A stretch of DNA of 64,000 nucleotides from Novosphingopyxis baekryungensis DSM 16222 (GTDB lineage Bacteria; Pseudomonadota; Alphaproteobacteria; Sphingomonadales; Sphingomonadaceae). Shown piece after piece: positions 1-64,000 of this stretch. The notes below the pieces were generated by a model, which was not told where the DNA came from, did no database searches, and saw nothing but the letters and a program-made list of their open reading frames with translations. The stretch spans positions 206,588-270,587 of the forward strand of contig NZ_ATUR01000006.1 of the NCBI RefSeq assembly GCF_000420305.1. The letters run 5' to 3'. The stretch's first letter is position 1. Every line of letters starts with the position of its first letter. The translations under genes and the position numbers were made by a program.

Positions 1-573
1 AATGCTCGGCAGGCCTTGCGACGTCGGGGCATCGCTGACGGAAACCGCCTTGAAGCCCTTCTTGGCCAGACGATGGATCTCGGCGACGCAGGCATCCATG
101 TTCCAGGTAGGCAGGATCCCGCAGGGAATGAACCGTTCCGGATAGGAATCGCACCATTCGTCCTTGTGCCAGTCATTATAGGCGCGAAGATGCACGAGCG
201 CGCGGTCCTTGTCGGCAACGCGGTGCAAGCGGCCACCGGCGAAATCGAAAACGCTGCCGAAGTTTACGGAAGACGCGATGCCGTTGACGTCCATATCGCC
301 CACGCGCGCGTGCACATCGTAGACACCTTCGCGCAGCTGATCGAGCGCGGTCGGCTCCATACCATATTCGTCCATCGGACGGCCGACGACGGCGTTCAGC
401 CCGACCGAGGGCAGATACATGCCCTGATATTCCCAGGCCGCCTTGCCATTCTTGTCGGTGATGAAGGTTGGCGCATCTTTCAGGTCCTCAGCCGACAGAT
501 GGTTTTTGAACATGTCCGGTGGCTCGCTGATATGATCATCCACGCTGATCAGCACCATATCGTTCATCTGCAT
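1..573 (-). CDS. Amidohydrolase-2 family protein, N-terminal part (runs off left edge)
   Basis: This is the first 191 codons of a metal-dependent hydrolase of the amidohydrolase-2 (COG2159) family; the rest lies outside the window. Residues 10-20 read SVDDHISEPPD, the D-x-H...EP element with which this family starts its metal-binding barrel. Members hydrolyse or decarboxylate cyclic and oxo acids, but the substrate cannot be read here. Two starts are possible, ATG at 579 or at 573. The one at 573 sits seven bases after AGGAG and is preferred. It follows the P450/DUF35/thiolase-like genes on the same strand after a 209-base gap, so it may be the last gene of that unit or have its own promoter. 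No signal peptide is seen. Confidence 0.8.
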   Translation of the reverse strand, partial: MQMNDMVLISVDDHISEPPDMFKNHLSAEDLKDAPTFITDKNGKAAWEYQGMYLPSVGLNAVVGRPMDEYGMEPTALDQLREGVYDVHARVGDMDVNGIASSVNFGSVFDFAGGRLHRVADKDRALVHLRAYNDWHKDEWCDSYPERFIPCGILPTWNMDACVAEIHRLAKKGFKAVSVSDAPTSQGLPSI

Positions 574-782
574 GTTCATTCTCCTTCTGCGCAGGGTCCG
601 CGACCCTTTTAGGGGAGTCGATTAGCGGCAACGGAGGATGGTGCCCAATATGTGCCCCAAACATCGCCTGTGTGAAGTCGCACGCGAAAGGCAACCCGGC
701 GGTTACACGCCTGAGTTGCCAGTTTCAGCGCTGTGCAGATGTTTCGCCATGTCCTTGGGGGAAGCGCACGCCACCGGATTAC

Positions 783-1943
783 TCAGTCGCGGGCAAGCAG
801 GAGAGCGGCCGCCATGGGCCCCCCGCCGCTGGTCGCGACGGCCAGCGACGGGTTGCCCGATACTTGCCGATCTCCGCCCAGGCCGCGCATTTGCACCACG
901 GATTCATGCGCAAAGCCGAAGCCGTGCAGCCGCCCCGCGCCCAGCTGACCGCCCGACGTGTTCATCGGCAACACGCCGTCGAGCGCTATGCGGGTGCCAC
1001 CTTCGACAAACCGATGCCCCTCGCCGATCGGGCAGATTCCAAGGCCCTCGAGCCAGGTAATCGGATGAAAAGCGAAGCCATCGTAGAGCTGGGCGATATC
1101 GAGATCCGACGGGCCATAGTCGCTATGCTCCCACAGCGCTTTGCCGGTAGCGTAGGACCCCGGCCATTCGGCCTGATCCCAGCTATATCGCTCCACCGAA
1201 CCGGCGGTGGCCGCAATGCGAACCGGCGTTGCTGTAATCTCGTCCAGCGCATCCCCTGCCGAGACGATGATCACGGTCGAGGCGTCGGTGAAACGATCGC
1301 AATCATACAGACAAAATGGCGTGGAAATCATGCGTGCGGCGAAATATTTGTCCGCCGAGAGCGGCTCTTTTACGATCGCGCGCGGATTGAGCGCGGCATT
1401 GCGATGCGCATTGATGGCGATCGCAGACAATTGCTCACGCGTCATGCCATAGCGGGCCATGTGCCGCGTTGCATATTGCGCCACCCAATTGGCCGCGGAA
1501 ATGGCGTAAAATGGCGCCGTCCACTGGCTCGCGCCGCTGACGTCCTTGCGGTGCATCGGCGGATATTCGTCCGGATCGGCCAACGCGCCGGCTTCATACA
1601 CCGTGCGAAAACACAGCACATGCCTTGCCCTTCCCGCTTTCACGGCCATGGCCGCAGCCGCGATCGCGCCGAGTTGCGCGGTCATTTCCTGGGCGCCCAG
1701 ATGCCACCGGGTCTTAAGCCCCAGGGCCTCGATCACATCGTCCGACGACACAGGAGAAAATCCGAGATAGGTCGGCATTTTGCCGGGATAGGTGGCCACC
1801 CCGTCAATCTGTCCGGCAACGAGCCCGGCATCATCGAGCGCCTCCCGAATGGCGTCGACGGTCAAGAGCAAGGGCCGCCGCTTCAGACGAACGCCGACCT
1901 CAGACATGCCGATGCCGCTAATATAGGCCTGTGGCTCACCCAT
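783..1943 (-). CDS. Thiolase-superfamily protein of the SCP-x/Ltp type, probable aldolase rather than thiolase
   Basis: A 386-residue thiolase-fold protein of the group called lipid-transfer protein or acetyl-CoA acetyltransferase. The usual nucleophilic cysteine is absent: the corresponding helix start (about residues 84-92) reads AQEMTAQLG. The C-terminal GHP motif is replaced by GAGRLHGFGF (about 337-346). Both losses fit the Ltp2-like proteins that, with a DUF35 partner, split steroid side chains by retro-aldol cleavage instead of thiolysis. Its start ATG overlaps the stop of the upstream DUF35 gene by one base (TAATG), which implies coupled translation and a complex of the two. The aldolase role is inferred from family knowledge and not proven by the sequence. 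Confidence 0.82.
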   Translation of the reverse strand: MGEPQAYISGIGMSEVGVRLKRRPLLLTVDAIREALDDAGLVAGQIDGVATYPGKMPTYLGFSPVSSDDVIEALGLKTRWHLGAQEMTAQLGAIAAAAMAVKAGRARHVLCFRTVYEAGALADPDEYPPMHRKDVSGASQWTAPFYAISAANWVAQYATRHMARYGMTREQLSAIAINAHRNAALNPRAIVKEPLSADKYFAARMISTPFCLYDCDRFTDASTVIIVSAGDALDEITATPVRIAATAGSVERYSWDQAEWPGSYATGKALWEHSDYGPSDLDIAQLYDGFAFHPITWLEGLGICPIGEGHRFVEGGTRIALDGVLPMNTSGGQLGAGRLHGFGFAHESVVQMRGLGGDRQVSGNPSLAVATSGGGPMAAALLLARD

Positions 1944-2353
1944 TACCCGGCCCTCTCGAACAGGGGAAAGAAGATGCCATCCTCTTCGGAAAAATTGACG
2001 ACGACGGGGTCATCCACCGCCACGTCCGTCGGAGCGCAGCCGATGATATTGGTAGTGAGAAAGATGCTCTCATCCTCCTCCAGCGCGACGCGCGCAATCA
2101 CGAACGGCACATCGAGGCCCGGCATCCATGGCTGGTGATTGATGGTGAAACTGTCGATACGCCCCCGCCCGGACGCGGGTTGCGGGGAAACATTCTCGCT
2201 CCAGCAATGGCGGCAAATCGGTTGCGGCGGATGCAGCCACCGGTCGCAATCGCCGCAGCGGCAGATCATCAGCTTCCCACTGGCGCCGCCGGTCCAGAAT
2301 GCCCGATTTTCAGCGGTTAATCGTGGCCGCGGACGGGGCGGGCCGAAACTCAT
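1943..2353 (-). CDS. DUF35 OB-fold protein with zinc ribbon, partner of the thiolase-like protein
   Basis: A 136-residue protein with an N-terminal rubredoxin-like zinc ribbon (Cys33, Cys36, Cys47, Cys50) followed by an OB-fold, the standard DUF35/ChsH2-C architecture. Such proteins bind acyl-CoA and activate thiolase-like partners encoded next to them. Its ATG overlaps the stop of the P450 gene (ATGA, four bases) and its stop overlaps the start of the thiolase-like gene, so P450, DUF35 and thiolase-like protein are made in sequence from one message. The full set of cysteines suggests an intact zinc site. The substrate is unknown; a branched or cyclic 3-hydroxyacyl-CoA would fit the context. 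Confidence 0.85.
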   Translation of the reverse strand: MSFGPPRPRPRLTAENRAFWTGGASGKLMICRCGDCDRWLHPPQPICRHCWSENVSPQPASGRGRIDSFTINHQPWMPGLDVPFVIARVALEEDESIFLTTNIIGCAPTDVAVDDPVVVNFSEEDGIFFPLFERAG

Positions 2354-3594
2354 TTGTCCCAGACAAGGTGCAGTGTGTCCGGACCGATGACATTGCCGCC
2401 ATGGAAGGTGACGGGCTTGTCCGGATCGAGCCGGAATTCCGGAAGCGCCTTGACCATTTCCTCGTACAAGACCTGCAGCTCGATCCGCGCGAGATGGGAC
2501 CCAAGGCAGCGATGCGGGCCGGTGCCAAAAGCAATATGCGCCTTGTTTTCCCGGTTGAGCGTGTAGGCTTCAGGGTTCTGAAACTCGCCTGGGTCGAGAT
2601 CCGCAGCGGGCAGAAACATGAGCGCCTTCTCGCCCTTCTTCAGCGTCACGCCCTGGAATTCGGAATCTTCGCTGACGAACCGCGGCGGAACGGTGAAGGT
2701 GTAGCGCCGCAAGATTTCCTCCGCAGCCTCGGCAATCAGCGCGGGGTTGTCGCGCAGCTTGCGCTGCAATTCCGGATCGGTGGCAAGATGCCGCGCGCCA
2801 AGACCCATGCCGTTCATCACCGTGTCGAGGCCGGCCACGAACAGCATGACGGCATAATTCTCGATATCGTGCAGCGTTGCCGGGCGGCCATCGAAATCGG
2901 ACTGCCAGAGCAGGGACAGCACATCGTCTTTCGGCTCGCGCTGACGGTCCAGGATCGTTTCGCGCATCACATCGGCCACCTTGCGCAGCCGCTTCTGAAT
3001 GGCGCGCGGGTCCATGTCGGTATCGTGCAGATGGTCCGCCACGAGATCGCGATATTCACGCTGTTTGCTCTGTGGCAGACCGAAGAGCGCGAGGAAGATC
3101 TGCGTCGGCAGCGGCTCGGCCACATCGGCCATGAACTCGCAATGGCCCTGATCCTTGATCCGATCGATAAGACCAGCGGCAAGCGCCCGGATCTGGTCCT
3201 TGAGCGCCAGCATGTTCTTCGGGCTGAACGTCTTGTTCAGCGGCTTGCGATAGGTATCGTGATGCGGTGGATCGACCGTGATAGGCAGCGGAATAAGCGC
3301 TTTCTGATCGTCCGGCTGCGTCGCATTATAGGCGGCAATCGCTTCATAGGGCACGGGGCCGTTGCTGAAAATCTCGGGGCTGCGTTGCGCCGCATGCACG
3401 GCGAAATGGGCGGCAACCACCCAGTGCCCACCATGGCGCGGCGTCCAGAACATGGCCGGTGCCTCCCGCGCGATCTCAGCGATCCGGTCATGTCCATGCG
3501 CGATCAGCCCGGCATCGTAATGATAATCGAAATCATAGACCAGCTCATCCGGAACATGGTCGGGCTTGGCAACGGCAGGCGTCAATTCGGGCAT
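2350..3594 (-). CDS. Cytochrome P450
   Basis: A soluble bacterial class I P450 of 414 residues. Visible motifs are the I-helix AGLDT, the K-helix EEILRR (ExxR) and the heme loop FGTGPHRCLGSHLAR with the cysteine thiolate ligand. It should hydroxylate a hydrophobic substrate using electrons from a ferredoxin; a 3Fe-4S ferredoxin gene starts 202 bases away in the opposite direction. No ferredoxin reductase is present in the window. I chose ATG 3594 (protein start MPELTPAV) because the codons further upstream look non-coding and an AAGGAG lies 12 bases before it. It heads the operon with the DUF35 and thiolase-like genes, so its product may be processed by them after CoA activation. Confidence 0.93.
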   Translation of the reverse strand: MPELTPAVAKPDHVPDELVYDFDYHYDAGLIAHGHDRIAEIAREAPAMFWTPRHGGHWVVAAHFAVHAAQRSPEIFSNGPVPYEAIAAYNATQPDDQKALIPLPITVDPPHHDTYRKPLNKTFSPKNMLALKDQIRALAAGLIDRIKDQGHCEFMADVAEPLPTQIFLALFGLPQSKQREYRDLVADHLHDTDMDPRAIQKRLRKVADVMRETILDRQREPKDDVLSLLWQSDFDGRPATLHDIENYAVMLFVAGLDTVMNGMGLGARHLATDPELQRKLRDNPALIAEAAEEILRRYTFTVPPRFVSEDSEFQGVTLKKGEKALMFLPAADLDPGEFQNPEAYTLNRENKAHIAFGTGPHRCLGSHLARIELQVLYEEMVKALPEFRLDPDKPVTFHGGNVIGPDTLHLVWDK

Positions 3595-3796
3595 GGTCGG
3601 ATCGTGCTCCTTCGCGCAATAGAGTGCTGGCGTTGTGCGGCAGGCCGCCTGGAAAAACCATGGCCCATGGCCAATACCGCACCGGCGATTGCAGCGGATC
3701 AACGCCCATCGCACCTGCGATTTGGCGGCGTACCGGTTGATTGATACCGGCCCAACCGTTTTAGCCTTGCGTCATGACAATCCAGGCGGAGGCCCC

Positions 3797-4033
3797 ATGA
3801 AGGTTCGTATCCAGAAAGCGCAATGCGTGGGCAATGCGCGGTGCCAGGCAGTCGCGCCCGATCTCTATCCGCTCGACGATGAAGGTTATATCGATACCGA
3901 CGGTTTTGCACCATCGGCTGCGCAGCAGAAGCATGCCTTGAACGGCGCAAAAGCATGCCCGGAACGGATCATTTTCGTGGTCGAGAACGAGAGCGGCGAG
4001 GAACGGCAGCTCTGGCCCCCAATCAGGGCCTGA
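3797..4033 (+). CDS. [3Fe-4S] ferredoxin, likely P450 redox partner
   Basis: A 78-residue ferredoxin with cluster ligands Cys10, Cys16 and Cys54 (the last followed by Pro). The position that is Cys in 4Fe ferredoxins is Asn13, which points to a 3Fe-4S cluster. Such small ferredoxins pass electrons from an NAD(P)H reductase to P450s. The gene is transcribed away from the P450 at 2350-3594 and leads a plus-strand run with an SDR, an acyl-CoA dehydrogenase and an enoyl-CoA hydratase. An in-frame extension upstream is open but has no protein-like character; ATG 3797 follows a GGAGG-like element and gives the family's usual length. Confidence 0.9.
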   Translation: MKVRIQKAQCVGNARCQAVAPDLYPLDDEGYIDTDGFAPSAAQQKHALNGAKACPERIIFVVENESGEERQLWPPIRA

Positions 4034-4093
4034 ACGAGGGCGCCGGTCGGGCTCCCGCATTTTGCAATAGATACATGTTTGAGGATCTGATCG

Positions 4094-4918
4094 ATGAGCG
4101 ATATTTTGGGCTATAAGGGCAAGCGGGTTGTCGTATCGGGCTGCTTTTCCGGCATGGGGCATGCCGTAGCCAAGATGCTGATCGACCTGGGTGCCGAGGT
4201 CCATGGCCTGGACTTCAAACAGTGCGATCTTCCTCTGGCGTCTTTCAACATGATCGATCTCAGAGACCCGGAATCGATCGAGCACGCTGCCGCGCATATC
4301 GGCGGCAAGATCGATGCCTTGTTCAATTGCGCCGGCTTGCCGAATGCCTTCCCCGCCATGGACGTGATGAAGGTCAACTTCATCGGCCTGCGTCATCTGA
4401 CCGAGCAGCTGCTGCCGAAGATGGGCGCGGGCGCGGGAATTGCGAATATCGCCTCGACCGGCGGGCTCGGCTGGAGCCGCCGCATTCCGGACAATATGGC
4501 GTTCGTCACGACGAAAGGCTGGGACGCCGCCATCGCCTGGTGCGAGGCCAATAAGGATACGGTGTCGGAAGGCTATGCCTTTTCGAAGGAAAACGTCATC
4601 GTCTGGACCCAGTTCATGGGCGCACAGCTTATCAAGAAGGGCATCCGGATCAACTGCACCCTGCCCAGTCCCACCCAGACGCCCATGATGAAGGCGTTTC
4701 ACGAAAGCTCCGGCAAGGATGTGGTCGACGCCGCTGCGGAACCCATGGGTCGTTACTCCACCCCGGAAGAGCAGGCTGGCGGTCTCGTGCTGCTCAACTC
4801 CAGGCTCGCAAGCATCGTCAATGGCGTCGTTTTCCCAGTCGACGGCGGGTTCATGGGCGCGCTGGCCACCGGGCAGATCGACATCGCCAAGCTGATGGGC
4901 GGCAAGAAGCAGGGCTGA
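4094..4918 (+). CDS. Short-chain dehydrogenase/reductase, 3alpha-hydroxysteroid dehydrogenase-like
   Basis: A 274-residue SDR. The nucleotide loop is SGCFSGMG (a TGxxxGxG variant), the catalytic serine lies in IASTGG and the catalytic pair in YAFSK. The short loop between the first strands, the CAGLPN segment and the insert before the catalytic Tyr recall the 3alpha-HSD/carbonyl reductase (HsdA) group, which oxidises secondary alcohols on steroids and other cyclic compounds with NAD. It follows the ferredoxin gene by 60 bases and ends four bases before the acyl-CoA dehydrogenase, so it belongs to that operon. The steroid assignment is an inference from sequence style; related proteins also act on coniferyl alcohol and terpenols. 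Confidence 0.85.
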   Translation: MSDILGYKGKRVVVSGCFSGMGHAVAKMLIDLGAEVHGLDFKQCDLPLASFNMIDLRDPESIEHAAAHIGGKIDALFNCAGLPNAFPAMDVMKVNFIGLRHLTEQLLPKMGAGAGIANIASTGGLGWSRRIPDNMAFVTTKGWDAAIAWCEANKDTVSEGYAFSKENVIVWTQFMGAQLIKKGIRINCTLPSPTQTPMMKAFHESSGKDVVDAAAEPMGRYSTPEEQAGGLVLLNSRLASIVNGVVFPVDGGFMGALATGQIDIAKLMGGKKQG

Positions 4919-4922
4919 GCAT

Positions 4923-7127
4923 ATGAATTTCGATCTGACCGAAGAGCAGGACATGATGCGCGGAAGCTACGCGCGGCTGCTGGATGCCAAATGCACGCCC
5001 GAACGGCTTCGCGCCGCTGAAAAGACCGGCATCGATGCCGAGATCTGGGCCGAGCTTGCCGATCTTGGCGCCTTCATGCTGCGCGTGCCGGAGGACCGGG
5101 ACGGACTGGGCCTGGGCACGTTCGACGCGGCGATCCTCATGGAAGAAGTCGGGCGCACCTTGCCGTCCGGGCCGATTGCGGAAACGATCCTGGCCGCCCG
5201 GCTGGTTGCCCTGCTCGGCGGCGACGAGCACGCCGAAACGCTTGCCGATATCGTTGGCGGCACAAGCATTGCGTCACTCGCCTTCGCGGACACAGGCCAA
5301 AAGCCAAAGCAATTCGTGGCAGGCGGCGAGCATGCCAAATTGGTGATCGGCAAAAGCGGCACCGATGTTCTTCTATACCAGGTAGGGCAAGATGCCTTCA
5401 CCGCCGAACCAAATCTGGCATCGAACGGCCTTGTCGAAATTGATCTGACGACATGCACGGTGTTCACGCTGGCATCGAATACCGAGGCCGGACAGCTGTT
5501 CGACGCAACCTTGGAAGAATGGAAACTGCTTACGGCATCGGCCTTGGCAGGTCTTGGTCGTCAAGCTGTCAAAATGGCCGCGGAATATGCCAGCGAGCGT
5601 AAGCAGTTCGGTCAGTTCATCGGGCAGTTTCAGGCCATCAGCCATCCCCTGGCCGACAATCTTTGTGACGTTGACGGAGGCAAGCTGCTCACGTGGAAAG
5701 CGCTACGGGCCGCCGCTGATGGTAATGCCCAGGCGGCCGCCTTCTGTTCCCTGGCGCTCTGGTGGAATGCCAGGGCCGCCGGCAGCGCTGTCAGTCAGGC
5801 GCTCCAGACGTTCGGCGGCTACGGCCTGACCACGGAATATGACATTTACCTCTACAATCTGCGCGCCAAGGCCTGGCCGCTGACATGGGGTGATCCGGCG
5901 CAGCTTCTCGTTGAAGCGGGGGAGCGGTTCTACGGAGGCGCTGCGCCTGCCATGCCCGATGTCGGCGATCTGCCGATCGAGTTCGACATCGGCGAAGAAG
6001 CCCGCGAGATGATCGAGACGATCGACCGCTTCATGGAAGACAATGTGACCGCGGAGATGCGGGCCAAATTCCACTATAGCTGGGAAGGCTGGGTGCCGGA
6101 ATTGCACAAGAAGCTGGCCGAGGCGGGCCTGCTGTTCTTCAACCCTGAACTCGGCGGCAGAAAAATCGGATCTTATGCCCGCGCCGCCGTGCGGCGGACG
6201 CTGGAAAAACACGGCTACGCGCACCCCGCGACCAGCGTTGCCGAAATGGTGGGCCTCATGATCGCGCGCGCCGGATCGGACGAGCTGAAGGACGAGGTGC
6301 TGTCGCGCATCATCTCTGGCGATATCATTGCAAGCCTTGGATATTCCGAGCCCGCTGCCGGCTCGGATGTCTTTTCTGCACAGACCCGCGCCACGCCGGA
6401 CGGAAATGGCTGGAGCATCGAGGGCACAAAGATGTTCACCAGCGGCGCCAACCTAGCCGATTATGTCCTGATGCTTACGCGCACCAACAGCGATGTGGCC
6501 AAGCACAAGGGCCTGACCATGTTCATCGTGCCCCTGAAAACCGAGGGCGTGACGGTGCAGCCGGTGCACACCTTCCAGGACGAACGCACCAACATTACCT
6601 TTTACGACAACGTCAAGATCCCGGACAGCTACAGGCTGGGCGAGATCGATGGCGGCACAAAAACCATGTCGCTCGCGCTTGAGCTGGAACATGGCGGCAG
6701 CTTCGCCAACGCCATTCGGGCCAATCTGGAAGCGGCAGAAGAGCTCTGCGCCCTGATCGACGCACCGGACGGGGGCAAACTGATCGACGATCCGCAGGTC
6801 CGGGCACGTCTGGCACGCGTGCACGCAAGCATTGCGATCTCCGAACTGTTCGAATTTCGCGCCAGCTGGGCATCGGTGGAAAAGAAACAGAATCTTGCAT
6901 TTGGTCCGATGGCCAAGATGTTCTCATCCGAGCGGTTCATGGACGATGCCCGCGATCTGATGGATCTGACCGCACCGCTGTCGCTATCCAAACGAGACGG
7001 CGCGGCTCAGCTGGTCAATCAATCCTATCGCCACGCCCATGGAACGCGCATCTACGGCGGCACCAGTCAGGTCCACCGATCGATGATCGCCGAGCGCGCC
7101 CTCGGCATGCCGCGCAGCAGAGCTTAG
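4923..7127 (+). CDS. Single-chain fusion of two acyl-CoA dehydrogenase units
   Basis: At 734 residues this is about twice the family length. Residues 1 to about 345 form one acyl-CoA dehydrogenase unit (opening DLTEEQDMMR, FAD-loop motif FGGYG). From about 350 onward there is a second unit (YSEPAAGSD, IYGGTSQVHR near the end). Many steroid-degrading bacteria build such enzymes as alpha2beta2 complexes from two genes; here both halves are one chain. In the second unit the Glu of the common IYEGT motif is Gly, and a helix reading LALELEHGG may supply the catalytic Glu, as in isovaleryl-CoA dehydrogenase. It lies four bases after the SDR and nine before the hydratase, so it should perform the first beta-oxidation step on the same substrate. 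Confidence 0.88.
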   Translation: MNFDLTEEQDMMRGSYARLLDAKCTPERLRAAEKTGIDAEIWAELADLGAFMLRVPEDRDGLGLGTFDAAILMEEVGRTLPSGPIAETILAARLVALLGGDEHAETLADIVGGTSIASLAFADTGQKPKQFVAGGEHAKLVIGKSGTDVLLYQVGQDAFTAEPNLASNGLVEIDLTTCTVFTLASNTEAGQLFDATLEEWKLLTASALAGLGRQAVKMAAEYASERKQFGQFIGQFQAISHPLADNLCDVDGGKLLTWKALRAAADGNAQAAAFCSLALWWNARAAGSAVSQALQTFGGYGLTTEYDIYLYNLRAKAWPLTWGDPAQLLVEAGERFYGGAAPAMPDVGDLPIEFDIGEEAREMIETIDRFMEDNVTAEMRAKFHYSWEGWVPELHKKLAEAGLLFFNPELGGRKIGSYARAAVRRTLEKHGYAHPATSVAEMVGLMIARAGSDELKDEVLSRIISGDIIASLGYSEPAAGSDVFSAQTRATPDGNGWSIEGTKMFTSGANLADYVLMLTRTNSDVAKHKGLTMFIVPLKTEGVTVQPVHTFQDERTNITFYDNVKIPDSYRLGEIDGGTKTMSLALELEHGGSFANAIRANLEAAEELCALIDAPDGGKLIDDPQVRARLARVHASIAISELFEFRASWASVEKKQNLAFGPMAKMFSSERFMDDARDLMDLTAPLSLSKRDGAAQLVNQSYRHAHGTRIYGGTSQVHRSMIAERALGMPRSRA

Positions 7128-7136
7128 GAAGCCGAC

Positions 7137-7940
7137 ATGACCAGCGAACCGCATCTTCTGACAGAATCGGTCGATGGCATTCTCATCGTCACGCTCAACC
7201 GGCCGGACAAGCTGAACGCGTTATCGTCGCAGACCATGCTTCTGTTCGACGCGGCGCTTGCCGGTTTCCGCGACGATCCGGATCAGAAGGTCATGCTGAT
7301 CCGCGCGGCGGGTCGCTTTTTCTGCTCCGGTGCCGATCTGAAAAGCGGTGCGCCCGGCGCGCGGCCACGCACGGCCACCGGCATACGCGAAAATCACCGC
7401 ACGGGCCTGTTCGGTATGCACCGCATTTACGATGAGATGGAGCATATCGAAAAGCCCATCGTTTGCGCCATCCACGCCACCTGTGTCGGCGGCGGCCTTG
7501 AAATGGCTTTGTCCTGCGATTTCCGCCTCGCGGCACAAAGCGCGCAATTTGCTTTTCCCGAAGGCCTTTTTGGCGTGCTTCCCGCGTCGAATGGCGTCAG
7601 TCGGTTGACGCGCATCTGCGGTCCGCATTGGGCCCGCTGGCTCATCATGGCCAATCAAAAGGCCGATGCGGACCGCGCCCTGATCATGGGGTTGGTGCAT
7701 GATGTGATGCCGGACGAAGGCTTCGACGATGCGGCCATGGAATTCTGCCGACATCTTACGAAAAACAGCAGCGAGCAAATGGGGGCTGCAAAGATCGCGA
7801 TCGAGATGGCCGCCGAAGTCGGCCGCGATACGGCCCGCCACATCGAACGGATGGCCAACAGCGCTCTGATGCTCAATCCCGAATATCTGAAACGGATCGA
7901 GGATTATGTCGCCAAACTGGGCAGCAAGCCGAAATCATGA
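7137..7940 (+). CDS. Enoyl-CoA hydratase/isomerase family protein
   Basis: A 267-residue crotonase-fold enzyme. The oxyanion-hole and catalytic region reads CVGGGLEMALSCDFRLAA, and a second acidic residue lies in FPEGLFGVLP. Both glutamates of the classical hydratase (rat Glu144 and Glu164 equivalents) therefore appear to be kept. It would hydrate the double bond made by the fused acyl-CoA dehydrogenase encoded nine bases upstream. The C-terminal tail is short and lacks the dehydrogenase domain of multifunctional enzymes. It is the last gene of the ferredoxin-SDR-dehydrogenase-hydratase run. The exact reaction (hydratase, isomerase or ring-opening hydrolase) cannot be decided from sequence. 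Confidence 0.92.
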   Translation: MTSEPHLLTESVDGILIVTLNRPDKLNALSSQTMLLFDAALAGFRDDPDQKVMLIRAAGRFFCSGADLKSGAPGARPRTATGIRENHRTGLFGMHRIYDEMEHIEKPIVCAIHATCVGGGLEMALSCDFRLAAQSAQFAFPEGLFGVLPASNGVSRLTRICGPHWARWLIMANQKADADRALIMGLVHDVMPDEGFDDAAMEFCRHLTKNSSEQMGAAKIAIEMAAEVGRDTARHIERMANSALMLNPEYLKRIEDYVAKLGSKPKS

Positions 7941-8091
7941 GATAATCGGCGAAAGCCCTCAAAATTACCGCTTGAAGCTGCCGGGCTGGATTTCCCCGCA
8001 ACGCGAAAAAGCCGCTCCAGATACCGTAGCCGACCGCGCCGATCAGCACGATCGCGACATAGATATTCAGAGATACATCACCGTTTGGCAT
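7873..8091 (-). CDS. Possible small single-span membrane protein
   Basis: A 72-codon frame whose N-terminal half reads like a membrane span (LNIYVAIVLIGAVGYGIWSG) after a short polar start, followed by positively charged residues. A GAGGGAAG element stands a few bases before the ATG. Its 3' end overlaps the end of the enoyl-CoA hydratase on the other strand by 68 bases, and that overlapping tail does not look conserved. It lies downstream of the TetR gene on the same strand. The protein may be real but shorter than shown, or only a chance frame; no family is recognised. Confidence 0.3.
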   Translation of the reverse strand: MPNGDVSLNIYVAIVLIGAVGYGIWSGFFALRGNPARQLQAVILRAFADYLMISACCPVWRHNPRSVSDIRD

Positions 8092-8125
8092 CGACACTTC
8101 CCTCAGGCCGGCGGACCTAAGGCCC

Positions 8126-8192
8126 GGCAGAGCGGTCGCCTGATCAGGCCGCCGAGAGGCCGGCGGAGCGGTCGTCTGATCAGGCCGCCGAG
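8126..8192. repeat. Imperfect tandem duplication, two copies of about 31 bases, period 36
   Basis: Copies at 8126-8156 and 8162-8192 differ at only two positions; both contain GATCAGGCCGCCGAG. The right copy covers the last codons and stop of the TetR gene (minus strand), and the left copy lies directly behind that stop. A shorter piece, AGGCCGGCGGA, also recurs at about 8105 and 8158. It looks like a recent slippage or local duplication that copied the 3' end of the regulator gene. Confidence 0.8.
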
Positions 8193-8866
8193 CGTTTCTG
8201 GCTGCGCCCGCGTTCATCGGAGATGGCCAGCGCCAGCAACCGTGCCTGCTGATACAAGGTGCCGCCTTCGAAACGCGGTTTGATCTGGGGCGGATAGTGG
8301 GCCTTCATTTCCTCATCGGTTGCGATCGTGACCACACGTTCCAACCCCGTGTAGAGCACACTGGCAAGGTCATATTCCGGCCCGGTTCCCTCGACGGCAT
8401 TGCCACCGGCCTGCTGCCCGAGCAGCCGCACCACATTGCGCGCCATCGAGATACGTTTCAGCATGACGCGCTCATCATGCTGATCGGCCAAGCGGTTGCG
8501 CAGATGCAGGATACGCGAATGCCGCTGCCAATAGGTATGAAAAGCCGCGATGAACTGTGTCGAGCGCGTTTCCACTTCCTCATCGGGCCAGCGATCGCGG
8601 ATCAGGCCGATATAGGCCTCCTCGGCTTCTTCGGCGATGGGTTCGAACACGGCCAGAAACAGTTCGGTCGGATCGGCGAAATAATTATAGATCGACGACA
8701 TGCGCAGCTCGGTATGGCGCGCCACGGCGCTGAGCGAAAAACCCTCGCTGCTCGGATTTTCGATCAGGTCGCGCGCAACGGTCATGATGCGCTCGCGCGT
8801 GATCCGGCCCTTGTTGCCCAGCTTCTGCCCCTGCAGATTGGTGTCGATATCCTTCACATTAGCCAT
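8180..8866 (-). CDS. TetR/AcrR family transcriptional regulator
   Basis: A 228-residue TetR-type repressor. The N-terminal helix-turn-helix spans roughly residues 20-65 (RITRERIMTVARDLI ... LSAVARHTELRMSSIYNYF), followed by an all-helical ligand domain. It is encoded 19 bases after the aldehyde dehydrogenase gene on the same strand, so it is probably the last gene of the EthD-like/SDR/ALDH unit and may control it or the neighbouring plus-strand beta-oxidation genes. The inducer is not known; CoA thioesters are common for regulators in such positions. Its final codons carry one copy of a tandem duplication. Confidence 0.9.
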   Translation of the reverse strand: MANVKDIDTNLQGQKLGNKGRITRERIMTVARDLIENPSSEGFSLSAVARHTELRMSSIYNYFADPTELFLAVFEPIAEEAEEAYIGLIRDRWPDEEVETRSTQFIAAFHTYWQRHSRILHLRNRLADQHDERVMLKRISMARNVVRLLGQQAGGNAVEGTGPEYDLASVLYTGLERVVTIATDEEMKAHYPPQIKPRFEGGTLYQQARLLALAISDERGRSQKRSAA

Positions 8867-8885
8867 GCGCGTCTTCCACGGCGTA

Positions 8886-10364
8886 TCAGGCCGCCTTTCT
8901 TACTGCGATGACCTTGCTGTCGAGAAATTCCTCAATCCCTGCAAGACCCCATTCGCGGCCCATGCCGCTGCCTTTGAACCCGCCAAATGGCAGGTCACCG
9001 GCAATACACATACCGCCATTGACGCTGACTGATCCAGTGCGGATACGCCGCGCCATCGCTTCGGCGCGGTGTTCGTCCGCCGACACCACGCCGCCGGACA
9101 GTCCATAGGCGCTTTCATTGGCAATGCGGACCGCATCGGCGTCATCATCGAAGCCTATAACCACCAGCACCGGCCCGAAAATCTCCTCCTGCGCAATGCG
9201 CATGGAATTGTTCACGTCCACGAAGCAGGTCGGCTCGATGAAATAGCCCCCACCCTTGTCCGGGCGTGCTTTGCCGCCGGCCAGAAGCGTGGCGCCCTCC
9301 TTTAACCCAAGCTCGATATAGCTCATTACCCGGTCCATCTGTTTCTGGCTGACAACCGGGCCCATAATGTGGGTCGGCTCGTCCGGATCGCCCCATTTCT
9401 CGGTAAACCCGGCATAGGCCGCCTTCAGACCGGCCTTGGCCTCTTCCATGCGGCTATGGGGAACCAGCAGACGGGACTGGACGGCGCAGCCTTGCCCAGC
9501 GTGGAAAACGAGGATGGACTGCGCACATTCCATCGCAAAATTGGGGGCATCGTCCAGGACGATCTTGGCGCTTTTACCGCCCAGCTCCAGAAATACGCGT
9601 TTGAGTGTCCTGGCGCCGACTTCCATGATCCGCTTGCCGACCGGCGTGGAGCCGGTGAAACTGATCAGATCGACCCGCGAGTCGGACACCAGCTGTTCGC
9701 CCGCCGCTGCCGGGTCCGCGCCAAACACGACATTGAGTACCCCGGCGGGCAGACCGGCCTGATCGGCCAGCTCGCCCCAGATGGCGCCCATGCCGGGCGT
9801 GTCGGGAGCCGGTTTCAAAATCACGGTGCAGCCCGCCAACAGCGCTGCGACCACTTTACCGACATTGACATAGTGCGGCACATTCCAGGGCGTGATCGCG
9901 GCAACCACGCCGACAGGCTCGTACACGACCTTGCGGTGCGATTCGAACCCGCGGAAATCGCGCGTGCCCAGATCTTTTTCCCATGTCACCTGATCGAACA
10001 CGGCCAGATAGTCATCCCAACCGACATTGGCGTTGTCCACATGCGCCATGCCGACGGCTGCGAGCGCGGCACCGGCTTCCTTGCGCGCCAGCTCGATCAG
10101 CCGGTCCTTATTCTCCTCGAACAAGGCACGCAGACGCGTAAGCGCTGCTACCCGGTCGGAACGATGTGCGGGATCGGACCAGGTCCCTTCATCGAAGGCC
10201 CGGCGCGCTGCGGCAATGGCTGCGTCGACATCCTGGTGCGTCGCATCGGCAGCGGTGCCGGCGACCTCGCCCGTCCAGGGATTGATCACGTCGAACATCC
10301 CCTGGTCCGAGGCGTCACGGATCTGGCCATCGATGTACAATTTGGCGTGCGGCAATTGGGTCAT
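8886..10364 (-). CDS. NAD(P)-dependent aldehyde dehydrogenase
   Basis: A 492-residue enzyme of the classical ALDH superfamily. The general-base glutamate is in LELGGKSAKI and the catalytic cysteine in HAGQGCAVQSR; the cofactor fold includes ITPWNVPHY and FTGSTPVGKRI. Length and motifs are normal. It oxidises an aldehyde to an acid in the cytoplasm. The ATG at 10364 has an AGGA element six bases before it. The gene sits between an SDR (21 bases upstream) and the TetR gene (19 bases downstream), so an alcohol-to-aldehyde-to-acid relay with the SDR is plausible. The window holds a second ALDH (21928-23346), only moderately alike. Confidence 0.93.
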   Translation of the reverse strand: MTQLPHAKLYIDGQIRDASDQGMFDVINPWTGEVAGTAADATHQDVDAAIAAARRAFDEGTWSDPAHRSDRVAALTRLRALFEENKDRLIELARKEAGAALAAVGMAHVDNANVGWDDYLAVFDQVTWEKDLGTRDFRGFESHRKVVYEPVGVVAAITPWNVPHYVNVGKVVAALLAGCTVILKPAPDTPGMGAIWGELADQAGLPAGVLNVVFGADPAAAGEQLVSDSRVDLISFTGSTPVGKRIMEVGARTLKRVFLELGGKSAKIVLDDAPNFAMECAQSILVFHAGQGCAVQSRLLVPHSRMEEAKAGLKAAYAGFTEKWGDPDEPTHIMGPVVSQKQMDRVMSYIELGLKEGATLLAGGKARPDKGGGYFIEPTCFVDVNNSMRIAQEEIFGPVLVVIGFDDDADAVRIANESAYGLSGGVVSADEHRAEAMARRIRTGSVSVNGGMCIAGDLPFGGFKGSGMGREWGLAGIEEFLDSKVIAVRKAA

Positions 10365-10385
10365 GTCAAATCCTGGTTCGGTGGT

Positions 10386-11126
10386 TCAATCGGCGCGGCG
10401 CGCACCGAGGGTAATATGGTCCAGATTGATGTCTGGCGCAGCGTCCACGATCAGCCGGAAGATGTCCGGCAATGACTGGAACTGGGAGAGCGGCTGCTCC
10501 ATCATGGGCATGCCGGCCGCGGCGCAGGCGGCGGCGAAGCGCATGGTGACCTCAGGCTCCCAACCGCTGGTGGTCTTGTTCTCGCCGAACATCTTGCCCG
10601 CGCGCACCGTGGTCACGCGGATGCCGCGCGGCCGCAATTCGCGCCGCCAGCCATCGCCGATCCGTTCCAGGGCGGCCTTGGTGGCAGCATATAGCCACAT
10701 CATTGGCACTGGAAGTTTCACGCTCTCGCTAGACACGTTGATGATATGAGCGCCTGCTTCCATCGCTCCCAAAGCTTCCCGGGCGACAAAAACGGGTCCG
10801 GCGATATTCGTGTTGATCTGGCTCATCACCTGCTCATCGGTGACCTCGTTCAGTTCGAACGGCGCATAGATGGCAGCATTGTTGATCAAGACATCGATGC
10901 GCGCCGTCTGCTGCGCGATCAATCCGAACGCATGGCGCACGGACGCACTATCGGAGATGTCGCAAGTTACTGGCACACAGCGCTCACCGAATTCATCAGC
11001 GGCGGCCCGCAATGTCGCTTCGGTTCTGCCGAGGATGAAAACCCTGTCCCCGTCCGAACAAAAGCGCCGCGCGAGGGCCTTGCCCAGCCCGTCGCCAGCG
11101 CCCGTTATGACGATCGTCTTGGTCAA
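10386..11126 (-). CDS. Short-chain dehydrogenase/reductase
   Basis: A 246-residue SDR with the nucleotide loop ITGAGDGLGKAL at the very start, NNAAIY, the serine in NVSSES and the catalytic YAATK. The best start is TTG at 11126: the NAD loop begins right after it, AGGGA lies seven bases before it, and the stop of the upstream gene is only four bases away. Earlier in-frame codons run into the neighbouring gene. The C-terminal half lists many Met residues (MRFAAACAAAGMPMMEQ) and is not of a recognised substrate class. It probably oxidises or reduces an alcohol/ketone in the same pathway as the adjacent ALDH. Confidence 0.88.
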   Translation of the reverse strand: MTKTIVITGAGDGLGKALARRFCSDGDRVFILGRTEATLRAAADEFGERCVPVTCDISDSASVRHAFGLIAQQTARIDVLINNAAIYAPFELNEVTDEQVMSQINTNIAGPVFVAREALGAMEAGAHIINVSSESVKLPVPMMWLYAATKAALERIGDGWRRELRPRGIRVTTVRAGKMFGENKTTSGWEPEVTMRFAAACAAAGMPMMEQPLSQFQSLPDIFRLIVDAAPDINLDHITLGARRAD

Positions 11127-11130
11127 GCTG

Positions 11131-11916
11131 CTATCCCTGTCCGTTCGGCTGGGCAAAATCGGCTGGATAGGCCGACAGGTCGCCATCATAGGCAATGCCT
11201 CCGGTCCACCGGTCACCACTGATCTTGGTGAAATAGTGAACCGTGCGTGCGAACGACCCGGCGCTGGACCGCGCTTCCATGGCAATGCCGGACGGGCTCA
11301 CACCGCGGGCGCGGGCGGAAAAATCGCGGATCGTGAAGAGCAGATCGTCCGTCTGCTGCGCACATAGCACGAGATCGCTACCAGGGCAGAAACGGCGTGG
11401 CTCGCACTGCGTGCCTGCCAACCGTCCGCGCTTCATCCCGACATGTCCCGGCACACGGCTTACCTCGGGCATATGCACCTCGTCATACCAGCGGTGATAG
11501 GCGTCTTCCCGCCCCGCCACGAAGTTGGCGAGGATGATCGAAACGCCGGACAATGGCTGATCGGCCTGCCAATTCGGCCCGACATACCAATCCGAATACA
11601 TGTTGTATGTATAGAACCGCTCCGCCTTGTCGGTATCGTCGAGAAGCGCGGCAGCATCGCTTTCGGCAAGCAGCTGACCCAGTTTGGGAATATCCCGGTC
11701 CGGCACGTCATAATCGAAGGTGTAGAGGGACAAAAACCGCCATGGCTGATCGATGTCCGGCATAATCTGCAGCGCGGCAATTTCGAACCGATCCGCAGAA
11801 CGAAACCCGTCCAGCGCCTTGAGCGCATCTAGCTGCGCGCCGTCGAACCAGCGGGCATAGTCATCTTCCTTGCCGGAAACGATATTGTGCAGGTGCAAGG
11901 TCACATATCTGGCCAT
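11131..11916 (-). CDS. Two-domain ferredoxin-fold (EthD/dimeric alpha-beta barrel-like) protein of unknown function
   Basis: A 261-residue protein with two related halves: residues 1 to about 115 (YVTLHLHNIVSGKEDDYARWFDGAQL) and about 120-215 (SIILANFVAGREDAYHRWYDEVHMPEV). Each has the pattern of a dimeric alpha-beta barrel domain, as in EthD and antibiotic-biosynthesis monooxygenase-like proteins. The WYDEVHMPE stretch is typical of EthD-like proteins. A C-terminal extension of about 45 residues has no clear relation. It is the first gene of a minus-strand unit with an SDR four bases downstream and an ALDH. EthD-like proteins help P450 systems or act as small isomerases or cyclases; no such role can be shown here. 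Confidence 0.7.
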   Translation of the reverse strand: MARYVTLHLHNIVSGKEDDYARWFDGAQLDALKALDGFRSADRFEIAALQIMPDIDQPWRFLSLYTFDYDVPDRDIPKLGQLLAESDAAALLDDTDKAERFYTYNMYSDWYVGPNWQADQPLSGVSIILANFVAGREDAYHRWYDEVHMPEVSRVPGHVGMKRGRLAGTQCEPRRFCPGSDLVLCAQQTDDLLFTIRDFSARARGVSPSGIAMEARSSAGSFARTVHYFTKISGDRWTGGIAYDGDLSAYPADFAQPNGQG

Positions 11917-12026
11917 GGGCCCTGTCTAGCCGCAATAGAAAAGGCGGCAATCCGCCGCGCATCTTCATCGCCAGAGCGGACCTTGGCGCTATTGCCGTTC
12001 AGCCCCATCCCATTCATCCTGTTGCC

Positions 12027-12548
12027 ATGTCAGAAAACGAACAAGCCGAGACCGAAATACGCTTCGCCATCTTCCGGGCCAACGACAGTGTCGATTTCGA
12101 AGAAAGCGGCGCCATGTCAGCGCCGGCGGCAGGAAGCTTCGATGTCGACGCCGTGACCAAGCTTATGCAAGCGGGCATCGATCATGGTGCCAATAATGAA
12201 CTGCTGTTCTCCGGCGGGGGAATGAGCCTGGCCAAAGTCTGGTTCAAATCCGGCTATCCGCTTCCACGCCACAGCCACGACTGTGCGTGCCTTTATTATA
12301 TCACGGCTGGCTCTCTTCGCCTCGGCAAGGAGGATCTGGGGCCGGGTGACGGTTTTTTCGTGGGCATGGACGTGCCGTATACCTACATCGCCGGCCCTGA
12401 TGGCGTCGAACTGCTGGAATTTCGTGCGGCCACCGAATTCGGAATCGCGCTGCTCGGCGCCAATGCGAAATGGGGCGCAAAGGCCCTGGAACAGCTGCAC
12501 TCAAGAACGGACGCCTGGAAATCTGAGCGGAGACCTTCCGAACGTTAA
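12027..12548 (+). CDS. Cupin-domain protein
   Basis: A 173-residue protein with one cupin barrel. The first cupin motif, PRHSHDCACLYYITAGSLRL, supplies the usual metal-binding histidines; the second is degenerate (GVELLEFRA). A 50-residue N-terminal segment precedes it. Cupins of this size act as small dioxygenases, isomerases or sensors; the reaction is unknown. It is transcribed away from the EthD-like gene and converges with the SnoaL-like gene, their stops being about 14 bases apart, so it forms a one-gene unit. Confidence 0.8.
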   Translation: MSENEQAETEIRFAIFRANDSVDFEESGAMSAPAAGSFDVDAVTKLMQAGIDHGANNELLFSGGGMSLAKVWFKSGYPLPRHSHDCACLYYITAGSLRLGKEDLGPGDGFFVGMDVPYTYIAGPDGVELLEFRAATEFGIALLGANAKWGAKALEQLHSRTDAWKSERRPSER

Positions 12549-12562
12549 GAGACCGCCGGCAT

Positions 12563-12964
12563 CTATTCACATCGACGAAACTCAATCCGCGCGAATTTCC
12601 ACAACCCGTCCTGACGGCAGAACTGATCGGCATAACGTCCGATGACACTGTCCAATGCGCCGGTTCCGCGGCGCTTCATCTGCACCTGCACCGTCCATAG
12701 CCCTTCGGCAGCAGCGTCCGTGACGGTGATGCACGGCGAATGGACCATGTGCAGCATCCACTCGCTACCGCCAACAATCTGTTCGGCGAGAAATTGGATG
12801 ACGTCTTCAGCGCCGTTAATTGCGCCAGATCCGTAATCGGCCACCACGGCATCCATCATGAGGCTGCGCAGATCGGCCATGGCATGGGCGCGATCGTCCG
12901 GAAGGGCGTCGACCGCGCGGCAATAGCTTGCCTTCACATTCTGGAGCGCCTCATAATCGGTCAC
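12563..12964 (-). CDS. SnoaL/NTF2-like protein
   Basis: A 133-residue protein with the cone-shaped NTF2/SnoaL fold signature: an N-terminal helix (YEALQNVKASYCRAVDAL), a central helix before INGAEDVIQFLAEQIVGG, and a strand ending RYADQFCRQDGLWKFARIEF. Relatives include ketosteroid isomerases, polyketide cyclases and many small hydrolases. No catalytic residue set could be assigned. The start overlaps the end of the acyl-CoA ligase gene by four bases (ATGA), which makes it the last gene of the acuI-ligase unit. A second SnoaL-like protein is encoded at 28686-29141. Confidence 0.83.
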   Translation of the reverse strand: MTDYEALQNVKASYCRAVDALPDDRAHAMADLRSLMMDAVVADYGSGAINGAEDVIQFLAEQIVGGSEWMLHMVHSPCITVTDAAAEGLWTVQVQMKRRGTGALDSVIGRYADQFCRQDGLWKFARIEFRRCE

Positions 12965-14643
12965 CCTTCGGCATCCGCCAGTCGCCTGGCCGCGAATTCG
13001 CGCAAATCCGATGTCTTGATCTTCGCCGAACCTGTCGTTTTGAGGTCTTCCTCCTGAAAGAACAACACACGGCGCGGCACCTTGTAACTGGCCAGGGTGC
13101 GGCTGGCGAACGACCGGACGTCTTCTTCGCTCACGCTTTGGCCAGCATGCGTCACGACGGCGGTGACCACCATTTCGCCCAGAAGATCATCCGGTACGCC
13201 TACCGTCTGGTTCAGCTTCACGCCCGGGCATTGACGGATCGTCTCGTCGATTTCCAAGGGTGACACATTGGCCCCGCCGGTCTTGATGATATCGTTCAGC
13301 CGACCCTTCCAGAACAGCCGTCCCTGCGCGTCGACATGACCGCCATCACCGGTCGGGAAGAACCCCTGATCGTCCAATGTCTGATCGAGCGGTACGCCAA
13401 GATAGCCCATCATCAAGGTGGCGCCTTTGACCGAAATCTCTCCGGACTCGCCAACAGGGACCGTCTCACCTGTCAGTGGATCGACAATCTTGAAGGTTAT
13501 GCCCGGCTGCGGCTTGCCGCTGCTTCCCGCGCGCTCTTCCATCGATGTGCCGGACGGATAGATCGAACTGATCGTGAATGTTTCCGTATTGCCATAAGCA
13601 GACATCGGTTCATCCCAGTCGGTATCGATGGTGGGATGCTGCCCGAAGGCATGGGAAGCGCTGACATATTTCATTGCCGACAGGTCGACATCGTCCCAGT
13701 TCGGTGCGCTGGCAAGCTGCGCCCACTGGTGCGGCCATGCGATGGCCATGGTGGCCTTTTCCCGCGCCATCAGATCGAGCGCTTCCTCGGGCTGGAAGGT
13801 CGATTGCAAAATGAGCGCCCCGCCAGCGCTGAGCGCGCCGCCGATGCCCATGCCGAAATTGCCAGAGAAGAAAAAACCGTTGGCGGACCAGCTGCGAACG
13901 TCCGGCCCGGTCGCGTAGAACCGCTTCCATCGCCATAACTGCAGAGCCACGGCGCGATGCGCGCTTAAAATGCCCTTTGGCTTGGCCGTGGAGCCGGAAG
14001 AAAAGAACAGCACCGCAGGATCGGCCGGCGATATCTGGTCGGCGATCGCCTCGACCAGATCGGTCTCCGTATCGTCGGCCCTCGACAGAAACGCATCCCA
14101 GTTCTCGCAGCAACCCTCTCCCTCTCCAACCGCGGCGACATGGCGCAGAAAGGGTAATGTCTTGGAGCGGAGCGCACCGGGTTCGGCCGTGGCCACCTGC
14201 GGTTCGATCTCCTGCAGCATGGCAAGGAAATCCTTGCGCAGGACGGTGCGCTCCATCAGCAGCACCGATACCGAGGACAGCTCGAGCATATAGGCGAGCT
14301 CTTCAGTCGTCGAGAAGGTGTTGAGCGTGGTGGCAACCCCGCCCGCCAACGCTGTTCCCCAGACTGCAGCCAAGAACTCCGGGCGATTGGTCATCAGAAT
14401 GCCAACCCGGGTGCCCCTGCCCGTTCCACAGGCAATCAAGGCGCGCGCAACCTCCTGCGCGCACGCCCACAAGTCATTGTAACTCCACGAAATGCGCGCG
14501 CCGTCTTCGTGGAAAACCAGCGCTTCGCTTGCGCCGCCGGCCGCACATACCTCGCGCAGCCAACCACCCAAAGTCAAAGCGCCGATGCCCTCTTCCTCAT
14601 CGAGCGATGGTCCCCGAATGATCGAGAGTGCTAGATCCTCCAT
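12961..14643 (-). CDS. AMP-forming acyl-CoA synthetase
   Basis: A 560-residue adenylate-forming ligase with the canonical phosphate loop FFSSGSTAKPKG, AYGNTET in motif A5, TGDGG in A7 and a late GRLNDIIKTGGANVSP hinge. It activates a carboxylic acid with ATP and CoA. The C-terminal lysine region (TGSAKIKTSDL) looks intact. Length is normal for medium- to long-chain or aryl ligases. The gene is 16 bases behind acuI and overlaps the SnoaL-like gene by four bases. Three AMP-forming ligases occur in the window and are clearly different from one another, so they probably activate different intermediates or side chains. Confidence 0.92.
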   Translation of the reverse strand: MEDLALSIIRGPSLDEEEGIGALTLGGWLREVCAAGGASEALVFHEDGARISWSYNDLWACAQEVARALIACGTGRGTRVGILMTNRPEFLAAVWGTALAGGVATTLNTFSTTEELAYMLELSSVSVLLMERTVLRKDFLAMLQEIEPQVATAEPGALRSKTLPFLRHVAAVGEGEGCCENWDAFLSRADDTETDLVEAIADQISPADPAVLFFSSGSTAKPKGILSAHRAVALQLWRWKRFYATGPDVRSWSANGFFFSGNFGMGIGGALSAGGALILQSTFQPEEALDLMAREKATMAIAWPHQWAQLASAPNWDDVDLSAMKYVSASHAFGQHPTIDTDWDEPMSAYGNTETFTISSIYPSGTSMEERAGSSGKPQPGITFKIVDPLTGETVPVGESGEISVKGATLMMGYLGVPLDQTLDDQGFFPTGDGGHVDAQGRLFWKGRLNDIIKTGGANVSPLEIDETIRQCPGVKLNQTVGVPDDLLGEMVVTAVVTHAGQSVSEEDVRSFASRTLASYKVPRRVLFFQEEDLKTTGSAKIKTSDLREFAARRLADAEG

Positions 14644-14659
14644 AGACTTTCCCCAGCGA

Positions 14660-15643
14660 TCAGGCGTTCACATCGACGATATAGCGTCCCTTGACATCGC
14701 CGCTCATGAACTTTCCGGCAGCGTCGATGGCATCGGCCAGTCCAATTTCCTGACCGATCGCTTCCAGTTTGCTGGTATCGAGATCGCGGCCAAGACGGTC
14801 CCAGGCCTTCAGACGGCGCTCCTTTGGCGCCATGACGCTATCGACGCCCAGCAAGCGAACGCCGCGCAGGATGAAGGGCATCACCGTTACCGGCAGATCG
14901 AAACCCTGCGCCAGCCCACAGGAAGCGACGGCTCCGCCATATTTGGTTTGCGCGCAGGCATTGGCCAGCGTGTAGCTGCCAGCGGTATCGACCACGCCCG
15001 CCCAGATTTCCTTCTGGAGCGGCTTGCCTTTCTCGCTCATCGTCGCGCGATCGACGATGTCGTCCGCGCCAAGCTTTTTGAGATACTCGGCCTCCTGCGT
15101 CTTGCCGGTCAGTGCATGAACCTGAAATCCGGCGGCCTTCAGAAGCGCGATGGCGACAGAACCCACCCCGCCGGTTGCGCCAGTAACGAGCACCGGCCCC
15201 TGATCCGGTGCGATACCGGCATCGATCAGTGCATCGACGCACAGCGCGGCGGTGTAGCCAGCGGTTCCGATAGCCATGGCCTGCTTTTCACTAAAGGCCC
15301 TGGGCAGCGGCACGAGCCAATCTCCCTTCAGCCGCGCCACCTGCGACAGGCCGCCCCAATGGGTTTCGCCAACGCCCCAACCGTTCAGCACCACCTTGTC
15401 GCCCGCCTTGTAATCGCCATGCGAACTATCGCGTACCGTGCCCGCAAGATCGATGCCCGGCACCATCGGCCAGGTCCGCACCACCGGGCTGGATCCGGTG
15501 ATAGCGAGCCCATCCTTGAAGTTGAGCGTGGAGTAAGCGACGTCGATCGTCACATCTCCTTCCGGCAAACTGTTTTCATCCAGTTCTTTCAGCGAGACGG
15601 TTTGACCGTCATCGGTCTTTTCGATTTGGATGGCCTTGAACAT
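14660..15643 (-). CDS. acuI: AcuI/YhdH-type acrylyl-CoA reductase (MDR superfamily)
   Basis: A 327-residue zinc-free medium-chain reductase. Its N-terminus MFKAIQIEK, the LNFKDGLAITG stretch, PGIDLAGTV and VTGATGGVGSVAI (NADPH loop) are those of the YhdH/AcuI family, which reduces acrylyl-CoA to propionyl-CoA. The family mark GWGVGETHWGGLSQVARL is present. In a catabolic setting it would remove toxic acrylyl-CoA or a similar short enoyl-CoA. GGGGAAA precedes the ATG closely. It lies 110 bases downstream of the TetR gene and 16 bases before the acyl-CoA ligase. Confidence 0.88.
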   Translation of the reverse strand: MFKAIQIEKTDDGQTVSLKELDENSLPEGDVTIDVAYSTLNFKDGLAITGSSPVVRTWPMVPGIDLAGTVRDSSHGDYKAGDKVVLNGWGVGETHWGGLSQVARLKGDWLVPLPRAFSEKQAMAIGTAGYTAALCVDALIDAGIAPDQGPVLVTGATGGVGSVAIALLKAAGFQVHALTGKTQEAEYLKKLGADDIVDRATMSEKGKPLQKEIWAGVVDTAGSYTLANACAQTKYGGAVASCGLAQGFDLPVTVMPFILRGVRLLGVDSVMAPKERRLKAWDRLGRDLDTSKLEAIGQEIGLADAIDAAGKFMSGDVKGRYIVDVNA

Positions 15644-15753
15644 GATATTTCCCCGAAAGAACTATGTCAGCGATTGCTACGGGCAGTGTGTTGCAAAAAC
15701 TTCGGCATGAAGCAGCAACTGAAACGCTGATGGGGCATTTCATCGCCCTGCCG

Positions 15754-16443
15754 CTATCTCGGGCTGGCGATTTCGACCATGTCGTCCTGCATGACGGGGG
15801 CACGCAGCCGCGCGACCACGCCGGGAAATTCGTCCGGCACCATTGAGCCGAACAATGACAGACGCAGCACTTCGCGGCTCATGCGCGTGGCCAGCTTGCG
15901 CCGCTCGGCCTTGTTTTTGCTTTGGGACTGCGCCCAGACCGGCCACAGAAAGATGCTCGACAGAACGATCACCGATAGCGCCTGCGAATCGATATTGTCC
16001 TGTGCCAATTTGGTTCGCGAGAAACGCTGCAGAGAACCCTCGAACTCACGCCAGAAAGGATCGGCCGTCGGTTCGGGCGATGCCAGGATCTGCAATAGCC
16101 AGCCACGGCTGAGTTCCGCATTGTCCATGGCAAACACCGCCAGCCGGTGCATGGTGAGGCCAATATCGACCTCCTCGATCTTGCGCTCACCCTCGCTTGC
16201 CACATCACCGAACGCGGCTTCGTACATTCTGCTGGAGATGGAATCGAGCGTCGCCTTGACGAGCAGCTCACGCGAGGCAAAATGCTGATACACCGTGCCG
16301 CGATTGACGGCAGCCTTTTGCGCAACCGCTGAGATACTGATGGCATTGGCGCCGTTTCGCGCAAAGAGAGAGCATGATGCTTTCAGGATATCGAGACGCG
16401 TGGCCTCAGGGTCGCGAGGGCGTTTTCCAGCTTTTACCATCAT
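15754..16443 (-). CDS. TetR/AcrR family transcriptional regulator
   Basis: A 229-residue TetR-type repressor. The helix-turn-helix covers about residues 10-55 (ATRLDILKASCSLFARNG ... ISAVAQKAAVNRGTVYQHFASREL). The C-terminal helices are unlike those of the TetR at 8180, so it should bind another ligand. Two adjacent ATGs (16443 and 16440) are possible; GGAG stands just before them. It lies upstream of acuI on the same strand and may control the acuI-ligase-SnoaL unit. A short inverted repeat before its start is listed separately. Confidence 0.9.
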   Translation of the reverse strand: MMVKAGKRPRDPEATRLDILKASCSLFARNGANAISISAVAQKAAVNRGTVYQHFASRELLVKATLDSISSRMYEAAFGDVASEGERKIEEVDIGLTMHRLAVFAMDNAELSRGWLLQILASPEPTADPFWREFEGSLQRFSRTKLAQDNIDSQALSVIVLSSIFLWPVWAQSQSKNKAERRKLATRMSREVLRLSLFGSMVPDEFPGVVARLRAPVMQDDMVEIASPR

Positions 16444-16466
16444 TCTCCGTCACATAAGATATGGCC

Positions 16467-16481
16467 ATGCCCGGCAGGCAT
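16467..16481. promoter_or_regulatory. Inverted repeat upstream of the TetR gene, possible operator
   Basis: ATGCC-N5-GGCAT forms a perfect five-base-arm palindrome starting 23 bases upstream of the TetR start. The place suits autoregulation. The arms are short and a chance occurrence cannot be excluded. Confidence 0.3.
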
Positions 16482-16717
16482 AGCCCCGCCAGACCAGTAA
16501 ATCTGCCTGTGATGGATGAAGCTGACTGTTGGCATCAGCAAATGCAAGGAAATCCGCGTACTGCGACGTGCAAATCACGTCCGTGGCGCGTCGAATTCCA
16601 GGGTCTTTTCAATCGCTTTTGACCGACGGGTCTCAGCCGCCCAAGTTTGGCAGACTGTTATTCGTGACGCAGGCCGGGCATGCCCCAATGGACAGGCCCG
16701 GCCCGAAACAAGATCGA

Positions 16718-17860
16718 TCAGCTCTTGCTGGGCAGCTCGGCGACGGCTGTGCCGAGCGCGCTCAGTTCACCGCGATGGGTTTCGGCGCGCTGCTGGATTT
16801 CGACATATTTCTTGCCGTTTTCCTCGAACTTGCGGATCACCGATCCGTCGATGAAAATCACGTCTCCATCCGGGTTATGGCGGCGGATCTGGCTCTTGTG
16901 CTTGGTCAGCATCCCATCGTCACCAATCCAGTTGGTCACATGGTGGGTCAGCCAGCTGTGGCGTTCGGGGCCGTAATCATAGGCACCGGGGGTCCCCACT
17001 TCACGCGCGAAATCATCGTCCCAATGCACGCGCTCCGGCACGTCACGAATGCCGAACTTGTTGGGAATTCCAAGCCCTGGATGGGCGTCGAGCAGCTGGA
17101 AATGCAGTTTGTTGGTACGGATGTAGAGGCCGCCCCAGCCCTGCGCATAGCCAATAAAGCCGGTGACGGTCATCGGCCCTTTCATCATGCGTGGAAGCTC
17201 ATCGCCTTCCTTCACATCTTCCCAATAGCGCGGGGTTGCACCGCGAATTTCCTCGTTCCGGTACAGGTCGAACCATTCCTGCATCTGCTCATCGGTGAGT
17301 TGTTCGACCTTGCCGACCTGGCCGGTATATTTCGTCCCGCGCTCACGCGCCTCGTCGCGGTCCGTGCGGAAGACATAGCTGTCGCATTCGGCCACGTGAT
17401 CGCCATGCTGATTGTAGAAATCGACATGATAGATCTGCTGATAGGCACGTCCGGCAAAGCGGGTCTGATGTTCGATCAGATCTTTCAGATGCGCCTTGGT
17501 GCTGATGGTGTCGTTCCGCAGAACCGGCTTATGCCAGGTCCAGTCGGCACCGGCCCACATTGCGTGGACGCCCGGCAAGCCGCCGCAATAGCCTGAAACG
17601 ATCCGGCTGGTCGAAAAGAGGAAGCTGGGCAGCGCGACGATCGAACCATATTTGGTTTTCTGCGCATAATCCGGATCGCACCAAAGCGGGTTGTCGTCGC
17701 CAATGCCATGGGCATAGTGGCGGATACCATCCCGCGTCGCTTCATAATTCCACGGCTCCACCGTGTTTTCAATCGGCACGCCGATGCGCTTGCGCAGATC
17801 GTCGAGCCCTTCTTCGGTAATCTTGGGGAAACGCGGTTCCGATTTCGGTTGCGAAGCCAT
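16718..17860 (-). CDS. FAS1-like (MaoC) double-hotdog dehydratase
   Basis: A 380-residue protein with two hotdog domains, as in the FAS1-like dehydratase group used for hydrating bulky enoyl-CoAs. The N-terminal domain includes ATRDGIRHYAHGIGDDNPLWCDPDYA, the typical hydratase 2-like element with Asp and His; the second domain has a degenerate copy. It begins after GGAGAG and is 20 bases behind the acyl-CoA ligase at 17881-19449, so both are co-transcribed. It could hydrate enoyl-CoAs too bulky for the crotonase. A second paralogous protein is encoded at 30859-32028; both follow an acyl-CoA ligase gene on the same strand. Confidence 0.83.
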   Translation of the reverse strand: MASQPKSEPRFPKITEEGLDDLRKRIGVPIENTVEPWNYEATRDGIRHYAHGIGDDNPLWCDPDYAQKTKYGSIVALPSFLFSTSRIVSGYCGGLPGVHAMWAGADWTWHKPVLRNDTISTKAHLKDLIEHQTRFAGRAYQQIYHVDFYNQHGDHVAECDSYVFRTDRDEARERGTKYTGQVGKVEQLTDEQMQEWFDLYRNEEIRGATPRYWEDVKEGDELPRMMKGPMTVTGFIGYAQGWGGLYIRTNKLHFQLLDAHPGLGIPNKFGIRDVPERVHWDDDFAREVGTPGAYDYGPERHSWLTHHVTNWIGDDGMLTKHKSQIRRHNPDGDVIFIDGSVIRKFEENGKKYVEIQQRAETHRGELSALGTAVAELPSKS

Positions 17861-17880
17861 TTTTCTACTCTCCTTGTGTG

Positions 17881-19449
17881 TCAGGTTGATATTTTTGCGG
17901 CAGCGGCGGCCTCGCGGTCCCGAAGGACCTTGCGATGGACCTTGCCGGCGGGCGTTTTGGGAAGCTCGTCGACAAATTCGACAATCCGGGGAAACTCGTG
18001 CTGGGCGAGCCGCTCACGGGTGAAATCCTGCAGTTCCTTGACGAAGGCGTCGGAAGCTGGGCGGCTGGAGATCACGAAGGCCTTGACCACCTGGCCCCGT
18101 TTTTCATCCGGCGCGCCGATCACGGCACATTCCTGCACGTCAGCATGCTTCAACATGCTGTTTTCGATTTCGACGGCGCTCATGGTCCAGCCCGCCGAAA
18201 TGATCACATCGTCCGCACGTCCACAGTGATAGAAATAGCCGTCCTCATCGATCTTCGCGCGATCCTTGGTCGACAGCCAGCCATCTTTGCGCTTCAGCAT
18301 CAACTCGCCGATCTCGCCGGGATCGGTGGGCGAACCATCGGCGCGCTGGACCTGCAATTCGAGCCCGGGAATAGCCTTGCCCAGCGCGCCGGGTTTGACG
18401 GTAAAGTCTTCGGCCCCAGGGAAATTGGCCAGAACGACGCCGATTTCCGTCGTGCCGTACATCGAGCATGCGTCGATGCCGAAGGTCTCGGCAATCCAGT
18501 CCAGTGTTCCGGAATCGATGGGTTCACCGGTAAAAGACATTTTCTCGAGCGAAAAATCGAATTCCGCCGAACGGCCGGTGTTTTTCATCATGCGATAATG
18601 GGTTGCGGCAGCGGACAGGTTGGTGATGCCGAAATCCTGCAAGGCAGCCATCATGCGTACCGCATCGAACCGGCCATGCCCCATGGTGCCGGTCGTCACA
18701 CCCATGGCGAGCGGGGCGAGCGTGCCGTGCCATTGGCCATGGCCCCAGGCGGGGCTCGACGGACAGAAAAATTCATCGCCTGGCCGAATGCCGGTGCCGT
18801 AAAGTGCCGCATAGATCAGCGTCACGATAGAGCGGTGCGTGTGCTGCACCGCTTCGGGCAGTTCCCGCGTGGTCCCGCTCGTATATTGGAAGCAGGCCAT
18901 GTCATCAGCGGCCGTGGTCGGCTCGAACCGGGCTGGATAGCGTTTGATCTCGCCGATCAACCGATCGTCCGCAACCGTCACGCGCAAGCCGTCGATCGTC
19001 TCTGCAAGACCGGCTTTCTCCGCATTGGTCAGCAGGATCGCCGGTTTGCAATCATTGACCCGCAGGCGCAGCGCATCGGGGCCGAACAAGGTGAACAACG
19101 GCACCGAGATCGCGCCGTGCAGCATGGCACCGAACATGCAGACATAGAATGGGAGCGACGGCTCCAGCATGAAAGCGATCCGATCGCCTTTCTGTATGCC
19201 GTTATCGTTCAGCCAATGGGCAAATTGGGCGGCCCCCGTCGCAATCTCATCGAAACTCAGAATTTCGTTCGCGCCATTGGCATGCGCGATCCGCACGGCT
19301 GGACGACCGGAACCGTCGGCATGGCGCAGGATGCACTCATGCGCGATGTTCATGGTCTGCCGATCGCCATCGAACAGGTCCCACAGACCTGCGGAGGACG
19401 CATGCGCGAGCGCGTCAGCATAGCTCGAATAGTCGGTCAGTTTCGCCAT
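17881..19449 (-). CDS. AMP-forming acyl-CoA synthetase with an atypical phosphate loop
   Basis: A 522-residue adenylate-forming ligase. The phosphate loop reads YTSGTTRELPEAV, in which the usual lysine after Pro is missing; other motifs (MYGTTEIG, STKDRAKIDEDGYF, GRADDVIISAG, KTPAGKVHRK) are normal, including the C-terminal catalytic lysine. Ligases with this loop variant are known as a natural subgroup, so the enzyme is probably active. I chose ATG 19449 (MAKLTDYSS) with GGAAGAAG before it; the longer frame enters the regulatory region. It is divergent from the IclR gene and heads the unit with the hotdog dehydratase, so IclR control is likely. Confidence 0.88.
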   Translation of the reverse strand: MAKLTDYSSYADALAHASSAGLWDLFDGDRQTMNIAHECILRHADGSGRPAVRIAHANGANEILSFDEIATGAAQFAHWLNDNGIQKGDRIAFMLEPSLPFYVCMFGAMLHGAISVPLFTLFGPDALRLRVNDCKPAILLTNAEKAGLAETIDGLRVTVADDRLIGEIKRYPARFEPTTAADDMACFQYTSGTTRELPEAVQHTHRSIVTLIYAALYGTGIRPGDEFFCPSSPAWGHGQWHGTLAPLAMGVTTGTMGHGRFDAVRMMAALQDFGITNLSAAATHYRMMKNTGRSAEFDFSLEKMSFTGEPIDSGTLDWIAETFGIDACSMYGTTEIGVVLANFPGAEDFTVKPGALGKAIPGLELQVQRADGSPTDPGEIGELMLKRKDGWLSTKDRAKIDEDGYFYHCGRADDVIISAGWTMSAVEIENSMLKHADVQECAVIGAPDEKRGQVVKAFVISSRPASDAFVKELQDFTRERLAQHEFPRIVEFVDELPKTPAGKVHRKVLRDREAAAAAKIST

Positions 19450-19524
19450 CGATCTTCTTCCCTGCAAATCATTCGCTGCATCGGTGATCAAAACCGTTCC
19501 ACAATCATCTTGCTGTTGCAAATC

Positions 19525-19539
19525 TTGAATGCTATTCAA
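19525..19539. promoter_or_regulatory. Palindrome TTGAAT-N3-ATTCAA before the IclR gene, likely IclR operator
   Basis: A perfect 15-base inverted repeat with six-base arms ends eight bases before the IclR start codon and about 75 bases before the divergent acyl-CoA ligase start. Related half-sites (GAAT, ATTC) continue into the start codon region. Its size and position fit an IclR operator controlling both directions, including autoregulation. Evidence is by sequence symmetry only. Confidence 0.6.
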
Positions 19540-19547
19540 TATATCGA

Positions 19548-20345
19548 ATGGCCGACACTGATGGAAAACCACCGCTCGGCACGGTTGTGCGCGAAAGCAA
19601 AGCTCCTGCCATTGCGCGCGCCTCCGCCATCCTTCGTCTCTTGGGCCGAAGCGATATTCCGCTGGGATTACAGCCTATTGCGCGGAAATTGGATCTGGTA
19701 CCGAGCACCTGTCTCTACGTTCTCAGGGCTTTGGTCGCCGAAGAGCTGGTCAGTTTCGAACCGCAGACAAAGCGCTATTCGCTGGGGTCCGGCCTGTTAT
19801 CGCTGGCGCGATCTTGGTTGCACCGTGATCCCTTCGCCGGTTTGGCCCAACCCATGATCGATGAAATCGCCAATCGATTCGGCGTAACCTGCGTGGCGGT
19901 GGAAATTTCCGGCCTCGATCGGTTCACGGCCGTGGCCGTTTCAAAAGCCGGGGGCAACTTCCGGCTAAGCACCGAGGTGGGCAGCCGTTTCCCTGCATTG
20001 ATTAGTGCCACAGGTCGCTGCATCGCCGCCAATGGCGCGTTCGAGGAAAAGCGCCTGCGCGCCCGCTTCGATAAACTGCGCTGGGATGATCCGCCCAGTT
20101 TCGAGGAGTGGCAGGCGCAGGTTGCGGAGGCCCGCGAGCGCGGATTTGGCCTCGATGCCGGCCATTATATAGCAGGGGTCACCGTGTTGGCCGCCCCCGT
20201 ATTCAAGGCAGCTGGCGCGCCAAGTCATGCCTTATCCGCCACAGCCCTGTCCCGCACGCTGACGCCGGATGCGATCCCCGAGCTGGCCGACGCCCTGATC
20301 GGTAAATGCAATCTATTGTCGCGCCAGATTTCGCAGGCGGCCTAG
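19548..20345 (+). CDS. IclR family transcriptional regulator
   Basis: A 265-residue regulator with an N-terminal winged helix (about residues 20-85, ending SFEPQTKRYSLGSGLLSLA) and a C-terminal GAF-like effector domain (VGSRFPALISATGRCIAA, ARERGFGLDAGHYIAGVTVLAAPV). These are the standard IclR features. It is transcribed away from the acyl-CoA ligase/dehydratase unit and toward the end of the nine-gene minus-strand run. Its stop overlaps the stop of the beta-propeller gene by two shared bases at CTAG. A palindrome sits directly before its start. Confidence 0.93.
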   Translation: MADTDGKPPLGTVVRESKAPAIARASAILRLLGRSDIPLGLQPIARKLDLVPSTCLYVLRALVAEELVSFEPQTKRYSLGSGLLSLARSWLHRDPFAGLAQPMIDEIANRFGVTCVAVEISGLDRFTAVAVSKAGGNFRLSTEVGSRFPALISATGRCIAANGAFEEKRLRARFDKLRWDDPPSFEEWQAQVAEARERGFGLDAGHYIAGVTVLAAPVFKAAGAPSHALSATALSRTLTPDAIPELADALIGKCNLLSRQISQAA

Positions 20346-21928
20346 ATCGGCCGAACCACCAATACGCTGCCTTCCGCATCGCCGGACACATAGACCCTGC
20401 CATCGGACGCGGCGGCCACCCCGCAAAACGGCACCATCGGCCCGGACATATCGCCGACGCCGCCAAGCAATTTCGGTTGAACGCCCGGCGGTGCCTTGAC
20501 CGGCAGCGCGGTTGCGATGTCCTCAGTCGTGCCGTCCGTCAGATTATGAGCGATGAGCTTTTTGGCAGCGACATCGACCACGAAAAGCCTGTCGCCCTCC
20601 AGCGCGATACCTTGTGGCTCCCCCAAGCCATCGATCACGGTCTCCGTCCGGCCGCCGGCGATGCGCACTATGCGGCCAGCGCCGCTTTCGCTCACATAGA
20701 CCTCGCCATCCGGCGTGACGGCAACCCCCATCGGCACATCCAGCCCTCGCGCCAGTTCTTCGATATGGCCATCGGCAGCGGACAACACACGGCCTGCTGC
20801 GCCGTCCGCAAAAACAGCCGCGCCGCCGCTGGACGAAGCCACGCCGTAGAGTAGTTCGAATCCGGCAGCGACTGGTTCGCTCTCGCCGCTATTTGGGCTC
20901 CACCGCATGACGGCGCCCAGTGAATTGGTGGTCAGCCAGGCGCCATTGCCTGCACTGGCAACGCCGCGGACGAAACCCGGGAAACCCGGTGAAAACAGAA
21001 AGCCGGCCGTCTCCAGGCCGTTTTCGCCAAGCATGTAAGCAAAGCCGCCATCGGCAACGAACAGCGCGCCATCCTGGTTCAGGGCGAGACCCATGGGCCA
21101 TTGCAACCCACGTTCGACCAATGCCCGCACCTGACCGTCCGCCAGGATTTCCGTCACCTCACCCGGTATCGACGATACGAACAGGCGATCACCGACAAAG
21201 GTGCAATTGTCGAGGCCGGGCGCAAGCTGGGCCAGGAGTTCCCGACTGCCGGACTGGGGATCAATCCGCAGGACCTGCCCCGATGCGACCTGCGTGGAGA
21301 CGATGCGGCCGTTGCTGTCGAACTTGACGGAATCGGGCACGCCCAGATCGCCGGCAACGACCTCATGGCGGCCGCTGTCAAGATCGACCCGCCATATCTC
21401 GTTGGTCGCCATCATCGGCATATAGAGCTTGCCATCCGGGCCGATTTCGAACGCATTGGGCATTGGCGCGTCAGCCATGATTTCGCGCCGTCCGCCGCCG
21501 TTCCGATCCAGCTCGAACACCCGTCCGCCCATGCGGCACTCGCCCGCGAAAAGGCGGTCCTGATGCACCGTGATCGGATTGGCGACGGGCATATCGTCGG
21601 CAATGATACTATATTCACCCGATCCGGTCATCATGGACACCCGGCCAAGCGTGATCTCGGTCGCGTACATATTGCCCGCACTATCGAAGGCGATGTCGTC
21701 CGGCGCGGTGATTGGCCCATCGATGGCGCTGATAACCTTAAGCGCGCCACTGTCGATATCGAGCGCCGTGACGGCGCTTCCGGCCACTTGTGCCACATAG
21801 ATTCGTCCGTCCGGTCCGGTGCGCAGACCATTGGCACCGAACAGCCGGCTGGCCGGCGTCGCCCGGTCGATCCGCCACCCCTCCGCCGCCTGGGCGCCCG
21901 ATGGTCCCCTATAGCGACTGGATATCAT
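20342..21928 (-). CDS. Cytoplasmic double SMP-30/NHL beta-propeller protein
   Basis: A 528-residue protein made of repeated beta-propeller blades of the SMP-30/gluconolactonase/NHL type (GPDGRIYVAQVAGS, DSAGNMYATEI, GPDGKLYMPMM, TPDGEVYVSESGAGRI). The length is about twice that of a normal SMP-30 lactonase, giving two propellers. No signal peptide is present, so it stays in the cytoplasm. Its ATG overlaps the ALDH stop by one base, making it the last gene of the long run. A lactonase role, opening lactones formed by the Baeyer-Villiger enzyme, would fit but is not shown by catalytic residues. The longer upstream frame was rejected as it overlaps ALDH. Confidence 0.82.
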   Translation of the reverse strand: MISSRYRGPSGAQAAEGWRIDRATPASRLFGANGLRTGPDGRIYVAQVAGSAVTALDIDSGALKVISAIDGPITAPDDIAFDSAGNMYATEITLGRVSMMTGSGEYSIIADDMPVANPITVHQDRLFAGECRMGGRVFELDRNGGGRREIMADAPMPNAFEIGPDGKLYMPMMATNEIWRVDLDSGRHEVVAGDLGVPDSVKFDSNGRIVSTQVASGQVLRIDPQSGSRELLAQLAPGLDNCTFVGDRLFVSSIPGEVTEILADGQVRALVERGLQWPMGLALNQDGALFVADGGFAYMLGENGLETAGFLFSPGFPGFVRGVASAGNGAWLTTNSLGAVMRWSPNSGESEPVAAGFELLYGVASSSGGAAVFADGAAGRVLSAADGHIEELARGLDVPMGVAVTPDGEVYVSESGAGRIVRIAGGRTETVIDGLGEPQGIALEGDRLFVVDVAAKKLIAHNLTDGTTEDIATALPVKAPPGVQPKLLGGVGDMSGPMVPFCGVAAASDGRVYVSGDAEGSVLVVRPI

Positions 21929-23346
21929 CAACCATGTCCCAGGATGGATTTCAGCTCCAGATAGTCGTCGAAGCCTGCCGTGCCCCATTCGCGGCCATTT
22001 CCGCTCTTCTTGTAGCCGCCGAAGGACGCGTGGAAATCGAACCCGTTGTTGATCGCGACCCAACCGGCGCGGATGCGGCGAGCGACCTTGCGCGCCTCCT
22101 CCATATCGGAACCGGAGACATAGCCGGCCAAGCCATATTCGGTGTCGTTCGCAATCGCGATCGCATCCTCGAGATCGGCATAGCCATGGATCGTCAGCAC
22201 CGGCCCGAAGATTTCCTCCCGCGCGATGGTCATGTCACTGGCCACATCGGCAAAAACCGTGGGTTTGACATAGTAGCCTTTGTCCAACCCGTCCGGGCGA
22301 CCGGGCCCGCCCGCAACGAGCGTCGCACCTTCTGCCATGCCTTTTTCGATCAGGCCCTGGATTTTGGCGAACTGCGCGCCGTTCACCACCGGCCCCATAG
22401 CGGCATTGCCGTTGGGATCTCCCACGGTCGTCTCGTCTGCCGCGCTCTTGGCGATCTGCTTGGCTTCTTCCATGCGCGCCTGCGGCACCAGCATACGGCT
22501 CGGCGCGCTGCAGGTCTGGCCGGAATTGCCCATCATGGATTGCACGCCGCCGTGAATATTCGCGGCGAACGCATCATCGTCCAGGATGATGTTCGGGCTT
22601 TTGCCGCCCAGCTCCTGTGTCACGCGCTTCACCGTGGCGGCAGCATTTTTCGCGATTTCCACGCCGGCACGGGTCGAGCCGGTGAAGCTTATCATGTCGA
22701 TATCGGGATGCCCCGACATCGCCGTGCCCACACCAGGGCCGTCTCCCTGGATCATGTTGAACACGCCGGCAGGCACCCCCGCCGCATCCAGAATCTCGGC
22801 AAAGATCTGCGCCGAAAATGGCGCCACTTCGCTGGGTTTGAGCAGCATGGTGCAGCCGCTGGCGAGCGCCGGAAACACCTTCACGGCAATCTGGTTCATC
22901 GGCCAGTTCCACGGCGTAATAAGGCCGCATACGCCGATCGGTTCTTTCACGAACAGCGTATCGCCCTTCTGCGTTTCGAAAGAATAGTCGCGCAGTACCT
23001 CGATCGCGGTCGCCAGATGCCCGGCACCAAGACCGACCTGAAACCCGTTGGCGAGCGACGCGGGCGCTCCCATTTCCTCCGTAATGGCGGCAGCCAGGTC
23101 TTCCTGACGCTTCTGATACTGGGCCTGGATCGCCTCTAGCAGATCCAGCCGCTCCTGCCGCGACGATTGGCCCCAACTGGCAAATGCCGTACGTGCGGCG
23201 GAAACGGCCTTGTCCACATCCGCTGCACTGCCAAGCGAAATGCGCCCCACGGTCGTCTCGGTCGCCGGGTTCTCGACATCCACGGTCTTCGCCGACACAG
23301 GATCGACCCACTGGCCGCCGATATAGAATTTCAGATAGTCGCGCAT
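21928..23346 (-). CDS. NAD(P)-dependent aldehyde dehydrogenase
   Basis: A 472-residue classical aldehyde dehydrogenase with the base Glu in QELGGKSPN, the catalytic Cys in SGQTCSAPSR, FTGSTRAGVEI and ITPWNWPMNQ. It would oxidise aldehydes in the cytoplasm. Encoded 29 bases after the ThDP enzyme, whose family releases aldehydes from 2-hydroxyacyl-CoAs or 2-oxoacids, it may take that product. AGGAGAGAG stands just before its ATG. Its last base is shared with the start of the beta-propeller gene. Confidence 0.93.
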   Translation of the reverse strand: MRDYLKFYIGGQWVDPVSAKTVDVENPATETTVGRISLGSAADVDKAVSAARTAFASWGQSSRQERLDLLEAIQAQYQKRQEDLAAAITEEMGAPASLANGFQVGLGAGHLATAIEVLRDYSFETQKGDTLFVKEPIGVCGLITPWNWPMNQIAVKVFPALASGCTMLLKPSEVAPFSAQIFAEILDAAGVPAGVFNMIQGDGPGVGTAMSGHPDIDMISFTGSTRAGVEIAKNAAATVKRVTQELGGKSPNIILDDDAFAANIHGGVQSMMGNSGQTCSAPSRMLVPQARMEEAKQIAKSAADETTVGDPNGNAAMGPVVNGAQFAKIQGLIEKGMAEGATLVAGGPGRPDGLDKGYYVKPTVFADVASDMTIAREEIFGPVLTIHGYADLEDAIAIANDTEYGLAGYVSGSDMEEARKVARRIRAGWVAINNGFDFHASFGGYKKSGNGREWGTAGFDDYLELKSILGHG

Positions 23347-23375
23347 GGCTCTCTCCTTCGACGGGTGGATCCGGC

Positions 23376-25163
23376 TTATTGCGTGCCTTCCGCATACCAG
23401 GTGCGGAATTTCTCATATTTGGGCATTTCTTCGGAATTGGCCTTGGGGTCGATCGGCACGTGGATCACCGTGGTACCGCCGCGCGCATAGGCCCGCTCGA
23501 TGGCCGGGCCGATCTCGTCCGCAGTGGCCACGAACTCGCCATGCGCGCCCAGGCCTTCGGCGATCTTGTCGAAGCGAACGCTCTCGCTCCAGTGCGTCCC
23601 TGTCTCCGAGGTGCCATGGCCGAAGGTGCGCTTGTAAACGCCCACTTCCAGCCCCCACTGGAAATCGACACCCACCACACACACCAATGGCAGGTTGCAG
23701 CGCACCGCCACTTCCAGTTCGGCGATGTGGAACAGGAACGATGAGTCCGACGTGACGAGCATGCCGGGACGCTTTTTCCCTGTTTCCGCCTGATCGGCCA
23801 GCATGGCGCCAGTGGCATAGGGAAGCCCTGTACCAATATGCCCGTAATTCTGGTTCCAGATCACATCATGCGGCTTGCACTGATTATAGGTCCAACCGAA
23901 CACCACGGTCGCGCCGCCATCGCGGATCATGATGCCGTCCTTGGGGAACGCCTTGGTCGCCTCGACAATGAACCGCGATGTGTGGATCGGAACGTCGCCT
24001 GTCCCATCGCTCTTGGTCATTACCTCCTCGGCAAGTTCGTCGAGTTCGGCCTGGCCGTCATGCATGAACTTTTTCAGATCGTCGGTCGGCTTCAGACCAT
24101 CGCCAAGCGCGCGGGTAAGCTGCGGCACCACGGCGCGCAAATCACCAACCAGCGGCACGTCGATCGGGCGGTTGACGCCGATCGCGGTCGGGTCCTGCTG
24201 CACATAAATCCACTTTCGCTCGGACTCCAGCGCATGCCAGTGTCGCCACCGGCCGAAATGCACCGGCTCGCCCAATTCGGTGCCGAGCGCGAGGACCACA
24301 TCGCACCGTTCCACCGCTTCGATCGAAGCATCTGAAAAAACATATTGGAACGTGCGATCCTCGATGCCCTCAATATAGCTGGTGCCACCAGAGGTCTGGA
24401 TGACCGGACAGTTCATCGCCAGCGCCAGATCGCGGACCGCCGCGCCCGATTGGCTGGTATGGACGGCATGGCCGACCAGCAGGATTGGATGCTTGGCGTT
24501 CCTGATCAGTTCGGCCGCCTCGGCGATACGATCTCCGTCGGCGCCCTGGTTGGTCAGGCGATAGCGATGCGGCGGGAGGATATCCGGAACGTCCAGCTCT
24601 TCCAGAATGACATTGCTGGGATATTCTACATAGGCCGGACCCGGCGTTCCGGACATGGCCACGCGGATGGCTTCGCGGATCACCTCGTCTGTCTGATCGG
24701 CATATTCGATGGCACCGGAATATTTTACCGAATCCTCGATCATCGGCTCCTGCCGCACAAACTGGATGCGGCCCCGCCGTACGCGCCGCTCGGTGACCCG
24801 CGCGCGCTGGCCGCCAAGGAAAATGACCGGCGAATTTTCCACCTTACAGCATTGAATGGCCGGCATCATATTGGCCAGGCCCGGCCCCAGCGTGCCGAAG
24901 GCCACGGCGGGTTTTCCGGTAATACGGCTGGCCGCCTCCGCCATGAATCCTGCCGATGCCTCATGATGCGGCGAGACCACGGTCCAGCCGCGTCGTTCGG
25001 CTTCGAGACACAGATGGACGAAGTTGGGATCGGGAATACCGAAGAGCGTCTTGATGCCTTCCGCCTCGAACAGGTCCAGCATGCGTTTGTAGACGGGCGT
25101 TCCGCCCTGCTTGGCCTTCAAGTCGGATGTCGCGGTCATCGGCTTGGGGTCGTCGTAGCTCAT
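23376..25163 (-). CDS. Thiamine diphosphate-dependent enzyme of the acetolactate synthase/2-hydroxyacyl-CoA lyase type
   Basis: A 595-residue protein with the three ThDP-enzyme domains. The activating glutamate is Glu68 in SPHHEASAGF. The magnesium/ThDP motif normally GDG...NN reads SDSSF ... VGVDFQWG, so the aspartate is kept but both glycines and the asparagines are changed. The fold resembles acetolactate synthases and 2-hydroxyacyl-CoA lyases; the exact reaction is open (C-C cleavage or decarboxylation releasing an aldehyde is likely). The ATG at 25163 follows AAGGAG by five bases. It lies between the Rieske oxygenase and the ALDH in the long run. Carbon-carbon cleavage of a hydroxylated side chain or ring would fit. 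Confidence 0.8.
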   Translation of the reverse strand: MSYDDPKPMTATSDLKAKQGGTPVYKRMLDLFEAEGIKTLFGIPDPNFVHLCLEAERRGWTVVSPHHEASAGFMAEAASRITGKPAVAFGTLGPGLANMMPAIQCCKVENSPVIFLGGQRARVTERRVRRGRIQFVRQEPMIEDSVKYSGAIEYADQTDEVIREAIRVAMSGTPGPAYVEYPSNVILEELDVPDILPPHRYRLTNQGADGDRIAEAAELIRNAKHPILLVGHAVHTSQSGAAVRDLALAMNCPVIQTSGGTSYIEGIEDRTFQYVFSDASIEAVERCDVVLALGTELGEPVHFGRWRHWHALESERKWIYVQQDPTAIGVNRPIDVPLVGDLRAVVPQLTRALGDGLKPTDDLKKFMHDGQAELDELAEEVMTKSDGTGDVPIHTSRFIVEATKAFPKDGIMIRDGGATVVFGWTYNQCKPHDVIWNQNYGHIGTGLPYATGAMLADQAETGKKRPGMLVTSDSSFLFHIAELEVAVRCNLPLVCVVGVDFQWGLEVGVYKRTFGHGTSETGTHWSESVRFDKIAEGLGAHGEFVATADEIGPAIERAYARGGTTVIHVPIDPKANSEEMPKYEKFRTWYAEGTQ

Positions 25164-25280
25164 CCTGGCTCCTTCGTCGCAGCGCGTTGCGGCGCATGCG
25201 TTTGCATGATTATCGTAGATGTCTGTGACACAGAGCGGGGGCATGCCAGCCCGCCCGCCGCGAAACCGCTTCGGCGATGC

Positions 25281-26693
25281 TCAGTCGGTGTCGATAAGCC
25301 TGGGGCCGCCGCTGCCCATGAAATCGGCAAGATTGCGGTGCAGGTTGATGACCTTCTGCTCCTGATGCGGATTGGGTAGCGGACCGCGGAAGCCGGAGCT
25401 TTTCATGCCTTTGTGGACATATTGCATATTGTCGAAGTCCTGCTGCAGCACGAGGCCCCAGTTCTCACCCGTCGGATCGGCATGAACCCATTCGGTTTCC
25501 GGGGCTTCACCCTCGGGAAACCGTTCGAGCGCATAGCTTTCGAAAATGCACTTGTTCGGATCGTCACCATAAGGGCGCACGCGATAGCACAGCGCAAAAG
25601 TCGCGCCGTGAAGGATGTTCTGATTGGGGAACAGTCCCCAGGCCAGGCCGGACTCCTTCTGGATATCCGCCGGGATATCCGGCCAGATCACGCCACGCTT
25701 GGCATCGTCTGCCTTGGCTGACTTGATCCAGTGCGCGATGACATCGGCAGACGAAGTGCCCTCGGGCAGCTCTTCCTCCAGGCGGCTCGCCGCGGCGACC
25801 AGCGTCTCTGTGGAGGCCGAATAATTCACCGTCTCGTAATTGGTCTTGATCAGCTGATAGGTGGAAATACGCGGATCGAGGCCGCTTTTGCCGGACCGCG
25901 TGGTGCCACCGCTGGTCTCTCCGGCATCCTGGTCTCGCACATCGTAACCGGATACCGAATGAAGGCCGAATTGCTTGGAATAGGCATAATAATCGCCGAA
26001 TTCGAGCAACTGCGTGTGCGTGCCGGCAACATGATAGGGCTCCAGAAACGCTTCGATGGCGACCTTCCAGTTGCAATCGTAGATCGCCCATTGGCGCCAT
26101 TTGTAACGCATCTTGGACAGCTCGTGCGCTTCCAGCACATCGCCGGCAAAGCCCATCCAGTCCTTCAGGGGAACGGCATCCTTATCCATATTGATATAGA
26201 TGAAGCCGCCCCAGCTATCGACCTGCACCTCGGACAAACAGGTCATCTCCGGTGTCAGCTTGTCGTGCCAGTCCTGCTGGTCGAGAATATAGGTGTTGTT
26301 GCCGTCGCTATCGAAGCTCCAGCCGTGGAAGCCGCAGATGAAACTCTTGCGGTTATTCCCGCGCACATCATGGATCTTGCCGGGCATCATGTCCGGAACC
26401 GACACCAACTGGCGGCCGCGGTGCGGGCAGACATTGTGGAACGCCTTGAGCGACCCGTCATCCTTGCGCAGGATGATGACGGACTCGTCGGCCACATTAT
26501 AGGTCATCCAATCACCCGGATCGGGCAAATCCTCTTCCCGTTCGACCATCTGCCAGATGCGGGGCCACAGGCGCTTCTTCTCGTTTTCCAGATAATCACG
26601 GCTGAAAAATGGCTCGGTCGGATAGGTAACCAGCTTCTCGTCATCCATGTCGGACGCGCTGATCACGCGCTCGATTTTTTCCGGTTTATTCAT
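25281..26693 (-). CDS. Rieske non-heme iron oxygenase, catalytic (alpha) subunit
   Basis: A 470-residue oxygenase. The Rieske [2Fe-2S] ligands are Cys89, His91, Cys120 and His123 (CPHRG ... CGFHGW). The mononuclear iron site has His221 and His226 in EPYHVAGTH and an Asp near 419 in QQDFD. It belongs to the ring-hydroxylating oxygenase family, yet no beta subunit, ferredoxin or reductase gene accompanies it, so it probably works as a homotrimer with electron carriers from elsewhere. It sits in the nine-gene run, 21 bases after the FAD monooxygenase gene. The substrate class cannot be read; the neighbours suggest a polycyclic or terpenoid acid. Confidence 0.92.
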   Translation of the reverse strand: MNKPEKIERVISASDMDDEKLVTYPTEPFFSRDYLENEKKRLWPRIWQMVEREEDLPDPGDWMTYNVADESVIILRKDDGSLKAFHNVCPHRGRQLVSVPDMMPGKIHDVRGNNRKSFICGFHGWSFDSDGNNTYILDQQDWHDKLTPEMTCLSEVQVDSWGGFIYINMDKDAVPLKDWMGFAGDVLEAHELSKMRYKWRQWAIYDCNWKVAIEAFLEPYHVAGTHTQLLEFGDYYAYSKQFGLHSVSGYDVRDQDAGETSGGTTRSGKSGLDPRISTYQLIKTNYETVNYSASTETLVAAASRLEEELPEGTSSADVIAHWIKSAKADDAKRGVIWPDIPADIQKESGLAWGLFPNQNILHGATFALCYRVRPYGDDPNKCIFESYALERFPEGEAPETEWVHADPTGENWGLVLQQDFDNMQYVHKGMKSSGFRGPLPNPHQEQKVINLHRNLADFMGSGGPRLIDTD

Positions 26694-26714
26694 CTCAGGT
26701 CTCCGATCGCACCT

Positions 26715-28559
26715 TCAGTTTGCATCTTCCGGAACACGGACATCCATGCCGGGCATGTCACCAGAATCGCGCCACTCTTTCAGCATGTTCAGAAAGTCAT
26801 GCCAGCCCGCACCCCATGGCCGGAAAAGCCCCCATTTATGGTCTTTGGCGCCTTCATTATTGAAATAGCTTGGCGGGCAGGCATTCAGGAAAGCCGATTG
26901 ATCGATCGTCGTCTCTTCGAAATGACGGACATAATCATCCATCGCCTGCTTGCTGGGCTCCACCTGTTCGGCACCGCGCTTGAGCGCCTCGGCGATGATC
27001 CAGGCGATATGCTCGCCCTGCCGACCGAACTGCTCGGTCACCGAGGCGTTGAGGCCGCCTTGAATATAGCCGATGAAAAACTGGTTCGGAAATCCATGGG
27101 TCATCGTGCCGTGCAGGGTGAGCGGCCCGTCGGACCAATGGTCATATAGCGAGAGGCCGCCGCGCCCCTCGACGCGGTCGATCCCCCAGCGCCGGTCGAG
27201 ATCGCTCGTCACCTCGAAACCGCTGGCGAAGATGATGCTGTCGCAGGCATATTCCTGCCCGTTGGCGACGAAGCCCCGTTCCGTCAGCCGCTCGATCCCG
27301 CGCGTTTCGGACACGTCGATCAGATCGACATTATCCCGATTGAAGGCGGGATAAAAGGCGTCGCTGGAAAGCGGGCGCTTGCACATGAAATAATAATAGG
27401 GGCGCAGCGCCTCGGCCGTCGCGCCGTCTTCCACCATTTCGTCCACGCGCCGACGCAGCCGCTCCATGACACGGTGATCCATGATGCTGCGGCGTTTGAG
27501 AAACTCTTCCTGATCGATCTGCGGCCAGCCCTCTTCGCCAAGCTCGGCCGCCATGTTGCGGCTGATCTCGGTCCAGAAATCCTGCACCATGTCCTCGTCG
27601 TCCGGGCCATAGGTTTCCATGGCACCCTTGTGGAAATTGTCCCGCCGCTGGGCCTGCCAGCCGCTCGGCTGGGATCGAAACCAATCCTCGTCCGTCTCCG
27701 GGTTCGGGCGTGCGTCCACCGTGGCCGGGGTGCGTTGGATGACGTAGAGATGTTCCGCATGTTCGGCGAGGCGCGGCACCGCCTGAATGGCCGTGGCCCC
27801 GGTGCCGACGATCGCCACCTTCTGATCGCCCAATTTGTCCAGCACGGGATTTTCCGCCGTGCCGCCGGTATAGTCATAATCCCAGCGCGCGGTGTGGAAA
27901 AGTCGCCCCTTATACGCATCCATGCCCTGCAATGCCGGCAGTTTCGGCATGTTGAGCACACCATTGGCCATTACCACGAAGCGCGCCTTGATCTGGTCGC
28001 CGCGATTGGTCGTCACCTGCCAACGGCTTGTGCGATCGTCCCACACAAGATCGGTAACCTGCGTATGGAACAGCCCCTTTTCGGCAAAACCGAACTGCTC
28101 CGCTATCTGCCGGATATATCCCTGGATCTCGCGGCCATCGGCGAACTTTTTGGACGGGAGGAAACCGGTTTCCTCCAGCAGCGGCAGATAGCAGTAGGAA
28201 TCATTGTCACACTGAATGCCGGGATAGCGATTCCAGTACCAGACGCCGCCGAAATCGCCCGCGGTATCGAGCATGCGAAAATCGGTCACACCCGCCTGCA
28301 TCAGATGATACGCCGCCAGAACGCCGCCGAAGCCGGCCCCCAGCACGACGACATCGATCTCATCGCTTATCGCTTCGCGCGGCGCGACATCCTGATGCGG
28401 ATCGCGTGAATAATCGGGCAGATTGGCGCCCTGCGGCTTCACATAATCGCGCTGACCCTGTGGTCGCAAACGCCGTTCGCGCTCCTCAGCATAGCGCGCA
28501 ACCATGGAATCGACGTCTATCTCTTCGATCGGCGGCACATCGCTTTTCTTCAAACGCAT
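26715..28559 (-). CDS. FAD-dependent Baeyer-Villiger-type monooxygenase
   Basis: A 614-residue flavoprotein with two Rossmann motifs (GAGFGG at 74-79 and GTGATA at 252-257) and between them the type I Baeyer-Villiger fingerprint YKGRLFHTARWD (216-227). It should insert oxygen beside a ketone to make an ester or lactone, using NADPH. An N-terminal stretch of about 65 residues precedes the FAD domain, as in cyclopentadecanone- and steroid-type enzymes. ATG 28559 has GAGG seven bases before it; the longer frame has no ribosome site. Encoded in the same run as the KstD-like flavoprotein and the Rieske enzyme. A ketone on a ring or side chain is the expected substrate. Confidence 0.9.
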   Translation of the reverse strand: MRLKKSDVPPIEEIDVDSMVARYAEERERRLRPQGQRDYVKPQGANLPDYSRDPHQDVAPREAISDEIDVVVLGAGFGGVLAAYHLMQAGVTDFRMLDTAGDFGGVWYWNRYPGIQCDNDSYCYLPLLEETGFLPSKKFADGREIQGYIRQIAEQFGFAEKGLFHTQVTDLVWDDRTSRWQVTTNRGDQIKARFVVMANGVLNMPKLPALQGMDAYKGRLFHTARWDYDYTGGTAENPVLDKLGDQKVAIVGTGATAIQAVPRLAEHAEHLYVIQRTPATVDARPNPETDEDWFRSQPSGWQAQRRDNFHKGAMETYGPDDEDMVQDFWTEISRNMAAELGEEGWPQIDQEEFLKRRSIMDHRVMERLRRRVDEMVEDGATAEALRPYYYFMCKRPLSSDAFYPAFNRDNVDLIDVSETRGIERLTERGFVANGQEYACDSIIFASGFEVTSDLDRRWGIDRVEGRGGLSLYDHWSDGPLTLHGTMTHGFPNQFFIGYIQGGLNASVTEQFGRQGEHIAWIIAEALKRGAEQVEPSKQAMDDYVRHFEETTIDQSAFLNACPPSYFNNEGAKDHKWGLFRPWGAGWHDFLNMLKEWRDSGDMPGMDVRVPEDAN

Positions 28560-28685
28560 TGCTATCCTCGCATCACTTTGAAACGACGATAGACCAATCG
28601 ATGCGCGCTGTGTGCGATGTGCGGCCATCGCCCCGGATTATCGCGGCGGCGATAGCGGGCCGTGGCTCTTGCGGCCGGCCATGGC

Positions 28686-29141
28686 TCAGCCCGCTGCGTG
28701 AAACCGCCCGAGGCCGTCCTGTTCGCTCAGCGGCCCCGACAGATCAATCGGACCGCGATATTTCAACGTCCAAGACCGCTCCGCGAACGTCCACTCGCCC
28801 GCCGCTTCAACATATCGGTCATGATAGGTGCCGACGGTAAAAAATTGCGTGCCATCCGGCATCCATGCAAATTCGGTCATCGTGACACGGCCTGCTATTG
28901 CCTCATCCTCGGCGCGCAGGATCGGCTGCCCGGTTATCAGATGGACATGTTCGCATCGCCCCAGCAGCTGCACGCAGGCTTGCTCGATCGCTTCGCGCCC
29001 GGAGAAATCATGGCCCGCGATGGACCATCGTCCCTGGCTGGCAAAGCAGGCCGCGAATTCCTCTGCGTCCTGCCGCCAGGCAGCATCCGCAAAACGTGCA
29101 TGGAGCTGTCGAATAGCAAAATCAGCGGCGATCATGTCCAT
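28686..29141 (-). CDS. SnoaL/NTF2-like protein
   Basis: A 151-residue NTF2-fold protein (helix AIRQLHARFADAAWRQD, FSGREAIEQACVQLLG, and a closing WTFAERSWTLKYRG). Related folds include ketosteroid isomerases and SnoaL-type cyclases. A HVHLITGQP segment follows the helix that carries the catalytic Asp in such enzymes, but no certain active site is visible. ATG 29141 (MDMIAADF) follows AGGGA. It lies 16 bases after the KstD-like gene, which suggests that it acts on the product of that enzyme, for example moving a double bond. This is inference. Confidence 0.8.
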   Translation of the reverse strand: MDMIAADFAIRQLHARFADAAWRQDAEEFAACFASQGRWSIAGHDFSGREAIEQACVQLLGRCEHVHLITGQPILRAEDEAIAGRVTMTEFAWMPDGTQFFTVGTYHDRYVEAAGEWTFAERSWTLKYRGPIDLSGPLSEQDGLGRFHAAG

Positions 29142-29157
29142 GGTCGATCCCTGTTCC

Positions 29158-30846
29158 TTAGGCTGCATTATCCAGACCGGCGGCGTGACGTGCGGCGATA
29201 TATCCAAAAGTCACCGCCGGTCCGATGCTCGCGCCGGCCCCCGCATAGACATTGCCCATGACCGATGCCGTCGATACGCCGGTGGCATACAATCCTTCGA
29301 TCACGGATCCGTCCTGGCGCAGCACGCGCCCGCATTCGTCGGTCACCGCGCCGCCGTAGGTGCTGACATCGCCGGGAACGACCGGCACAGCGTAAAAAGG
29401 GCCTTTCGCGACGGTGCCCAGAGAAGGCTCTGCCGAGAAAGGATCGCCCACGAAGCCGCAGCCATCATAAGCGCGCGCGCCGCGATGGAATTGCGCATCC
29501 TCTCCATTGGCCACGAAACCGTTCCACTGCGTAATCGTGTCTGAGAGACGGGCTGGGTCGACATCGATGCTGTGCGCCAGCCCCCGGATGCTATCCGATT
29601 TGTGCAAATAGCGCTCTTCGATCCAGCGCTTGGGCGGCTTCTTGTCGATAAACTGGCCGGCCACCTGATATTTGGCGGTATATTGGGAGTCGAAGATAGC
29701 CCAGCTTGGCACCGCGGGCACCTCGCGATGCCGTTTCAGCATGGTTTCGCAATAGAGTTCGTACGAGCCGCCTTCGTTCATATAACGGACGCCGGACTGA
29801 TCGACCAAAATGGCATGCGGCTTGCCGGTAAGGCCCTGTGCACCAGGCAGCACATAATTCGCTTCGCTGCCGGGCGAGATCGTGGCCTGGTAACCGACCA
29901 TCTGGTCCATCTGGGCAAGCTGCGCGCCAATCCGCTCCATTTCCTTGTGCAGATCGCCGGTGTCTCCCTCCGGCACCAGGCTCCATTCCGAATTGGTGCC
30001 TGGCATGTATCGGTCACGCATGGCCTGGTTTTTGGCAAAGCCACCGGCATTGACAAGCACGCCGCGCGAGGCACGAATGACCTTCTGCCCGCCATCAACG
30101 CTCACGGCGACGCCGACCACGGCATCCTGATCGGTGACCAGCTGCGTCACGGCCGCCTCGAACCTGATCGTGGTGCCGGCATCGATCGCAGCCTTGAACA
30201 GGCGGCCCTGCAGGGCGGCGCCCGCGGTCGTAAATTTGCGGCCCAGCAATTTGTCCTTGATGGTGCGCAGCGCCATGCGCAGCATCATCTTGCCAGCTTC
30301 CGGATTGGTCCGGCGATGCCCCATCTTCATGGCATCGGCCAAGAGCACATTATATTCGGCAAATCCCTTGCGCAGCCGGCTCTGCATCGGGCCCAATTGC
30401 TTCAGATCGAACGGTTCGGCCACCACCGTTCGGGTGGTTTTGCAGCCGCCGGGCAACTCGTCATAATAATCGGGCCAGAATTCCGGGCCCCGCCGCAGCG
30501 CCACCCCTTGCGCCACCAGAAAGTCCACCGCTCTGGGGCCTGCCTCCAGAAACGCCCGGCGCTTGGCGGGGCTTGTTCCGGAAGCTGGCGCACCATCGAG
30601 TTCCTGCAGGGCATCGAGATATCGCTCGGCCTTCGCAAGGTCATCATCCTCCCCCTCTGCCAGCATGAACGGATTGGCCGGCACCCACATGACGCCACCG
30701 GATTTGGCCGTCGTCCCGCCTGCAAATCCGGTCTTCTCGAGGATCAGAACGGAATAGCCAGCCTCTCGCATGACCAGTGCGGAAGCGAACGACCCCGCTC
30801 CGCTGCCGACGACAATCCAGTCAAACGTCTCATCAAAGGGGGGCAT
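29158..30846 (-). CDS. FAD-dependent dehydrogenase of the 3-ketosteroid-Delta1-dehydrogenase/fumarate reductase family
   Basis: A 562-residue flavoprotein with the FAD loop GSGAGS (residues 14-19), TTAKSGGVMWVP, and a C-terminal FAD element GNVYAGAGASIGPAVTFGYIA. In 3-ketosteroid-Delta1-dehydrogenases a Tyr and a Gly four residues later in this last element, and a Tyr in the region here reading VRYMNEGGSY, belong to the active site; both patterns are visible. It may therefore desaturate a 3-keto ring, though related enzymes reduce fumarate-like acids. It is encoded 12 bases after the hotdog dehydratase. No signal peptide or heme motif is present. Substrate assignment is tentative. Confidence 0.83.
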   Translation of the reverse strand: MPPFDETFDWIVVGSGAGSFASALVMREAGYSVLILEKTGFAGGTTAKSGGVMWVPANPFMLAEGEDDDLAKAERYLDALQELDGAPASGTSPAKRRAFLEAGPRAVDFLVAQGVALRRGPEFWPDYYDELPGGCKTTRTVVAEPFDLKQLGPMQSRLRKGFAEYNVLLADAMKMGHRRTNPEAGKMMLRMALRTIKDKLLGRKFTTAGAALQGRLFKAAIDAGTTIRFEAAVTQLVTDQDAVVGVAVSVDGGQKVIRASRGVLVNAGGFAKNQAMRDRYMPGTNSEWSLVPEGDTGDLHKEMERIGAQLAQMDQMVGYQATISPGSEANYVLPGAQGLTGKPHAILVDQSGVRYMNEGGSYELYCETMLKRHREVPAVPSWAIFDSQYTAKYQVAGQFIDKKPPKRWIEERYLHKSDSIRGLAHSIDVDPARLSDTITQWNGFVANGEDAQFHRGARAYDGCGFVGDPFSAEPSLGTVAKGPFYAVPVVPGDVSTYGGAVTDECGRVLRQDGSVIEGLYATGVSTASVMGNVYAGAGASIGPAVTFGYIAARHAAGLDNAA

Positions 30847-30858
30847 GATCTGTGGCGA

Positions 30859-32028
30859 TCAATCAGGTTTCTTCGGCAAGGCAATTTCGGCCGTGCCCGT
30901 CGCCATCACCGTGCCCGCCTGGTTTTCCATCCGGTGCTTGATGTGGATGAGATGGCGGCCATGCTCGTCAACCGACTTGTCGGTCACTTCGGCAGTCTGG
31001 ATCGTGATATCGCCCGTCAGTGCCGGGCCGCGATAATTGCCGATGGTGTGCACCACCATGCCGAACTCCCCTGCCCAGCCTGCCAGATAGTCGATGATCC
31101 ATGATCCCATCGAGGCGCCATATCCATAGCCCCGCGGCATGCCGATCCGGCGCGCCCATTTGGGAAACAGATGGCCACGCGATGGACCGATATAGGCGCC
31201 GTCCGTGAGCTCTGGATTGATCAACATCATCCCGGGATCATTTTCATATCCGGCCATTTCGCGCGTGAAGCCCATAGCTTCCAGATCCTGTTCGCGAAAC
31301 TGCATCGCACCCCATGTGTTCATGTAGAATGCGCGCCATTCGGTGGTGAAGCTGGCAATCGAGTGGGGACCGAACACACGCTCCGGCAGCTGATCGCCCA
31401 CCGCGATATCATCCCACCAGCGCTCGCCATGGCCAAGATCATGCAGCATCTTGATCCAGCCGAACTTGCGCTCTTCCAGCGTCTGCAGCTCTTCGTCGCT
31501 CCATTCCGGATCGTCCGCCTGCTCCACATTGGTGCTCTGTCCGCCCGCTTCCGCGCCGTAACGGATCGTGGTGGAGCGCTGGGTGGCGATCGCTTCGCCG
31601 TTCTGGTTGGAATAATGATTGTCGCCGCGTTGAAAGCAGGTTTCCCCCGCAAAGCCGGTTTCCTTCACCGCATAGTCGAAGGGAACGCTCTGCACGGAAA
31701 TATGATCGCCCGGCTTGATCTGCGGGCCGTTGAACCACCACTCATCCCCGCCGAACAACAGATGCGAATCCGGGATTTTGCCGACGCAGGCCGGCACCGC
31801 GCCATGCCCCCCATCACAAGCGATCGCGAAGCTCTGCGGTGCGATGATCCCGTTCCACCGACTGGCCTGCGCGTAATCGGGATCATAATGCAGCAGGTTG
31901 GGATAATGCATGGCATGTGCCCAGCGCCGGATATCATTGGTGGCGATCGGCTCGCGCAGCGTCGAGACATCCATGGCCTTGCCGAGATACTGGTCGATAT
32001 CGCTGAAATCGAGTTTTTGGGTCGCCAT
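30859..32028 (-). CDS. FAS1-like (MaoC) double-hotdog dehydratase
   Basis: A 389-residue protein of two hotdog domains, paralogous to the one at 16718-17860. Matching features are the N-terminal helix-turn region ATNDIRRWAHAMHYPNLLHYDPDYA and the second-domain WLTHH-like element reading YGYGASMGSWIIDYL. It is expected to hydrate an enoyl-CoA that is bulky or cyclic. GAGGATGG stands before the ATG. It lies between the acyl-CoA ligase (71 bases upstream) and the KstD-like gene (12 bases downstream), so activation, hydration and oxidation are co-expressed. Confidence 0.82.
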   Translation of the reverse strand: MATQKLDFSDIDQYLGKAMDVSTLREPIATNDIRRWAHAMHYPNLLHYDPDYAQASRWNGIIAPQSFAIACDGGHGAVPACVGKIPDSHLLFGGDEWWFNGPQIKPGDHISVQSVPFDYAVKETGFAGETCFQRGDNHYSNQNGEAIATQRSTTIRYGAEAGGQSTNVEQADDPEWSDEELQTLEERKFGWIKMLHDLGHGERWWDDIAVGDQLPERVFGPHSIASFTTEWRAFYMNTWGAMQFREQDLEAMGFTREMAGYENDPGMMLINPELTDGAYIGPSRGHLFPKWARRIGMPRGYGYGASMGSWIIDYLAGWAGEFGMVVHTIGNYRGPALTGDITIQTAEVTDKSVDEHGRHLIHIKHRMENQAGTVMATGTAEIALPKKPD

Positions 32029-32099
32029 GTCATTCCATCCTCTTGATACGGCCCCTTTGGTTGGGCCTCAGGGTTGGCAAGACAAGCAGGCGGGCCGCC

Positions 32100-33593
32100 T
32101 TATCGGTGCAGCGATGCAGACGGCCCGGCAAACAGATCGCGTACCGCGCTCCTGTCCGTCTTGAACGACACCGTGCGGGGCAAGTTGGCAACAAAGCGCC
32201 ATGCGGCAGGCACATGGGTTGCCGGGAGAGTGCGGCGTATATGCGCTTCCAGCTCTGCCGATGAGGGCGGTTCCAGCCCCGGCTTCAGCACGACGGCGGC
32301 GGCAGGAAGTTGCAGGAGCCGCCGATCGTCGATCCCGACAACGGAAACATCCGCGACAGCGGGATGCGTGCGCAGCGCTTCTTCCACCGCCTCCGGCATA
32401 ATTTTGAAACCGCCGCGCATGATCGCTCCATCGGAACGTCCGTGGAGATACAGAAATCCGTCCGCGTCGATCGTCCCCAGATCGGAGGTGACGATCCAGT
32501 CTCCGCCCATGCGCGGGCAGAGCACTTCCACCGTTCCCGACGCGCCGGATGGTGCCAGCGTGCCACTATCCTCATCCCGTATGCGCAGCTTGGCGCCTCC
32601 GATGGGGCGGCCGACACTGCCGGACTTTCCAGCACCATAGGCTTCACGCAATGGAAGCGTCATCGCTGACACCGGCCCGCCGAATTCGGTGGCGCCATAG
32701 GTTTGCAGAACGGGAATGCCGTACCGATCCTCGAATGTCTTCTGCACTTGCGGATTGACCGGCGCGGCTCCTGTCGAGAAATACCGCAGCGAAGAGAGAT
32801 CCTCTTCCGGCACGTCGTCGGCGAGGATCATCGCCAGGGCAGCCGGCGGGCCACCACTGGCCTGTGGACGGAATTCCACCACATAATCGCGCCAGTCCGC
32901 CACCGTGAAACGCTCTAGAAGGATCACCGATCGGCCGCGCAGAAAGGATGTTGCGAGGGTATACAGGCCGGAAATATTGCTCATCGGAAAACACAGGAGG
33001 GTCGGTGGGCCTTCCGCCCCAACGCGCTGCTTGGCCTGCCGGATATAATCCAGCACCACATCATATCCGATGGTAAAATGCTTGGGCGGACCGGTCGTCC
33101 CGCTGGTGAGTATTTCCAGCGCCGGGATGGCAGATGCACTCGCTGATGCTGTTCGCGCCGGGCAAATGCATGTGCTTCCATCGTCAGCCAGCGCGATGCC
33201 GGCGACGCCTTTTGCGTCGAGGATATCAATTAGCTCGGAGGAGAAATCGTCCCGGTCCATAATGATGGCAGAGACCGGCAGCGCCCGGATCGATGCCGCG
33301 ACTGCCTCGCCGGACTGAAAGGGATAGACCATGGTCACCCTCCGGCGGGTGGCCATCAACGCCAGGAAGGCCGACAGCGCCGTTGGCCTGTTGCGCGGCG
33401 CGAAAGCCACCGCCGCATCGGGCGCCACCCCGGCTTGCAGTAGCTTTTCGGTCAATGCCGCCGCGTGGCGCGCAACGTCCGTCCAGTCTATCCAACGGTC
33501 ACCATCGCGAATGGCGGGCCCCGTTTGGCGCAATGTCCGACGGCAAATATCGGCCAGGGCATGGGAAGGATCGGCATCGTCCTTGAAGGCCAC
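32100..33593 (-). CDS. AMP-forming acyl-CoA synthetase
   Basis: A ligase of about 497 residues with the phosphate loop LTSGTTGPPKHF, YGATEFGGP, TSDLGTIDADGFLYLHGRSDGAIMRGG and a C-terminal SFKTDRSAVRDL element bearing the late lysine. It converts a carboxylate to its CoA thioester. No in-frame ATG exists near the N-terminus; GTG 33593 (VAFKDDADPS), which follows TAGGAG by 11 bases, is my choice, with TTG 33698 as the longest option. It is the first gene of the nine-gene minus-strand run and divergent from the DapB-like gene, so the promoter of the run should lie at 33594-33781. Confidence 0.86.
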   Translation of the reverse strand: MAFKDDADPSHALADICRRTLRQTGPAIRDGDRWIDWTDVARHAAALTEKLLQAGVAPDAAVAFAPRNRPTALSAFLALMATRRRVTMVYPFQSGEAVAASIRALPVSAIIMDRDDFSSELIDILDAKGVAGIALADDGSTCICPARTASASASAIPALEILTSGTTGPPKHFTIGYDVVLDYIRQAKQRVGAEGPPTLLCFPMSNISGLYTLATSFLRGRSVILLERFTVADWRDYVVEFRPQASGGPPAALAMILADDVPEEDLSSLRYFSTGAAPVNPQVQKTFEDRYGIPVLQTYGATEFGGPVSAMTLPLREAYGAGKSGSVGRPIGGAKLRIRDEDSGTLAPSGASGTVEVLCPRMGGDWIVTSDLGTIDADGFLYLHGRSDGAIMRGGFKIMPEAVEEALRTHPAVADVSVVGIDDRRLLQLPAAAVVLKPGLEPPSSAELEAHIRRTLPATHVPAAWRFVANLPRTVSFKTDRSAVRDLFAGPSASLHR

Positions 33594-33781
33594 GATCTGG
33601 TTCACTCCTACAGCGCGGCTCGGCACATGAAACGCCGCCGAGAGCCAGGATAGGTTTCCGCTGGCTCTGGTCAAAATGAACGATGTTTGCCGGACCAAGC
33701 ATCGCCACCGCGCTTCTTTATCGGGCCGCTGGACGCGGCGGGCCTGCGATCTCTCAATTGCTGCGTCACGGGAGGTGCAGC

Positions 33782-34825
33782 ATGACGGTTCTGAGAATAG
33801 TTCAGTGGACGACGGGCAAAGTGGGTATGCAGGCGCTCCGTGCGATCATGGACGATCCGCGCCTCGAACTGGTTGGTCTGTTTGCGCACAGCGCCGGCAA
33901 GGTCGGCCGGGATGCCGGCGAGCTGGTCGGTCGCGGCGCGGCACATGTAATCGCCACCGCAGACATAACGGATATCATCGCGCTGAAGCCGGACGCCGTG
34001 ATCTACACGCCGTTCAAGAGCGATATGGACAATGTGCTCCTATTGCTGCGATCCGGCATCAATGTGGTCAGCACCAACCTGTTCATCGATTCCGGCGGCA
34101 TGACCGGCGATAACCGCGCGCGTCTGCTGGCCGCGTGCATTGAGGGCAAAAGCTCTCTCTTCATAACCGGGGTAAATCCGGGCTGGATCAACATGGTCAC
34201 CGCCGGGCTGACCTCGGTCTGTCGTCGCGTCGATCACATCAGTGTGCGCGAATCTGCTGACGTCTCCAACTATGCCTCGCGCGAAACCTGGGTAGCGCAG
34301 GGCATGGGGCAAACGGAGGTGAATGACGATGTGATCGCGGTGGCGAGAGGCGCGCTCATCTCCTTTCGCGATGCCGTGCTGCGTCTGGCAGAGGCCTTGA
34401 GCCTGCCGCTTGATGATGTCGATTTCGAGCTTGAGCACGCAGTCACATCGGAAACGGTCGATCTCGGCTTCATGAGTTTGCCAAAGGGCAGTAATGGCGC
34501 CCTGCGCGCCGAGTGGGTTGGGAAAGCCGATGGATGTGAACGGATCCGCCTCAGCGTCTCATGGTATCTAACCCGCGCGCTGGACAGCGACTGGACCTTC
34601 GACGACGAGCATTATCACATCGATATCGATGGGGAGCCCAGCATCCGGACGATCATCGATTTCGTGGCACCGGAATGGAAGGGCAGCGACTGGAGCATCC
34701 TGACAGCGCTGCCCGCCGTGAACGCCATATCCGCCGTCGTCGCAGCACAGCCCGGCATCTTGGGACCAGCAGACGTGCCTTTGATATCTGCCGCGCGCGC
34801 CGCGTGGAGTGGTACGCCGGACTAG
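33782..34825 (+). CDS. DapB-like NAD(P)-dependent oxidoreductase
   Basis: A 347-residue protein with an N-terminal Rossmann fold like dihydrodipicolinate reductase (VLRIVQWTTGKVGMQALRAI) and a C-terminal region as in 2,4-diaminopentanoate dehydrogenases. Members of this group in actinobacteria and sphingomonads are poorly known and often neighbour P450 or steroid genes. It probably oxidises or reduces a substrate with NAD(P); nothing more specific can be read. GGGAGG stands seven bases before the ATG, which removes a longer upstream extension. It is divergent from the acyl-CoA ligase at 32100 and converges with the lipoprotein gene, the stops being five bases apart. Confidence 0.82.
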   Translation: MTVLRIVQWTTGKVGMQALRAIMDDPRLELVGLFAHSAGKVGRDAGELVGRGAAHVIATADITDIIALKPDAVIYTPFKSDMDNVLLLLRSGINVVSTNLFIDSGGMTGDNRARLLAACIEGKSSLFITGVNPGWINMVTAGLTSVCRRVDHISVRESADVSNYASRETWVAQGMGQTEVNDDVIAVARGALISFRDAVLRLAEALSLPLDDVDFELEHAVTSETVDLGFMSLPKGSNGALRAEWVGKADGCERIRLSVSWYLTRALDSDWTFDDEHYHIDIDGEPSIRTIIDFVAPEWKGSDWSILTALPAVNAISAVVAAQPGILGPADVPLISAARAAWSGTPD

Positions 34826-34830
34826 CGGTT

Positions 34831-36987
34831 TCAGGGACCGACCACGATCCTGACGCGGCCGATATTTACCAGCTCGGCATAGGGCGTGCCTTTGGCCGCA
34901 CTGGCCTGCGTTGTCGCGCGTAGCCCAACAAAGTAGGTGCCGGGACGATCGAACGAGACCGTACGCGTCAGCGTGGCACGCGCTTGGCCGATCGGCAAAT
35001 CGCGCGGCGCCTCGAAGATACCCTTACCATCGATGTCCCAGCCCGCATCGCTGATGGTGCCGCCACCGGGCGGCGTATCGATTATCGCTTCCAACCGTAT
35101 CTGCTCACCGCTTCTCACATAAGCGATCATGCCGCCATTGGCGGTAAGGGTTACAGTAGGTTGCAGCCCAAGCCGTTCGTGGCCGCTGCCCGGCACGATC
35201 ACCTGCCCATTGGCAATGCGATATTGCGAACTTTCCGGCGGCACGATGCCATTTTCCACCCAGTCGGCCAGAAGCCGGAGCGATTGCTGCAATGGCCCCT
35301 GATAGGAGACGATACGGCTGGGATCTTCATTGTCCATCTGGTCGCCATGCAAGGCTCGCTCGGTATAATAGACCCTAACCTTGTCGACTTGCGGATTTTG
35401 CGCCTCGACCCTGCGGCGGTACCAGTCGGCTTGCCATGGCATGGCCTCACGGTCCCAAAGCGATGCGGCCAAAACCACTTTTTCGCTGCCAAGATCGCCC
35501 GTCAATTGGGAGCCCGCTGTCGACTGGACGAATAAGGGCCCGACAATCATCGGCCGCTGCGGATAGATCGGTTCGCCTTTCGCGTCGCGAAACTGGTCCC
35601 ATACCGGAAAGCCGGACTTGGGCACCTGATGCCGATGGTAGGACTCTATCGCCAGGAAATTGCTGTTATCGACATTGACCATGTCACCCAGCTCGATATC
35701 CGCACCGCGCGCGGAGTCGGACAGTCCAAGATACAACGTATTTCCATCGATATGTTCAATCAGAAGCGATTGGACGGTTCCGTCCGCTTTGCGAACGGTC
35801 AAGTCGCCGCCCATGAAATAATCGATCACCGGCACCGTATCGAGACGCACACCGACCAGCGTGTCGCCGTCGATGCCAGACAGGAGGCGAAACGCATCGT
35901 CGACGCCACCCTTGTTGGCCGATCTGCTTTCCTCGCCAAGGCTGGCGCGCGCCATACGCGCCGTTACCAGTTCGACCACCTTGCCATCGAATTGCACGCG
36001 ATCGGCTGCAAACAGTTCGGGACGGTCATATCCTAGATAACCGGGCTTGGTCCAAAAATCGGTAAAATAGCTGCCATCGACCTGTTTTATTCCACCATAG
36101 AGCGCGGCGAAGCCATGAAGCCCCATGGTTTTCCAGCCAAACCAACTGGCCATCGGGAACCCCATATTTTCGGCCTCGTGCAACACCGTCGCTTCATGCG
36201 TGGAGAGACCGGCATAGGCATCGCCGCTGCCTCCGGGCTCCAACGCGTCGACGATCTGCGGGAATTTCTTGCGAAGCACCCGCAGGGCCTGCATCCGAAC
36301 CGTAAACATGTTCGGGATCGCCATGGTGGATCCGTTGACATAGGGAACGCCCCCATCCCACACGCCTTCCGTGTTCTCCAGGCTGCCGATGGTACGATAG
36401 GCGCCCCCCGAACCACCGTAGATGTAGCCATAGATCCGGCGATCCTTGCCATAGAATTGCTGCGCAACATGACGGGAAAAAAGGGCGGCGGCTGCATTGG
36501 CGCGATATGCCGTAATGCTGGAATCGGGCATGCCCGCATCGGCGTTTGGTGCGTCTGCATCGACGCCGCCATTCGTCTCGACGAAATAGGCACCGCTCGC
36601 AGCCGAGAAACCGATCTTGTTGAACTTGCCCACAGGATCGGCCTGCGCCAGATTTTCATTCAGCGGTACCGGCGTTACATGCTGAAAAAACCGGCCTTCG
36701 AAACTGTCGGATGGCGGCAGATAATAAGAAAAGCGGGTCTGGGTTCCGCGAAACCCGCCATGCACATAATAGTGACGTACCGGCGAGGAGCGCCATTCCT
36801 GCACGTCAATATAGGGCTGGGCGAACAAAGCATCCGCTGCGCCATATCCATCAGCCGCCACGGTCATCACCCGTTCGCTACTGGCGATGGTGGTCGGCCT
36901 CGTCGAACTGGTGGCACAGCCCATCAGCCCACAGGTACCGATCATGAGCGAGGCGACGAATACGCCGCGGCTGTGCCTGACTTTCAC
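34831..36987 (-). CDS. Outer-membrane-type lipoprotein, alpha/beta-hydrolase with C-terminal Ig-like domain
   Basis: A 718-residue exported protein. The signal ends in LMGC (lipobox, Cys24). Residues about 55-570 form an alpha/beta-hydrolase-like domain with a nucleophile elbow YGGSGGAYRTIG (Ser193), as in large esterases. The last 100 residues (TVTLTANGGMIAYVRSGEQI ... RPGTYFVGLRATT) look like a PKD/Ig-type domain. GTG 36987 follows GGGAGAG. It is encoded 86 bases downstream of the TonB-dependent receptor and likely acts at the cell surface or in the periplasm on the same ligand, possibly cutting an ester. The catalytic His/Asp cannot be named with certainty. Confidence 0.78.
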   Translation of the reverse strand: MKVRHSRGVFVASLMIGTCGLMGCATSSTRPTTIASSERVMTVAADGYGAADALFAQPYIDVQEWRSSPVRHYYVHGGFRGTQTRFSYYLPPSDSFEGRFFQHVTPVPLNENLAQADPVGKFNKIGFSAASGAYFVETNGGVDADAPNADAGMPDSSITAYRANAAAALFSRHVAQQFYGKDRRIYGYIYGGSGGAYRTIGSLENTEGVWDGGVPYVNGSTMAIPNMFTVRMQALRVLRKKFPQIVDALEPGGSGDAYAGLSTHEATVLHEAENMGFPMASWFGWKTMGLHGFAALYGGIKQVDGSYFTDFWTKPGYLGYDRPELFAADRVQFDGKVVELVTARMARASLGEESRSANKGGVDDAFRLLSGIDGDTLVGVRLDTVPVIDYFMGGDLTVRKADGTVQSLLIEHIDGNTLYLGLSDSARGADIELGDMVNVDNSNFLAIESYHRHQVPKSGFPVWDQFRDAKGEPIYPQRPMIVGPLFVQSTAGSQLTGDLGSEKVVLAASLWDREAMPWQADWYRRRVEAQNPQVDKVRVYYTERALHGDQMDNEDPSRIVSYQGPLQQSLRLLADWVENGIVPPESSQYRIANGQVIVPGSGHERLGLQPTVTLTANGGMIAYVRSGEQIRLEAIIDTPPGGGTISDAGWDIDGKGIFEAPRDLPIGQARATLTRTVSFDRPGTYFVGLRATTQASAAKGTPYAELVNIGRVRIVVGP

Positions 36988-37073
36988 CGGGGAACTCTCC
37001 CTTCATAGGTACCTGAAAGCTTGGCCGGGATGTCACCCTATAGGGCAACACGCCCGGCCATGCTTACGCGCGG

Positions 37074-39932
37074 TCAGAATTTCGTTGATACGCCGAACTG
37101 AAAAACGCGTCCGATGGTGAGATAGGAGAATGGCACACCCTGTTGCCCAGGCACCGCGATATTGCCGCGATATTCCGGGGGATCCTGATCGAAGATGTTC
37201 TTCACGTTGAGCGTCAACGCCAATTCCTCCCCAAAACCCTGGCTGGCCAGATCGAACTTCATGAATGCGTCAAAGGTATGGAAATCGCCAACCTCGGCCT
37301 GTGGCACGAATCCAACCGGCGGATTGAGCGTATATCCCTGCTTGAAATTCCAGCTGAGCTGCGCGAGCAGCGGCCCCGCTTCCGCACCGAGCGTGGTTCT
37401 GGCGCGCAACCGGTTCTGATTGTTCGACAACACATCCTGGAATGGACCGTCCGCCACATTCTGCCGGTTACGGCTCAGTTCATATGTACCGTTCGAATTG
37501 AAGAACAGGCTGGCACCGCCCATGTCCCGGCGGTAATTGACCTGAAAATCCAGTCCATCAATCTTGAAGCCGCCAAAGTTGCGCTTGCGTGCGTCCAGAA
37601 TGGCGTAAACCCTTGTCGGGTTATCGACCGGTGTGCCGTCGAACACGTCCGCAAGGCCAATGAAGGCATCGAGTTCGGCCTGCGTCGGCGTCGTATCGAT
37701 GATGAAGCCATATTCATTATAGAGCTGCGCCGGATTTTCGAACGGCGCCAGGCCAATGTAATTGGTGTAGCTGATATTATAATAGGTACCGCTCAGGCGC
37801 AGGCCCGGAATGAAAGGCGGATCGAGATCGATCCCGGCCGTGTAGGTCGTGGCCTTCTGCGGCTGGATATCTGGTCCATTGCCGCGAAGGGCAACGATGA
37901 CACCACCGTTATAATCCGGATAAGGACCACCGTTCGCGGCCTGCAAATTGGTCGGCGGCGCAAGGAATGCGGCCCCCTGCCCCGTCAGCGTGAAAAGCCG
38001 CCTGATATCGGCATTTTCATTGTCGGCCAGGCTTGGCGCATTGAAACTCTTGCCCCAGGCACCGCGAATGGCAACCCAATCCACCGGCTTGAAGGTCGCG
38101 CCGAACCGGGGATTGAAGGTATCGCCGACATCGCTGTAGCTGTCATAACGGCCGGACGCAGACACAGTAAGCTCCACCCCGCCATCGCCCCGCCACAAGG
38201 GCGCAACTATCTCGCCAAAGGCCGACTTGACGTCGCGCGAGACGCCGAAACGTGGCACACCCGGTTGAGCGGGAGCGACGAGCGTATTGCCGACAAATTG
38301 CGCGCCTGAACCGGAGAATTGGGCACCCGGGACGGTAAGCCCACGGATGGTGTCGAACGTTTCCTCATAATATTCCAGGCCGAATGCGGTCTTGATCCAA
38401 CCAGAGCCAAGTTTGAACAGATCGCCATCGATCACAGCGCGGAAGTTGGTGAACTGCTGACGCGTTCGCCCGAAATTATTGTAGTTGGTGATGATCCCCA
38501 GGGCCGCAGGATCGCTATCGGCCGGGTTGAACGGGTTGAACAAGCCAGCTGCAATCGCGTTGTTCAACGCTGACTGGTTGAGTTCATCGGTCACGACGGT
38601 TGTGGTGCTCTGACCATAATTGCCCAGGAAGCGCGCCTGAAAATTGCCGTCGACATCGTAGGTGAATTCCGAAGAAAGACCCCAGGTATCGAGCTCGATA
38701 TCCGTCTGCGCCCGGTCGTCCGGGCCAATCTGGAAGGATACGTCCTGAATATAATCCACGCCGTTCGGGCTGCCGGGCACGAACGTCGGACGTCCGCCGA
38801 CGATGCCGCCAAAACTGAACGGATTGAATGGGCTGACAAATGCCGGAATACCCAGGCTGCGGGCCGTTCCAGCGAAAAATGCCGGTACGATGATGCGGGA
38901 ATCCCGCAGCGGCCCGACGGCAACTTCCGTCTGCCGGTTGGTGTAGAAACCGCGGATGTCCACTGACAGGTCCGCGCTCAAATCCTGGCTTAGGCCAGCA
39001 AACACGCTGTGCCGTTCCGACGCCGGAACAACGGCCGCAAAATCGCTGGTGTCGCAATCGTTGACCGGACCTCCATTGACGCCAACCACGGTGCCCTGCG
39101 GCGCGCCCAGCGAACCGGCAAGCGCGCGAATATTTCCCGGCGAGCATTCGAGGGAACGAAAGCCGTTATCGCTCGGAAACTGTTGAATGAAATCCCGGTC
39201 GCGGCCGAGAATCTCATCATTCTTGGCATAGGCATAAGATGCAAACAGCGAGCCGGTGCCCCAATCGCGACCAGCAGTGACATTGGCCGTCCACTCGTAA
39301 TAATCGTCTGCAAAGCTGTAGGCGCCATTCACCTTCACGCCGTCGAAGCGATCGATGGTGACGAAATTGAGCACGCCGGCAACGGCATCGGATCCGTAAA
39401 TGGCCGAACCGCCATCCGGCACGATTTCCAGTCGGCTGATGATGCCCGGCGGAATGATGTCCGGATCCGGTGTCGTCGAGCCGAGGCCCATGCCGACCGT
39501 GCGATGTCCATCGACCAGTACCAGCGTCGTCGAGCCACCGGCGGTGTTGAACCCGGGCAGTGCACGCAGATTGGGCCGATTGACGGCAACCTCGGGACTT
39601 GCTGCGAGCGGTTGCTGTACGCTGTTGAATGCGCCGAGCTGCGGAATATTCTCGAACAATTGATTGACCGTGTTGGCACCGATGGCCTCGATATCTTCAT
39701 CGGTTGTCGCCAGAACATTGGCGCCCGCCGGTGCGATACCGCGGATCAACGTGCCCGTGACGACGATCTCCTCATTGGCCGGATTGCGAACCTGCCCTTC
39801 CGTTCCGGCAGCGGGATCCTGATTGGTCGCTTCGGTGCCTTCCTGCGCCATCGCCGCGCCAGGTAACACAAGAGCCGCCGCTGTACCGCCAAGCGTGACC
39901 GAACAGAGCAATGCTTTACGAAGTGCCTTCAT
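37074..39932 (-). CDS. TonB-dependent outer membrane receptor
   Basis: A 952-residue receptor: signal peptide (MKALRKALL ... GAAMAQ), N-terminal plug with EIVVTGTLIRG and VPDGGSAIYGSDAVAGVLNF, and a beta-barrel ending in FQFGVSTKF with the terminal Phe. It imports large substrates with TonB energy. AGGAGG lies six bases before ATG 39932; a longer frame was rejected. It is placed between the lipoprotein hydrolase gene (downstream) and glycoside hydrolase genes, which points to uptake of a glycosylated compound. No N-terminal STN or FecR-type signalling extension is visible, so transcription is probably controlled by other means. Confidence 0.94.
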   Translation of the reverse strand: MKALRKALLCSVTLGGTAAALVLPGAAMAQEGTEATNQDPAAGTEGQVRNPANEEIVVTGTLIRGIAPAGANVLATTDEDIEAIGANTVNQLFENIPQLGAFNSVQQPLAASPEVAVNRPNLRALPGFNTAGGSTTLVLVDGHRTVGMGLGSTTPDPDIIPPGIISRLEIVPDGGSAIYGSDAVAGVLNFVTIDRFDGVKVNGAYSFADDYYEWTANVTAGRDWGTGSLFASYAYAKNDEILGRDRDFIQQFPSDNGFRSLECSPGNIRALAGSLGAPQGTVVGVNGGPVNDCDTSDFAAVVPASERHSVFAGLSQDLSADLSVDIRGFYTNRQTEVAVGPLRDSRIIVPAFFAGTARSLGIPAFVSPFNPFSFGGIVGGRPTFVPGSPNGVDYIQDVSFQIGPDDRAQTDIELDTWGLSSEFTYDVDGNFQARFLGNYGQSTTTVVTDELNQSALNNAIAAGLFNPFNPADSDPAALGIITNYNNFGRTRQQFTNFRAVIDGDLFKLGSGWIKTAFGLEYYEETFDTIRGLTVPGAQFSGSGAQFVGNTLVAPAQPGVPRFGVSRDVKSAFGEIVAPLWRGDGGVELTVSASGRYDSYSDVGDTFNPRFGATFKPVDWVAIRGAWGKSFNAPSLADNENADIRRLFTLTGQGAAFLAPPTNLQAANGGPYPDYNGGVIVALRGNGPDIQPQKATTYTAGIDLDPPFIPGLRLSGTYYNISYTNYIGLAPFENPAQLYNEYGFIIDTTPTQAELDAFIGLADVFDGTPVDNPTRVYAILDARKRNFGGFKIDGLDFQVNYRRDMGGASLFFNSNGTYELSRNRQNVADGPFQDVLSNNQNRLRARTTLGAEAGPLLAQLSWNFKQGYTLNPPVGFVPQAEVGDFHTFDAFMKFDLASQGFGEELALTLNVKNIFDQDPPEYRGNIAVPGQQGVPFSYLTIGRVFQFGVSTKF

Positions 39933-40501
39933 ATAGTCCCTCCTAAATCGCGCCTCGGTTGCCTGAGAGGAACCCATAGTCCTGGTCCCGGCCCGAAATC
40001 GCCTAGCCTTTGCAGCTTCGTCCGTGATCCTTGCTGAATCTTACGGGCTGCCTTGAAAACAAGATCTTCATCAGGTTGCGCAGATCAGTTGCACCGCCAC
40101 ATCCTACGGGCCGGACAATTGCCCGGCACTTCAGCTTTTAAAAGCGCGTGTTGGTTTATATCGTAGCTGCGATGGTCATTCGAACGGTGCCAGAAAGGGC
40201 GGTGACGCCAAGTCTACCGCGACAGCGATTGCCAGAAACCGGCCAACGGAACGCCAAATCAATGCTATAGCATCCGGGACTGCGCGCGGCGGCCAATGCT
40301 AATTGAAGGGGCGCCGCTTTTTATATGCGGAGCCGCACTTCAAATCGTTATTTTCCATCGGCCAGCCACCGATTGTCGGGCGGATGCCTGCTGGAGGAAG
40401 CGTAGACAAAACCACCGGGAAAACGCTTTTGCACCGGTCCGACCGTTGCAGGGGCATCATTCAGAAAAGGCCGTAAACGGAACAGGCGTTTCAACCTGTG
40501 G
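39933..40501. other. Gene-free stretch upstream of the TonB-dependent receptor
   Basis: No convincing gene is seen over 569 bases; short open frames have no protein-like character. It should hold the promoter of the receptor (minus strand). A hairpin candidate GCGGCG ... CGCCGC (40286-40317) with a 20-base loop is followed by TTTTT on the plus strand, but no plus-strand gene precedes it. The right end may also hold the transcription end of the GH79-like gene. Confidence 0.6.
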
Positions 40502-42109
40502 TCATAGCGTGCAGCTCGGATTGGCTGCCTGCGGCAGAAGAAGAAAATTGATGCTGGTCGGCTCCAGTACAAGCTGGCCGGAAGACTGCACCGCTGGCAC
40601 CAGTTCCGGAACGCGGTCCTGATCGTCCAGCGTCAGCGGATGACCGTTGAGCAATATCGTGCGGCTCTGCAATTCCGGTGCGGTCATGCTGAAGCGTTCC
40701 ACCGGTCCCTCGACCGAAAGGGCAGCCGGTTTATCCCGCAGATTGATAGCAAGCAGCGTAACGCCCCCTGCCCTTCCACGCGCGCAATGGGCATAAAGGT
40801 GCAATCCATCGTGCAGTTCGCCTGCATCGAGGATCCTGGTGCCAATCAATCGCCGCCACAACAGTGCGGCCCAATAGTCGGCATTCGGCTCAAGCGTTGC
40901 TTCATCGATAACGCCGTTGCTGCCACTGATCAGCGCATGGGTCACCAAGGCATCCACGCCTTGTTTGGCGAGCCGCCCCTGCGCATCCAGATAGCGGAAC
41001 GCCTCCAGAAAAGTCGGTTGCCAGCGCGTGCCGCCGCACGCCGCCGTGCCGGTTTCCGTCAGCCATATCGGGGCCTTGGGGGCATAGCGATCCCGCAATG
41101 CCTTCTGCTTCTGAAATTCCGTGTCCGGGCGTGCCAGCCAGGCTTCGGTCAGCGCGTCGTCGGCGCTGACACCTTGCGGCGATTCAGGATCGGCGCAGCG
41201 CTCGGCCAACGCACCGTAAAAATGATAGGATAATATATCGACGGCAGGCAGCGGCCTGGCGGTCAGATAATCCTCCGCCGTCACCTGCGTCAGCGATGGA
41301 ATTGGAAAAGGCAGCCCCAACATCGCGGTACCGGGCCCGGCCAGCTTCAATTCCGGCGCGACCCGGTCGGTCAGATCTTTGAGCCGGGCGAAATCGCGCG
41401 CATAATTTGCCGCCGGTTCCGCGCCCTCGGTTCTGCCCGGTTCGCGCGCATTGGGTTCATTGTAGAGTTCGGCCGCATAGATCTCGCCGCCGATGTTTTT
41501 GGTGAACGCCAACCAGGCGGCGGCCTGATCCGGTGTCCAGGCCCCGCTGGCATCGCGCACACCATCGCTGACGGTAAAACCGGTTATGATTTTAGCATCC
41601 ACGCTGTCGGCAAAATCGACGGCGCTCTTCCAGCGTTCGCGCGTGAGCAGCGTCTGGAATCCTTCAGGCGCGTCAGCTGGTGGCGGCGCATCGCTATCGT
41701 GGAAATAGACCGAGTTCGACGTGGTGCCGCCATAACGAATATATAGCGGCCCGAGCGCGCGCGTCAGATTACGCAGCCGGCGATTATTTAAATCGGTGGG
41801 CGCGCGCGCCTCGCGTATGGCCGCGAAATTCTCGCCAGTTTCTTCGCCCTGTTCGGCATCTTCATCATAGCTTCGCCAGGTTTCGCCACCCGTCAGATGC
41901 GACATGCCGATCTGGAAAGACTGAAACCGCTCATCCATTTGGCGCACGAACGGAAGCGCGCTTGCGTCGACCATGATGGCATTGTCGCCAACGCCCGATG
42001 CCGTGCCGTCATGCGCCTGGGATAAGGTGGTGCATCCAGGACCGAGCAACAGACACAATAGAGGCAGATGTAGCCAGCCATGCGCGCCTGACAGAACGTC
42101 ATTCCGCAT
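40502..42109 (-). CDS. GH79-like glycoside hydrolase (heparanase/beta-glucuronidase type), exported
   Basis: A 535-residue protein with an N-terminal hydrophobic segment (GWLHLPLLCLLLGPGC) that may be a Sec signal or weak lipobox. The (beta/alpha)8 barrel carries the retaining pair of clan GH-A: acid/base Glu218 in LYNEPN and nucleophile Glu352 in WLTETGTA. IRYGGTTSN and ILSYHFYG fit the GH79 group, whose members remove glucuronic acid, including from plant saponins and glucuronides. A C-terminal beta domain follows. Its start overlaps the end of the GH39-like gene by 11 bases, so both are translated together. The sugar specificity is inferred. Confidence 0.8.
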   Translation of the reverse strand: MRNDVLSGAHGWLHLPLLCLLLGPGCTTLSQAHDGTASGVGDNAIMVDASALPFVRQMDERFQSFQIGMSHLTGGETWRSYDEDAEQGEETGENFAAIREARAPTDLNNRRLRNLTRALGPLYIRYGGTTSNSVYFHDSDAPPPADAPEGFQTLLTRERWKSAVDFADSVDAKIITGFTVSDGVRDASGAWTPDQAAAWLAFTKNIGGEIYAAELYNEPNAREPGRTEGAEPAANYARDFARLKDLTDRVAPELKLAGPGTAMLGLPFPIPSLTQVTAEDYLTARPLPAVDILSYHFYGALAERCADPESPQGVSADDALTEAWLARPDTEFQKQKALRDRYAPKAPIWLTETGTAACGGTRWQPTFLEAFRYLDAQGRLAKQGVDALVTHALISGSNGVIDEATLEPNADYWAALLWRRLIGTRILDAGELHDGLHLYAHCARGRAGGVTLLAINLRDKPAALSVEGPVERFSMTAPELQSRTILLNGHPLTLDDQDRVPELVPAVQSSGQLVLEPTSINFLLLPQAANPSCTL

Positions 42110-43655
42110 CGAGCAAGACCAGCTGCAATGCATTGGGCGTCAGATCGAAGGTGACCTGATAATCTTTTCCCGGCGTGACGACGCTTGTGGAAACCTGCTG
42201 CAGATTGGCTGTTGCGGGATCAGCCCAGTAATTGCTGGTCTTGTCATCGATCCGATATTGTTTCTGAACCACCCGCTTGCCGCGCAGAGATGAGGGCAAA
42301 TCCTTCATGTCGATCGTGAGCCGGTACGGCACCTCATCTGTCAGCTGATAATTCCAGACCAGAATTGCCGCCCCTGTTCCGCTCTTGGTCGCGATCGCAT
42401 AGATGCCTTTACCGGCATTCAGGCTATCGGACTTGGCCACGACGCGCTCGTCCTTGAGCTTGGAAAACATGACCATGGCGTTGCCATAGGGCGTGAAGAT
42501 GCCGGTCGGCACATCCTTGTCGTCCTGCCCGGCTTTCACGGCCATCCGCGCGCCATCGTTCGCGCGCGTGATCAGCTGATCCTTGCGCTCCTCGGTCTTG
42601 TGCCGAAGCACCCAGTTGAATGGAACGCTATTTGGCTGTTCGAGGAACCAATAGATCAGCGACGGCACACCCACGGCGTTGCGCAGATAGTCCGGTCGCG
42701 CATCTTCGCGATTGTCAAAGGAAGGGCCGGGATAGATGCCGAGTTCGGTGATGAAGCTGGGCGTGTTCGTATCGATGCCGCGGCTCGCCAGCGCCGCGTT
42801 CAGCTTTTCCCGCTGCCCCGCCACTTCGCTCGGATCGCCCTTGTAGAAATGATAGGCACGCGGGCCTTCCTGGGTCGGCCCGCCGGAGGTGAACAATCCG
42901 TAAGCGTGGTAGGAAATGAAATCGAGCCGCTTTGCCGGACTGGTATCCGCCGCATAATCGTCGAGAAAAGCGTTCAGCCAGTCTTCCTTGAACGTGGTCA
43001 ATGCCGGGCCGCCGACTTCCAGTGGCACGGATGGCTGCAACGCGCGATTGACCTCGTTCACCGCCTCATAATAGGGTTTGAAATAATCGTAGAGATGGTC
43101 GGCGCTGACGACCTCTACCATGTTATGATCGGGTTCGTTGAAGGCCTCGATATAGCGGATCGCGGGATAGCGTTGTTTGAGATTGCGCAGGATGGTCTTT
43201 ATGACCGGCTTCAATTGCTCCGGCGACTGCTTCAGGTCCCGGATCTCCACCCGCGTATCCAGCACGACCAGCAGCTGGTCCGAAAGACGGCTCAAATCTC
43301 GCAGATAGTCGTCGACGCCGCTATAATCATAGGCGCCGGTCTCCGGGTCGTGAATGAGATGCGTATCGATCCAGACGCGGTAGACCGAACCATGCAGCCC
43401 CTGTTCGTTGAAGAACGAAACATCGGTGCTGCGGACATCGGCAAAGCTGGTCGGGCGGCTCACATTGTTGAAGCGCTCGGGATGCGTGAAGACGCCGCGC
43501 GATTGTCCAAAATCGACGGCCACATGCGCCTGCGCCATGTAATCCGGGGAATCGATGGTCGAGGGACCCGCATCGCCTGGGCCAGACTGAACCGTCGCGC
43601 ACCCGGCTAGCGCCAAAGCTGTCGCCGAACAAAGCAGACCCATTCTGGCCACCAT
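42099..43655 (-). CDS. GH39-like glycoside hydrolase lipoprotein
   Basis: A 518-residue clan GH-A hydrolase with a canonical lipobox LALAGC (Cys19). Acid/base Glu174 lies in AFNEPDHN and the nucleophile Glu304 in ITELGIYPG. A HVAVDFGQSRGVF start and a WFLEQPNSVPFNWV stretch are shared with a close paralogue at 45006-46562. C-terminal beta domain ends in TPNALQLVLL. Close relatives cut xylosides, rhamnosides or related sugars. The start follows GGGAGAG; a 5' hairpin lies before it. The gene is first of a unit with the GH79-like gene. Confidence 0.82.
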   Translation of the reverse strand: MVARMGLLCSATALALAGCATVQSGPGDAGPSTIDSPDYMAQAHVAVDFGQSRGVFTHPERFNNVSRPTSFADVRSTDVSFFNEQGLHGSVYRVWIDTHLIHDPETGAYDYSGVDDYLRDLSRLSDQLLVVLDTRVEIRDLKQSPEQLKPVIKTILRNLKQRYPAIRYIEAFNEPDHNMVEVVSADHLYDYFKPYYEAVNEVNRALQPSVPLEVGGPALTTFKEDWLNAFLDDYAADTSPAKRLDFISYHAYGLFTSGGPTQEGPRAYHFYKGDPSEVAGQREKLNAALASRGIDTNTPSFITELGIYPGPSFDNREDARPDYLRNAVGVPSLIYWFLEQPNSVPFNWVLRHKTEERKDQLITRANDGARMAVKAGQDDKDVPTGIFTPYGNAMVMFSKLKDERVVAKSDSLNAGKGIYAIATKSGTGAAILVWNYQLTDEVPYRLTIDMKDLPSSLRGKRVVQKQYRIDDKTSNYWADPATANLQQVSTSVVTPGKDYQVTFDLTPNALQLVLLDAE

Positions 43656-43674
43656 CTCTTCTCTCCCTTGATCC

Positions 43675-43689
43675 GCCTGTTTTACAGGC
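43675..43689 (-). promoter_or_regulatory. Leader hairpin before the GH39-like/GH79-like unit
   Basis: GCCTGT-TTT-ACAGGC is a perfect six-base-pair hairpin ending about 20 bases upstream of the GH39-like start codon and just before its GGGAGAG ribosome site, so it is likely in the leader of the message. It may affect translation or mRNA stability. No T-run follows. Confidence 0.4.
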
Positions 43690-43723
43690 GCTGTGATGAA
43701 TAGTGCCGGTTCCGGTTCACCAG

Positions 43724-43742
43724 GTCACGTCCGTGGCGTGAC
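43724..43742. promoter_or_regulatory. Palindrome GTCACG-N7-CGTGAC upstream of the GH39-like gene, possible operator
   Basis: A perfect six-base-arm inverted repeat in the promoter region of the minus-strand glycoside hydrolase unit. A second symmetric pair, CCTGCC-N9-GGCAGG, lies at 43754-43774. Size and position fit a dimeric regulator such as the MarR-type protein encoded at 48843, but the binding protein is not known. Confidence 0.4.
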
Positions 43743-43915
43743 TTCCAAACTGCCCTGCCAGCACTTCAGGCAGGTTATGCCGCCTACAGCATGATCGAAA
43801 GCGTCTGCGGTCTGTGAACGTGGCGGCGATATCTGCGCTGCGGGCAACGCAATTCATCGACCACGACCATGTGCCAGCAATTGGTGATCGCGCTTCATCT
43901 CAGCGCCTGCGCCGG

Positions 43916-44794
43916 TCAATGATCGTCGTCTTCCACCAGACCTAGACTAGCGCCATGCGAAAGCCGGACCGGAGCGATCGACTGCCCGGGAACTGACATG
44001 TCCAACCGATAAATTGCGCTGCCGCCATTATCCTCCTTGGTCGATACGAACAGGTCCGTCATCGCATCACCGCCAAAAGCGAGATCGCGCGGCTGTCCGC
44101 TCGGAAGCCTTGTCTTCGAAACACATTCTCCCGTCGGCGCATAGCGGGCGATCTCTCCTGCGCCATCCAGCGCGACCCAGAGATGGCCTTCGCTGTCCAG
44201 CGCAAGCCCTCGCGGTTCGCCCTCGCCTTTGTTCATATCAATCAATGTTGTGCCATTGGACAAGGCTCCGGCCCGATTGATGTCATGTCGATCGATCCGG
44301 CCCTCACTTGCCACTGCCTGGTACAATATGGCCGCATCCGGCGTAACCGCCACACCGCCCGGCCGCACCTGATCGAAGACCATCGGGACCAGGCGCTCGT
44401 CATGATAGCGAAAAAGACCGCCGCGCCGATTATTGCCCGCATGATCCTCCATACCGAACCAGAGCCGCCCTTTGCTATCGACGGTGCCGATCGACGCGCT
44501 GTTCACGGAATAGGTATCGATGGGCATCTCCCGGCGCCGGTTTCCATCATGGCCAATGCTGAAGATATCGCGCTCGCTGGCTAAGAGCAGGCGCCCGTCC
44601 GCCGTAGGAAAGGCAAGGCCGGGCCTGCCACCGACAGCGCTTTGCGTGACCCCCAGATCGGCAAGGCTGATAGCCCCCACCGTGCCGTTCGTCCGATCGC
44701 AAAACAGCAAGGCTCTCGCTTCGGGAAGCCAGACAAGCCCGTCGGCAGCGCCCGTTCTGCTTTCATAGATCATCTGCGGTGCGTTTTCTGTCAT
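43916..44794 (-). CDS. SMP-30/gluconolactonase-like protein
   Basis: A 292-residue single beta-propeller of the SMP-30/gluconolaconase family (VWLPEARALLFCDRTNGTV, GTVDSKGRLWFGMEDH, ILYQAVASEGRI, ALDSEGHLWVALDG). Such proteins bind a divalent metal and hydrolyse sugar lactones. There is no signal peptide. It lies between the two GH39-like genes and is divergent from the second, so it could open a lactone made from the released sugar. ATG 44794 was chosen; a TTG 15 bases upstream is an alternative. Its stop is 260 bases from the start of the first GH39-like gene. Confidence 0.85.
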   Translation of the reverse strand: MTENAPQMIYESRTGAADGLVWLPEARALLFCDRTNGTVGAISLADLGVTQSAVGGRPGLAFPTADGRLLLASERDIFSIGHDGNRRREMPIDTYSVNSASIGTVDSKGRLWFGMEDHAGNNRRGGLFRYHDERLVPMVFDQVRPGGVAVTPDAAILYQAVASEGRIDRHDINRAGALSNGTTLIDMNKGEGEPRGLALDSEGHLWVALDGAGEIARYAPTGECVSKTRLPSGQPRDLAFGGDAMTDLFVSTKEDNGGSAIYRLDMSVPGQSIAPVRLSHGASLGLVEDDDH

Positions 44795-45005
44795 TCGCCA
44801 AATTTCCAAGCTGTTTCCCGGAAGGGAACAATAGCAGCCCCCGTCGGGTCAAGAATTCGCCGGTGCCATCGCCCCTGCGCTCCATCGCGCGCGCCGAGAC
44901 CAGCGATCAACGTCCCGGCGATATCGGCCCGCGTCTTTGGCTCACCGGTTGATCCATGGAGAGATGCTGCAACAGTTCTGCCCAAACACCGGGAGAGGAA
45001 CGACC

Positions 45006-46562
45006 ATGCAGGGCATTCGAGATATAGCGGTCGCGAGCGCGATCATCATGGCTTTGGGCAGCGGTCATCCTGCATCCGCCCAGCAGGCAGCAGCGCCCGA
45101 TCCGGCCCCGGAAAAAGCGACCGTCCATGTCGACTTCAACCAGTCTCGTGGTGATTTTGCCCATCCCGAGCGGTATAATAATTTCACACGCTGGGATCGC
45201 TGGATGCCGCAGCGCGATGCCGATATACGCTTTCTGAACGAGCAGAAGCTGCATGGCGAAATCTACAAGGTCTGGGTGGATGCCGAACGCATCCATGATC
45301 CGGATACCGACAGCTACGATTATTCTGGCGTGGACGAATATCTTGCCGATGCGAGCCTGATGTCCGACGCGCTTCTGATGGTCATGGACACGCGCGTTTC
45401 CGTGCGTGACATGGGCCGCAGCCCTGAACAGATCAGGCCGATCATCCGGCGTATCATGACCGATCTGAAGCAGCGCTATCCGCGTATTCGCTATATCGAG
45501 GCGTTCAACGAGCCCGACCATAATCTGGCGCGCAGCATCACGCCGTCCGAGCTCTACGACTATTACAAAGTCTATTATGAAGAAGTGAACGCCATCAATC
45601 GCACGCTGCAACCGCAGGTGCCGCTGGAGGTCGGCGGGCCAGCCTTCATGCAGTATAACGAGACGTGGATGAATGCCTTTCTGGATCGCTATGCCGCCGA
45701 TTCCTCTCCCGACAAGCGTCTCGATTTCATTTCCTGGCATGCCTATGGCGAATTTCCCGAAGGCACTGGCGACAGCAACGGACCGCGGGCCTATCATTTC
45801 TACAAAGGCAATCCGAGCGAAGTTGCCGGTCAGCGCACGCTGCTGAACCAGGCGCTGGCCGACAGAGGCCTGACAACCGATATTCCGGCATTTCTCACTG
45901 AAACGGGCATCTATCCCGGTCCATCCTATGACCATAAGGACGATGCCCGGCCGGATTATCTGATCGGCGCCGCCGGCGTGCCGGCCTTGCATTACTGGTT
46001 TCTGGAAACGCCGAACACCTATCCGTTCAACTGGGTGGTCCGCCATTCCAGCGAGGAGCGAAAGGACCAATTGATCACCCGCGGGCGCAATGGCGAACAT
46101 GTCGCGGTCAAGGGCAACGAAAATCCGGAAGACCTGCCAACGAACATCTTCACGCCCTATGGCAACGCCATGGCGATGATGGCGCGCCTGAAGCGGGAAC
46201 GCGTCGTGTCGCAGTCCGACGCGCTGAAAGACGGCATCGGCATCTATTCCATCGCCACGAAGGACCAATATGGCGCCGCTGTGATGGTGTGGAACTATCA
46301 GCATGTCGGCCGGCAAGCCTATGATGTGACCATCGACATGGGCGATCTGCCCGCCAATCTCAGCGATACGCCAATATGCCAGCGCATGTACCGCATCGAT
46401 GATCAGATCAGCAATTACTGGGGCAATCCGGATACCGCCAATCTGCAGCAGGTTTCGGCAACGGCCGTAGCGCCTGGCAACCGGCACCGCACATCTGTTC
46501 AGATGACGCCCAACGCGCTGCAACTGGTCGTGCTTGAGCCAGGCACGGATTGCGCCGGCTGA
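45006..46562 (+). CDS. GH39-like glycoside hydrolase, secreted
   Basis: A 518-residue clan GH-A enzyme with a Sec signal peptide (cleavage after about Ala25, ASAQ). The catalytic pair is Glu169 in AFNEPDHN and Glu299 in LTETGIYPG. Its sequence runs parallel to the lipoprotein paralogue at 42099-43655 over its whole length (YIEAFNEPDHN, EERKDQLITR, ATANLQQVS elements), with differences around the substrate pocket. It is probably soluble in the periplasm. ATG 45006 follows AGAGGAACG. It heads a plus-strand run with the GH at 46657 and the MarR gene. Sugar specificity is unknown. Confidence 0.83.
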   Translation: MQGIRDIAVASAIIMALGSGHPASAQQAAAPDPAPEKATVHVDFNQSRGDFAHPERYNNFTRWDRWMPQRDADIRFLNEQKLHGEIYKVWVDAERIHDPDTDSYDYSGVDEYLADASLMSDALLMVMDTRVSVRDMGRSPEQIRPIIRRIMTDLKQRYPRIRYIEAFNEPDHNLARSITPSELYDYYKVYYEEVNAINRTLQPQVPLEVGGPAFMQYNETWMNAFLDRYAADSSPDKRLDFISWHAYGEFPEGTGDSNGPRAYHFYKGNPSEVAGQRTLLNQALADRGLTTDIPAFLTETGIYPGPSYDHKDDARPDYLIGAAGVPALHYWFLETPNTYPFNWVVRHSSEERKDQLITRGRNGEHVAVKGNENPEDLPTNIFTPYGNAMAMMARLKRERVVSQSDALKDGIGIYSIATKDQYGAAVMVWNYQHVGRQAYDVTIDMGDLPANLSDTPICQRMYRIDDQISNYWGNPDTANLQQVSATAVAPGNRHRTSVQMTPNALQLVVLEPGTDCAG

Positions 46563-46656
46563 GCAGCGCCGCTTCGACGCCGCTTCGTCCTGCGGGTGGG
46601 CACGGCACCGGTGCAAGGCACCCCAGGCCTCCGGAATCAAAAGGAGTATCGCAGCA

Positions 46657-48807
46657 ATGAAGAGGCTGTTCTGTTTTGCCGTCGCATGGATGATGCTGCT
46701 GGCCACCACCGCGCCGGTCAGCGCACAGCGCGTCTATATTGTCGGCGAATCCGCGCTCGATATGTCGGCCTATGCATCGCGAAAGCTTGGCGCCGCGCTG
46801 GAGGAGCAGGGCTATACGATCGTCACCGCTCCACAGGGCTATGATTATCTGATCAGCATCGCGGTCGACGGATATGATCGCAAAGCCGAAGCCTTTTCCA
46901 TCAAACCGGAAGGCAAGCGCATCATGGTAAGCGGCGGCGATGCCCGCGGCATGGTATACGGTGCACTCGCGCTGGCGGACGACTTGCGCCGCGGCGTACG
47001 CCTGCAAGATATTGCGGCGCGGGCGGAGACGCCGAAGCTGCCATTTCGCGCCATCAAGCATAATCTGCCATGGGACAGCTATCGCTCCAGCGCGGCGCTC
47101 GACCAGCACATGAATACGGTACGCGACCTTGGCTATTGGGAAGCATTTCTCGACATGATGGCCGAAAACAGGTTCAATTCGCTGACACTTTGGACGTTGC
47201 ACCCCTGGCCCTACATGGTTCGGTCCCACAACTTCCCCGAGGCCAGTGCCTTCAGCGATGCGGAGCTGGAAGAATGGCGCACCCTGCATCAGGGCATTTT
47301 CCATCTCGCCAAAGAGCGCGGGATCGATACCTATCTGGTCCCATGGAATATTTTCGTCAGCAAGGAATTCGCCGCCGCCCATGATGTGGGGCGTAAAAGC
47401 ACCTATCCCTATTACAATACCGAGGGAGACACATCGGAGCTGATCAAGCGGTATGTGCGCGAAAATGTCGAGCAGGTACTGGAGGAATATCCGGACCTGA
47501 CCGGGATCGGGCTGTCCCATTCGGAAGGCATGGGCGGGATGACGTCGCAGGAGCGCGCCGACTGGATGGCGGCAACCTATCTGGAGGCGATCCAGAATGT
47601 CGACCGACCGGTCAAGATCATCCAGCGGCTGCCGCAATCGGCCGGCACGGTGATGGACGGATCCACCAGCATCGAGAACGAACGACTGACGCGCGAAACC
47701 GTGGAATCGATGGATTATGCCGAAGGGCCGGTCTGGATGGCGGCCAAATTCAACTGGTCCCATGGTCACTCGACACCCACGCTGGTCGGCGTTCATGGCG
47801 GCGAACTGGGCGACACATTTTTCAAGCCCGAGCCCAAGAACTACAAAATGGTCTGGACGGTGCGGAACGAAGATTTCTTTGCCTTGCGCTGGGGTGTTCC
47901 GTCCTTCGTGCGGGCGCATATCCGGCAGAACGCGTCCGCGCGCTATGTCGGGGGCTATATGATCGGCAGCGAGACCTACATCCCTGCGCTGGATTATTTC
48001 ACAGCGGCCAAGAAAGGCGTCGACTGGCGTTATGCATTCGAACGGCAATGGCTTTTCTACAAGATCTGGGGCCGCCTGTTGTACGATGACACGACACCGG
48101 ACGCCCTATTCGCGCAGGAATTCACGCGGCGATACTGCCCGTCCGCTGACCATATGCTGCAAGCCTATGAACTGGCGTCACGCACACCACTGCGGCTTGC
48201 ATCCCTGTTCAGTTCCACCTGGGATCACACGCTCTACAGCGAGGGGATGATGTGGCTCGACGGGCCCAAGATGACATATATCAGCGCCCAGGACCTCATC
48301 GACCATGAGACGCTCGATCCGGCTTATGTTTCGGTGGCGGCCTTCGTGGATGCACAGGTCAGCGGCACCACATTCGGTCCCGAACGGATCACGCCACCGA
48401 TCCTCGCCAGTCAGCTGGAAGCAGACAGCCTGGAAGCCTTGCGACTGGTCGCGCCGATCGACACCAGTGGCAATACCGCGCTGCTATACGAGGTGGCGGA
48501 TGTGAAGGCGTGGTCGAACCTGGGTCTTCATCTGGCGGAAAAGATGCGCGGCGCAACCGCGCTGCAAATTTATCGCAAGGCCGGTGACGCGCGTGACCAA
48601 CAGGCCGCTGTGCAGCATTTGGCCAATGCCCTGCGATATTGGGACGAGGTCGTGGCCATCACGCGTCCACTTTATCGCGACATGCCGTTGACCCACATGA
48701 TCGGAAAAAGCAGCGATCTGCAACCGGACACCACCTTCCATTGGGACATGCTGCGCGAACAGGTGGCCGCAGACGTGCAAATGGCCAGAGATGCAGGCGC
48801 GCCATAA
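46657..48807 (+). CDS. Large exported glycoside hydrolase-like protein (GH20/GH67-like N-terminal domain)
   Basis: A 716-residue protein with a signal peptide ending at about Ala23. Residues about 25-130 look like the GH20b/GH67 N-terminal domain (SGGDARGMVYGALALADDLRR). The following barrel (LDQHMNTVRDLGYWEAFLDMMAENRFNSLTLWTLHPWPYM) resembles alpha-glucuronidase-like and hexosaminidase-like barrels. Candidate acids include Glu in SHSEGMGG. No family can be named with certainty. AAGGAG precedes ATG 46657 by ten bases; the gene begins 94 bases after the GH39-like gene. A role in removing a uronic acid or acetamido sugar from the same glycoconjugate is inferred. Confidence 0.75.
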   Translation: MKRLFCFAVAWMMLLATTAPVSAQRVYIVGESALDMSAYASRKLGAALEEQGYTIVTAPQGYDYLISIAVDGYDRKAEAFSIKPEGKRIMVSGGDARGMVYGALALADDLRRGVRLQDIAARAETPKLPFRAIKHNLPWDSYRSSAALDQHMNTVRDLGYWEAFLDMMAENRFNSLTLWTLHPWPYMVRSHNFPEASAFSDAELEEWRTLHQGIFHLAKERGIDTYLVPWNIFVSKEFAAAHDVGRKSTYPYYNTEGDTSELIKRYVRENVEQVLEEYPDLTGIGLSHSEGMGGMTSQERADWMAATYLEAIQNVDRPVKIIQRLPQSAGTVMDGSTSIENERLTRETVESMDYAEGPVWMAAKFNWSHGHSTPTLVGVHGGELGDTFFKPEPKNYKMVWTVRNEDFFALRWGVPSFVRAHIRQNASARYVGGYMIGSETYIPALDYFTAAKKGVDWRYAFERQWLFYKIWGRLLYDDTTPDALFAQEFTRRYCPSADHMLQAYELASRTPLRLASLFSSTWDHTLYSEGMMWLDGPKMTYISAQDLIDHETLDPAYVSVAAFVDAQVSGTTFGPERITPPILASQLEADSLEALRLVAPIDTSGNTALLYEVADVKAWSNLGLHLAEKMRGATALQIYRKAGDARDQQAAVQHLANALRYWDEVVAITRPLYRDMPLTHMIGKSSDLQPDTTFHWDMLREQVAADVQMARDAGAP

Positions 48808-48842
48808 GGCACAGATCGGTCGCAATATGTCAGGTGCCATGG

Positions 48843-49385
48843 GTGGATAAGACAGGGTCTCGAAAACGCGGGCCAGTGGGCCAAGTGCAGAAAGGCAGCG
48901 CTTATTTCGGTGCGCTTGGAATGGAGGTCGGGCATTTTGCGCCCCTGTGGCACCTGCTCAAGGTGGCCCAGTTGCTGGAGACGGAGCTGAACCGGATCAG
49001 CGCCCGGAGCAATCTGAGCATCTCCGACTTCCATCTCTTATGTGCCCTGATGATGGAAGACGACGAGCCCGTGCGGGCGACCGATCTTGCCCATATGCTC
49101 AACGTTTCGGACGCCGCGCTGTCCATCCGCGTTCGAAAACTGGCCGCCATGGAGATGGTCGAACGGCGCGATCACCCGCAGGATCAGCGCGCGCATTTGC
49201 TGCGCATCGCCGCGCGCGGCTTGGCGGCGGTACAAGACGTTGCCAGCGCTATCGAAAAGGACGCCAGTTTCATTTCATGGTTTCGGCAGTTGCCGAACGA
49301 GGATCGCCAGAAGCTTGGCGACATGCTTGGCAGCTTTCACATCTTTCTCAACCGGCACTTCTTGCCGATCAGCCGATCGGATTAG
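48843..49385 (+). CDS. MarR-family transcriptional regulator
   Basis: A winged-helix MarR regulator of about 180 residues. The core is FHLLCALMMEDDEPVRATDLAHMLNVSDAALSIRVRKLAAMEMVERRDHPQDQRAHLLRI, the full wHTH with the typical D-x-R wing. I chose GTG 48843, 35 bases after the preceding stop, with an AGG before it; ATG 48921 is a later alternative and would shorten the N-terminal helix. It is the last gene of the plus-strand glycoside hydrolase run and probably controls it. Confidence 0.85.
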   Translation: MDKTGSRKRGPVGQVQKGSAYFGALGMEVGHFAPLWHLLKVAQLLETELNRISARSNLSISDFHLLCALMMEDDEPVRATDLAHMLNVSDAALSIRVRKLAAMEMVERRDHPQDQRAHLLRIAARGLAAVQDVASAIEKDASFISWFRQLPNEDRQKLGDMLGSFHIFLNRHFLPISRSD

Positions 49386-49422
49386 TCCGCGGCCAGCGGA
49401 ACTCCGATGCGCGCAGGGCCTC

Positions 49423-49719
49423 CTACCCGGCAACGCCTTCCACGATGAACGCCTGATAATTGGCCGCTTTCAGGCGATGCGGCAATGCATCCTGATAGGC
49501 CGGGTCCTCATACCAGCGCTTCGCATCCTCCACGCTGTCGAACCGCAGCATCACCACGCCGTCGGGAGCGGTGCCCTCGAGACCGTGGATAGCCCCGTAT
49601 ACGACCAGCGGCTCAAGCGCGACGGAGGGTGGCTTAAGCCTGGTCTTGCGCTGATATTCGGCAAAGGATTGCTCGTCCTCAACAGGGCCGAGACGGGCGA
49701 CGATAAGATAGGCGGACAT
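49423..49719 (-). CDS. DUF1330 family protein
   Basis: A 98-residue protein of the DUF1330 family, a small dimeric alpha-beta barrel (MSAYLIVARLGPVEDEQSFAEY ... YEDPAYQDALPHRLKAA). The family motif with VVMLRFDSVEDAKRWYEDPAYQ is present. Function is unknown; the fold is that of small enzymes and stress-related proteins. It is a single minus-strand gene divergent from the old-yellow-enzyme gene. Confidence 0.88.
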   Translation of the reverse strand: MSAYLIVARLGPVEDEQSFAEYQRKTRLKPPSVALEPLVVYGAIHGLEGTAPDGVVMLRFDSVEDAKRWYEDPAYQDALPHRLKAANYQAFIVEGVAG

Positions 49720-49866
49720 GAGGGTCTCCGGTTGCGGACAGGCATTATAGGCATGCCGCTACTGAGGTTGAAAGCCGTTCGGTTAAGGCCTTAAACAGTT
49801 GCGTCTTGGGTTTTCCATGACGGACGCCGAAAAGTTTTGCCACGGATAGTGGAGAGGAGACGATTT

Positions 49867-50982
49867 GTGCCGCAGTCTTGCGAAATATTGTTCAAGCCGT
49901 TCACCATCAAATCCATGACATTGCCCAATCGCATCGTCATGGCGCCGATGACGCGCGGCTTTGCCGCCGATGGCGTGGCCGGCAAGCTGCAAGCCGATTA
50001 TTACAGTCGCCGCGCCCAGGGCGGTGTCGGACTGATCCTGACCGAGGGAACGGTGGTCGATCGTCCCTCCGCGCGCAACGAGCCCGGCATTCCCTTCTTT
50101 CACGGCCCGTCGCTGGACGGCTGGAAAGACGTCACCCGGGATGTCCACCAGGCCGGCGGCGCAATCGGGCCCCAGATCTGGCATGTCGGGTCCTGTAAAA
50201 GCAGCTCCATGGAATGGGAGCCGGACAGCCCGTTCGAAAGCCCATCCGGCCTGTTCCGATCGGATGTGCCACGCGGAACGGTGATGAGCGAGGAGGATAT
50301 CGCCGATACGGTGGCCGCCTTCGCGCAAGCCGCCAAAGACGCCAAGCGCTGCGGGTTCGATTGCGTCGAGGTGCATGGCGCGCATGGATATCTGGTCGAT
50401 CAGTTTTTCTGGGCCGACACCAATCGGCGCGATGACCGCTGGGGCGGCCCAACGCTGGCGGAGCGTTCGCGCTTCGCTGCCGAAGTCATTGCAGCCATTC
50501 GTGCAGCAGTGGGCGAGGATTTCCCCATTATCCTGCGCATCAGCCAATGGAAGCAACAGGATTTGACGGCCCGGCTGGCCACCACGCCGGACGAACTCGG
50601 CCGGTGGCTGTGTCCATTGGCCGATGCTGGCGTCGATCTGTTTCACTGCTCACAGCGGCGTTTCTGGACACCGGAATTCCCCGAGATAGATGGCGAAGAC
50701 GGTCTGAATCTGGCGGGTTGGGCAAAAAAGCTCACCGGTGCGGCTACGATCAGCGTCGGCTCCGTCGGCCTGTCCGGCGATTTTGTCCATGCTTTCCATG
50801 ATGACCATTCCAAGCCCACCGGCATCGACGGTCTGCTGCGCCGGATGGAGCGTGACGAGTTTGACCTCATCGCCGTGGGCCGCGCCCTCATCACCAATCC
50901 GGACTGGCCAAAAAGGATCAGGGATGGCGATCTGGAAGGCATGCGCACGTTCTCGACCACAGATCTGGCGCAGTTCGAATAG
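49867..50982 (+). CDS. NADH:flavin oxidoreductase (old yellow enzyme family)
   Basis: A 371-residue FMN barrel of the old yellow enzyme family with LPNRIVMAPMTRGF, VEVHGAHGYLVDQFFW and, near the end, VGRALITNPDW. It reduces activated C=C bonds with NAD(P)H. The GTG start at 49867 has AGGAG seven bases before it, a near-perfect spacing; the longer frame lacks one. It lies 62 bases before an acyl-CoA dehydrogenase gene on the same strand, so both may act on the same unsaturated acid. The substrate is not known. Confidence 0.9.
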   Translation: MPQSCEILFKPFTIKSMTLPNRIVMAPMTRGFAADGVAGKLQADYYSRRAQGGVGLILTEGTVVDRPSARNEPGIPFFHGPSLDGWKDVTRDVHQAGGAIGPQIWHVGSCKSSSMEWEPDSPFESPSGLFRSDVPRGTVMSEEDIADTVAAFAQAAKDAKRCGFDCVEVHGAHGYLVDQFFWADTNRRDDRWGGPTLAERSRFAAEVIAAIRAAVGEDFPIILRISQWKQQDLTARLATTPDELGRWLCPLADAGVDLFHCSQRRFWTPEFPEIDGEDGLNLAGWAKKLTGAATISVGSVGLSGDFVHAFHDDHSKPTGIDGLLRRMERDEFDLIAVGRALITNPDWPKRIRDGDLEGMRTFSTTDLAQFE

Positions 50983-51044
50983 GCTGATCCGCCAGACCTT
51001 CCGCAGAAACAACCCACAGCGCTTGATCGGAGTATCGCCCCGCC

Positions 51045-52211
51045 ATGGATTTCGCCCTTTCCGAAGATCAGCAGGCCATTCGCGAAGCCATCCTTGGCCT
51101 TTGCGCACAATTTCCCGAGGATTACTGGCTGCAGAAGGATCGTGACGCCGTATTCCCCGAGGAATTCTATCGTGCGGTTGCGCAGGCCGGCTGGCTTGGC
51201 ATCGCCACGCCCGAAGAATTCGGCGGATCGGGCCTCGGCATAACCGAAGCGGCCGTGATGATGCAGGCCATCGCGGAATCCGGCGCAGGCATGAGCGGCG
51301 CCAGCAGCATCCACATGGCTGTGTTCAGCCTGCAACCGGTCAATCTGTTCGGCACGCCGCATCAACAGCAGGCAATCCTGCCTCCGGTGGCCGATGGCAC
51401 GGACCGGGTCTGCTTTGCCGTCACCGAACCCAATACCGGCCTCAATACGACAGAGCTGAAAACCCGCGCGGAACGGCACAATGGCGGTTATCTGATCAAC
51501 GGTGAGAAAATCTGGATTTCGACCGCCCAGACCGCCAACAAGATGCTGCTGTTGGCGCGCACGACACCGCTTGAGGAGGTTGCGCGCAAGACCGATGGCT
51601 TATCGCTGTTCTACACCGATCTCGACCGTTCCAAGATCGAGGTGCGTCTCATCCACAAGATGGGGCGGCATGCCGTCGATTCGAACATGCTGTTTATCCA
51701 GGACCTCTGGATACCGGAGGATCATCGTATCGGGGTGGAAGGTCAGGGGTTCAAACAGATCATCCACGGACTGAATCCGGAACGCATCCTTATCGGCGCG
51801 GAGGCTATCGGCATCGGAAGGGCCGCTCTCCAGCGCGCGGCCAGATATGCGCGCGAACGCATAGTCTTCAACCGGCCGATTGGCCAAAATCAGGGCATCC
51901 AGCATCCATTGGCCAAATGCTGGGCGCAGCTGGAAGCGGCCAACCTGATGGTGATGAAAGCCGCTACCCTGTTCGACAAGGGAGAGGATTGCGGGATCGA
52001 AGCCAATGCCGGCAAATATCTGGCGGCCGAGTCGGCATTCGAGGCATGCCACACCGCCATGCTGACGCTGGGCGGCATGGGCTATGCGCAGGAATATCAT
52101 GTCGAGCGTCTCCTGCGCGAGGTGATGATACCCCGCACCGCGCCGGTCAGCCCCCATATGATCCTGAACTACCTTGCCGAAAAGGTTTTCGACCTGCCCA
52201 AATCATACTGA
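51045..52211 (+). CDS. Acyl-CoA dehydrogenase
   Basis: A 388-residue single-unit acyl-CoA dehydrogenase. FAVTEPNTG, GEKIWISTAQTANKM and the C-terminal GGMGYAQEYHVERLLRE element are normal. A helix reading GLNPERILIGAEA holds a Glu at the place that serves as base in isovaleryl-type enzymes, and the tail RTAPVSPHMILNYLAEKVF is characteristic of a proteobacterial subgroup. It takes two electrons from an acyl-CoA to FAD and passes them to ETF. It follows the old yellow enzyme gene by 62 bases. Confidence 0.93.
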   Translation: MDFALSEDQQAIREAILGLCAQFPEDYWLQKDRDAVFPEEFYRAVAQAGWLGIATPEEFGGSGLGITEAAVMMQAIAESGAGMSGASSIHMAVFSLQPVNLFGTPHQQQAILPPVADGTDRVCFAVTEPNTGLNTTELKTRAERHNGGYLINGEKIWISTAQTANKMLLLARTTPLEEVARKTDGLSLFYTDLDRSKIEVRLIHKMGRHAVDSNMLFIQDLWIPEDHRIGVEGQGFKQIIHGLNPERILIGAEAIGIGRAALQRAARYARERIVFNRPIGQNQGIQHPLAKCWAQLEAANLMVMKAATLFDKGEDCGIEANAGKYLAAESAFEACHTAMLTLGGMGYAQEYHVERLLREVMIPRTAPVSPHMILNYLAEKVFDLPKSY

Positions 52212-52265
52212 TCCTGCGCTGCGGCAGTAGCCGCAAGCACAGACGCCGGAGTCCAATAAAAAGTT

Positions 52266-52288
52266 AGCCCCCGGGCATGAGCCCCGGT
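52266..52288 (-). terminator. Probable rho-independent terminator after the DUF1206 gene
   Basis: On the minus strand a GC-rich hairpin (CCGGGGC ... GCCCGGGG with a bulge) is followed by a TTTTT stretch at 52258-52262, about 40 bases after the DUF1206 stop. The stem is imperfect. It may also limit plus-strand read-through from the acyl-CoA dehydrogenase. Confidence 0.4.
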
Positions 52289-52327
52289 GCGCCCTACCGC
52301 GCCCGGTTGCCCCCAGGACCGGTCCGA

Positions 52328-53128
52328 TCAACTATGCTTCCTGGCCTCGCTCTTCAGCCGCTCCAGGACGTCTTCATTCCGGATGGTACGGTAGCGCGCC
52401 ATGGCCAGGCTGAAGAAACCGAACAACAGCAGTCCGATGGCCACCAGCGTGAAGAGCCAGTCCGTGCTTTGCAGGGCCGTAATCGCACCGCCCACGCCGC
52501 GGACCTGGCTGCCCTGTTCGGCCATGCTGGCCTGTACCGCGAAATAACCAATCACCACGAAGACGATCGCACGCGCGGCGTACCCAGCGCGTCCAAGATA
52601 TTCTACAAAGCCGGGCGTGTCTGCATCCAGCAGTTTCATGAACTTGCCGGTATAGGCCTTCACGCCCTGCTCGACGCCCGCACCCAAAAAGCACAGACCG
52701 ACAAAACCGAGAACATATTCTCCGCCCGGGAAGCCCAGCACCATGGTTGCCGCCTGCTCCTCGCCGCCGCCGCCCGACGAGCTCTCATTTCCAAAGACCA
52801 GCTTGGCAGCAACGAAGGAAAGGAACAGATGGCCAAGCCCGCTGGCGACATGCCCCAGGCGTTTGACAATGCCCTTCGCGCCGGTGCCAGCGCCCTCGAT
52901 ATCGATGGCAGCGCCATAAAGACGAAAGATGCCATAGCCCAGCAGGCCAAGCCCAGTCAGACCGAGGATGACCAGACCACCCGGCAATGCCTCGATCCTG
53001 TCCAGAATGTCGCTGGCACCCGAACCCTTGCCGGTCGTGAGCGCGATATAGCCGATGAGGAAATACACGATGGCGCGGGCCAGATAGCCGGCGCGCGCAA
53101 AATTCTGGACCTGTGTGACCCGGTTCAT
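52328..53128 (-). CDS. DUF1206 integral membrane protein
   Basis: A 266-residue membrane protein made of three repeats of a two-span unit (FARAGYLARAIVYFLIGYIAL ... GLGLLGYGIFRLYGA; similar later), the mark of DUF1206. The repeated ARAGYxARAIVY element comes twice. Gly- and Ser-rich residues join the second and third repeats. It stands alone with GGGGAAGAG before its ATG and no gene upstream on the same strand. The function is not known. Confidence 0.9.
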   Translation of the reverse strand: MNRVTQVQNFARAGYLARAIVYFLIGYIALTTGKGSGASDILDRIEALPGGLVILGLTGLGLLGYGIFRLYGAAIDIEGAGTGAKGIVKRLGHVASGLGHLFLSFVAAKLVFGNESSSGGGGEEQAATMVLGFPGGEYVLGFVGLCFLGAGVEQGVKAYTGKFMKLLDADTPGFVEYLGRAGYAARAIVFVVIGYFAVQASMAEQGSQVRGVGGAITALQSTDWLFTLVAIGLLLFGFFSLAMARYRTIRNEDVLERLKSEARKHS

Positions 53129-53191
53129 AACTCTTCCCCTATTGTTACGGTTCGTGAACGAACGACCGCACCAATGGTTCAGACACCCCTG

Positions 53192-53926
53192 TCAGAGGGT
53201 TAGAGCCTGAGCTTTCATGGCATGATAAAAAGGCATGGCGGCCTCGGCTATGGCAGCCTGCGTCGAGGATAGTTGCGGCAGATCGCGCTCGGGCGGCGCA
53301 AATCCGCTACTCTCGGCCACCTTGTTATACCAATGGCTGGCCCAAACCCCATCAGTGCTGCGATAGCCCCGTTCCCAGTGCAGCATGGCCGGGTCCCAAC
53401 GGATGCCCAGCGCCGTGCACAGCTGCCGCAAGGCCGCCTCAGGATCACGCAGGATATCCGCGCTGTCGAGAACGGGCGGGGCTTTGCCCTGGATTTGGGC
53501 GATCCGATCGAAATCATCGCGCTGCCGTTCATACCCCAGATCGTCCAGGCTGATGCCAATGCGCTTGGCAGCATAGCTGGCGACAACGCGTGCGGGGTGA
53601 CGGATCAGAAAGCCATGGGCATGGTCTGGAAAATCGAGGATATCGACTGGACCTACCATATGGTGCGGCATGTGCTTCTGATACCAGATCGCCCGACCGT
53701 CCGGCACCGGTCCGCGCATGGCGTACGCGACCGACCTCCAATCGCAGTCCATCGATTCGATCACCGTTTCAGCCATCGGCTGGGGCGCACCCGTCTGTTT
53801 CAGATAGGCGCCATAAAATGGCTCATCCGTTACCGCGCAATCCCGGCGTGCGCCGAAGCTGCGCATCATGGCGGTCGAGATATTGCGTGGCCCGGACCAC
53901 ATCGCGATCCTGACCGGATCATTCAT
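53192..53926 (-). CDS. Sulfotransferase-like P-loop protein
   Basis: A 244-residue protein beginning with RIAMWSGPRNISTAMMRSF, which resembles the 5'-phosphosulfate loop of sulfotransferases, and with FLIRHPARVVASYAAKR, which resembles the 3'-phosphate site. Length is normal for the small sulfotransferase group found in proteobacteria. Its ATG overlaps the stop of the aminotransferase gene by four bases (ATGA), so both are made together and may act on one metabolite. The true activity (sulfation, or another group transfer) is unproven. Confidence 0.75.
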   Translation of the reverse strand: MNDPVRIAMWSGPRNISTAMMRSFGARRDCAVTDEPFYGAYLKQTGAPQPMAETVIESMDCDWRSVAYAMRGPVPDGRAIWYQKHMPHHMVGPVDILDFPDHAHGFLIRHPARVVASYAAKRIGISLDDLGYERQRDDFDRIAQIQGKAPPVLDSADILRDPEAALRQLCTALGIRWDPAMLHWERGYRSTDGVWASHWYNKVAESSGFAPPERDLPQLSSTQAAIAEAAMPFYHAMKAQALTL

Positions 53927-54843
53927 GCCGCAACGTCCGCGGCGATCAACTGCTGATAAAGTCCCTGCAACCGTGCAACCATGGGGCCCCTCCCCTCGGT
54001 CAATATGCGGCCATCGACCGTGCGAACCGGAACAACGCCCGCAAAGGTGCCGGTAACGAACGCTTCATCCGCACCATAGACATCCGTCAGCGAGAAATTC
54101 TTTTCGCGGATCGGAATATCATGATCCTGGCATAGCTTGATGACATTTGCGCGGGTGATGCCGCCGAGGCAGTAATCGCCTGTCGAGGTCCAGACCTCGC
54201 CCTTGCGGACGATGAAGAAGTGCGTGCTGTTGCACGTGGCGACGAAGCCGTGCGGATCCAGCATCAGCCCTTCATCTGCCCCTGCCTGCGTGGCCTGAAT
54301 ACAGGCCGTGATACAATTGAGCTTGCTGTGGGAATTCAGCTTCGGGTCCTGCACCGCCGGATCGCCGCGGCGCACATGAACGGTGAACAAGGTGATCCCT
54401 TGCTCCACCGTGGACGGCAGCACGGCCTTATATTCGGGTATGATGACGATGGTCGCGGGCGATATCACCACGCGCGGGTCCTGATAGGGCGTGGACCGGA
54501 TGCCCCGGGTCACCATCAGCCGGATATGCACGCCGCTGCTGTCCGCGCCGATGCCATTGCCCTGAAGGCAGGCGTAGAGCCGATGCACCAGCGCGTCGCG
54601 GCTCAGCCCGATATCCATGGCAATGGCCTTGGCGCCTTCGAACAGGCGGTCCAGATGCGCGTTCAGAAAGGCGATGCGCCCCTTGTGAACGCGCAGGCCC
54701 TCCCACACGCCATCGCCAAGCATGAAGCCGCTGTCGAACACCGACACGCTGGCCTGCGCGCGCGGAAACAGCGTGCCGTTGACGTCGATCAGGACCGCAT
54801 CGTTGCGCGGATTGGCCTCATAATCATGCGTTCCCTTGGCCAC
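53923..54843 (-). CDS. Class IV pyridoxal-phosphate aminotransferase (branched-chain/D-amino acid type)
   Basis: A 306-residue fold-type IV PLP enzyme with the Lys in NSHSKLNCITA and TCNSTHFFIV, GGITRANVI and EKNFSLTDVYGADEAFVTGT in the cofactor pocket. It looks like a branched-chain or D-amino acid aminotransferase or an aminodeoxychorismate lyase relative; the substrate cannot be fixed. The start is GTG 54843, four bases before the stop of lpd. The gene leads into the sulfotransferase gene with a four-base overlap. Confidence 0.87.
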   Translation of the reverse strand: MAKGTHDYEANPRNDAVLIDVNGTLFPRAQASVSVFDSGFMLGDGVWEGLRVHKGRIAFLNAHLDRLFEGAKAIAMDIGLSRDALVHRLYACLQGNGIGADSSGVHIRLMVTRGIRSTPYQDPRVVISPATIVIIPEYKAVLPSTVEQGITLFTVHVRRGDPAVQDPKLNSHSKLNCITACIQATQAGADEGLMLDPHGFVATCNSTHFFIVRKGEVWTSTGDYCLGGITRANVIKLCQDHDIPIREKNFSLTDVYGADEAFVTGTFAGVVPVRTVDGRILTEGRGPMVARLQGLYQQLIAADVAA

Positions 54844-54846
54844 CGA

Positions 54847-56244
54847 TCAGTAATGGATCGCGCGGTCATAGGCATCGAGCACGCTTTCATGCATCATTTC
54901 GCTCAGCGTAGGATGGGCGAAGACGGTATGCATCAGCTGCTCTTCCGTCGTCTCCAGCTGCCGCGCGACGACATAGCCCTGGATCAGCTCGGTCACTTCC
55001 GCGCCGATCATGTGCGCGCCCAGCAGTTCGCCGGTCTTGGCGTCGAACACGGTTTTGACGAAACCCTCCGGGTCGCCCAGCGCAATCGCCTTGCCATTGC
55101 CGATGAAAGGGAAGTTGCCCACCTTCACATCATGGCCCGCTTCCTTGGCGTTCGCTTCGGTCATGCCGACGCTGGCAACCTGCGGGCGCGAATAGGTGCA
55201 GCCCGGAATGTTCGATTTGTCGAACGGATGCACATCCTTGCCCGCCAGTTTCTCCACCGCGATCACGCCTTCATGGCTGGCCTTGTGCGCCAACCATGGC
55301 GCGCCGGTCACATCGCCGATCGCCAGAATGCTATCGACATTGGTCTGACCATAGCCGTTGGTCTTTATGTGCCCCTTTTCGGTTTCGACGCCCAGCGCCT
55401 CCAGCCCGATATTCTCCGTATTCGGAACGATGCCGATGGCGACGATCACATGGCTGTAATCCTCGGTCGTGCTCTTGCCCTTGGCGTCCTTGATCGTCGC
55501 CTTCACGCCGGACTTGGACGTTTCCAGCTTTTCCACGCCTGCGCCGGTGCGGATATCCATGCCCTGCTTCTTGAGCGCCTTGATCATGTGGGCGGAGACA
55601 TCCTTGTCCTCCACCGGCAGGATGCGATCCAGCATCTCCACGATGGTCACATCCGCGCCCATATCGCTGTAGAAACTGGCAAATTCCACGCCGATCGCGC
55701 CCGATCCGATGACGAGCAGTTTCGTCGGCATCTCCTTGGGCACCATGGCATGGCGATAGGTCCAGATACGCTCGCCATCCGCTTTGGCAAAAGGCAGGTC
55801 CCGTGCACGCGCACCGGTGGCGATCATGATCGATTTGGCGGCGACATCGGTGGTCTTGCCATCCTCGGCCTTCACGCTGATCTTGCCCTTGGCGGTGATC
55901 GTGCCGACGCCGCTGACGACATCGATCTTGTGCTTCTTCATCAGATGCGTGACGCCGCCGTTCAACTGGCCCGCCACCTTGCGGCTACGATCGACCACCT
56001 TGGCGAGGTCGAAAGCCGGCTTGCCCGCGCTTAACCCGTAATTTTCGGCATGCGTCATGTAATGATAGATTTCGGACGTGCGCAGGAGCGCCTTGGTGGG
56101 AATGCACCCCCAGTTCAGGCAAATTCCGCCCAGCTTTTCGCGCTCGATAATCGCGACCTTCATGCCCAGCTGAGACGCGCGGATGGCCGCGACATAGCCG
56201 CCGGGGCCGGAACCGATGATGGCGAGGTCATAGGTTGTGGTCAT
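54847..56244 (-). CDS. lpdA: Dihydrolipoyl dehydrogenase (E3)
   Basis: A 465-residue E3 flavoenzyme. The FAD loop is GSGPGGY at about 11-17, the redox-active disulfide Cys42/Cys47 (CLNWGCIPT), and the NAD domain carries VIGSGAIGVEFA. The C-terminal HAHPTLSE region supplies the catalytic His/Glu pair (read HPTLSEMMHE). It reoxidises the lipoyl arm of the 2-oxoacid dehydrogenase complexes. It overlaps the thioesterase gene by four bases and lies in the same run as the E2 gene. Confidence 0.96.
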   Translation of the reverse strand: MTTTYDLAIIGSGPGGYVAAIRASQLGMKVAIIEREKLGGICLNWGCIPTKALLRTSEIYHYMTHAENYGLSAGKPAFDLAKVVDRSRKVAGQLNGGVTHLMKKHKIDVVSGVGTITAKGKISVKAEDGKTTDVAAKSIMIATGARARDLPFAKADGERIWTYRHAMVPKEMPTKLLVIGSGAIGVEFASFYSDMGADVTIVEMLDRILPVEDKDVSAHMIKALKKQGMDIRTGAGVEKLETSKSGVKATIKDAKGKSTTEDYSHVIVAIGIVPNTENIGLEALGVETEKGHIKTNGYGQTNVDSILAIGDVTGAPWLAHKASHEGVIAVEKLAGKDVHPFDKSNIPGCTYSRPQVASVGMTEANAKEAGHDVKVGNFPFIGNGKAIALGDPEGFVKTVFDAKTGELLGAHMIGAEVTELIQGYVVARQLETTEEQLMHTVFAHPTLSEMMHESVLDAYDRAIHY

Positions 56245-56630
56245 GGCTGGCGTTCCTTCTCGGTAATCGGTCTCGGCCGTCCATCGTCATCGATGGCGAC
56301 AAATGTAAAAATGGCTTCGGTAACCTTGGAATCGTCGTCCCGGTGGCGATCCCGTCGCCAGGCTTCGACGTTGATCTTCATGCTGGACGAGCCGACGTGG
56401 ACAAGATCGGCATAGACCGAGACTTCGTCTCCGATCTTCACCGGGCTATGGAATTGCATGCCGTCCATCGCGATGGTTACGGCCCGGCCATGGGCGTGCC
56501 GCGCGGCCACCAGCCCCGCCGCGCTGTCCATCAGGCTCATCAGCCAACCACCGAATATGTCACCATAGGCATTGGCATCGGCGGGCATGGCGGTGACGCG
56601 GATCGCCGGGTCACGAGGCAGGGAAGCCAC
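56241..56630 (-). CDS. Acyl-CoA thioesterase (YciA-like hotdog)
   Basis: A 129-residue hotdog thioesterase. The element MPADANAYGDIFGGWLMSLMDSAAGLVAARHA is the YciA/acyl-CoA thioester hydrolase mark with the Asp and Gly-Gly of the active site. It hydrolyses acyl-CoAs. GTG 56630 directly follows the E2 stop; a longer frame would overlap the E2 gene. Its stop overlaps the lpd start by four bases. A thioesterase between E2 and E3 genes may keep acyl-CoA or free CoA in balance around the pyruvate dehydrogenase complex; this is inference. Confidence 0.86.
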   Translation of the reverse strand: MASLPRDPAIRVTAMPADANAYGDIFGGWLMSLMDSAAGLVAARHAHGRAVTIAMDGMQFHSPVKIGDEVSVYADLVHVGSSSMKINVEAWRRDRHRDDDSKVTEAIFTFVAIDDDGRPRPITEKERQP

Positions 56631-56634
56631 AGGC

Positions 56635-58023
56635 TTATGCCACCATGCCGAGCGGATTTTCCACAAGATGCTTCAGCGCCTGCATCAGCTCGGCCCCATC
56701 CGCGCCGTCGATCGCCCGGTGATCGAAGCTGCCGGTGGCGGACATCACGGTGGCCACGCCCAATGCGCCGTCCACGATATAGGGGCGTTTTTCGCCTGCG
56801 CCGACCGCCAGGATCATGCCCTGCGGCGGGTTGATGACGGCATCGAACTGCTTGATGCCGAACATGCCCATGTTGGAAATTGACGCGGTGCCGCCCTGAT
56901 ATTCCTCGGGCTTTAGCTTGCCTTCCTTGGCGCGGCCCGCAAGCTCCTTCACCTCGGTAGAGATCGCGCTCAAAGCCTTGGTATCGGCGCCCACCACGAT
57001 GGGCGTGATAAGGCCGGCAGGGGTGCTGACGGCCACCGAAATATCCGCACGGCTGTAGCTGATCAGCTGATTGCCCGCGAAGCTGACATTGCATTTGGGC
57101 ACCTGGATCAACGCCTTGGCCAGCGCCTTGACCAGCAGATCATTGACCGAAAGCTTGATGCCTTGCGGTTCCAGCGCCGCGTTCAGATCACTGCGCAGCT
57201 TGAGCAGCTTGTCGAGCTGAATATCCACGGTGAGATAGATATGCGGGATCGTCTGCTTCGCCTCGGTCAGGCGGCGCGCAATAGTCTTGCGCATGTTGGA
57301 AAGCTTTTCCGCCTCATGCGGAATATCCGTTTTGAATTCGGCGGGCGCGGCTGGTGCGAGCGCGGCGGACGGCGCTGCGTCGCTGCTTTCCTGCCGGGCC
57401 GGTGCATCGGCCGATTTTGCCGTCGGCTCGGCAGCTTCCACGTCTGCCTTGACGATCCGCCCCTTCGGGCCGCTGCCTTCCAGCGCGGTCAGATCGATGC
57501 CATTCTGCGCGGCGATGCGGCGTGCCAGCGGACTGGCCCTCACCCGGTCGCCACGATCATTGGTCGGCGCGGCCGGCGCTTTGGCGCCATCGTCCGCTAC
57601 CGTCTTGGTCGCCGGCTTGCCATGATCCTCGGCCTGTTCGGCATCGCGCTTGGCGGCCTTGGCTTCCTCACCGGTCTTGTTCGGATCGGCGGGATCCTTC
57701 GATGGCTCCTGCTTCAGTTTGGCGTCTTCGCTTTTGGCAGCGCCGCCACCGGCCGCCTTGGCCGCTTCTTCCACATCTTCGCCCTCTTCGGCCAGGATGG
57801 CGATCACAGCGCCGACCTTCACTTCGTCGGTCCCTTCCGCAATCAGGATCTTCGCGATGGTGCCTTCATCCACCGCTTCGAACTCCATCGTCGCCTTGTC
57901 GGTCTCGATTTCGGCCATGATGTCGCCGCTGTTGACCGTGTCGCCTTCCTTCACCAGCCATTTAGCCAGCGTTCCTTCTTCCATGGTGGGAGAAAGGGCG
58001 GGCATCTTCAGTTCGATAGGCAT
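56635..58023 (-). CDS. pdhC: Dihydrolipoamide acetyltransferase E2 of pyruvate dehydrogenase
   Basis: A 462-residue E2 with one N-terminal lipoyl domain (Lys43 in ETDKATMEF), a long Ala/Lys/Glu-rich linker, a peripheral-subunit-binding domain ([18 protein letters not shown]) and the catalytic domain with [10 protein letters not shown] near the end. It transfers acetyl groups to CoA. No E1 alpha or E1 beta gene lies in the window; those must be elsewhere. The ATG at 58023 starts [10 protein letters not shown], typical for alphaproteobacterial PdhC. It heads the run with the thioesterase and Lpd genes. Confidence 0.94.
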
Positions 58024-58163
58024 GGGAAACGCGGGTCCTCCAGCTGTGGTTGAAACGTCTATGGCAAAGCCTGACGCTACGGCCAATAGGCTTTCCCACG
58101 GCCAGCTTGCGTGGCGACGCGATTTGGCGCAGCATTTCGGCACAGCAACAGGGAAATTGGACC

Positions 58164-58619
58164 ATGCGCACCTATCTGGTGGTGATCGACGAGACCGACG
58201 AAGCCTTGCTCGCGCTGCGATTCGCGACGCGGCGCGCGGCAAAAACTGGCGGTGCGGTTCACATTCTGGCGCTGGTCGAGCCGCAGGACTTCGTGGCCTG
58301 GGCCGGGGTACAGCAAACCATAGAAGAGGAAAGCCGCGCACGGGCGGAAGCCCTGGTGGTCAGCGCCGCCGGGACGATTTTGGAGGAATCCGGCCTGCGC
58401 CCTGCCATCACCGTCAAGCAGGGACGCGGCCCGAATGTCGTGCGCGAGATGCTAACCGAGCGCAGCGATATCCATGCCCTGGTGCTCGGTGCATCGGCAG
58501 GCGGCGGCCCGGGCCCATTGGTCAGTCACTTCACCGGCGCCAATATGGGCACCCTGCCCTGCCCGGTCATGGTGATTCCCGGATCGCTGACGCATGAGGA
58601 TATCGACCGCTTGAGCTAG
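58164..58619 (+). CDS. Universal stress protein (UspA fold)
   Basis: A 151-residue single UspA domain ([29 protein letters not shown], and the ATP loop [18 protein letters not shown]). The glycine-rich loop is typical of ATP-binding Usp proteins. AGGGAAAT precedes ATG 58164. It is divergent from the E2 gene and its stop codon shares two bases with the stop of the peroxiredoxin gene at CTAG. Confidence 0.9.
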
Positions 58620-59137
58620 GTCCGGTCGCCGCGCGCCGGATAATCCTTGTCGAGCACGAAATCGATGCCTTTGAGCAGCGCGTCGAAGCTCGGCCGGGCG
58701 AAGGGCACACTCTGGCTTTGCATCATGTACAAAGTGCCGTCCGGACGGACGAGAGCGATACCCGGTTCGGAGAATATGTCCGGCTCGTCGGAGCCTTCCC
58801 GCTTTTTGCTGATATACAGGCCATATTCGCGGGCTTTTTCCTCGCTGAGCTCATAGACCAGCGGCAGATTGCCGGTTTCCCATTCTTCATCGACCTTCAT
58901 GGCCCGCTCGTGACTGTCCATCGATATGGCGAAAGGGGATATGCCGCGATCGGTAAAGTCGGATAGTCGCCCGCCCAGCTCTTCCAACTGGCTCTTGCAT
59001 ATCGGACAATGCGCGCCGCGATAGAAAATGAGCATGGTGAAATTGTCGGGCGTCTGGGTCGAAAGCTCGAAGCGCGCCTGAATGGTGAGCGGCAGATCGA
59101 GCGAAGGGGCGGGCTGGCCGGGCGTGGGCTGGGTCAT
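58616..59137 (-). CDS. Peroxiredoxin/AhpC-TSA family redoxin
   Basis: A 173-residue thioredoxin-fold protein with a CxxC-type active site GAHCPICKSQL (Cys44, Cys47) at the end of the first strand, as in the AhpC/TSA group; other parts match redoxin-domain proteins with SMDSHERAMK. It probably reduces peroxides. AGGAG stands five bases before ATG 59137; the longer frame was rejected. It stands alone between the rnr gene and the Usp gene. Confidence 0.88.
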   Translation of the reverse strand: MTQPTPGQPAPSLDLPLTIQARFELSTQTPDNFTMLIFYRGAHCPICKSQLEELGGRLSDFTDRGISPFAISMDSHERAMKVDEEWETGNLPLVYELSEEKAREYGLYISKKREGSDEPDIFSEPGIALVRPDGTLYMMQSQSVPFARPSFDALLKGIDFVLDKDYPARGDRT

Positions 59138-59192
59138 GAAGTCTCCTTTCCAGAGAGAACCCTGCGCAGGCACCTATGTTCCCATCTGTCGG

Positions 59193-61532
59193 TCAGCGCT
59201 TCTTCTTGCCGCCCTTGCCGGGGCCTGACTTTCCAGGCTTGTGGTTGCCGCTCGCTTTGCGTCCGCTGGTCGATCGCTTGCTTTTGCGTGGCACGCTGTT
59301 GGGTCGTCCGCGCTTGTCACGGCGCACTGGCCTGCCGGGCGCCCTGCCCGGAAGCTCCACGTCCGGAACCTCGAAGCGGAGCCCGCCAGATACCGGGTTG
59401 GCCTCGGCCAGAAGCAGCTTCAATTTCATGCCGCTCTTGTACACCGTGCCGCTGTCCCGGCCGGTCAATGTGCGCCCTGCCTCTTCATAGGTGAAATATT
59501 CCGCGCCCAATGTGGACACCGGCACCAGCCCGTCACCGCCGAGGCCTTCTACCGTCGCGAAAAAGCCGAAATCCAGCACGCCGGTAATGCGCGCATCCAC
59601 CAGCTCGCCAACATGGTGCGAGAGATAGGCGGCGACATAGCGATCCATCGTGTCGCGCTCGGCCTCCATGGCGCGGCGTTCGGTCCGGCTGATCACCTCG
59701 GCAATATGGCCCAGGTCGCCGGCATCCTTTTCGGTCAGGCCGGTGCCACGCTGGATCGATTTGTTATCCGGCGCCGGCATCTCCAGATCATAGGCATCGA
59801 CCAGCGCGCGATGGACCAGCAGATCGGCATAGCGTCTGATCGGCGAGGTAAAATGCGCATAGGAATTGAGCGCAAGACCGAAATGCCCGGCTTTGTCCGC
59901 GCCATAATAGGCCTGGGTCTGTGATCGCAGGATTTGTTCCATCACCTGCGGCAGGACTTCCTCGTCATCCACGCGTTCTATCAGCCGATTGAACACCGCC
60001 GGTGTCACCACCTGGCCGAGCGCGAATTCCATGTCGAAGGTCTTCAGATAGTCTTTCAGCGCGACCAGTTTCTCACGCGAAGGCGGCAGATGCGCGCGGT
60101 ACATGACCGGAGACTTTTTCGCCTCCAGCGCCTGCGCCGCGGCGACATTGGCTGCGATCATATAGTCTTCCACCAGACGGTGCGCATCGAGCCGTTCGCG
60201 GATCGTCACCGCCGAGATCTTGCCCGCCTCGTCCAGATGCACCTGCCGCTCCGGCAGATCGAGATCGAGCGGGGCCCGTTTGTTGCGGGCGGCAAACAGC
60301 AGTTTCCAGCATGCCCAGAGCGGCTCCAGCGATGCTTTCAGCGTTTGCTGCTCGCCTTTTACGATAGCGTCAGGGGCATCGCCGTCGATGATCGCCTGCG
60401 CATCCTCATAGGCGATATTGGCGGAAAGACGGACGGTCGCGCGGGTGAAGCGATGCTGCTTCACCAGCCCTTCCCGATCGATGGTCAGATGGCAGGCCAT
60501 GGCGGCCCTGTCCTCACCCGCCTTGAGCGAGCATTTGTCCGAGCTCAGCTCATGCGGCAGCATCGGCACCACGCGGTCCGGGAAGTAGACGCTGTTGCCG
60601 CGGCGGCGTGCCTCGCGGTCCAGTTCACCGCCGGGCCGAACGTAAAAACTCACATCGGCAATAGCCACGATGGCGCGATAGCCACCCTTGTTGGCCGGAT
60701 CGTCATCGGGCGCGGCCCATAGCGCGTCGTCATGATCGCGCGCGTCGCGTGGATCGATCGCGAGAATTGGCAGGTGGCGCAAGTCTTCACGTCCCTGCTC
60801 AGCCACCGGCAGTTCCGCCACCCGCTTTGCCTCGTCGACCGCCGCGTCGGGAAACACATTCGGTATACCGAATTTCGCGATCGCGATCAGGCTGAAGCTT
60901 TTGGGCGCAAAGGGATCGCCCAGCACTTCGCTGACCCGCGCGGTCACCTTGTGCCCGCGCCCGGCCTTTTCCGCTACCACCAGCTGGCCCGGCTGCGCCT
61001 CGCCGACATCGGAAATCGGTGTATCGCGCCGCGCTTTCTTGTCGGTGCTGCGCAAAATGAAACGGTCACTGTCCTTTTCGACCACGCCTAGCAACTGCTC
61101 GCTACCGCGCGCCAGTTTCTTCATGACATGGGCAATATGGCCCTGTCCGCGCGTTTCGGTGCGCGCCAGAACACGGTCGCCAACGCCAAGCGCGCCATTG
61201 CGGCCACGCTCGATAATGCGCAGTTTCGGGGCGGGAACGCCGTCCGCCTCCCAGCTCTCGGGAACGCCGACCGGCTGATCGCCGTCGACCTCGACCACAC
61301 GCAGCACGGACACTTTCGGCAAGCCGCCCATCTTATGAAATGCGCGGCCGGGCGCCATGTTGATCAGCCCCTCATCCGTCATATCCTTCAGAAGGGTCTT
61401 GAGAGCGATCTTCTCCTGCCCGTTCAGGCCGAATGCCTTGGATATCTCGCGCTTGCCTGTGGGCGTATCGCTGGTCTCGATCAGGTCGAGGATCTGGTTT
61501 CGGCTCGGAAGGCCTTTGGATTTACGGGGCAA
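59193..61532 (-). CDS. rnr: Ribonuclease R
   Basis: A 779-residue 3'-5' exoribonuclease. An N-terminal winged helix (GKREISKAFGLNGQEKIALKTLL) and OB cold-shock domains precede the RNB nuclease domain with the metal motif DPRDARDHDDAL; an S1 domain and a basic Lys/Arg-rich tail follow. It degrades structured RNA. The start is TTG 61532, the only plausible one; it is ten bases behind the stop of phaR, so the two are co-transcribed. Confidence 0.94.
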   Translation of the reverse strand: MPRKSKGLPSRNQILDLIETSDTPTGKREISKAFGLNGQEKIALKTLLKDMTDEGLINMAPGRAFHKMGGLPKVSVLRVVEVDGDQPVGVPESWEADGVPAPKLRIIERGRNGALGVGDRVLARTETRGQGHIAHVMKKLARGSEQLLGVVEKDSDRFILRSTDKKARRDTPISDVGEAQPGQLVVAEKAGRGHKVTARVSEVLGDPFAPKSFSLIAIAKFGIPNVFPDAAVDEAKRVAELPVAEQGREDLRHLPILAIDPRDARDHDDALWAAPDDDPANKGGYRAIVAIADVSFYVRPGGELDREARRRGNSVYFPDRVVPMLPHELSSDKCSLKAGEDRAAMACHLTIDREGLVKQHRFTRATVRLSANIAYEDAQAIIDGDAPDAIVKGEQQTLKASLEPLWACWKLLFAARNKRAPLDLDLPERQVHLDEAGKISAVTIRERLDAHRLVEDYMIAANVAAAQALEAKKSPVMYRAHLPPSREKLVALKDYLKTFDMEFALGQVVTPAVFNRLIERVDDEEVLPQVMEQILRSQTQAYYGADKAGHFGLALNSYAHFTSPIRRYADLLVHRALVDAYDLEMPAPDNKSIQRGTGLTEKDAGDLGHIAEVISRTERRAMEAERDTMDRYVAAYLSHHVGELVDARITGVLDFGFFATVEGLGGDGLVPVSTLGAEYFTYEEAGRTLTGRDSGTVYKSGMKLKLLLAEANPVSGGLRFEVPDVELPGRAPGRPVRRDKRGRPNSVPRKSKRSTSGRKASGNHKPGKSGPGKGGKKKR

Positions 61533-61542
61533 TGTCTGGCAA

Positions 61543-62115
61543 TCAATCCTCTGGAGACATCCGGTCGATCTTGGCCTGAAGATCGGCGACCTGGCGCTTC
61601 AACGCATCCATTTCGCCGCGGCCCGGATCCGACTGAGTTGCGCCGCCAAGATCATGAGCAGCGGCTTTCGAAGGCACAAAGGCATCGCGCGCGGCCTTCA
61701 TCATCTGCAGATTCTGGCGGGCAATCTCGCCAAATGGCCCCTGCGACACGGCACTTTCCAGCGCCTCGTCGATCTGCCGCTGGTTCTCACGAAAACTGCG
61801 CATGGAGTCTTCCAGATAGGCCGGCACCATTTTCTGCATCGATCCACCGTAGAAGGAGATGATCTCTTTCAGAAAGTTGGTCGGCAAAAGGCCCTTCCCG
61901 CTGCTTTCCTCCTCCATGATGATCTGCGTCAGAACATTATGGGTGATGTCATCGCCGGACTTGGCATCGATCACGACAAATTCGATATCCCGGCGGATCA
62001 GATCGGCCAGATGATCGAGCGTGATATATTTGCTGCTCGACGTGTCATACAGACGCCGGTTTGCATATTTCTTGATGGTGATCGGACCATCACTGTCTTT
62101 TGCCATCTTGGCCAT
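61543..62115 (-). CDS. phaR: Polyhydroxyalkanoate synthesis repressor PhaR
   Basis: A 190-residue regulator with the N-terminal PHB/PHA accumulation DNA-binding domain (IKKYANRRLYDTSSSKYITLDHLADLI) and the second domain with ILTQIIMEEE-like residues. A C-terminal coiled-coil (ALKRQVADLQAKIDRM) follows. It represses phasin and related genes and binds PHA granules. ATG 62115 has TAGGG seven bases before it; an upstream ATG gives ten extra residues. It is followed by rnr. Confidence 0.94.
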   Translation of the reverse strand: MAKMAKDSDGPITIKKYANRRLYDTSSSKYITLDHLADLIRRDIEFVVIDAKSGDDITHNVLTQIIMEEESSGKGLLPTNFLKEIISFYGGSMQKMVPAYLEDSMRSFRENQRQIDEALESAVSQGPFGEIARQNLQMMKAARDAFVPSKAAAHDLGGATQSDPGRGEMDALKRQVADLQAKIDRMSPED

Positions 62116-62322
62116 ATGAAACCCTACATTTGTATTCTGTCGCATGTTCTTCCGCGTTCCCTTTCAATGCCCATGATGGACACAAAGCGCAACCCGATGT
62201 CCGCATGAGAGCAAAAACCGTATCTACCCAGAATCGTACCTAAACCATCTTAACGCTAAAACACTTCAGTTGGTGCCGCCGGTAATCTACAGCATGTGAA
62301 CAAATGACGAAGAGAAAGAAAA

Positions 62323-62346
62323 GGGGCCCCAGTTTCCTGGAGCCCC
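62323..62346 (-). terminator. Rho-independent terminator of the truncated TonB receptor gene
   Basis: On the minus strand GGGGCTCCAGG-AAAC-TGGGGCCCC folds into a strong hairpin with one mismatch and is followed by TTTTCTTTCT. It lies about 30 bases after the receptor stop at 62374. Confidence 0.75.
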
Positions 62347-62373
62347 ATAGTGGTTTTTAATTTGAGCAACTTA

Positions 62374-63678
62374 TCAGAAGCTGAAGTTGACATTCGCGAA
62401 GTAAGTACGGCCGCGATAGTCATACCCATTGTACAAAGGCGCATTTCCGATGGTTGTAAACCCGATGGCAGTGATCTGCGGAGGAGCAGTGTCAAACAAG
62501 TTCCGGACGCCAAAGGTAAACTGGTAGTCTTCGATATCGACTTGAACAGAGGCATTGTGCAAAAAGTAATCGTCAACCTCGAGCAAATAAGCATCCTTGT
62601 ACGCTTGTACAAGATCAGGATCACTTATACCCGTCTGTTCATCAAACGCGAAAAACTCATACGTTCGGTTACGATCACCATCGATCCAATCTACACCGTA
62701 ACGGAAAGTTACATTGTCGTACCGGTAGGTGGCGTCGAAGTTACCGACCCAATCCGGCTGCGTGACAATACCATTCGCATCAGTCAAAAACTCCTCAGGA
62801 AAAAGACGCGATGATTGCTCGGTATATTTAGTAACGTTCGCATTCAGAACAAACCGGCCGCCAAATAGATCTCTGCTATAACGTCCGTTGAACTCATAAC
62901 CCTTTACGATGTCTTCAGACAGGTTGACGAAGCTACTAACTACGCTGAGCGCGTTGTCGCTATCGCGCGTTACAAAACGGCAGAATCCCGCTGCCGGGTC
63001 AAAGTTGGGATCCGAGTAGCACCGATTTAGAATGGTGGCGCCGGCCAGATCCTGAACACCGTTTTCGACCTTGATGTCAAAGTAATCAAGCGAAAGTGAG
63101 ATATTACCAAATGCGGACGGTAGAACAGGACGCACGACCGCACCTACACTCCAGTTAGTGGACGTCTCGGCCTCGAGCCCTGCATCACGCCCCCCTACTC
63201 GAAAGACCGAAATACCGGATGTCTGCTGGAAGTTTGCAGGCAACCCGATCGCAGCGCAGTTTCGAGCAATAATTTGCTGGTTTGGCGACTGGTCCACAGC
63301 ACCGGGCAGATCATCGCAGGGATCGGAGCCTGAACCAAGGAAGCCACTCGTTGCTCCTAGGAACTGCTCAGCCAAGGCTGGCGCACGGTAGGATGTGCCA
63401 TAGCTACCCCGGAAACCGATACCGCGAAATGGCTCCCATTCGCCAGCTATCTTATAGGTCGTGTCGGACCCGTAGGATGCATAGTCAGTGTAACGGACTG
63501 ATCCGTTCAAATTAAGGCGATAGAAAAAAGGCTTATCAGCAAGAATTGGAACATAAATTTCGGCAAAGACTTCCTTAACGTTATCATCGCCAACTGTTGG
63601 CGTACCAGAAGTCAAATTATACAGATTGTTATTAATCGACTCTTGAGATGGTTGATCGTTAATGCTTTGCTTTCGATA
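62374..63678 (-). pseudogene. TonB-dependent receptor, C-terminal part, interrupted by an insertion sequence
   Basis: About 435 codons of a receptor barrel (VFAEIYVPILADKPFF, YGTSYRAPALAEQFLG, ending YFANVNFSF with terminal Phe). The frame is open up to 63678, where IS3-type DNA begins; the plug and first barrel strands are beyond the insertion or lost. No start codon with ribosome site is visible, so the remnant is not expected to give a working receptor. The gene has a less GC-rich character and different codon use from its neighbours. Its target would have been a large nutrient; the receptor subgroup is the wide sphingomonad family that includes plant-glycan and siderophore types. Confidence 0.82.
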
Positions 63679-64000
63679 TGTCCGTCGTCAGAACATTTGG
63701 CACAACTCGCGGCGTAGTCTTGCGGAGTGTGGGCTTCGACTGATGGTTGGTTTTAGGCGGCGAGCCTGCGGTGTTGCAAGCGCCGATATTCGAGGGTCTG
63801 TCGCTTGATCCTTTCTCTTCTTTTGATGATCGTCGGTGCCCTGCCGAAGTAGGCATCGGCGGGTGTCACATTGTCGAGGCTTTCGTGGTAGCGCTGGTGG
63901 TTATAGTGCTCCACAAAGGCCTCGATCTGGTTTTCGAGATCGCCGGGCAGGAAGTAGTTTTCCAATAGCACGCGGTTCTTCAGGGTCTGGTGCCAGCGTT
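63679..64000 (-). mobile_element. IS3-family insertion sequence, right end (continues past window)
   Basis: The likely terminal repeat begins TGTCCGTCGTCAG at 63679, where the receptor frame stops being receptor-like. Transposase codons follow from 63753 in the minus orientation. The other end and the target duplication are outside the window. The TG start is usual for this family. Confidence 0.75.
63753..64000 (-). CDS. IS3-family transposase, C-terminal end of OrfB (partial)
   Basis: The last 82 residues of an integrase-core transposase, running off the right edge. RWHQTLKNRVLLENYFLPG, HYNHQRYHESLDNVTPAD and the end EYRRLQHRRLAA are standard for IS3-family OrfB. The third acidic residue of the DDE triad should lie just outside the window. 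It is transcribed toward the truncated receptor gene. Confidence 0.88.
   Translation of the reverse strand, partial: RWHQTLKNRVLLENYFLPGDLENQIEAFVEHYNHQRYHESLDNVTPADAYFGRAPTIIKRRERIKRQTLEYRRLQHRRLAA

Follow-up and report, generated by a model that had tools for sequence, protein, structure and literature searches.

Gene content and layout of the run

In the window, the 64,000-nucleotide stretch of the Novosphingopyxis baekryungensis DSM 16222 genome that we analysed, nine ORFs are all present on the minus strand between positions 20342 and 33593 (Table 1). They code, in order, for an AMP-ligase, a double-hotdog FAS1_DH protein, a KstD-like FAD_binding_2 flavoprotein, a SnoaL_4 protein, a BVMO-type FMO, a Rieske/Ring_hydroxyl_A protein, a three-domain ThDP enzyme, an ALDH and an SGL/NHL propeller. 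The initial annotation had described a close-packed run on one strand, and the intergenic distances bear this out: the ALDH and SGL genes overlap by 1 base, and the widest gap, between the SnoaL_4 gene (start 29141) and the BVMO gene (start 28559), is 126 bases. The Rieske and ThDP genes are 36 bases apart, or 117 if the latter starts at 25163. For the ligase, the mechanically called ORF begins at TTG 33698; the GTG start at 33593 proposed earlier is plausible, with an AGGAG just before it. We infer that the run is co-transcribed.

The same gene order had been suggested as something to look for in other sphingomonads, and the identical nine genes in identical order were indeed found in Novosphingobium profundi (locus L064) and Novosphingobium sp. 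BW1 (L065). The catalytic residues are intact in the run, and for four of the enzymes they are kept in relatives. Because the nine-gene order recurs in these two loci and the catalytic residues are conserved, the run is more than a product of chance.

Table 1. Genes of the run and of its surroundings (window positions; family counts include the home genome where stated)
Feature	Position	Strand	Evidence
AMP-forming acyl-CoA ligase (ACS), first of run	32100..33593	-	PF00501 E 3.2e-44; shared family 28, 4 genomes including own
Double-hotdog hydratase/dehydratase (FAS1_DH region)	30859..32028	-	PF13452 E 3.3e-29
KstD-like flavoprotein, predicted Delta1-dehydrogenase of 3-keto ring	29158..30846	-	NCBIfam PRK12844 527 bits
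SnoaL_4/NTF2-fold protein	28686..29141	-	PF13577 E 3.1e-17
Type I Baeyer-Villiger monooxygenase (BVMO)	26715..28559	-	5mq6 356 bits; PtlE 612 bits
Rieske non-heme iron oxygenase alpha subunit	25281..26693	-	PF00355 + PF00848
ThDP-dependent C-C lyase/hydrolase-like enzyme	23376..25244	-	PF02776, PF00205, PF02775
Aldehyde dehydrogenase (ALDH)	21928..23346	-	PF00171 E 1.9e-151
SGL/NHL propeller, lactonase-like	20342..21928	-	PF08450 E 1.1e-18; ScyE_fam 117 bits
IclR-type regulator, between core and second ligase/MaoC pair	19548..20345	+	PF01614, PF09339; 14/80 loci
Second acyl-CoA ligase (ACSc)	17881..19572	-	PF00501; 16/80 loci
MaoC-type hydratase (MaoCb)	16718..17860	-	PF13452, PF01575; 16/80 loci
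TetR regulator	15754..16443	-	PF00440; island family 32
MDR-type zinc/quinone oxidoreductase (ADHb)	14660..15643	-	PF00107, PF08240
Third acyl-CoA ligase (ACSb)	12961..14643	-	PF00501; island family 10, 6 genomes including own
SDR oxidoreductase	10386..11285	-	PF00106; island family 65
Second aldehyde dehydrogenase (ALDHb)	8886..10364	-	PF00171
Enoyl-CoA hydratase	7137..7940	+	PF00378
Fused double acyl-CoA dehydrogenase (ACAD)	4923..7127	+	two ACAD stretches
Thiolase-like protein (Thiolase_C_1)	783..1943	-	PF22691; island family 44
DapB_N/DAP_DH_C oxidoreductase, divergent from run	33683..34825	+	PF19328, PF01113; same position in L064 and L065; outside shared island families
Putative lipoprotein	34831..36987	-	island family 15
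Acyl-CoA dehydrogenase, outlying shared gene right of island	51045..52211	+	PF00441; island family 30, 4 genomes including own

Sequence features of the enzymes

The KstD-like protein stays below the 789-bit cut-off of the curated NCBIfam model PRK12844, taken here as the threshold for KSTD. In the printed alignment it nonetheless pairs with the KSTD structure 4c3x at all four of Y119, Y318, Y487 and G491, which we take, in identity and numbering, to be the catalytic residues. Type I BVMOs carry the fingerprints GGxWxxxxYPGxxxD and FxGxxxHxxxW, and both are found in the BVMO of the run: G127, G128, W130, P136, G137, D141, G241, H245 and W249 are kept in 58 of 58 sequences, with position 135 being Y in 54 and F in four, and position 239 F in 52 and Y in six. 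Its best PDB match is 5mq6; against the NCBIfam PtlE model it falls short of the 1100-bit cut-off and is therefore not a PtlE enzyme. The PtlE (pentalenolactone D synthase)/5mq6 branch holds its nearest named relatives, although the setting of PtlE is biosynthetic and that of the island enzyme catabolic.

The Rieske protein retains the Cys/His ligands of the CxH/CxxH cluster in 41 of 41 sequences, as well as the 2-His-1-carboxylate iron site (H221, H226, D419) and E218. Among the neighbouring proteins scanned, which make up part of the island ORFs, none adjoining it is a Ring_hydroxyl_B beta subunit, in agreement with its initial description as an oxygenase without a partner. The ALDH keeps E245 and C279 in 57 of 57 sequences, and the propeller exceeds the ScyE_fam cut-off of 80 bits, the only cut-off reached in the run among the NCBIfam matches listed.

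The ThDP enzyme shares its three-domain fold and conserved Glu with acetolactate synthase, benzaldehyde lyase, cyclohexane-1,2-dione hydrolase and 2-hydroxyacyl-CoA lyase (HACL), with E95 and D500 present in 83 of 83 sequences. It departs from these members of the superfamily in its low identity, 21-27% to structures of acetolactate synthase, HACL, Oxc and benzaldehyde lyase among the 50 fold matches listed, and in a motif: where ThDP enzymes usually have GDG, this family reads SDS (71/83) or GDS (12/83). It scores 241 bits against the acetolactate synthase model PRK08322 (cut-off 509), and it matches cyclohexane-1,2-dione hydrolase structures (4d5g, 3.8e-29; 2pgn, 4.9e-29) more weakly than acetolactate synthase. 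It has no close relative among solved structures, and none of the NCBIfam matches listed is over its cut-off.

A recurring core inside a larger island

The initial annotation treated the nine genes as one unit, and this does not survive comparison: all nine are together in only two of 80 named ThDP loci, and what recurs is five of them, within an island of about 75 kb. This core beside the ThDP gene, BVMO-Rieske-ThDP-ALDH-propeller, is complete in 31 of the 80 loci, whose hosts are Alphaproteobacteria, one gammaproteobacterial MAG (L084) and Actinobacteria; the propeller gene lies inside the locus in 43. The IclR regulator and the second ligase/MaoC pair, which are outside the run, join the core in 14-16 loci. 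Nineteen loci (type B) combine the ThDP gene with an ACAD, an HpcH-type lyase and CoA transferases and have no Rieske gene nearby, and the ThDP enzyme could therefore act on a small, late intermediate. Gene order differs between genomes, and the KstD-like gene is mostly distant from the ThDP gene: in the eight other genomes with a KstD-like match, the two are 28-120 kb apart in four, more than 1.6 Mb apart in one and on separate contigs in three. The reaction order that had been read off the gene order is therefore not directly supported.

The nine-gene run makes up one segment of an island spanning about 75 kb, pieces of which other bacterial genera share. From -38.3 to +37 kb, 54 of 55 ORFs are common to the compared stretch of at least one other genome and 49 to at least two. 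To the left, two of 11 ORFs are shared from -54.4 to -38.3 kb, and six of six from -60.4 to -54.4 kb, with G167 alone; to the right, none of six is shared from 37 to 49.5 kb. Scattered shared genes reach out to about 113 kb. Since the compared stretches were chosen around ThDP and KstD, sharing near both genes is partly built in; the outer flanks, with no shared ORF among 24 (-100 to -60.4 kb) or among nine (52.3 to 62.5 kb), serve as an internal control. Among the genes of the island are those for CoA ligases, CoA transferases, ACADs, ECH, a thiolase, a second Rieske protein, and transporters of the MFS and TonB types. In the islands of G321, G021 and G167, ADHb is 70-75%, ALDHb 74-76% and the enoyl-CoA hydratase 77-78% identical. 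The putative lipoprotein, with no Pfam match and no PDB sequence match, belongs to a family common to the stretches of G021, G171, G203 and G321, and the outlying ACAD has a relative of at least 40% identity in 22 of the 80 loci.

Co-occurrence across Sphingomonadaceae

We surveyed 397 Sphingomonadaceae genomes, 13 with the ThDP gene, spanning nine genera, and 384 without (cut-offs: hotdog E<=1e-90, KstD-like E<=1e-200, Rieske 1e-100, GH79 1e-30). The hotdog gene is present in 13/13 of the former against 2/384 of the latter (Fisher p 1.3e-22), and the KstD-like gene in 9/13 against 0/384 (p 1.2e-15). Both are often far from the ThDP gene despite this co-occurrence, and these upstream genes of the run still belong with the ThDP core. 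The KstD-like gene is below the cut-off in four of the 13 (G027, G171, G324 and G335) and may therefore serve a subset. Among 29 chosen genomes, the Rieske gene was found in 13/13 with ThDP and 0/16 others, and a BVMO of at least 52% identity in all 13, whereas the copies in six of the 16 others are just 42-45% identical. The fused ACAD occurs in 12/13 against 4/18 others, where it is 42-54% identical. G051, the only sampled genome from the same genus, gives no ThDP, KstD, hotdog, BVMO or Rieske match at the cut-offs used. G253, a 300-contig assembly with no ThDP match, carries the hotdog gene and the fused ACAD, which reflects either assembly gaps or a gene set working without ThDP.

A proposed ring-opening pathway and its alternatives

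On balance we favour, at a probability of roughly 55%, an island that degrades a polycyclic compound, probably one resembling steroids or triterpenoids, and opens its rings without prior aromatisation, with the run as one segment. Gene content and co-occurrence fit the separate polycyclic pathway first suggested for the run, an idea that is upheld in part; its boundaries had been drawn too narrowly. The substrate and the reaction order that we infer are as follows. SDRs would oxidise ring hydroxyls to ketones, and the KstD-like enzyme would desaturate the 3-keto ring. The BVMO would place an oxygen beside the ketone, giving a lactone for the propeller to hydrolyse, and the neighbouring carbon may be hydroxylated by the Rieske oxygenase, the gene of which accompanies that of the BVMO. 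The ThDP enzyme would then split the product at its alpha-ketol, alpha-diketone or 2-hydroxyacyl bond to yield an aldehyde, which the ALDH would convert to an acid. CoA ligases and CoA transferases would activate this acid, and hotdog/MaoC hydratases, acyl-CoA dehydrogenases and thiolases would shorten it.

A special case of this scheme, a possibility that we rate well short of even, is a glucuronidated oleanane-type triterpenoid saponin as the substrate: a GH79-like enzyme would strip glucuronic acid, and the BVMO and lactonase would open the 4,4-dimethyl 3-keto ring A of the aglycone, which cannot be aromatised. GH79-like genes occur in 5/13 ThDP genomes against 10/384 others at 1e-30, and are linked to the island in three: GH79b is at the left end of the home island, and its relatives lie between the ThDP and ALDH genes in G311 and, in G203, some 10 kb away from KstD. 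Neighbours of GH79b on both strands (a sugar kinase, an enolase-superfamily protein, UxaC, a mannitol-dehydrogenase-family protein and DctP) are predicted to serve glucuronate use. However, no GH79 match passes this cut-off in eight of the 13 ThDP genomes, the matches in G021 and G171 are remote from the ThDP gene or on a different contig, GH79b itself has no Pfam match at 1e-5, and UxaC, present in 12/13, adjoins the island solely in the home genome. The linkage in some genomes hints at a glycoside substrate, perhaps a saponin. Sphingobium RC1, likewise a sphingomonad, which catabolises steroidal glycoalkaloids and saponins, combines glycosidases with oxidation of a steroid-type aglycone in one organism and reportedly degrades steroid-type saponins and not oleanane-type ones; Baeyer, Rieske, thiamine and glucuron do not appear in the main text on this strain (PMC10653915).

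We regard it as unlikely that the ThDP enzyme is instead a 2-hydroxyacyl-CoA lyase for alpha-oxidation of a branched acid, forming with the ALDH a late chain-shortening pair while the BVMO and Rieske enzymes serve another step. HACL structures are among its nearest by sequence and fold, among the matches listed; the 19 type B loci have the ThDP gene without Rieske, adjoining ALDH, CoA transferase III and ACAD; and TauD/TfdA-type oxygenases are near it in two plasmid loci. Yet structures of acetolactate synthase and of benzaldehyde lyase are roughly as close, among the matches listed, and against the HACL model (NF058623) the enzyme scores 159 of the 600 bits required.

Degradation of abscisic acid or a related apocarotenoid is less probable still. 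The ligase and hydratase would shorten the side chain until a methyl ketone is left, the BVMO and an esterase would remove acetate, and the ALDH would produce acetic acid. At the position where a Delta1-type enzyme would have to desaturate, the abscisic acid ring has a quaternary carbon; the KstD-like enzyme, whose gene is found together with the module, thus has no evident place on this ring, and 75 kb of genes is more than one would expect for a C15 compound. On the other side, Rhodococcus and Novosphingobium, both among the module carriers, also hold abscisic-acid users, and bacterial side-chain degradation likewise ends in an acid, with a BVMO proposed for the second step and the enzymes left open by the authors (PMC9599779).

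Classical 9,10-seco steroid catabolism uses the genes KstD/KshAB/HsaABCD. The island resembles it in its Delta1-dehydrogenase-type enzyme, ligases, ACADs, MaoC/ECH hydratases and large size, and departs from it in its BVMO, single-subunit Rieske, ThDP enzyme and propeller. That the run is a branch of this pathway is very improbable, even with the KstD-like enzyme aligning at the KSTD catalytic residues: the home genome has no match to PF19298 (KshA_C) at 1e-3 or to TIGR03213 (HsaC/BphC type) at E<=1e-20. KshA_C is over its cut-off in just three of the 13 ThDP genomes, and TIGR03213 matches three at E<=1e-20, none over its cut-off (G167 at 5.7e-78); as the latter model is BphC-like, a divergent HsaC could be missed. 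G167 matched both models in the same searches; the genes concerned are on its contig C2, and its ThDP and KstD-like genes are on C3. The earlier view that this is not a standard Kst/Ksh/Hsa route is thereby upheld. It is equally improbable that catabolic genes of unrelated function came together by chance, a reading with which the rarity of the full set of nine would agree, since the hotdog and KstD-like genes track ThDP even when unlinked.

Returning to the polycyclic reading, its most far-reaching form is one we hold only tentatively and think doubtful as a whole: an undescribed aerobic pathway that would mineralise polycyclic triterpenoids or glucuronide saponins, with the BVMO-Rieske cassette and ThDP C-C lyase opening a non-aromatisable ring A, and with carriers that would span Proteobacteria and Actinobacteria, partly on plasmids. 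In the titles and abstract openings of the open papers that our searches listed, we found no gene-level pathway for non-aromatisable ring systems such as triterpenoids. The finding highlights a ThDP enzyme family far from solved structures and offers the ThDP, hotdog and KstD-like genes as markers, with named carrier strains. If the reading is true, it would provide a gene set for the bacterial breakdown of rings, those of triterpenoids among them, for which aromatisation by the steroid pathway is not an option.

An intact nine-gene run outside the standard steroid route

The genes of the run are present and intact, physically linked, and co-occur across Sphingomonadaceae. All nine that the initial annotation had described were recovered on the minus strand, and the spacing is small throughout: the tightest junction is a 1-base overlap, and the widest gap measures 126 bases. 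Pfam named every product: an AMP-ligase, a double-hotdog FAS1_DH protein, an FAD_binding_2 KstD-like protein, a SnoaL_4 protein, a BVMO, a Rieske alpha subunit, a ThDP enzyme, an ALDH and an SGL/NHL propeller. When the best 25 NCBIfam families per protein were compared, the propeller exceeded the ScyE cut-off (117 vs 80 bits), the SnoaL protein fell slightly under its own (33.1 vs 33.95), the hotdog protein had no match, and the best scores of the remaining proteins among these families lay well under the cut-offs; equivalog names are therefore not transferable.

Residue conservation was counted over alignments that place the query among its relatives. The Rieske cluster and iron ligands are invariant (41/41), and the key BVMO fingerprint positions (58/58), the Glu (E95) and metal Asp (D500) of the ThDP enzyme (83/83), and the Glu and Cys of the ALDH (57/57) are all kept. 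All four catalytic positions of KSTD from Rhodococcus erythropolis (4c3x), which we take to be Y119, Y318, Y487 and G491, align with the KstD-like protein. The BVMO is nearest to PtlE and to 5mq6, presumably PockeMO, a polycyclic-ketone enzyme. Acetolactate synthase, HACL and benzaldehyde lyase are about equally near the ThDP protein, and a fold search with its model (mean pLDDT 73) did not separate them. At the position of GDG, which we assume to be the usual metal motif of ThDP enzymes, S-D-S occurs in 71/83 sequences and G-D-S in 12/83, with D500 and S501 invariant. The ThDP matches in genomes G167 and G214 (loci L007 and L008) each include one TAG despite a 596-residue open frame, the codon likely falling at the match edge. 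Carnitine monooxygenase is among the nearest structures to the Rieske protein, in which Glu218, three residues ahead of the iron-ligand His221, is invariant (41/41); NDO-type dioxygenases, we presume, carry Asp there.

The claim that the run does not belong to the standard Kst/Ksh/Hsa route is borne out, as the own genome has neither a KshA_C match nor a BphC/HsaC-type match at 1e-20; on these absences the classical steroid pathway was rejected as a frame for the run. KshA_C exceeds its cut-off in 3 of the 13 Sphingomonadaceae genomes with the ThDP gene. One of the 13, G167, has KshA_C and BphC/HsaC-type genes on contig C2, in a classical-looking steroid locus where they lie ~12 kb apart, and its ThDP and KstD-like genes on contig C3; the two systems thus coexist as separate loci.

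Coordinates of the features discussed (window positions unless another sequence is named; negative values lie on the own contig left of the window)
Feature	Position	Remarks
Fused double ACAD	4923-7127	
Nine-gene run	33593 (or 33698) down to 20342	minus strand
ThDP enzyme	23376-25244	in run
Rieske protein	25281-26693	in run
Putative lipoprotein	34831-36987	718 residues, GGSGGAY stretch
TonB receptor	37074-39977	in glycan-use locus
Glycan-use locus within shared region	37074-48807	TonB receptor, GH79-like, two GH39-like, SGL, match to PDB 6hzf BPa0997
E2/E3-like pair	54847-58341	outside shared region
PDH-E1-like alpha/beta	-21573 to -19598	common to 6-7 genomes
Predicted glucuronate-use genes	L142 11518-19232 (own contig, left of window)	GH79-like, sugar kinase, enolase-superfamily, UxaC, mannitol-dehydrogenase-family, DctP
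Sulfate-activation genes	L125 711-4284	CysNC-like, PAPS reductase, inositol-phosphatase family
Classical-looking steroid locus	G167 C2 319821-332874	

A recurrent core with variable upstream partners

A scan with the ThDP protein gave 125 relatives in named genomes, and the best 80 of the 125 loci were kept, a gene being counted by tblastn at >=40% identity over >=120 columns. No locus extends beyond 10 kb to either side of the gene, and contig ends truncate many of them, so the counts are lower bounds. All five core genes (BVMO, Rieske, ThDP, ALDH and propeller) occur together in at least 31/80 loci; individually, ALDH is found in at least 64/80, BVMO in 54/80, and Rieske and propeller in 43/80 each. 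The second ligase (ACSc), the MaoC-type hydratase (MaoCb) and the IclR regulator, which lie outside the run, recur in at least 16, 16 and 14 of the 80, and the upstream SnoaL, hotdog, KstD-like and first ligase genes in at least 9, 7, 2 and 2. The full nine-gene set was found in at least 2/80 loci, those of Novosphingobium profundi (L064) and Novosphingobium sp. BW1 (L065). Rieske is always accompanied by BVMO (43/43 loci), and BVMO stands without Rieske in 11.

Carriers of the ThDP gene include Novosphingobium, Sphingobium, Sphingomonas, gammaproteobacterial MAGs and an uncultured Steroidobacter among the proteobacteria, and beyond them an acidobacterial MAG, Mycobacterium, Nocardia and Actinomadura. 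Sphingobium boeckii DSM 25079 and Pontixanthobacter aquaemixtae KCTC 52763 are further named strains with the module. Four or five of the core genes are plasmid-borne in Sphingobium RAC03, Mycobacterium branderi and Rhodococcus USK13 (loci L021, L022 and L023); the plasmids are large, and such carriage is consistent with horizontal spread. A distinct set of 19 loci (type B; 18 titled Novosphingobium, one Sphingomonas) places the ThDP gene beside a divergent gene set (ACAD, HpcH-type lyase, CoA transferase and ECH), mostly also with CoA transferase III and ALDH; Rieske was found in none of the 19.

Among 397 Sphingomonadaceae genomes, own included, 13 from 9 genera have the ThDP gene (1e-60). 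The KstD-like gene (1e-200) occurs in nine, every one within these 13 (Fisher p 1.2e-15; own excluded 3.5e-14), and the hotdog gene (1e-90) in 15, namely the 13 plus G177 and G253 (p 1.3e-22; own excluded 3.5e-21). A comparison of 29 genomes, 13 with ThDP and 16 without, found Rieske (1e-100) in 13/13 vs 0/16 and BVMO (1e-150) in 13/13 vs 6/16, those six being 42-45% identical. The fused double ACAD is present in 12/13 ThDP genomes, G027 being the one where it was not found, vs 4/18 others. Counting against co-occurrence, 4/13 ThDP genomes have no KstD-like gene under the 1e-200 criterion, and G253 has hotdog and fused ACAD with no ThDP match. Of the eight other genomes with the KstD-like gene, four (G311, G321, G021 and G167) have it at a distance of 28-120 kb from ThDP; in G203 the distance exceeds 1.6 Mb, and in G025, G214 and G287 the two genes are on different contigs. 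In G171 and G287, BVMO adjoins Rieske though ThDP is located elsewhere.

The run within a larger shared island

We compared 100 kb of the own contig upstream, together with the window, to stretches from eight other genomes, selected around ThDP and KstD. ORFs were called by a codon-score script, which left out the SnoaL gene, and were considered shared if reciprocal best hits at >=40% identity and >60% coverage. From -38.3 to +37.0 kb, 54 of the 55 own ORFs have a counterpart in the stretch of one or more other genomes, 49 in two or more and 35 in three or more. On the left, sharing falls to 2/11 ORFs (-54.4 to -38.3 kb), returns at 6/6 with G167 alone (-60.4 to -54.4 kb) and is 0/24 with the compared stretches from -100 to -60.4 kb; on the right, it is 0/6 (37 to 49.5 kb), 2/2 (49.5 to 52.3 kb) and 0/9 (52.3 to 62.5 kb).

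Products identified in the island include the alpha and beta subunits of a PDH-E1-like enzyme, several ACADs, of which one matches pimeloyl-CoA dehydrogenase below the cut-off, CoA transferases III, TauD, a GFO/IDH protein, thiolase, ligases, SDRs, a second Rieske protein, and MFS and TonB-type transporters. The PDH-E1-like subunits, which adjoin KstD in G321, G311 and G203, could provide a second ThDP cleavage step. Five genomes have sulfate-activation genes in the stretches used for comparison, and four have a sulfotransferase there. The putative lipoprotein, common to the stretches of four other genomes, has neither a Pfam match nor a PDB sequence match, and modelling from a two-row alignment gave no usable structure (mean pLDDT 32).

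Substrate class and alternative readings

GH79-like genes occur in 5/13 ThDP genomes vs 10/384 others (p 4e-5; own excluded 4e-4). In the own genome the copy GH79b sits at the island's left end, beside a CoA transferase and the predicted glucuronate-use genes; one relative is inside the G311 core operon and another ~10 kb from the KstD gene of G203. GH79b has no Pfam match. UxaC was rejected as a marker; being present in 12/13 ThDP genomes and beside the island in the own genome only, it leaves the glucuronate genes alone proving little. The GH79 data suggest a glycoside substrate, and no further. The glycosidases found at 40.5-48.8 kb of the window (a GH79, two GH39-like, and one matching 6hzf, which we take to be a GH138 galacturonidase) could be read as support for saponin degradation; they were instead assigned to a separate glycan locus because 0/6 ORFs from 37 to 49.5 kb are shared with the compared stretches and a similar GH39-like/6hzf-like/GH79 trio lies far from the ThDP gene in G171. 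Neither of the genomes from which L064 and L065 come has a match at 1e-40 to the TonB receptor of this locus.

Abscisic acid degradation, a rival reading attractive for the pairing of BVMO with ALDH, ranks low because of the KstD-like partner. Among the titles and abstract openings listed from open-access papers on the gene combination, triterpenoid or saponin catabolism, or abscisic acid genes, none was recognised as a description of the gene set, which does not establish absence from print.

In a polycyclic catabolic route, the BVMO would make a lactone that the propeller may open, the Rieske and ThDP enzymes would act in ring cleavage, and the order of the reactions is likewise putative. 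From the KstD-like protein, the bulky-ketone branch of the BVMO, the size of the island and its CoA-chain enzymes, we infer that the substrate class is polycyclic, likely steroid- or triterpenoid-like.
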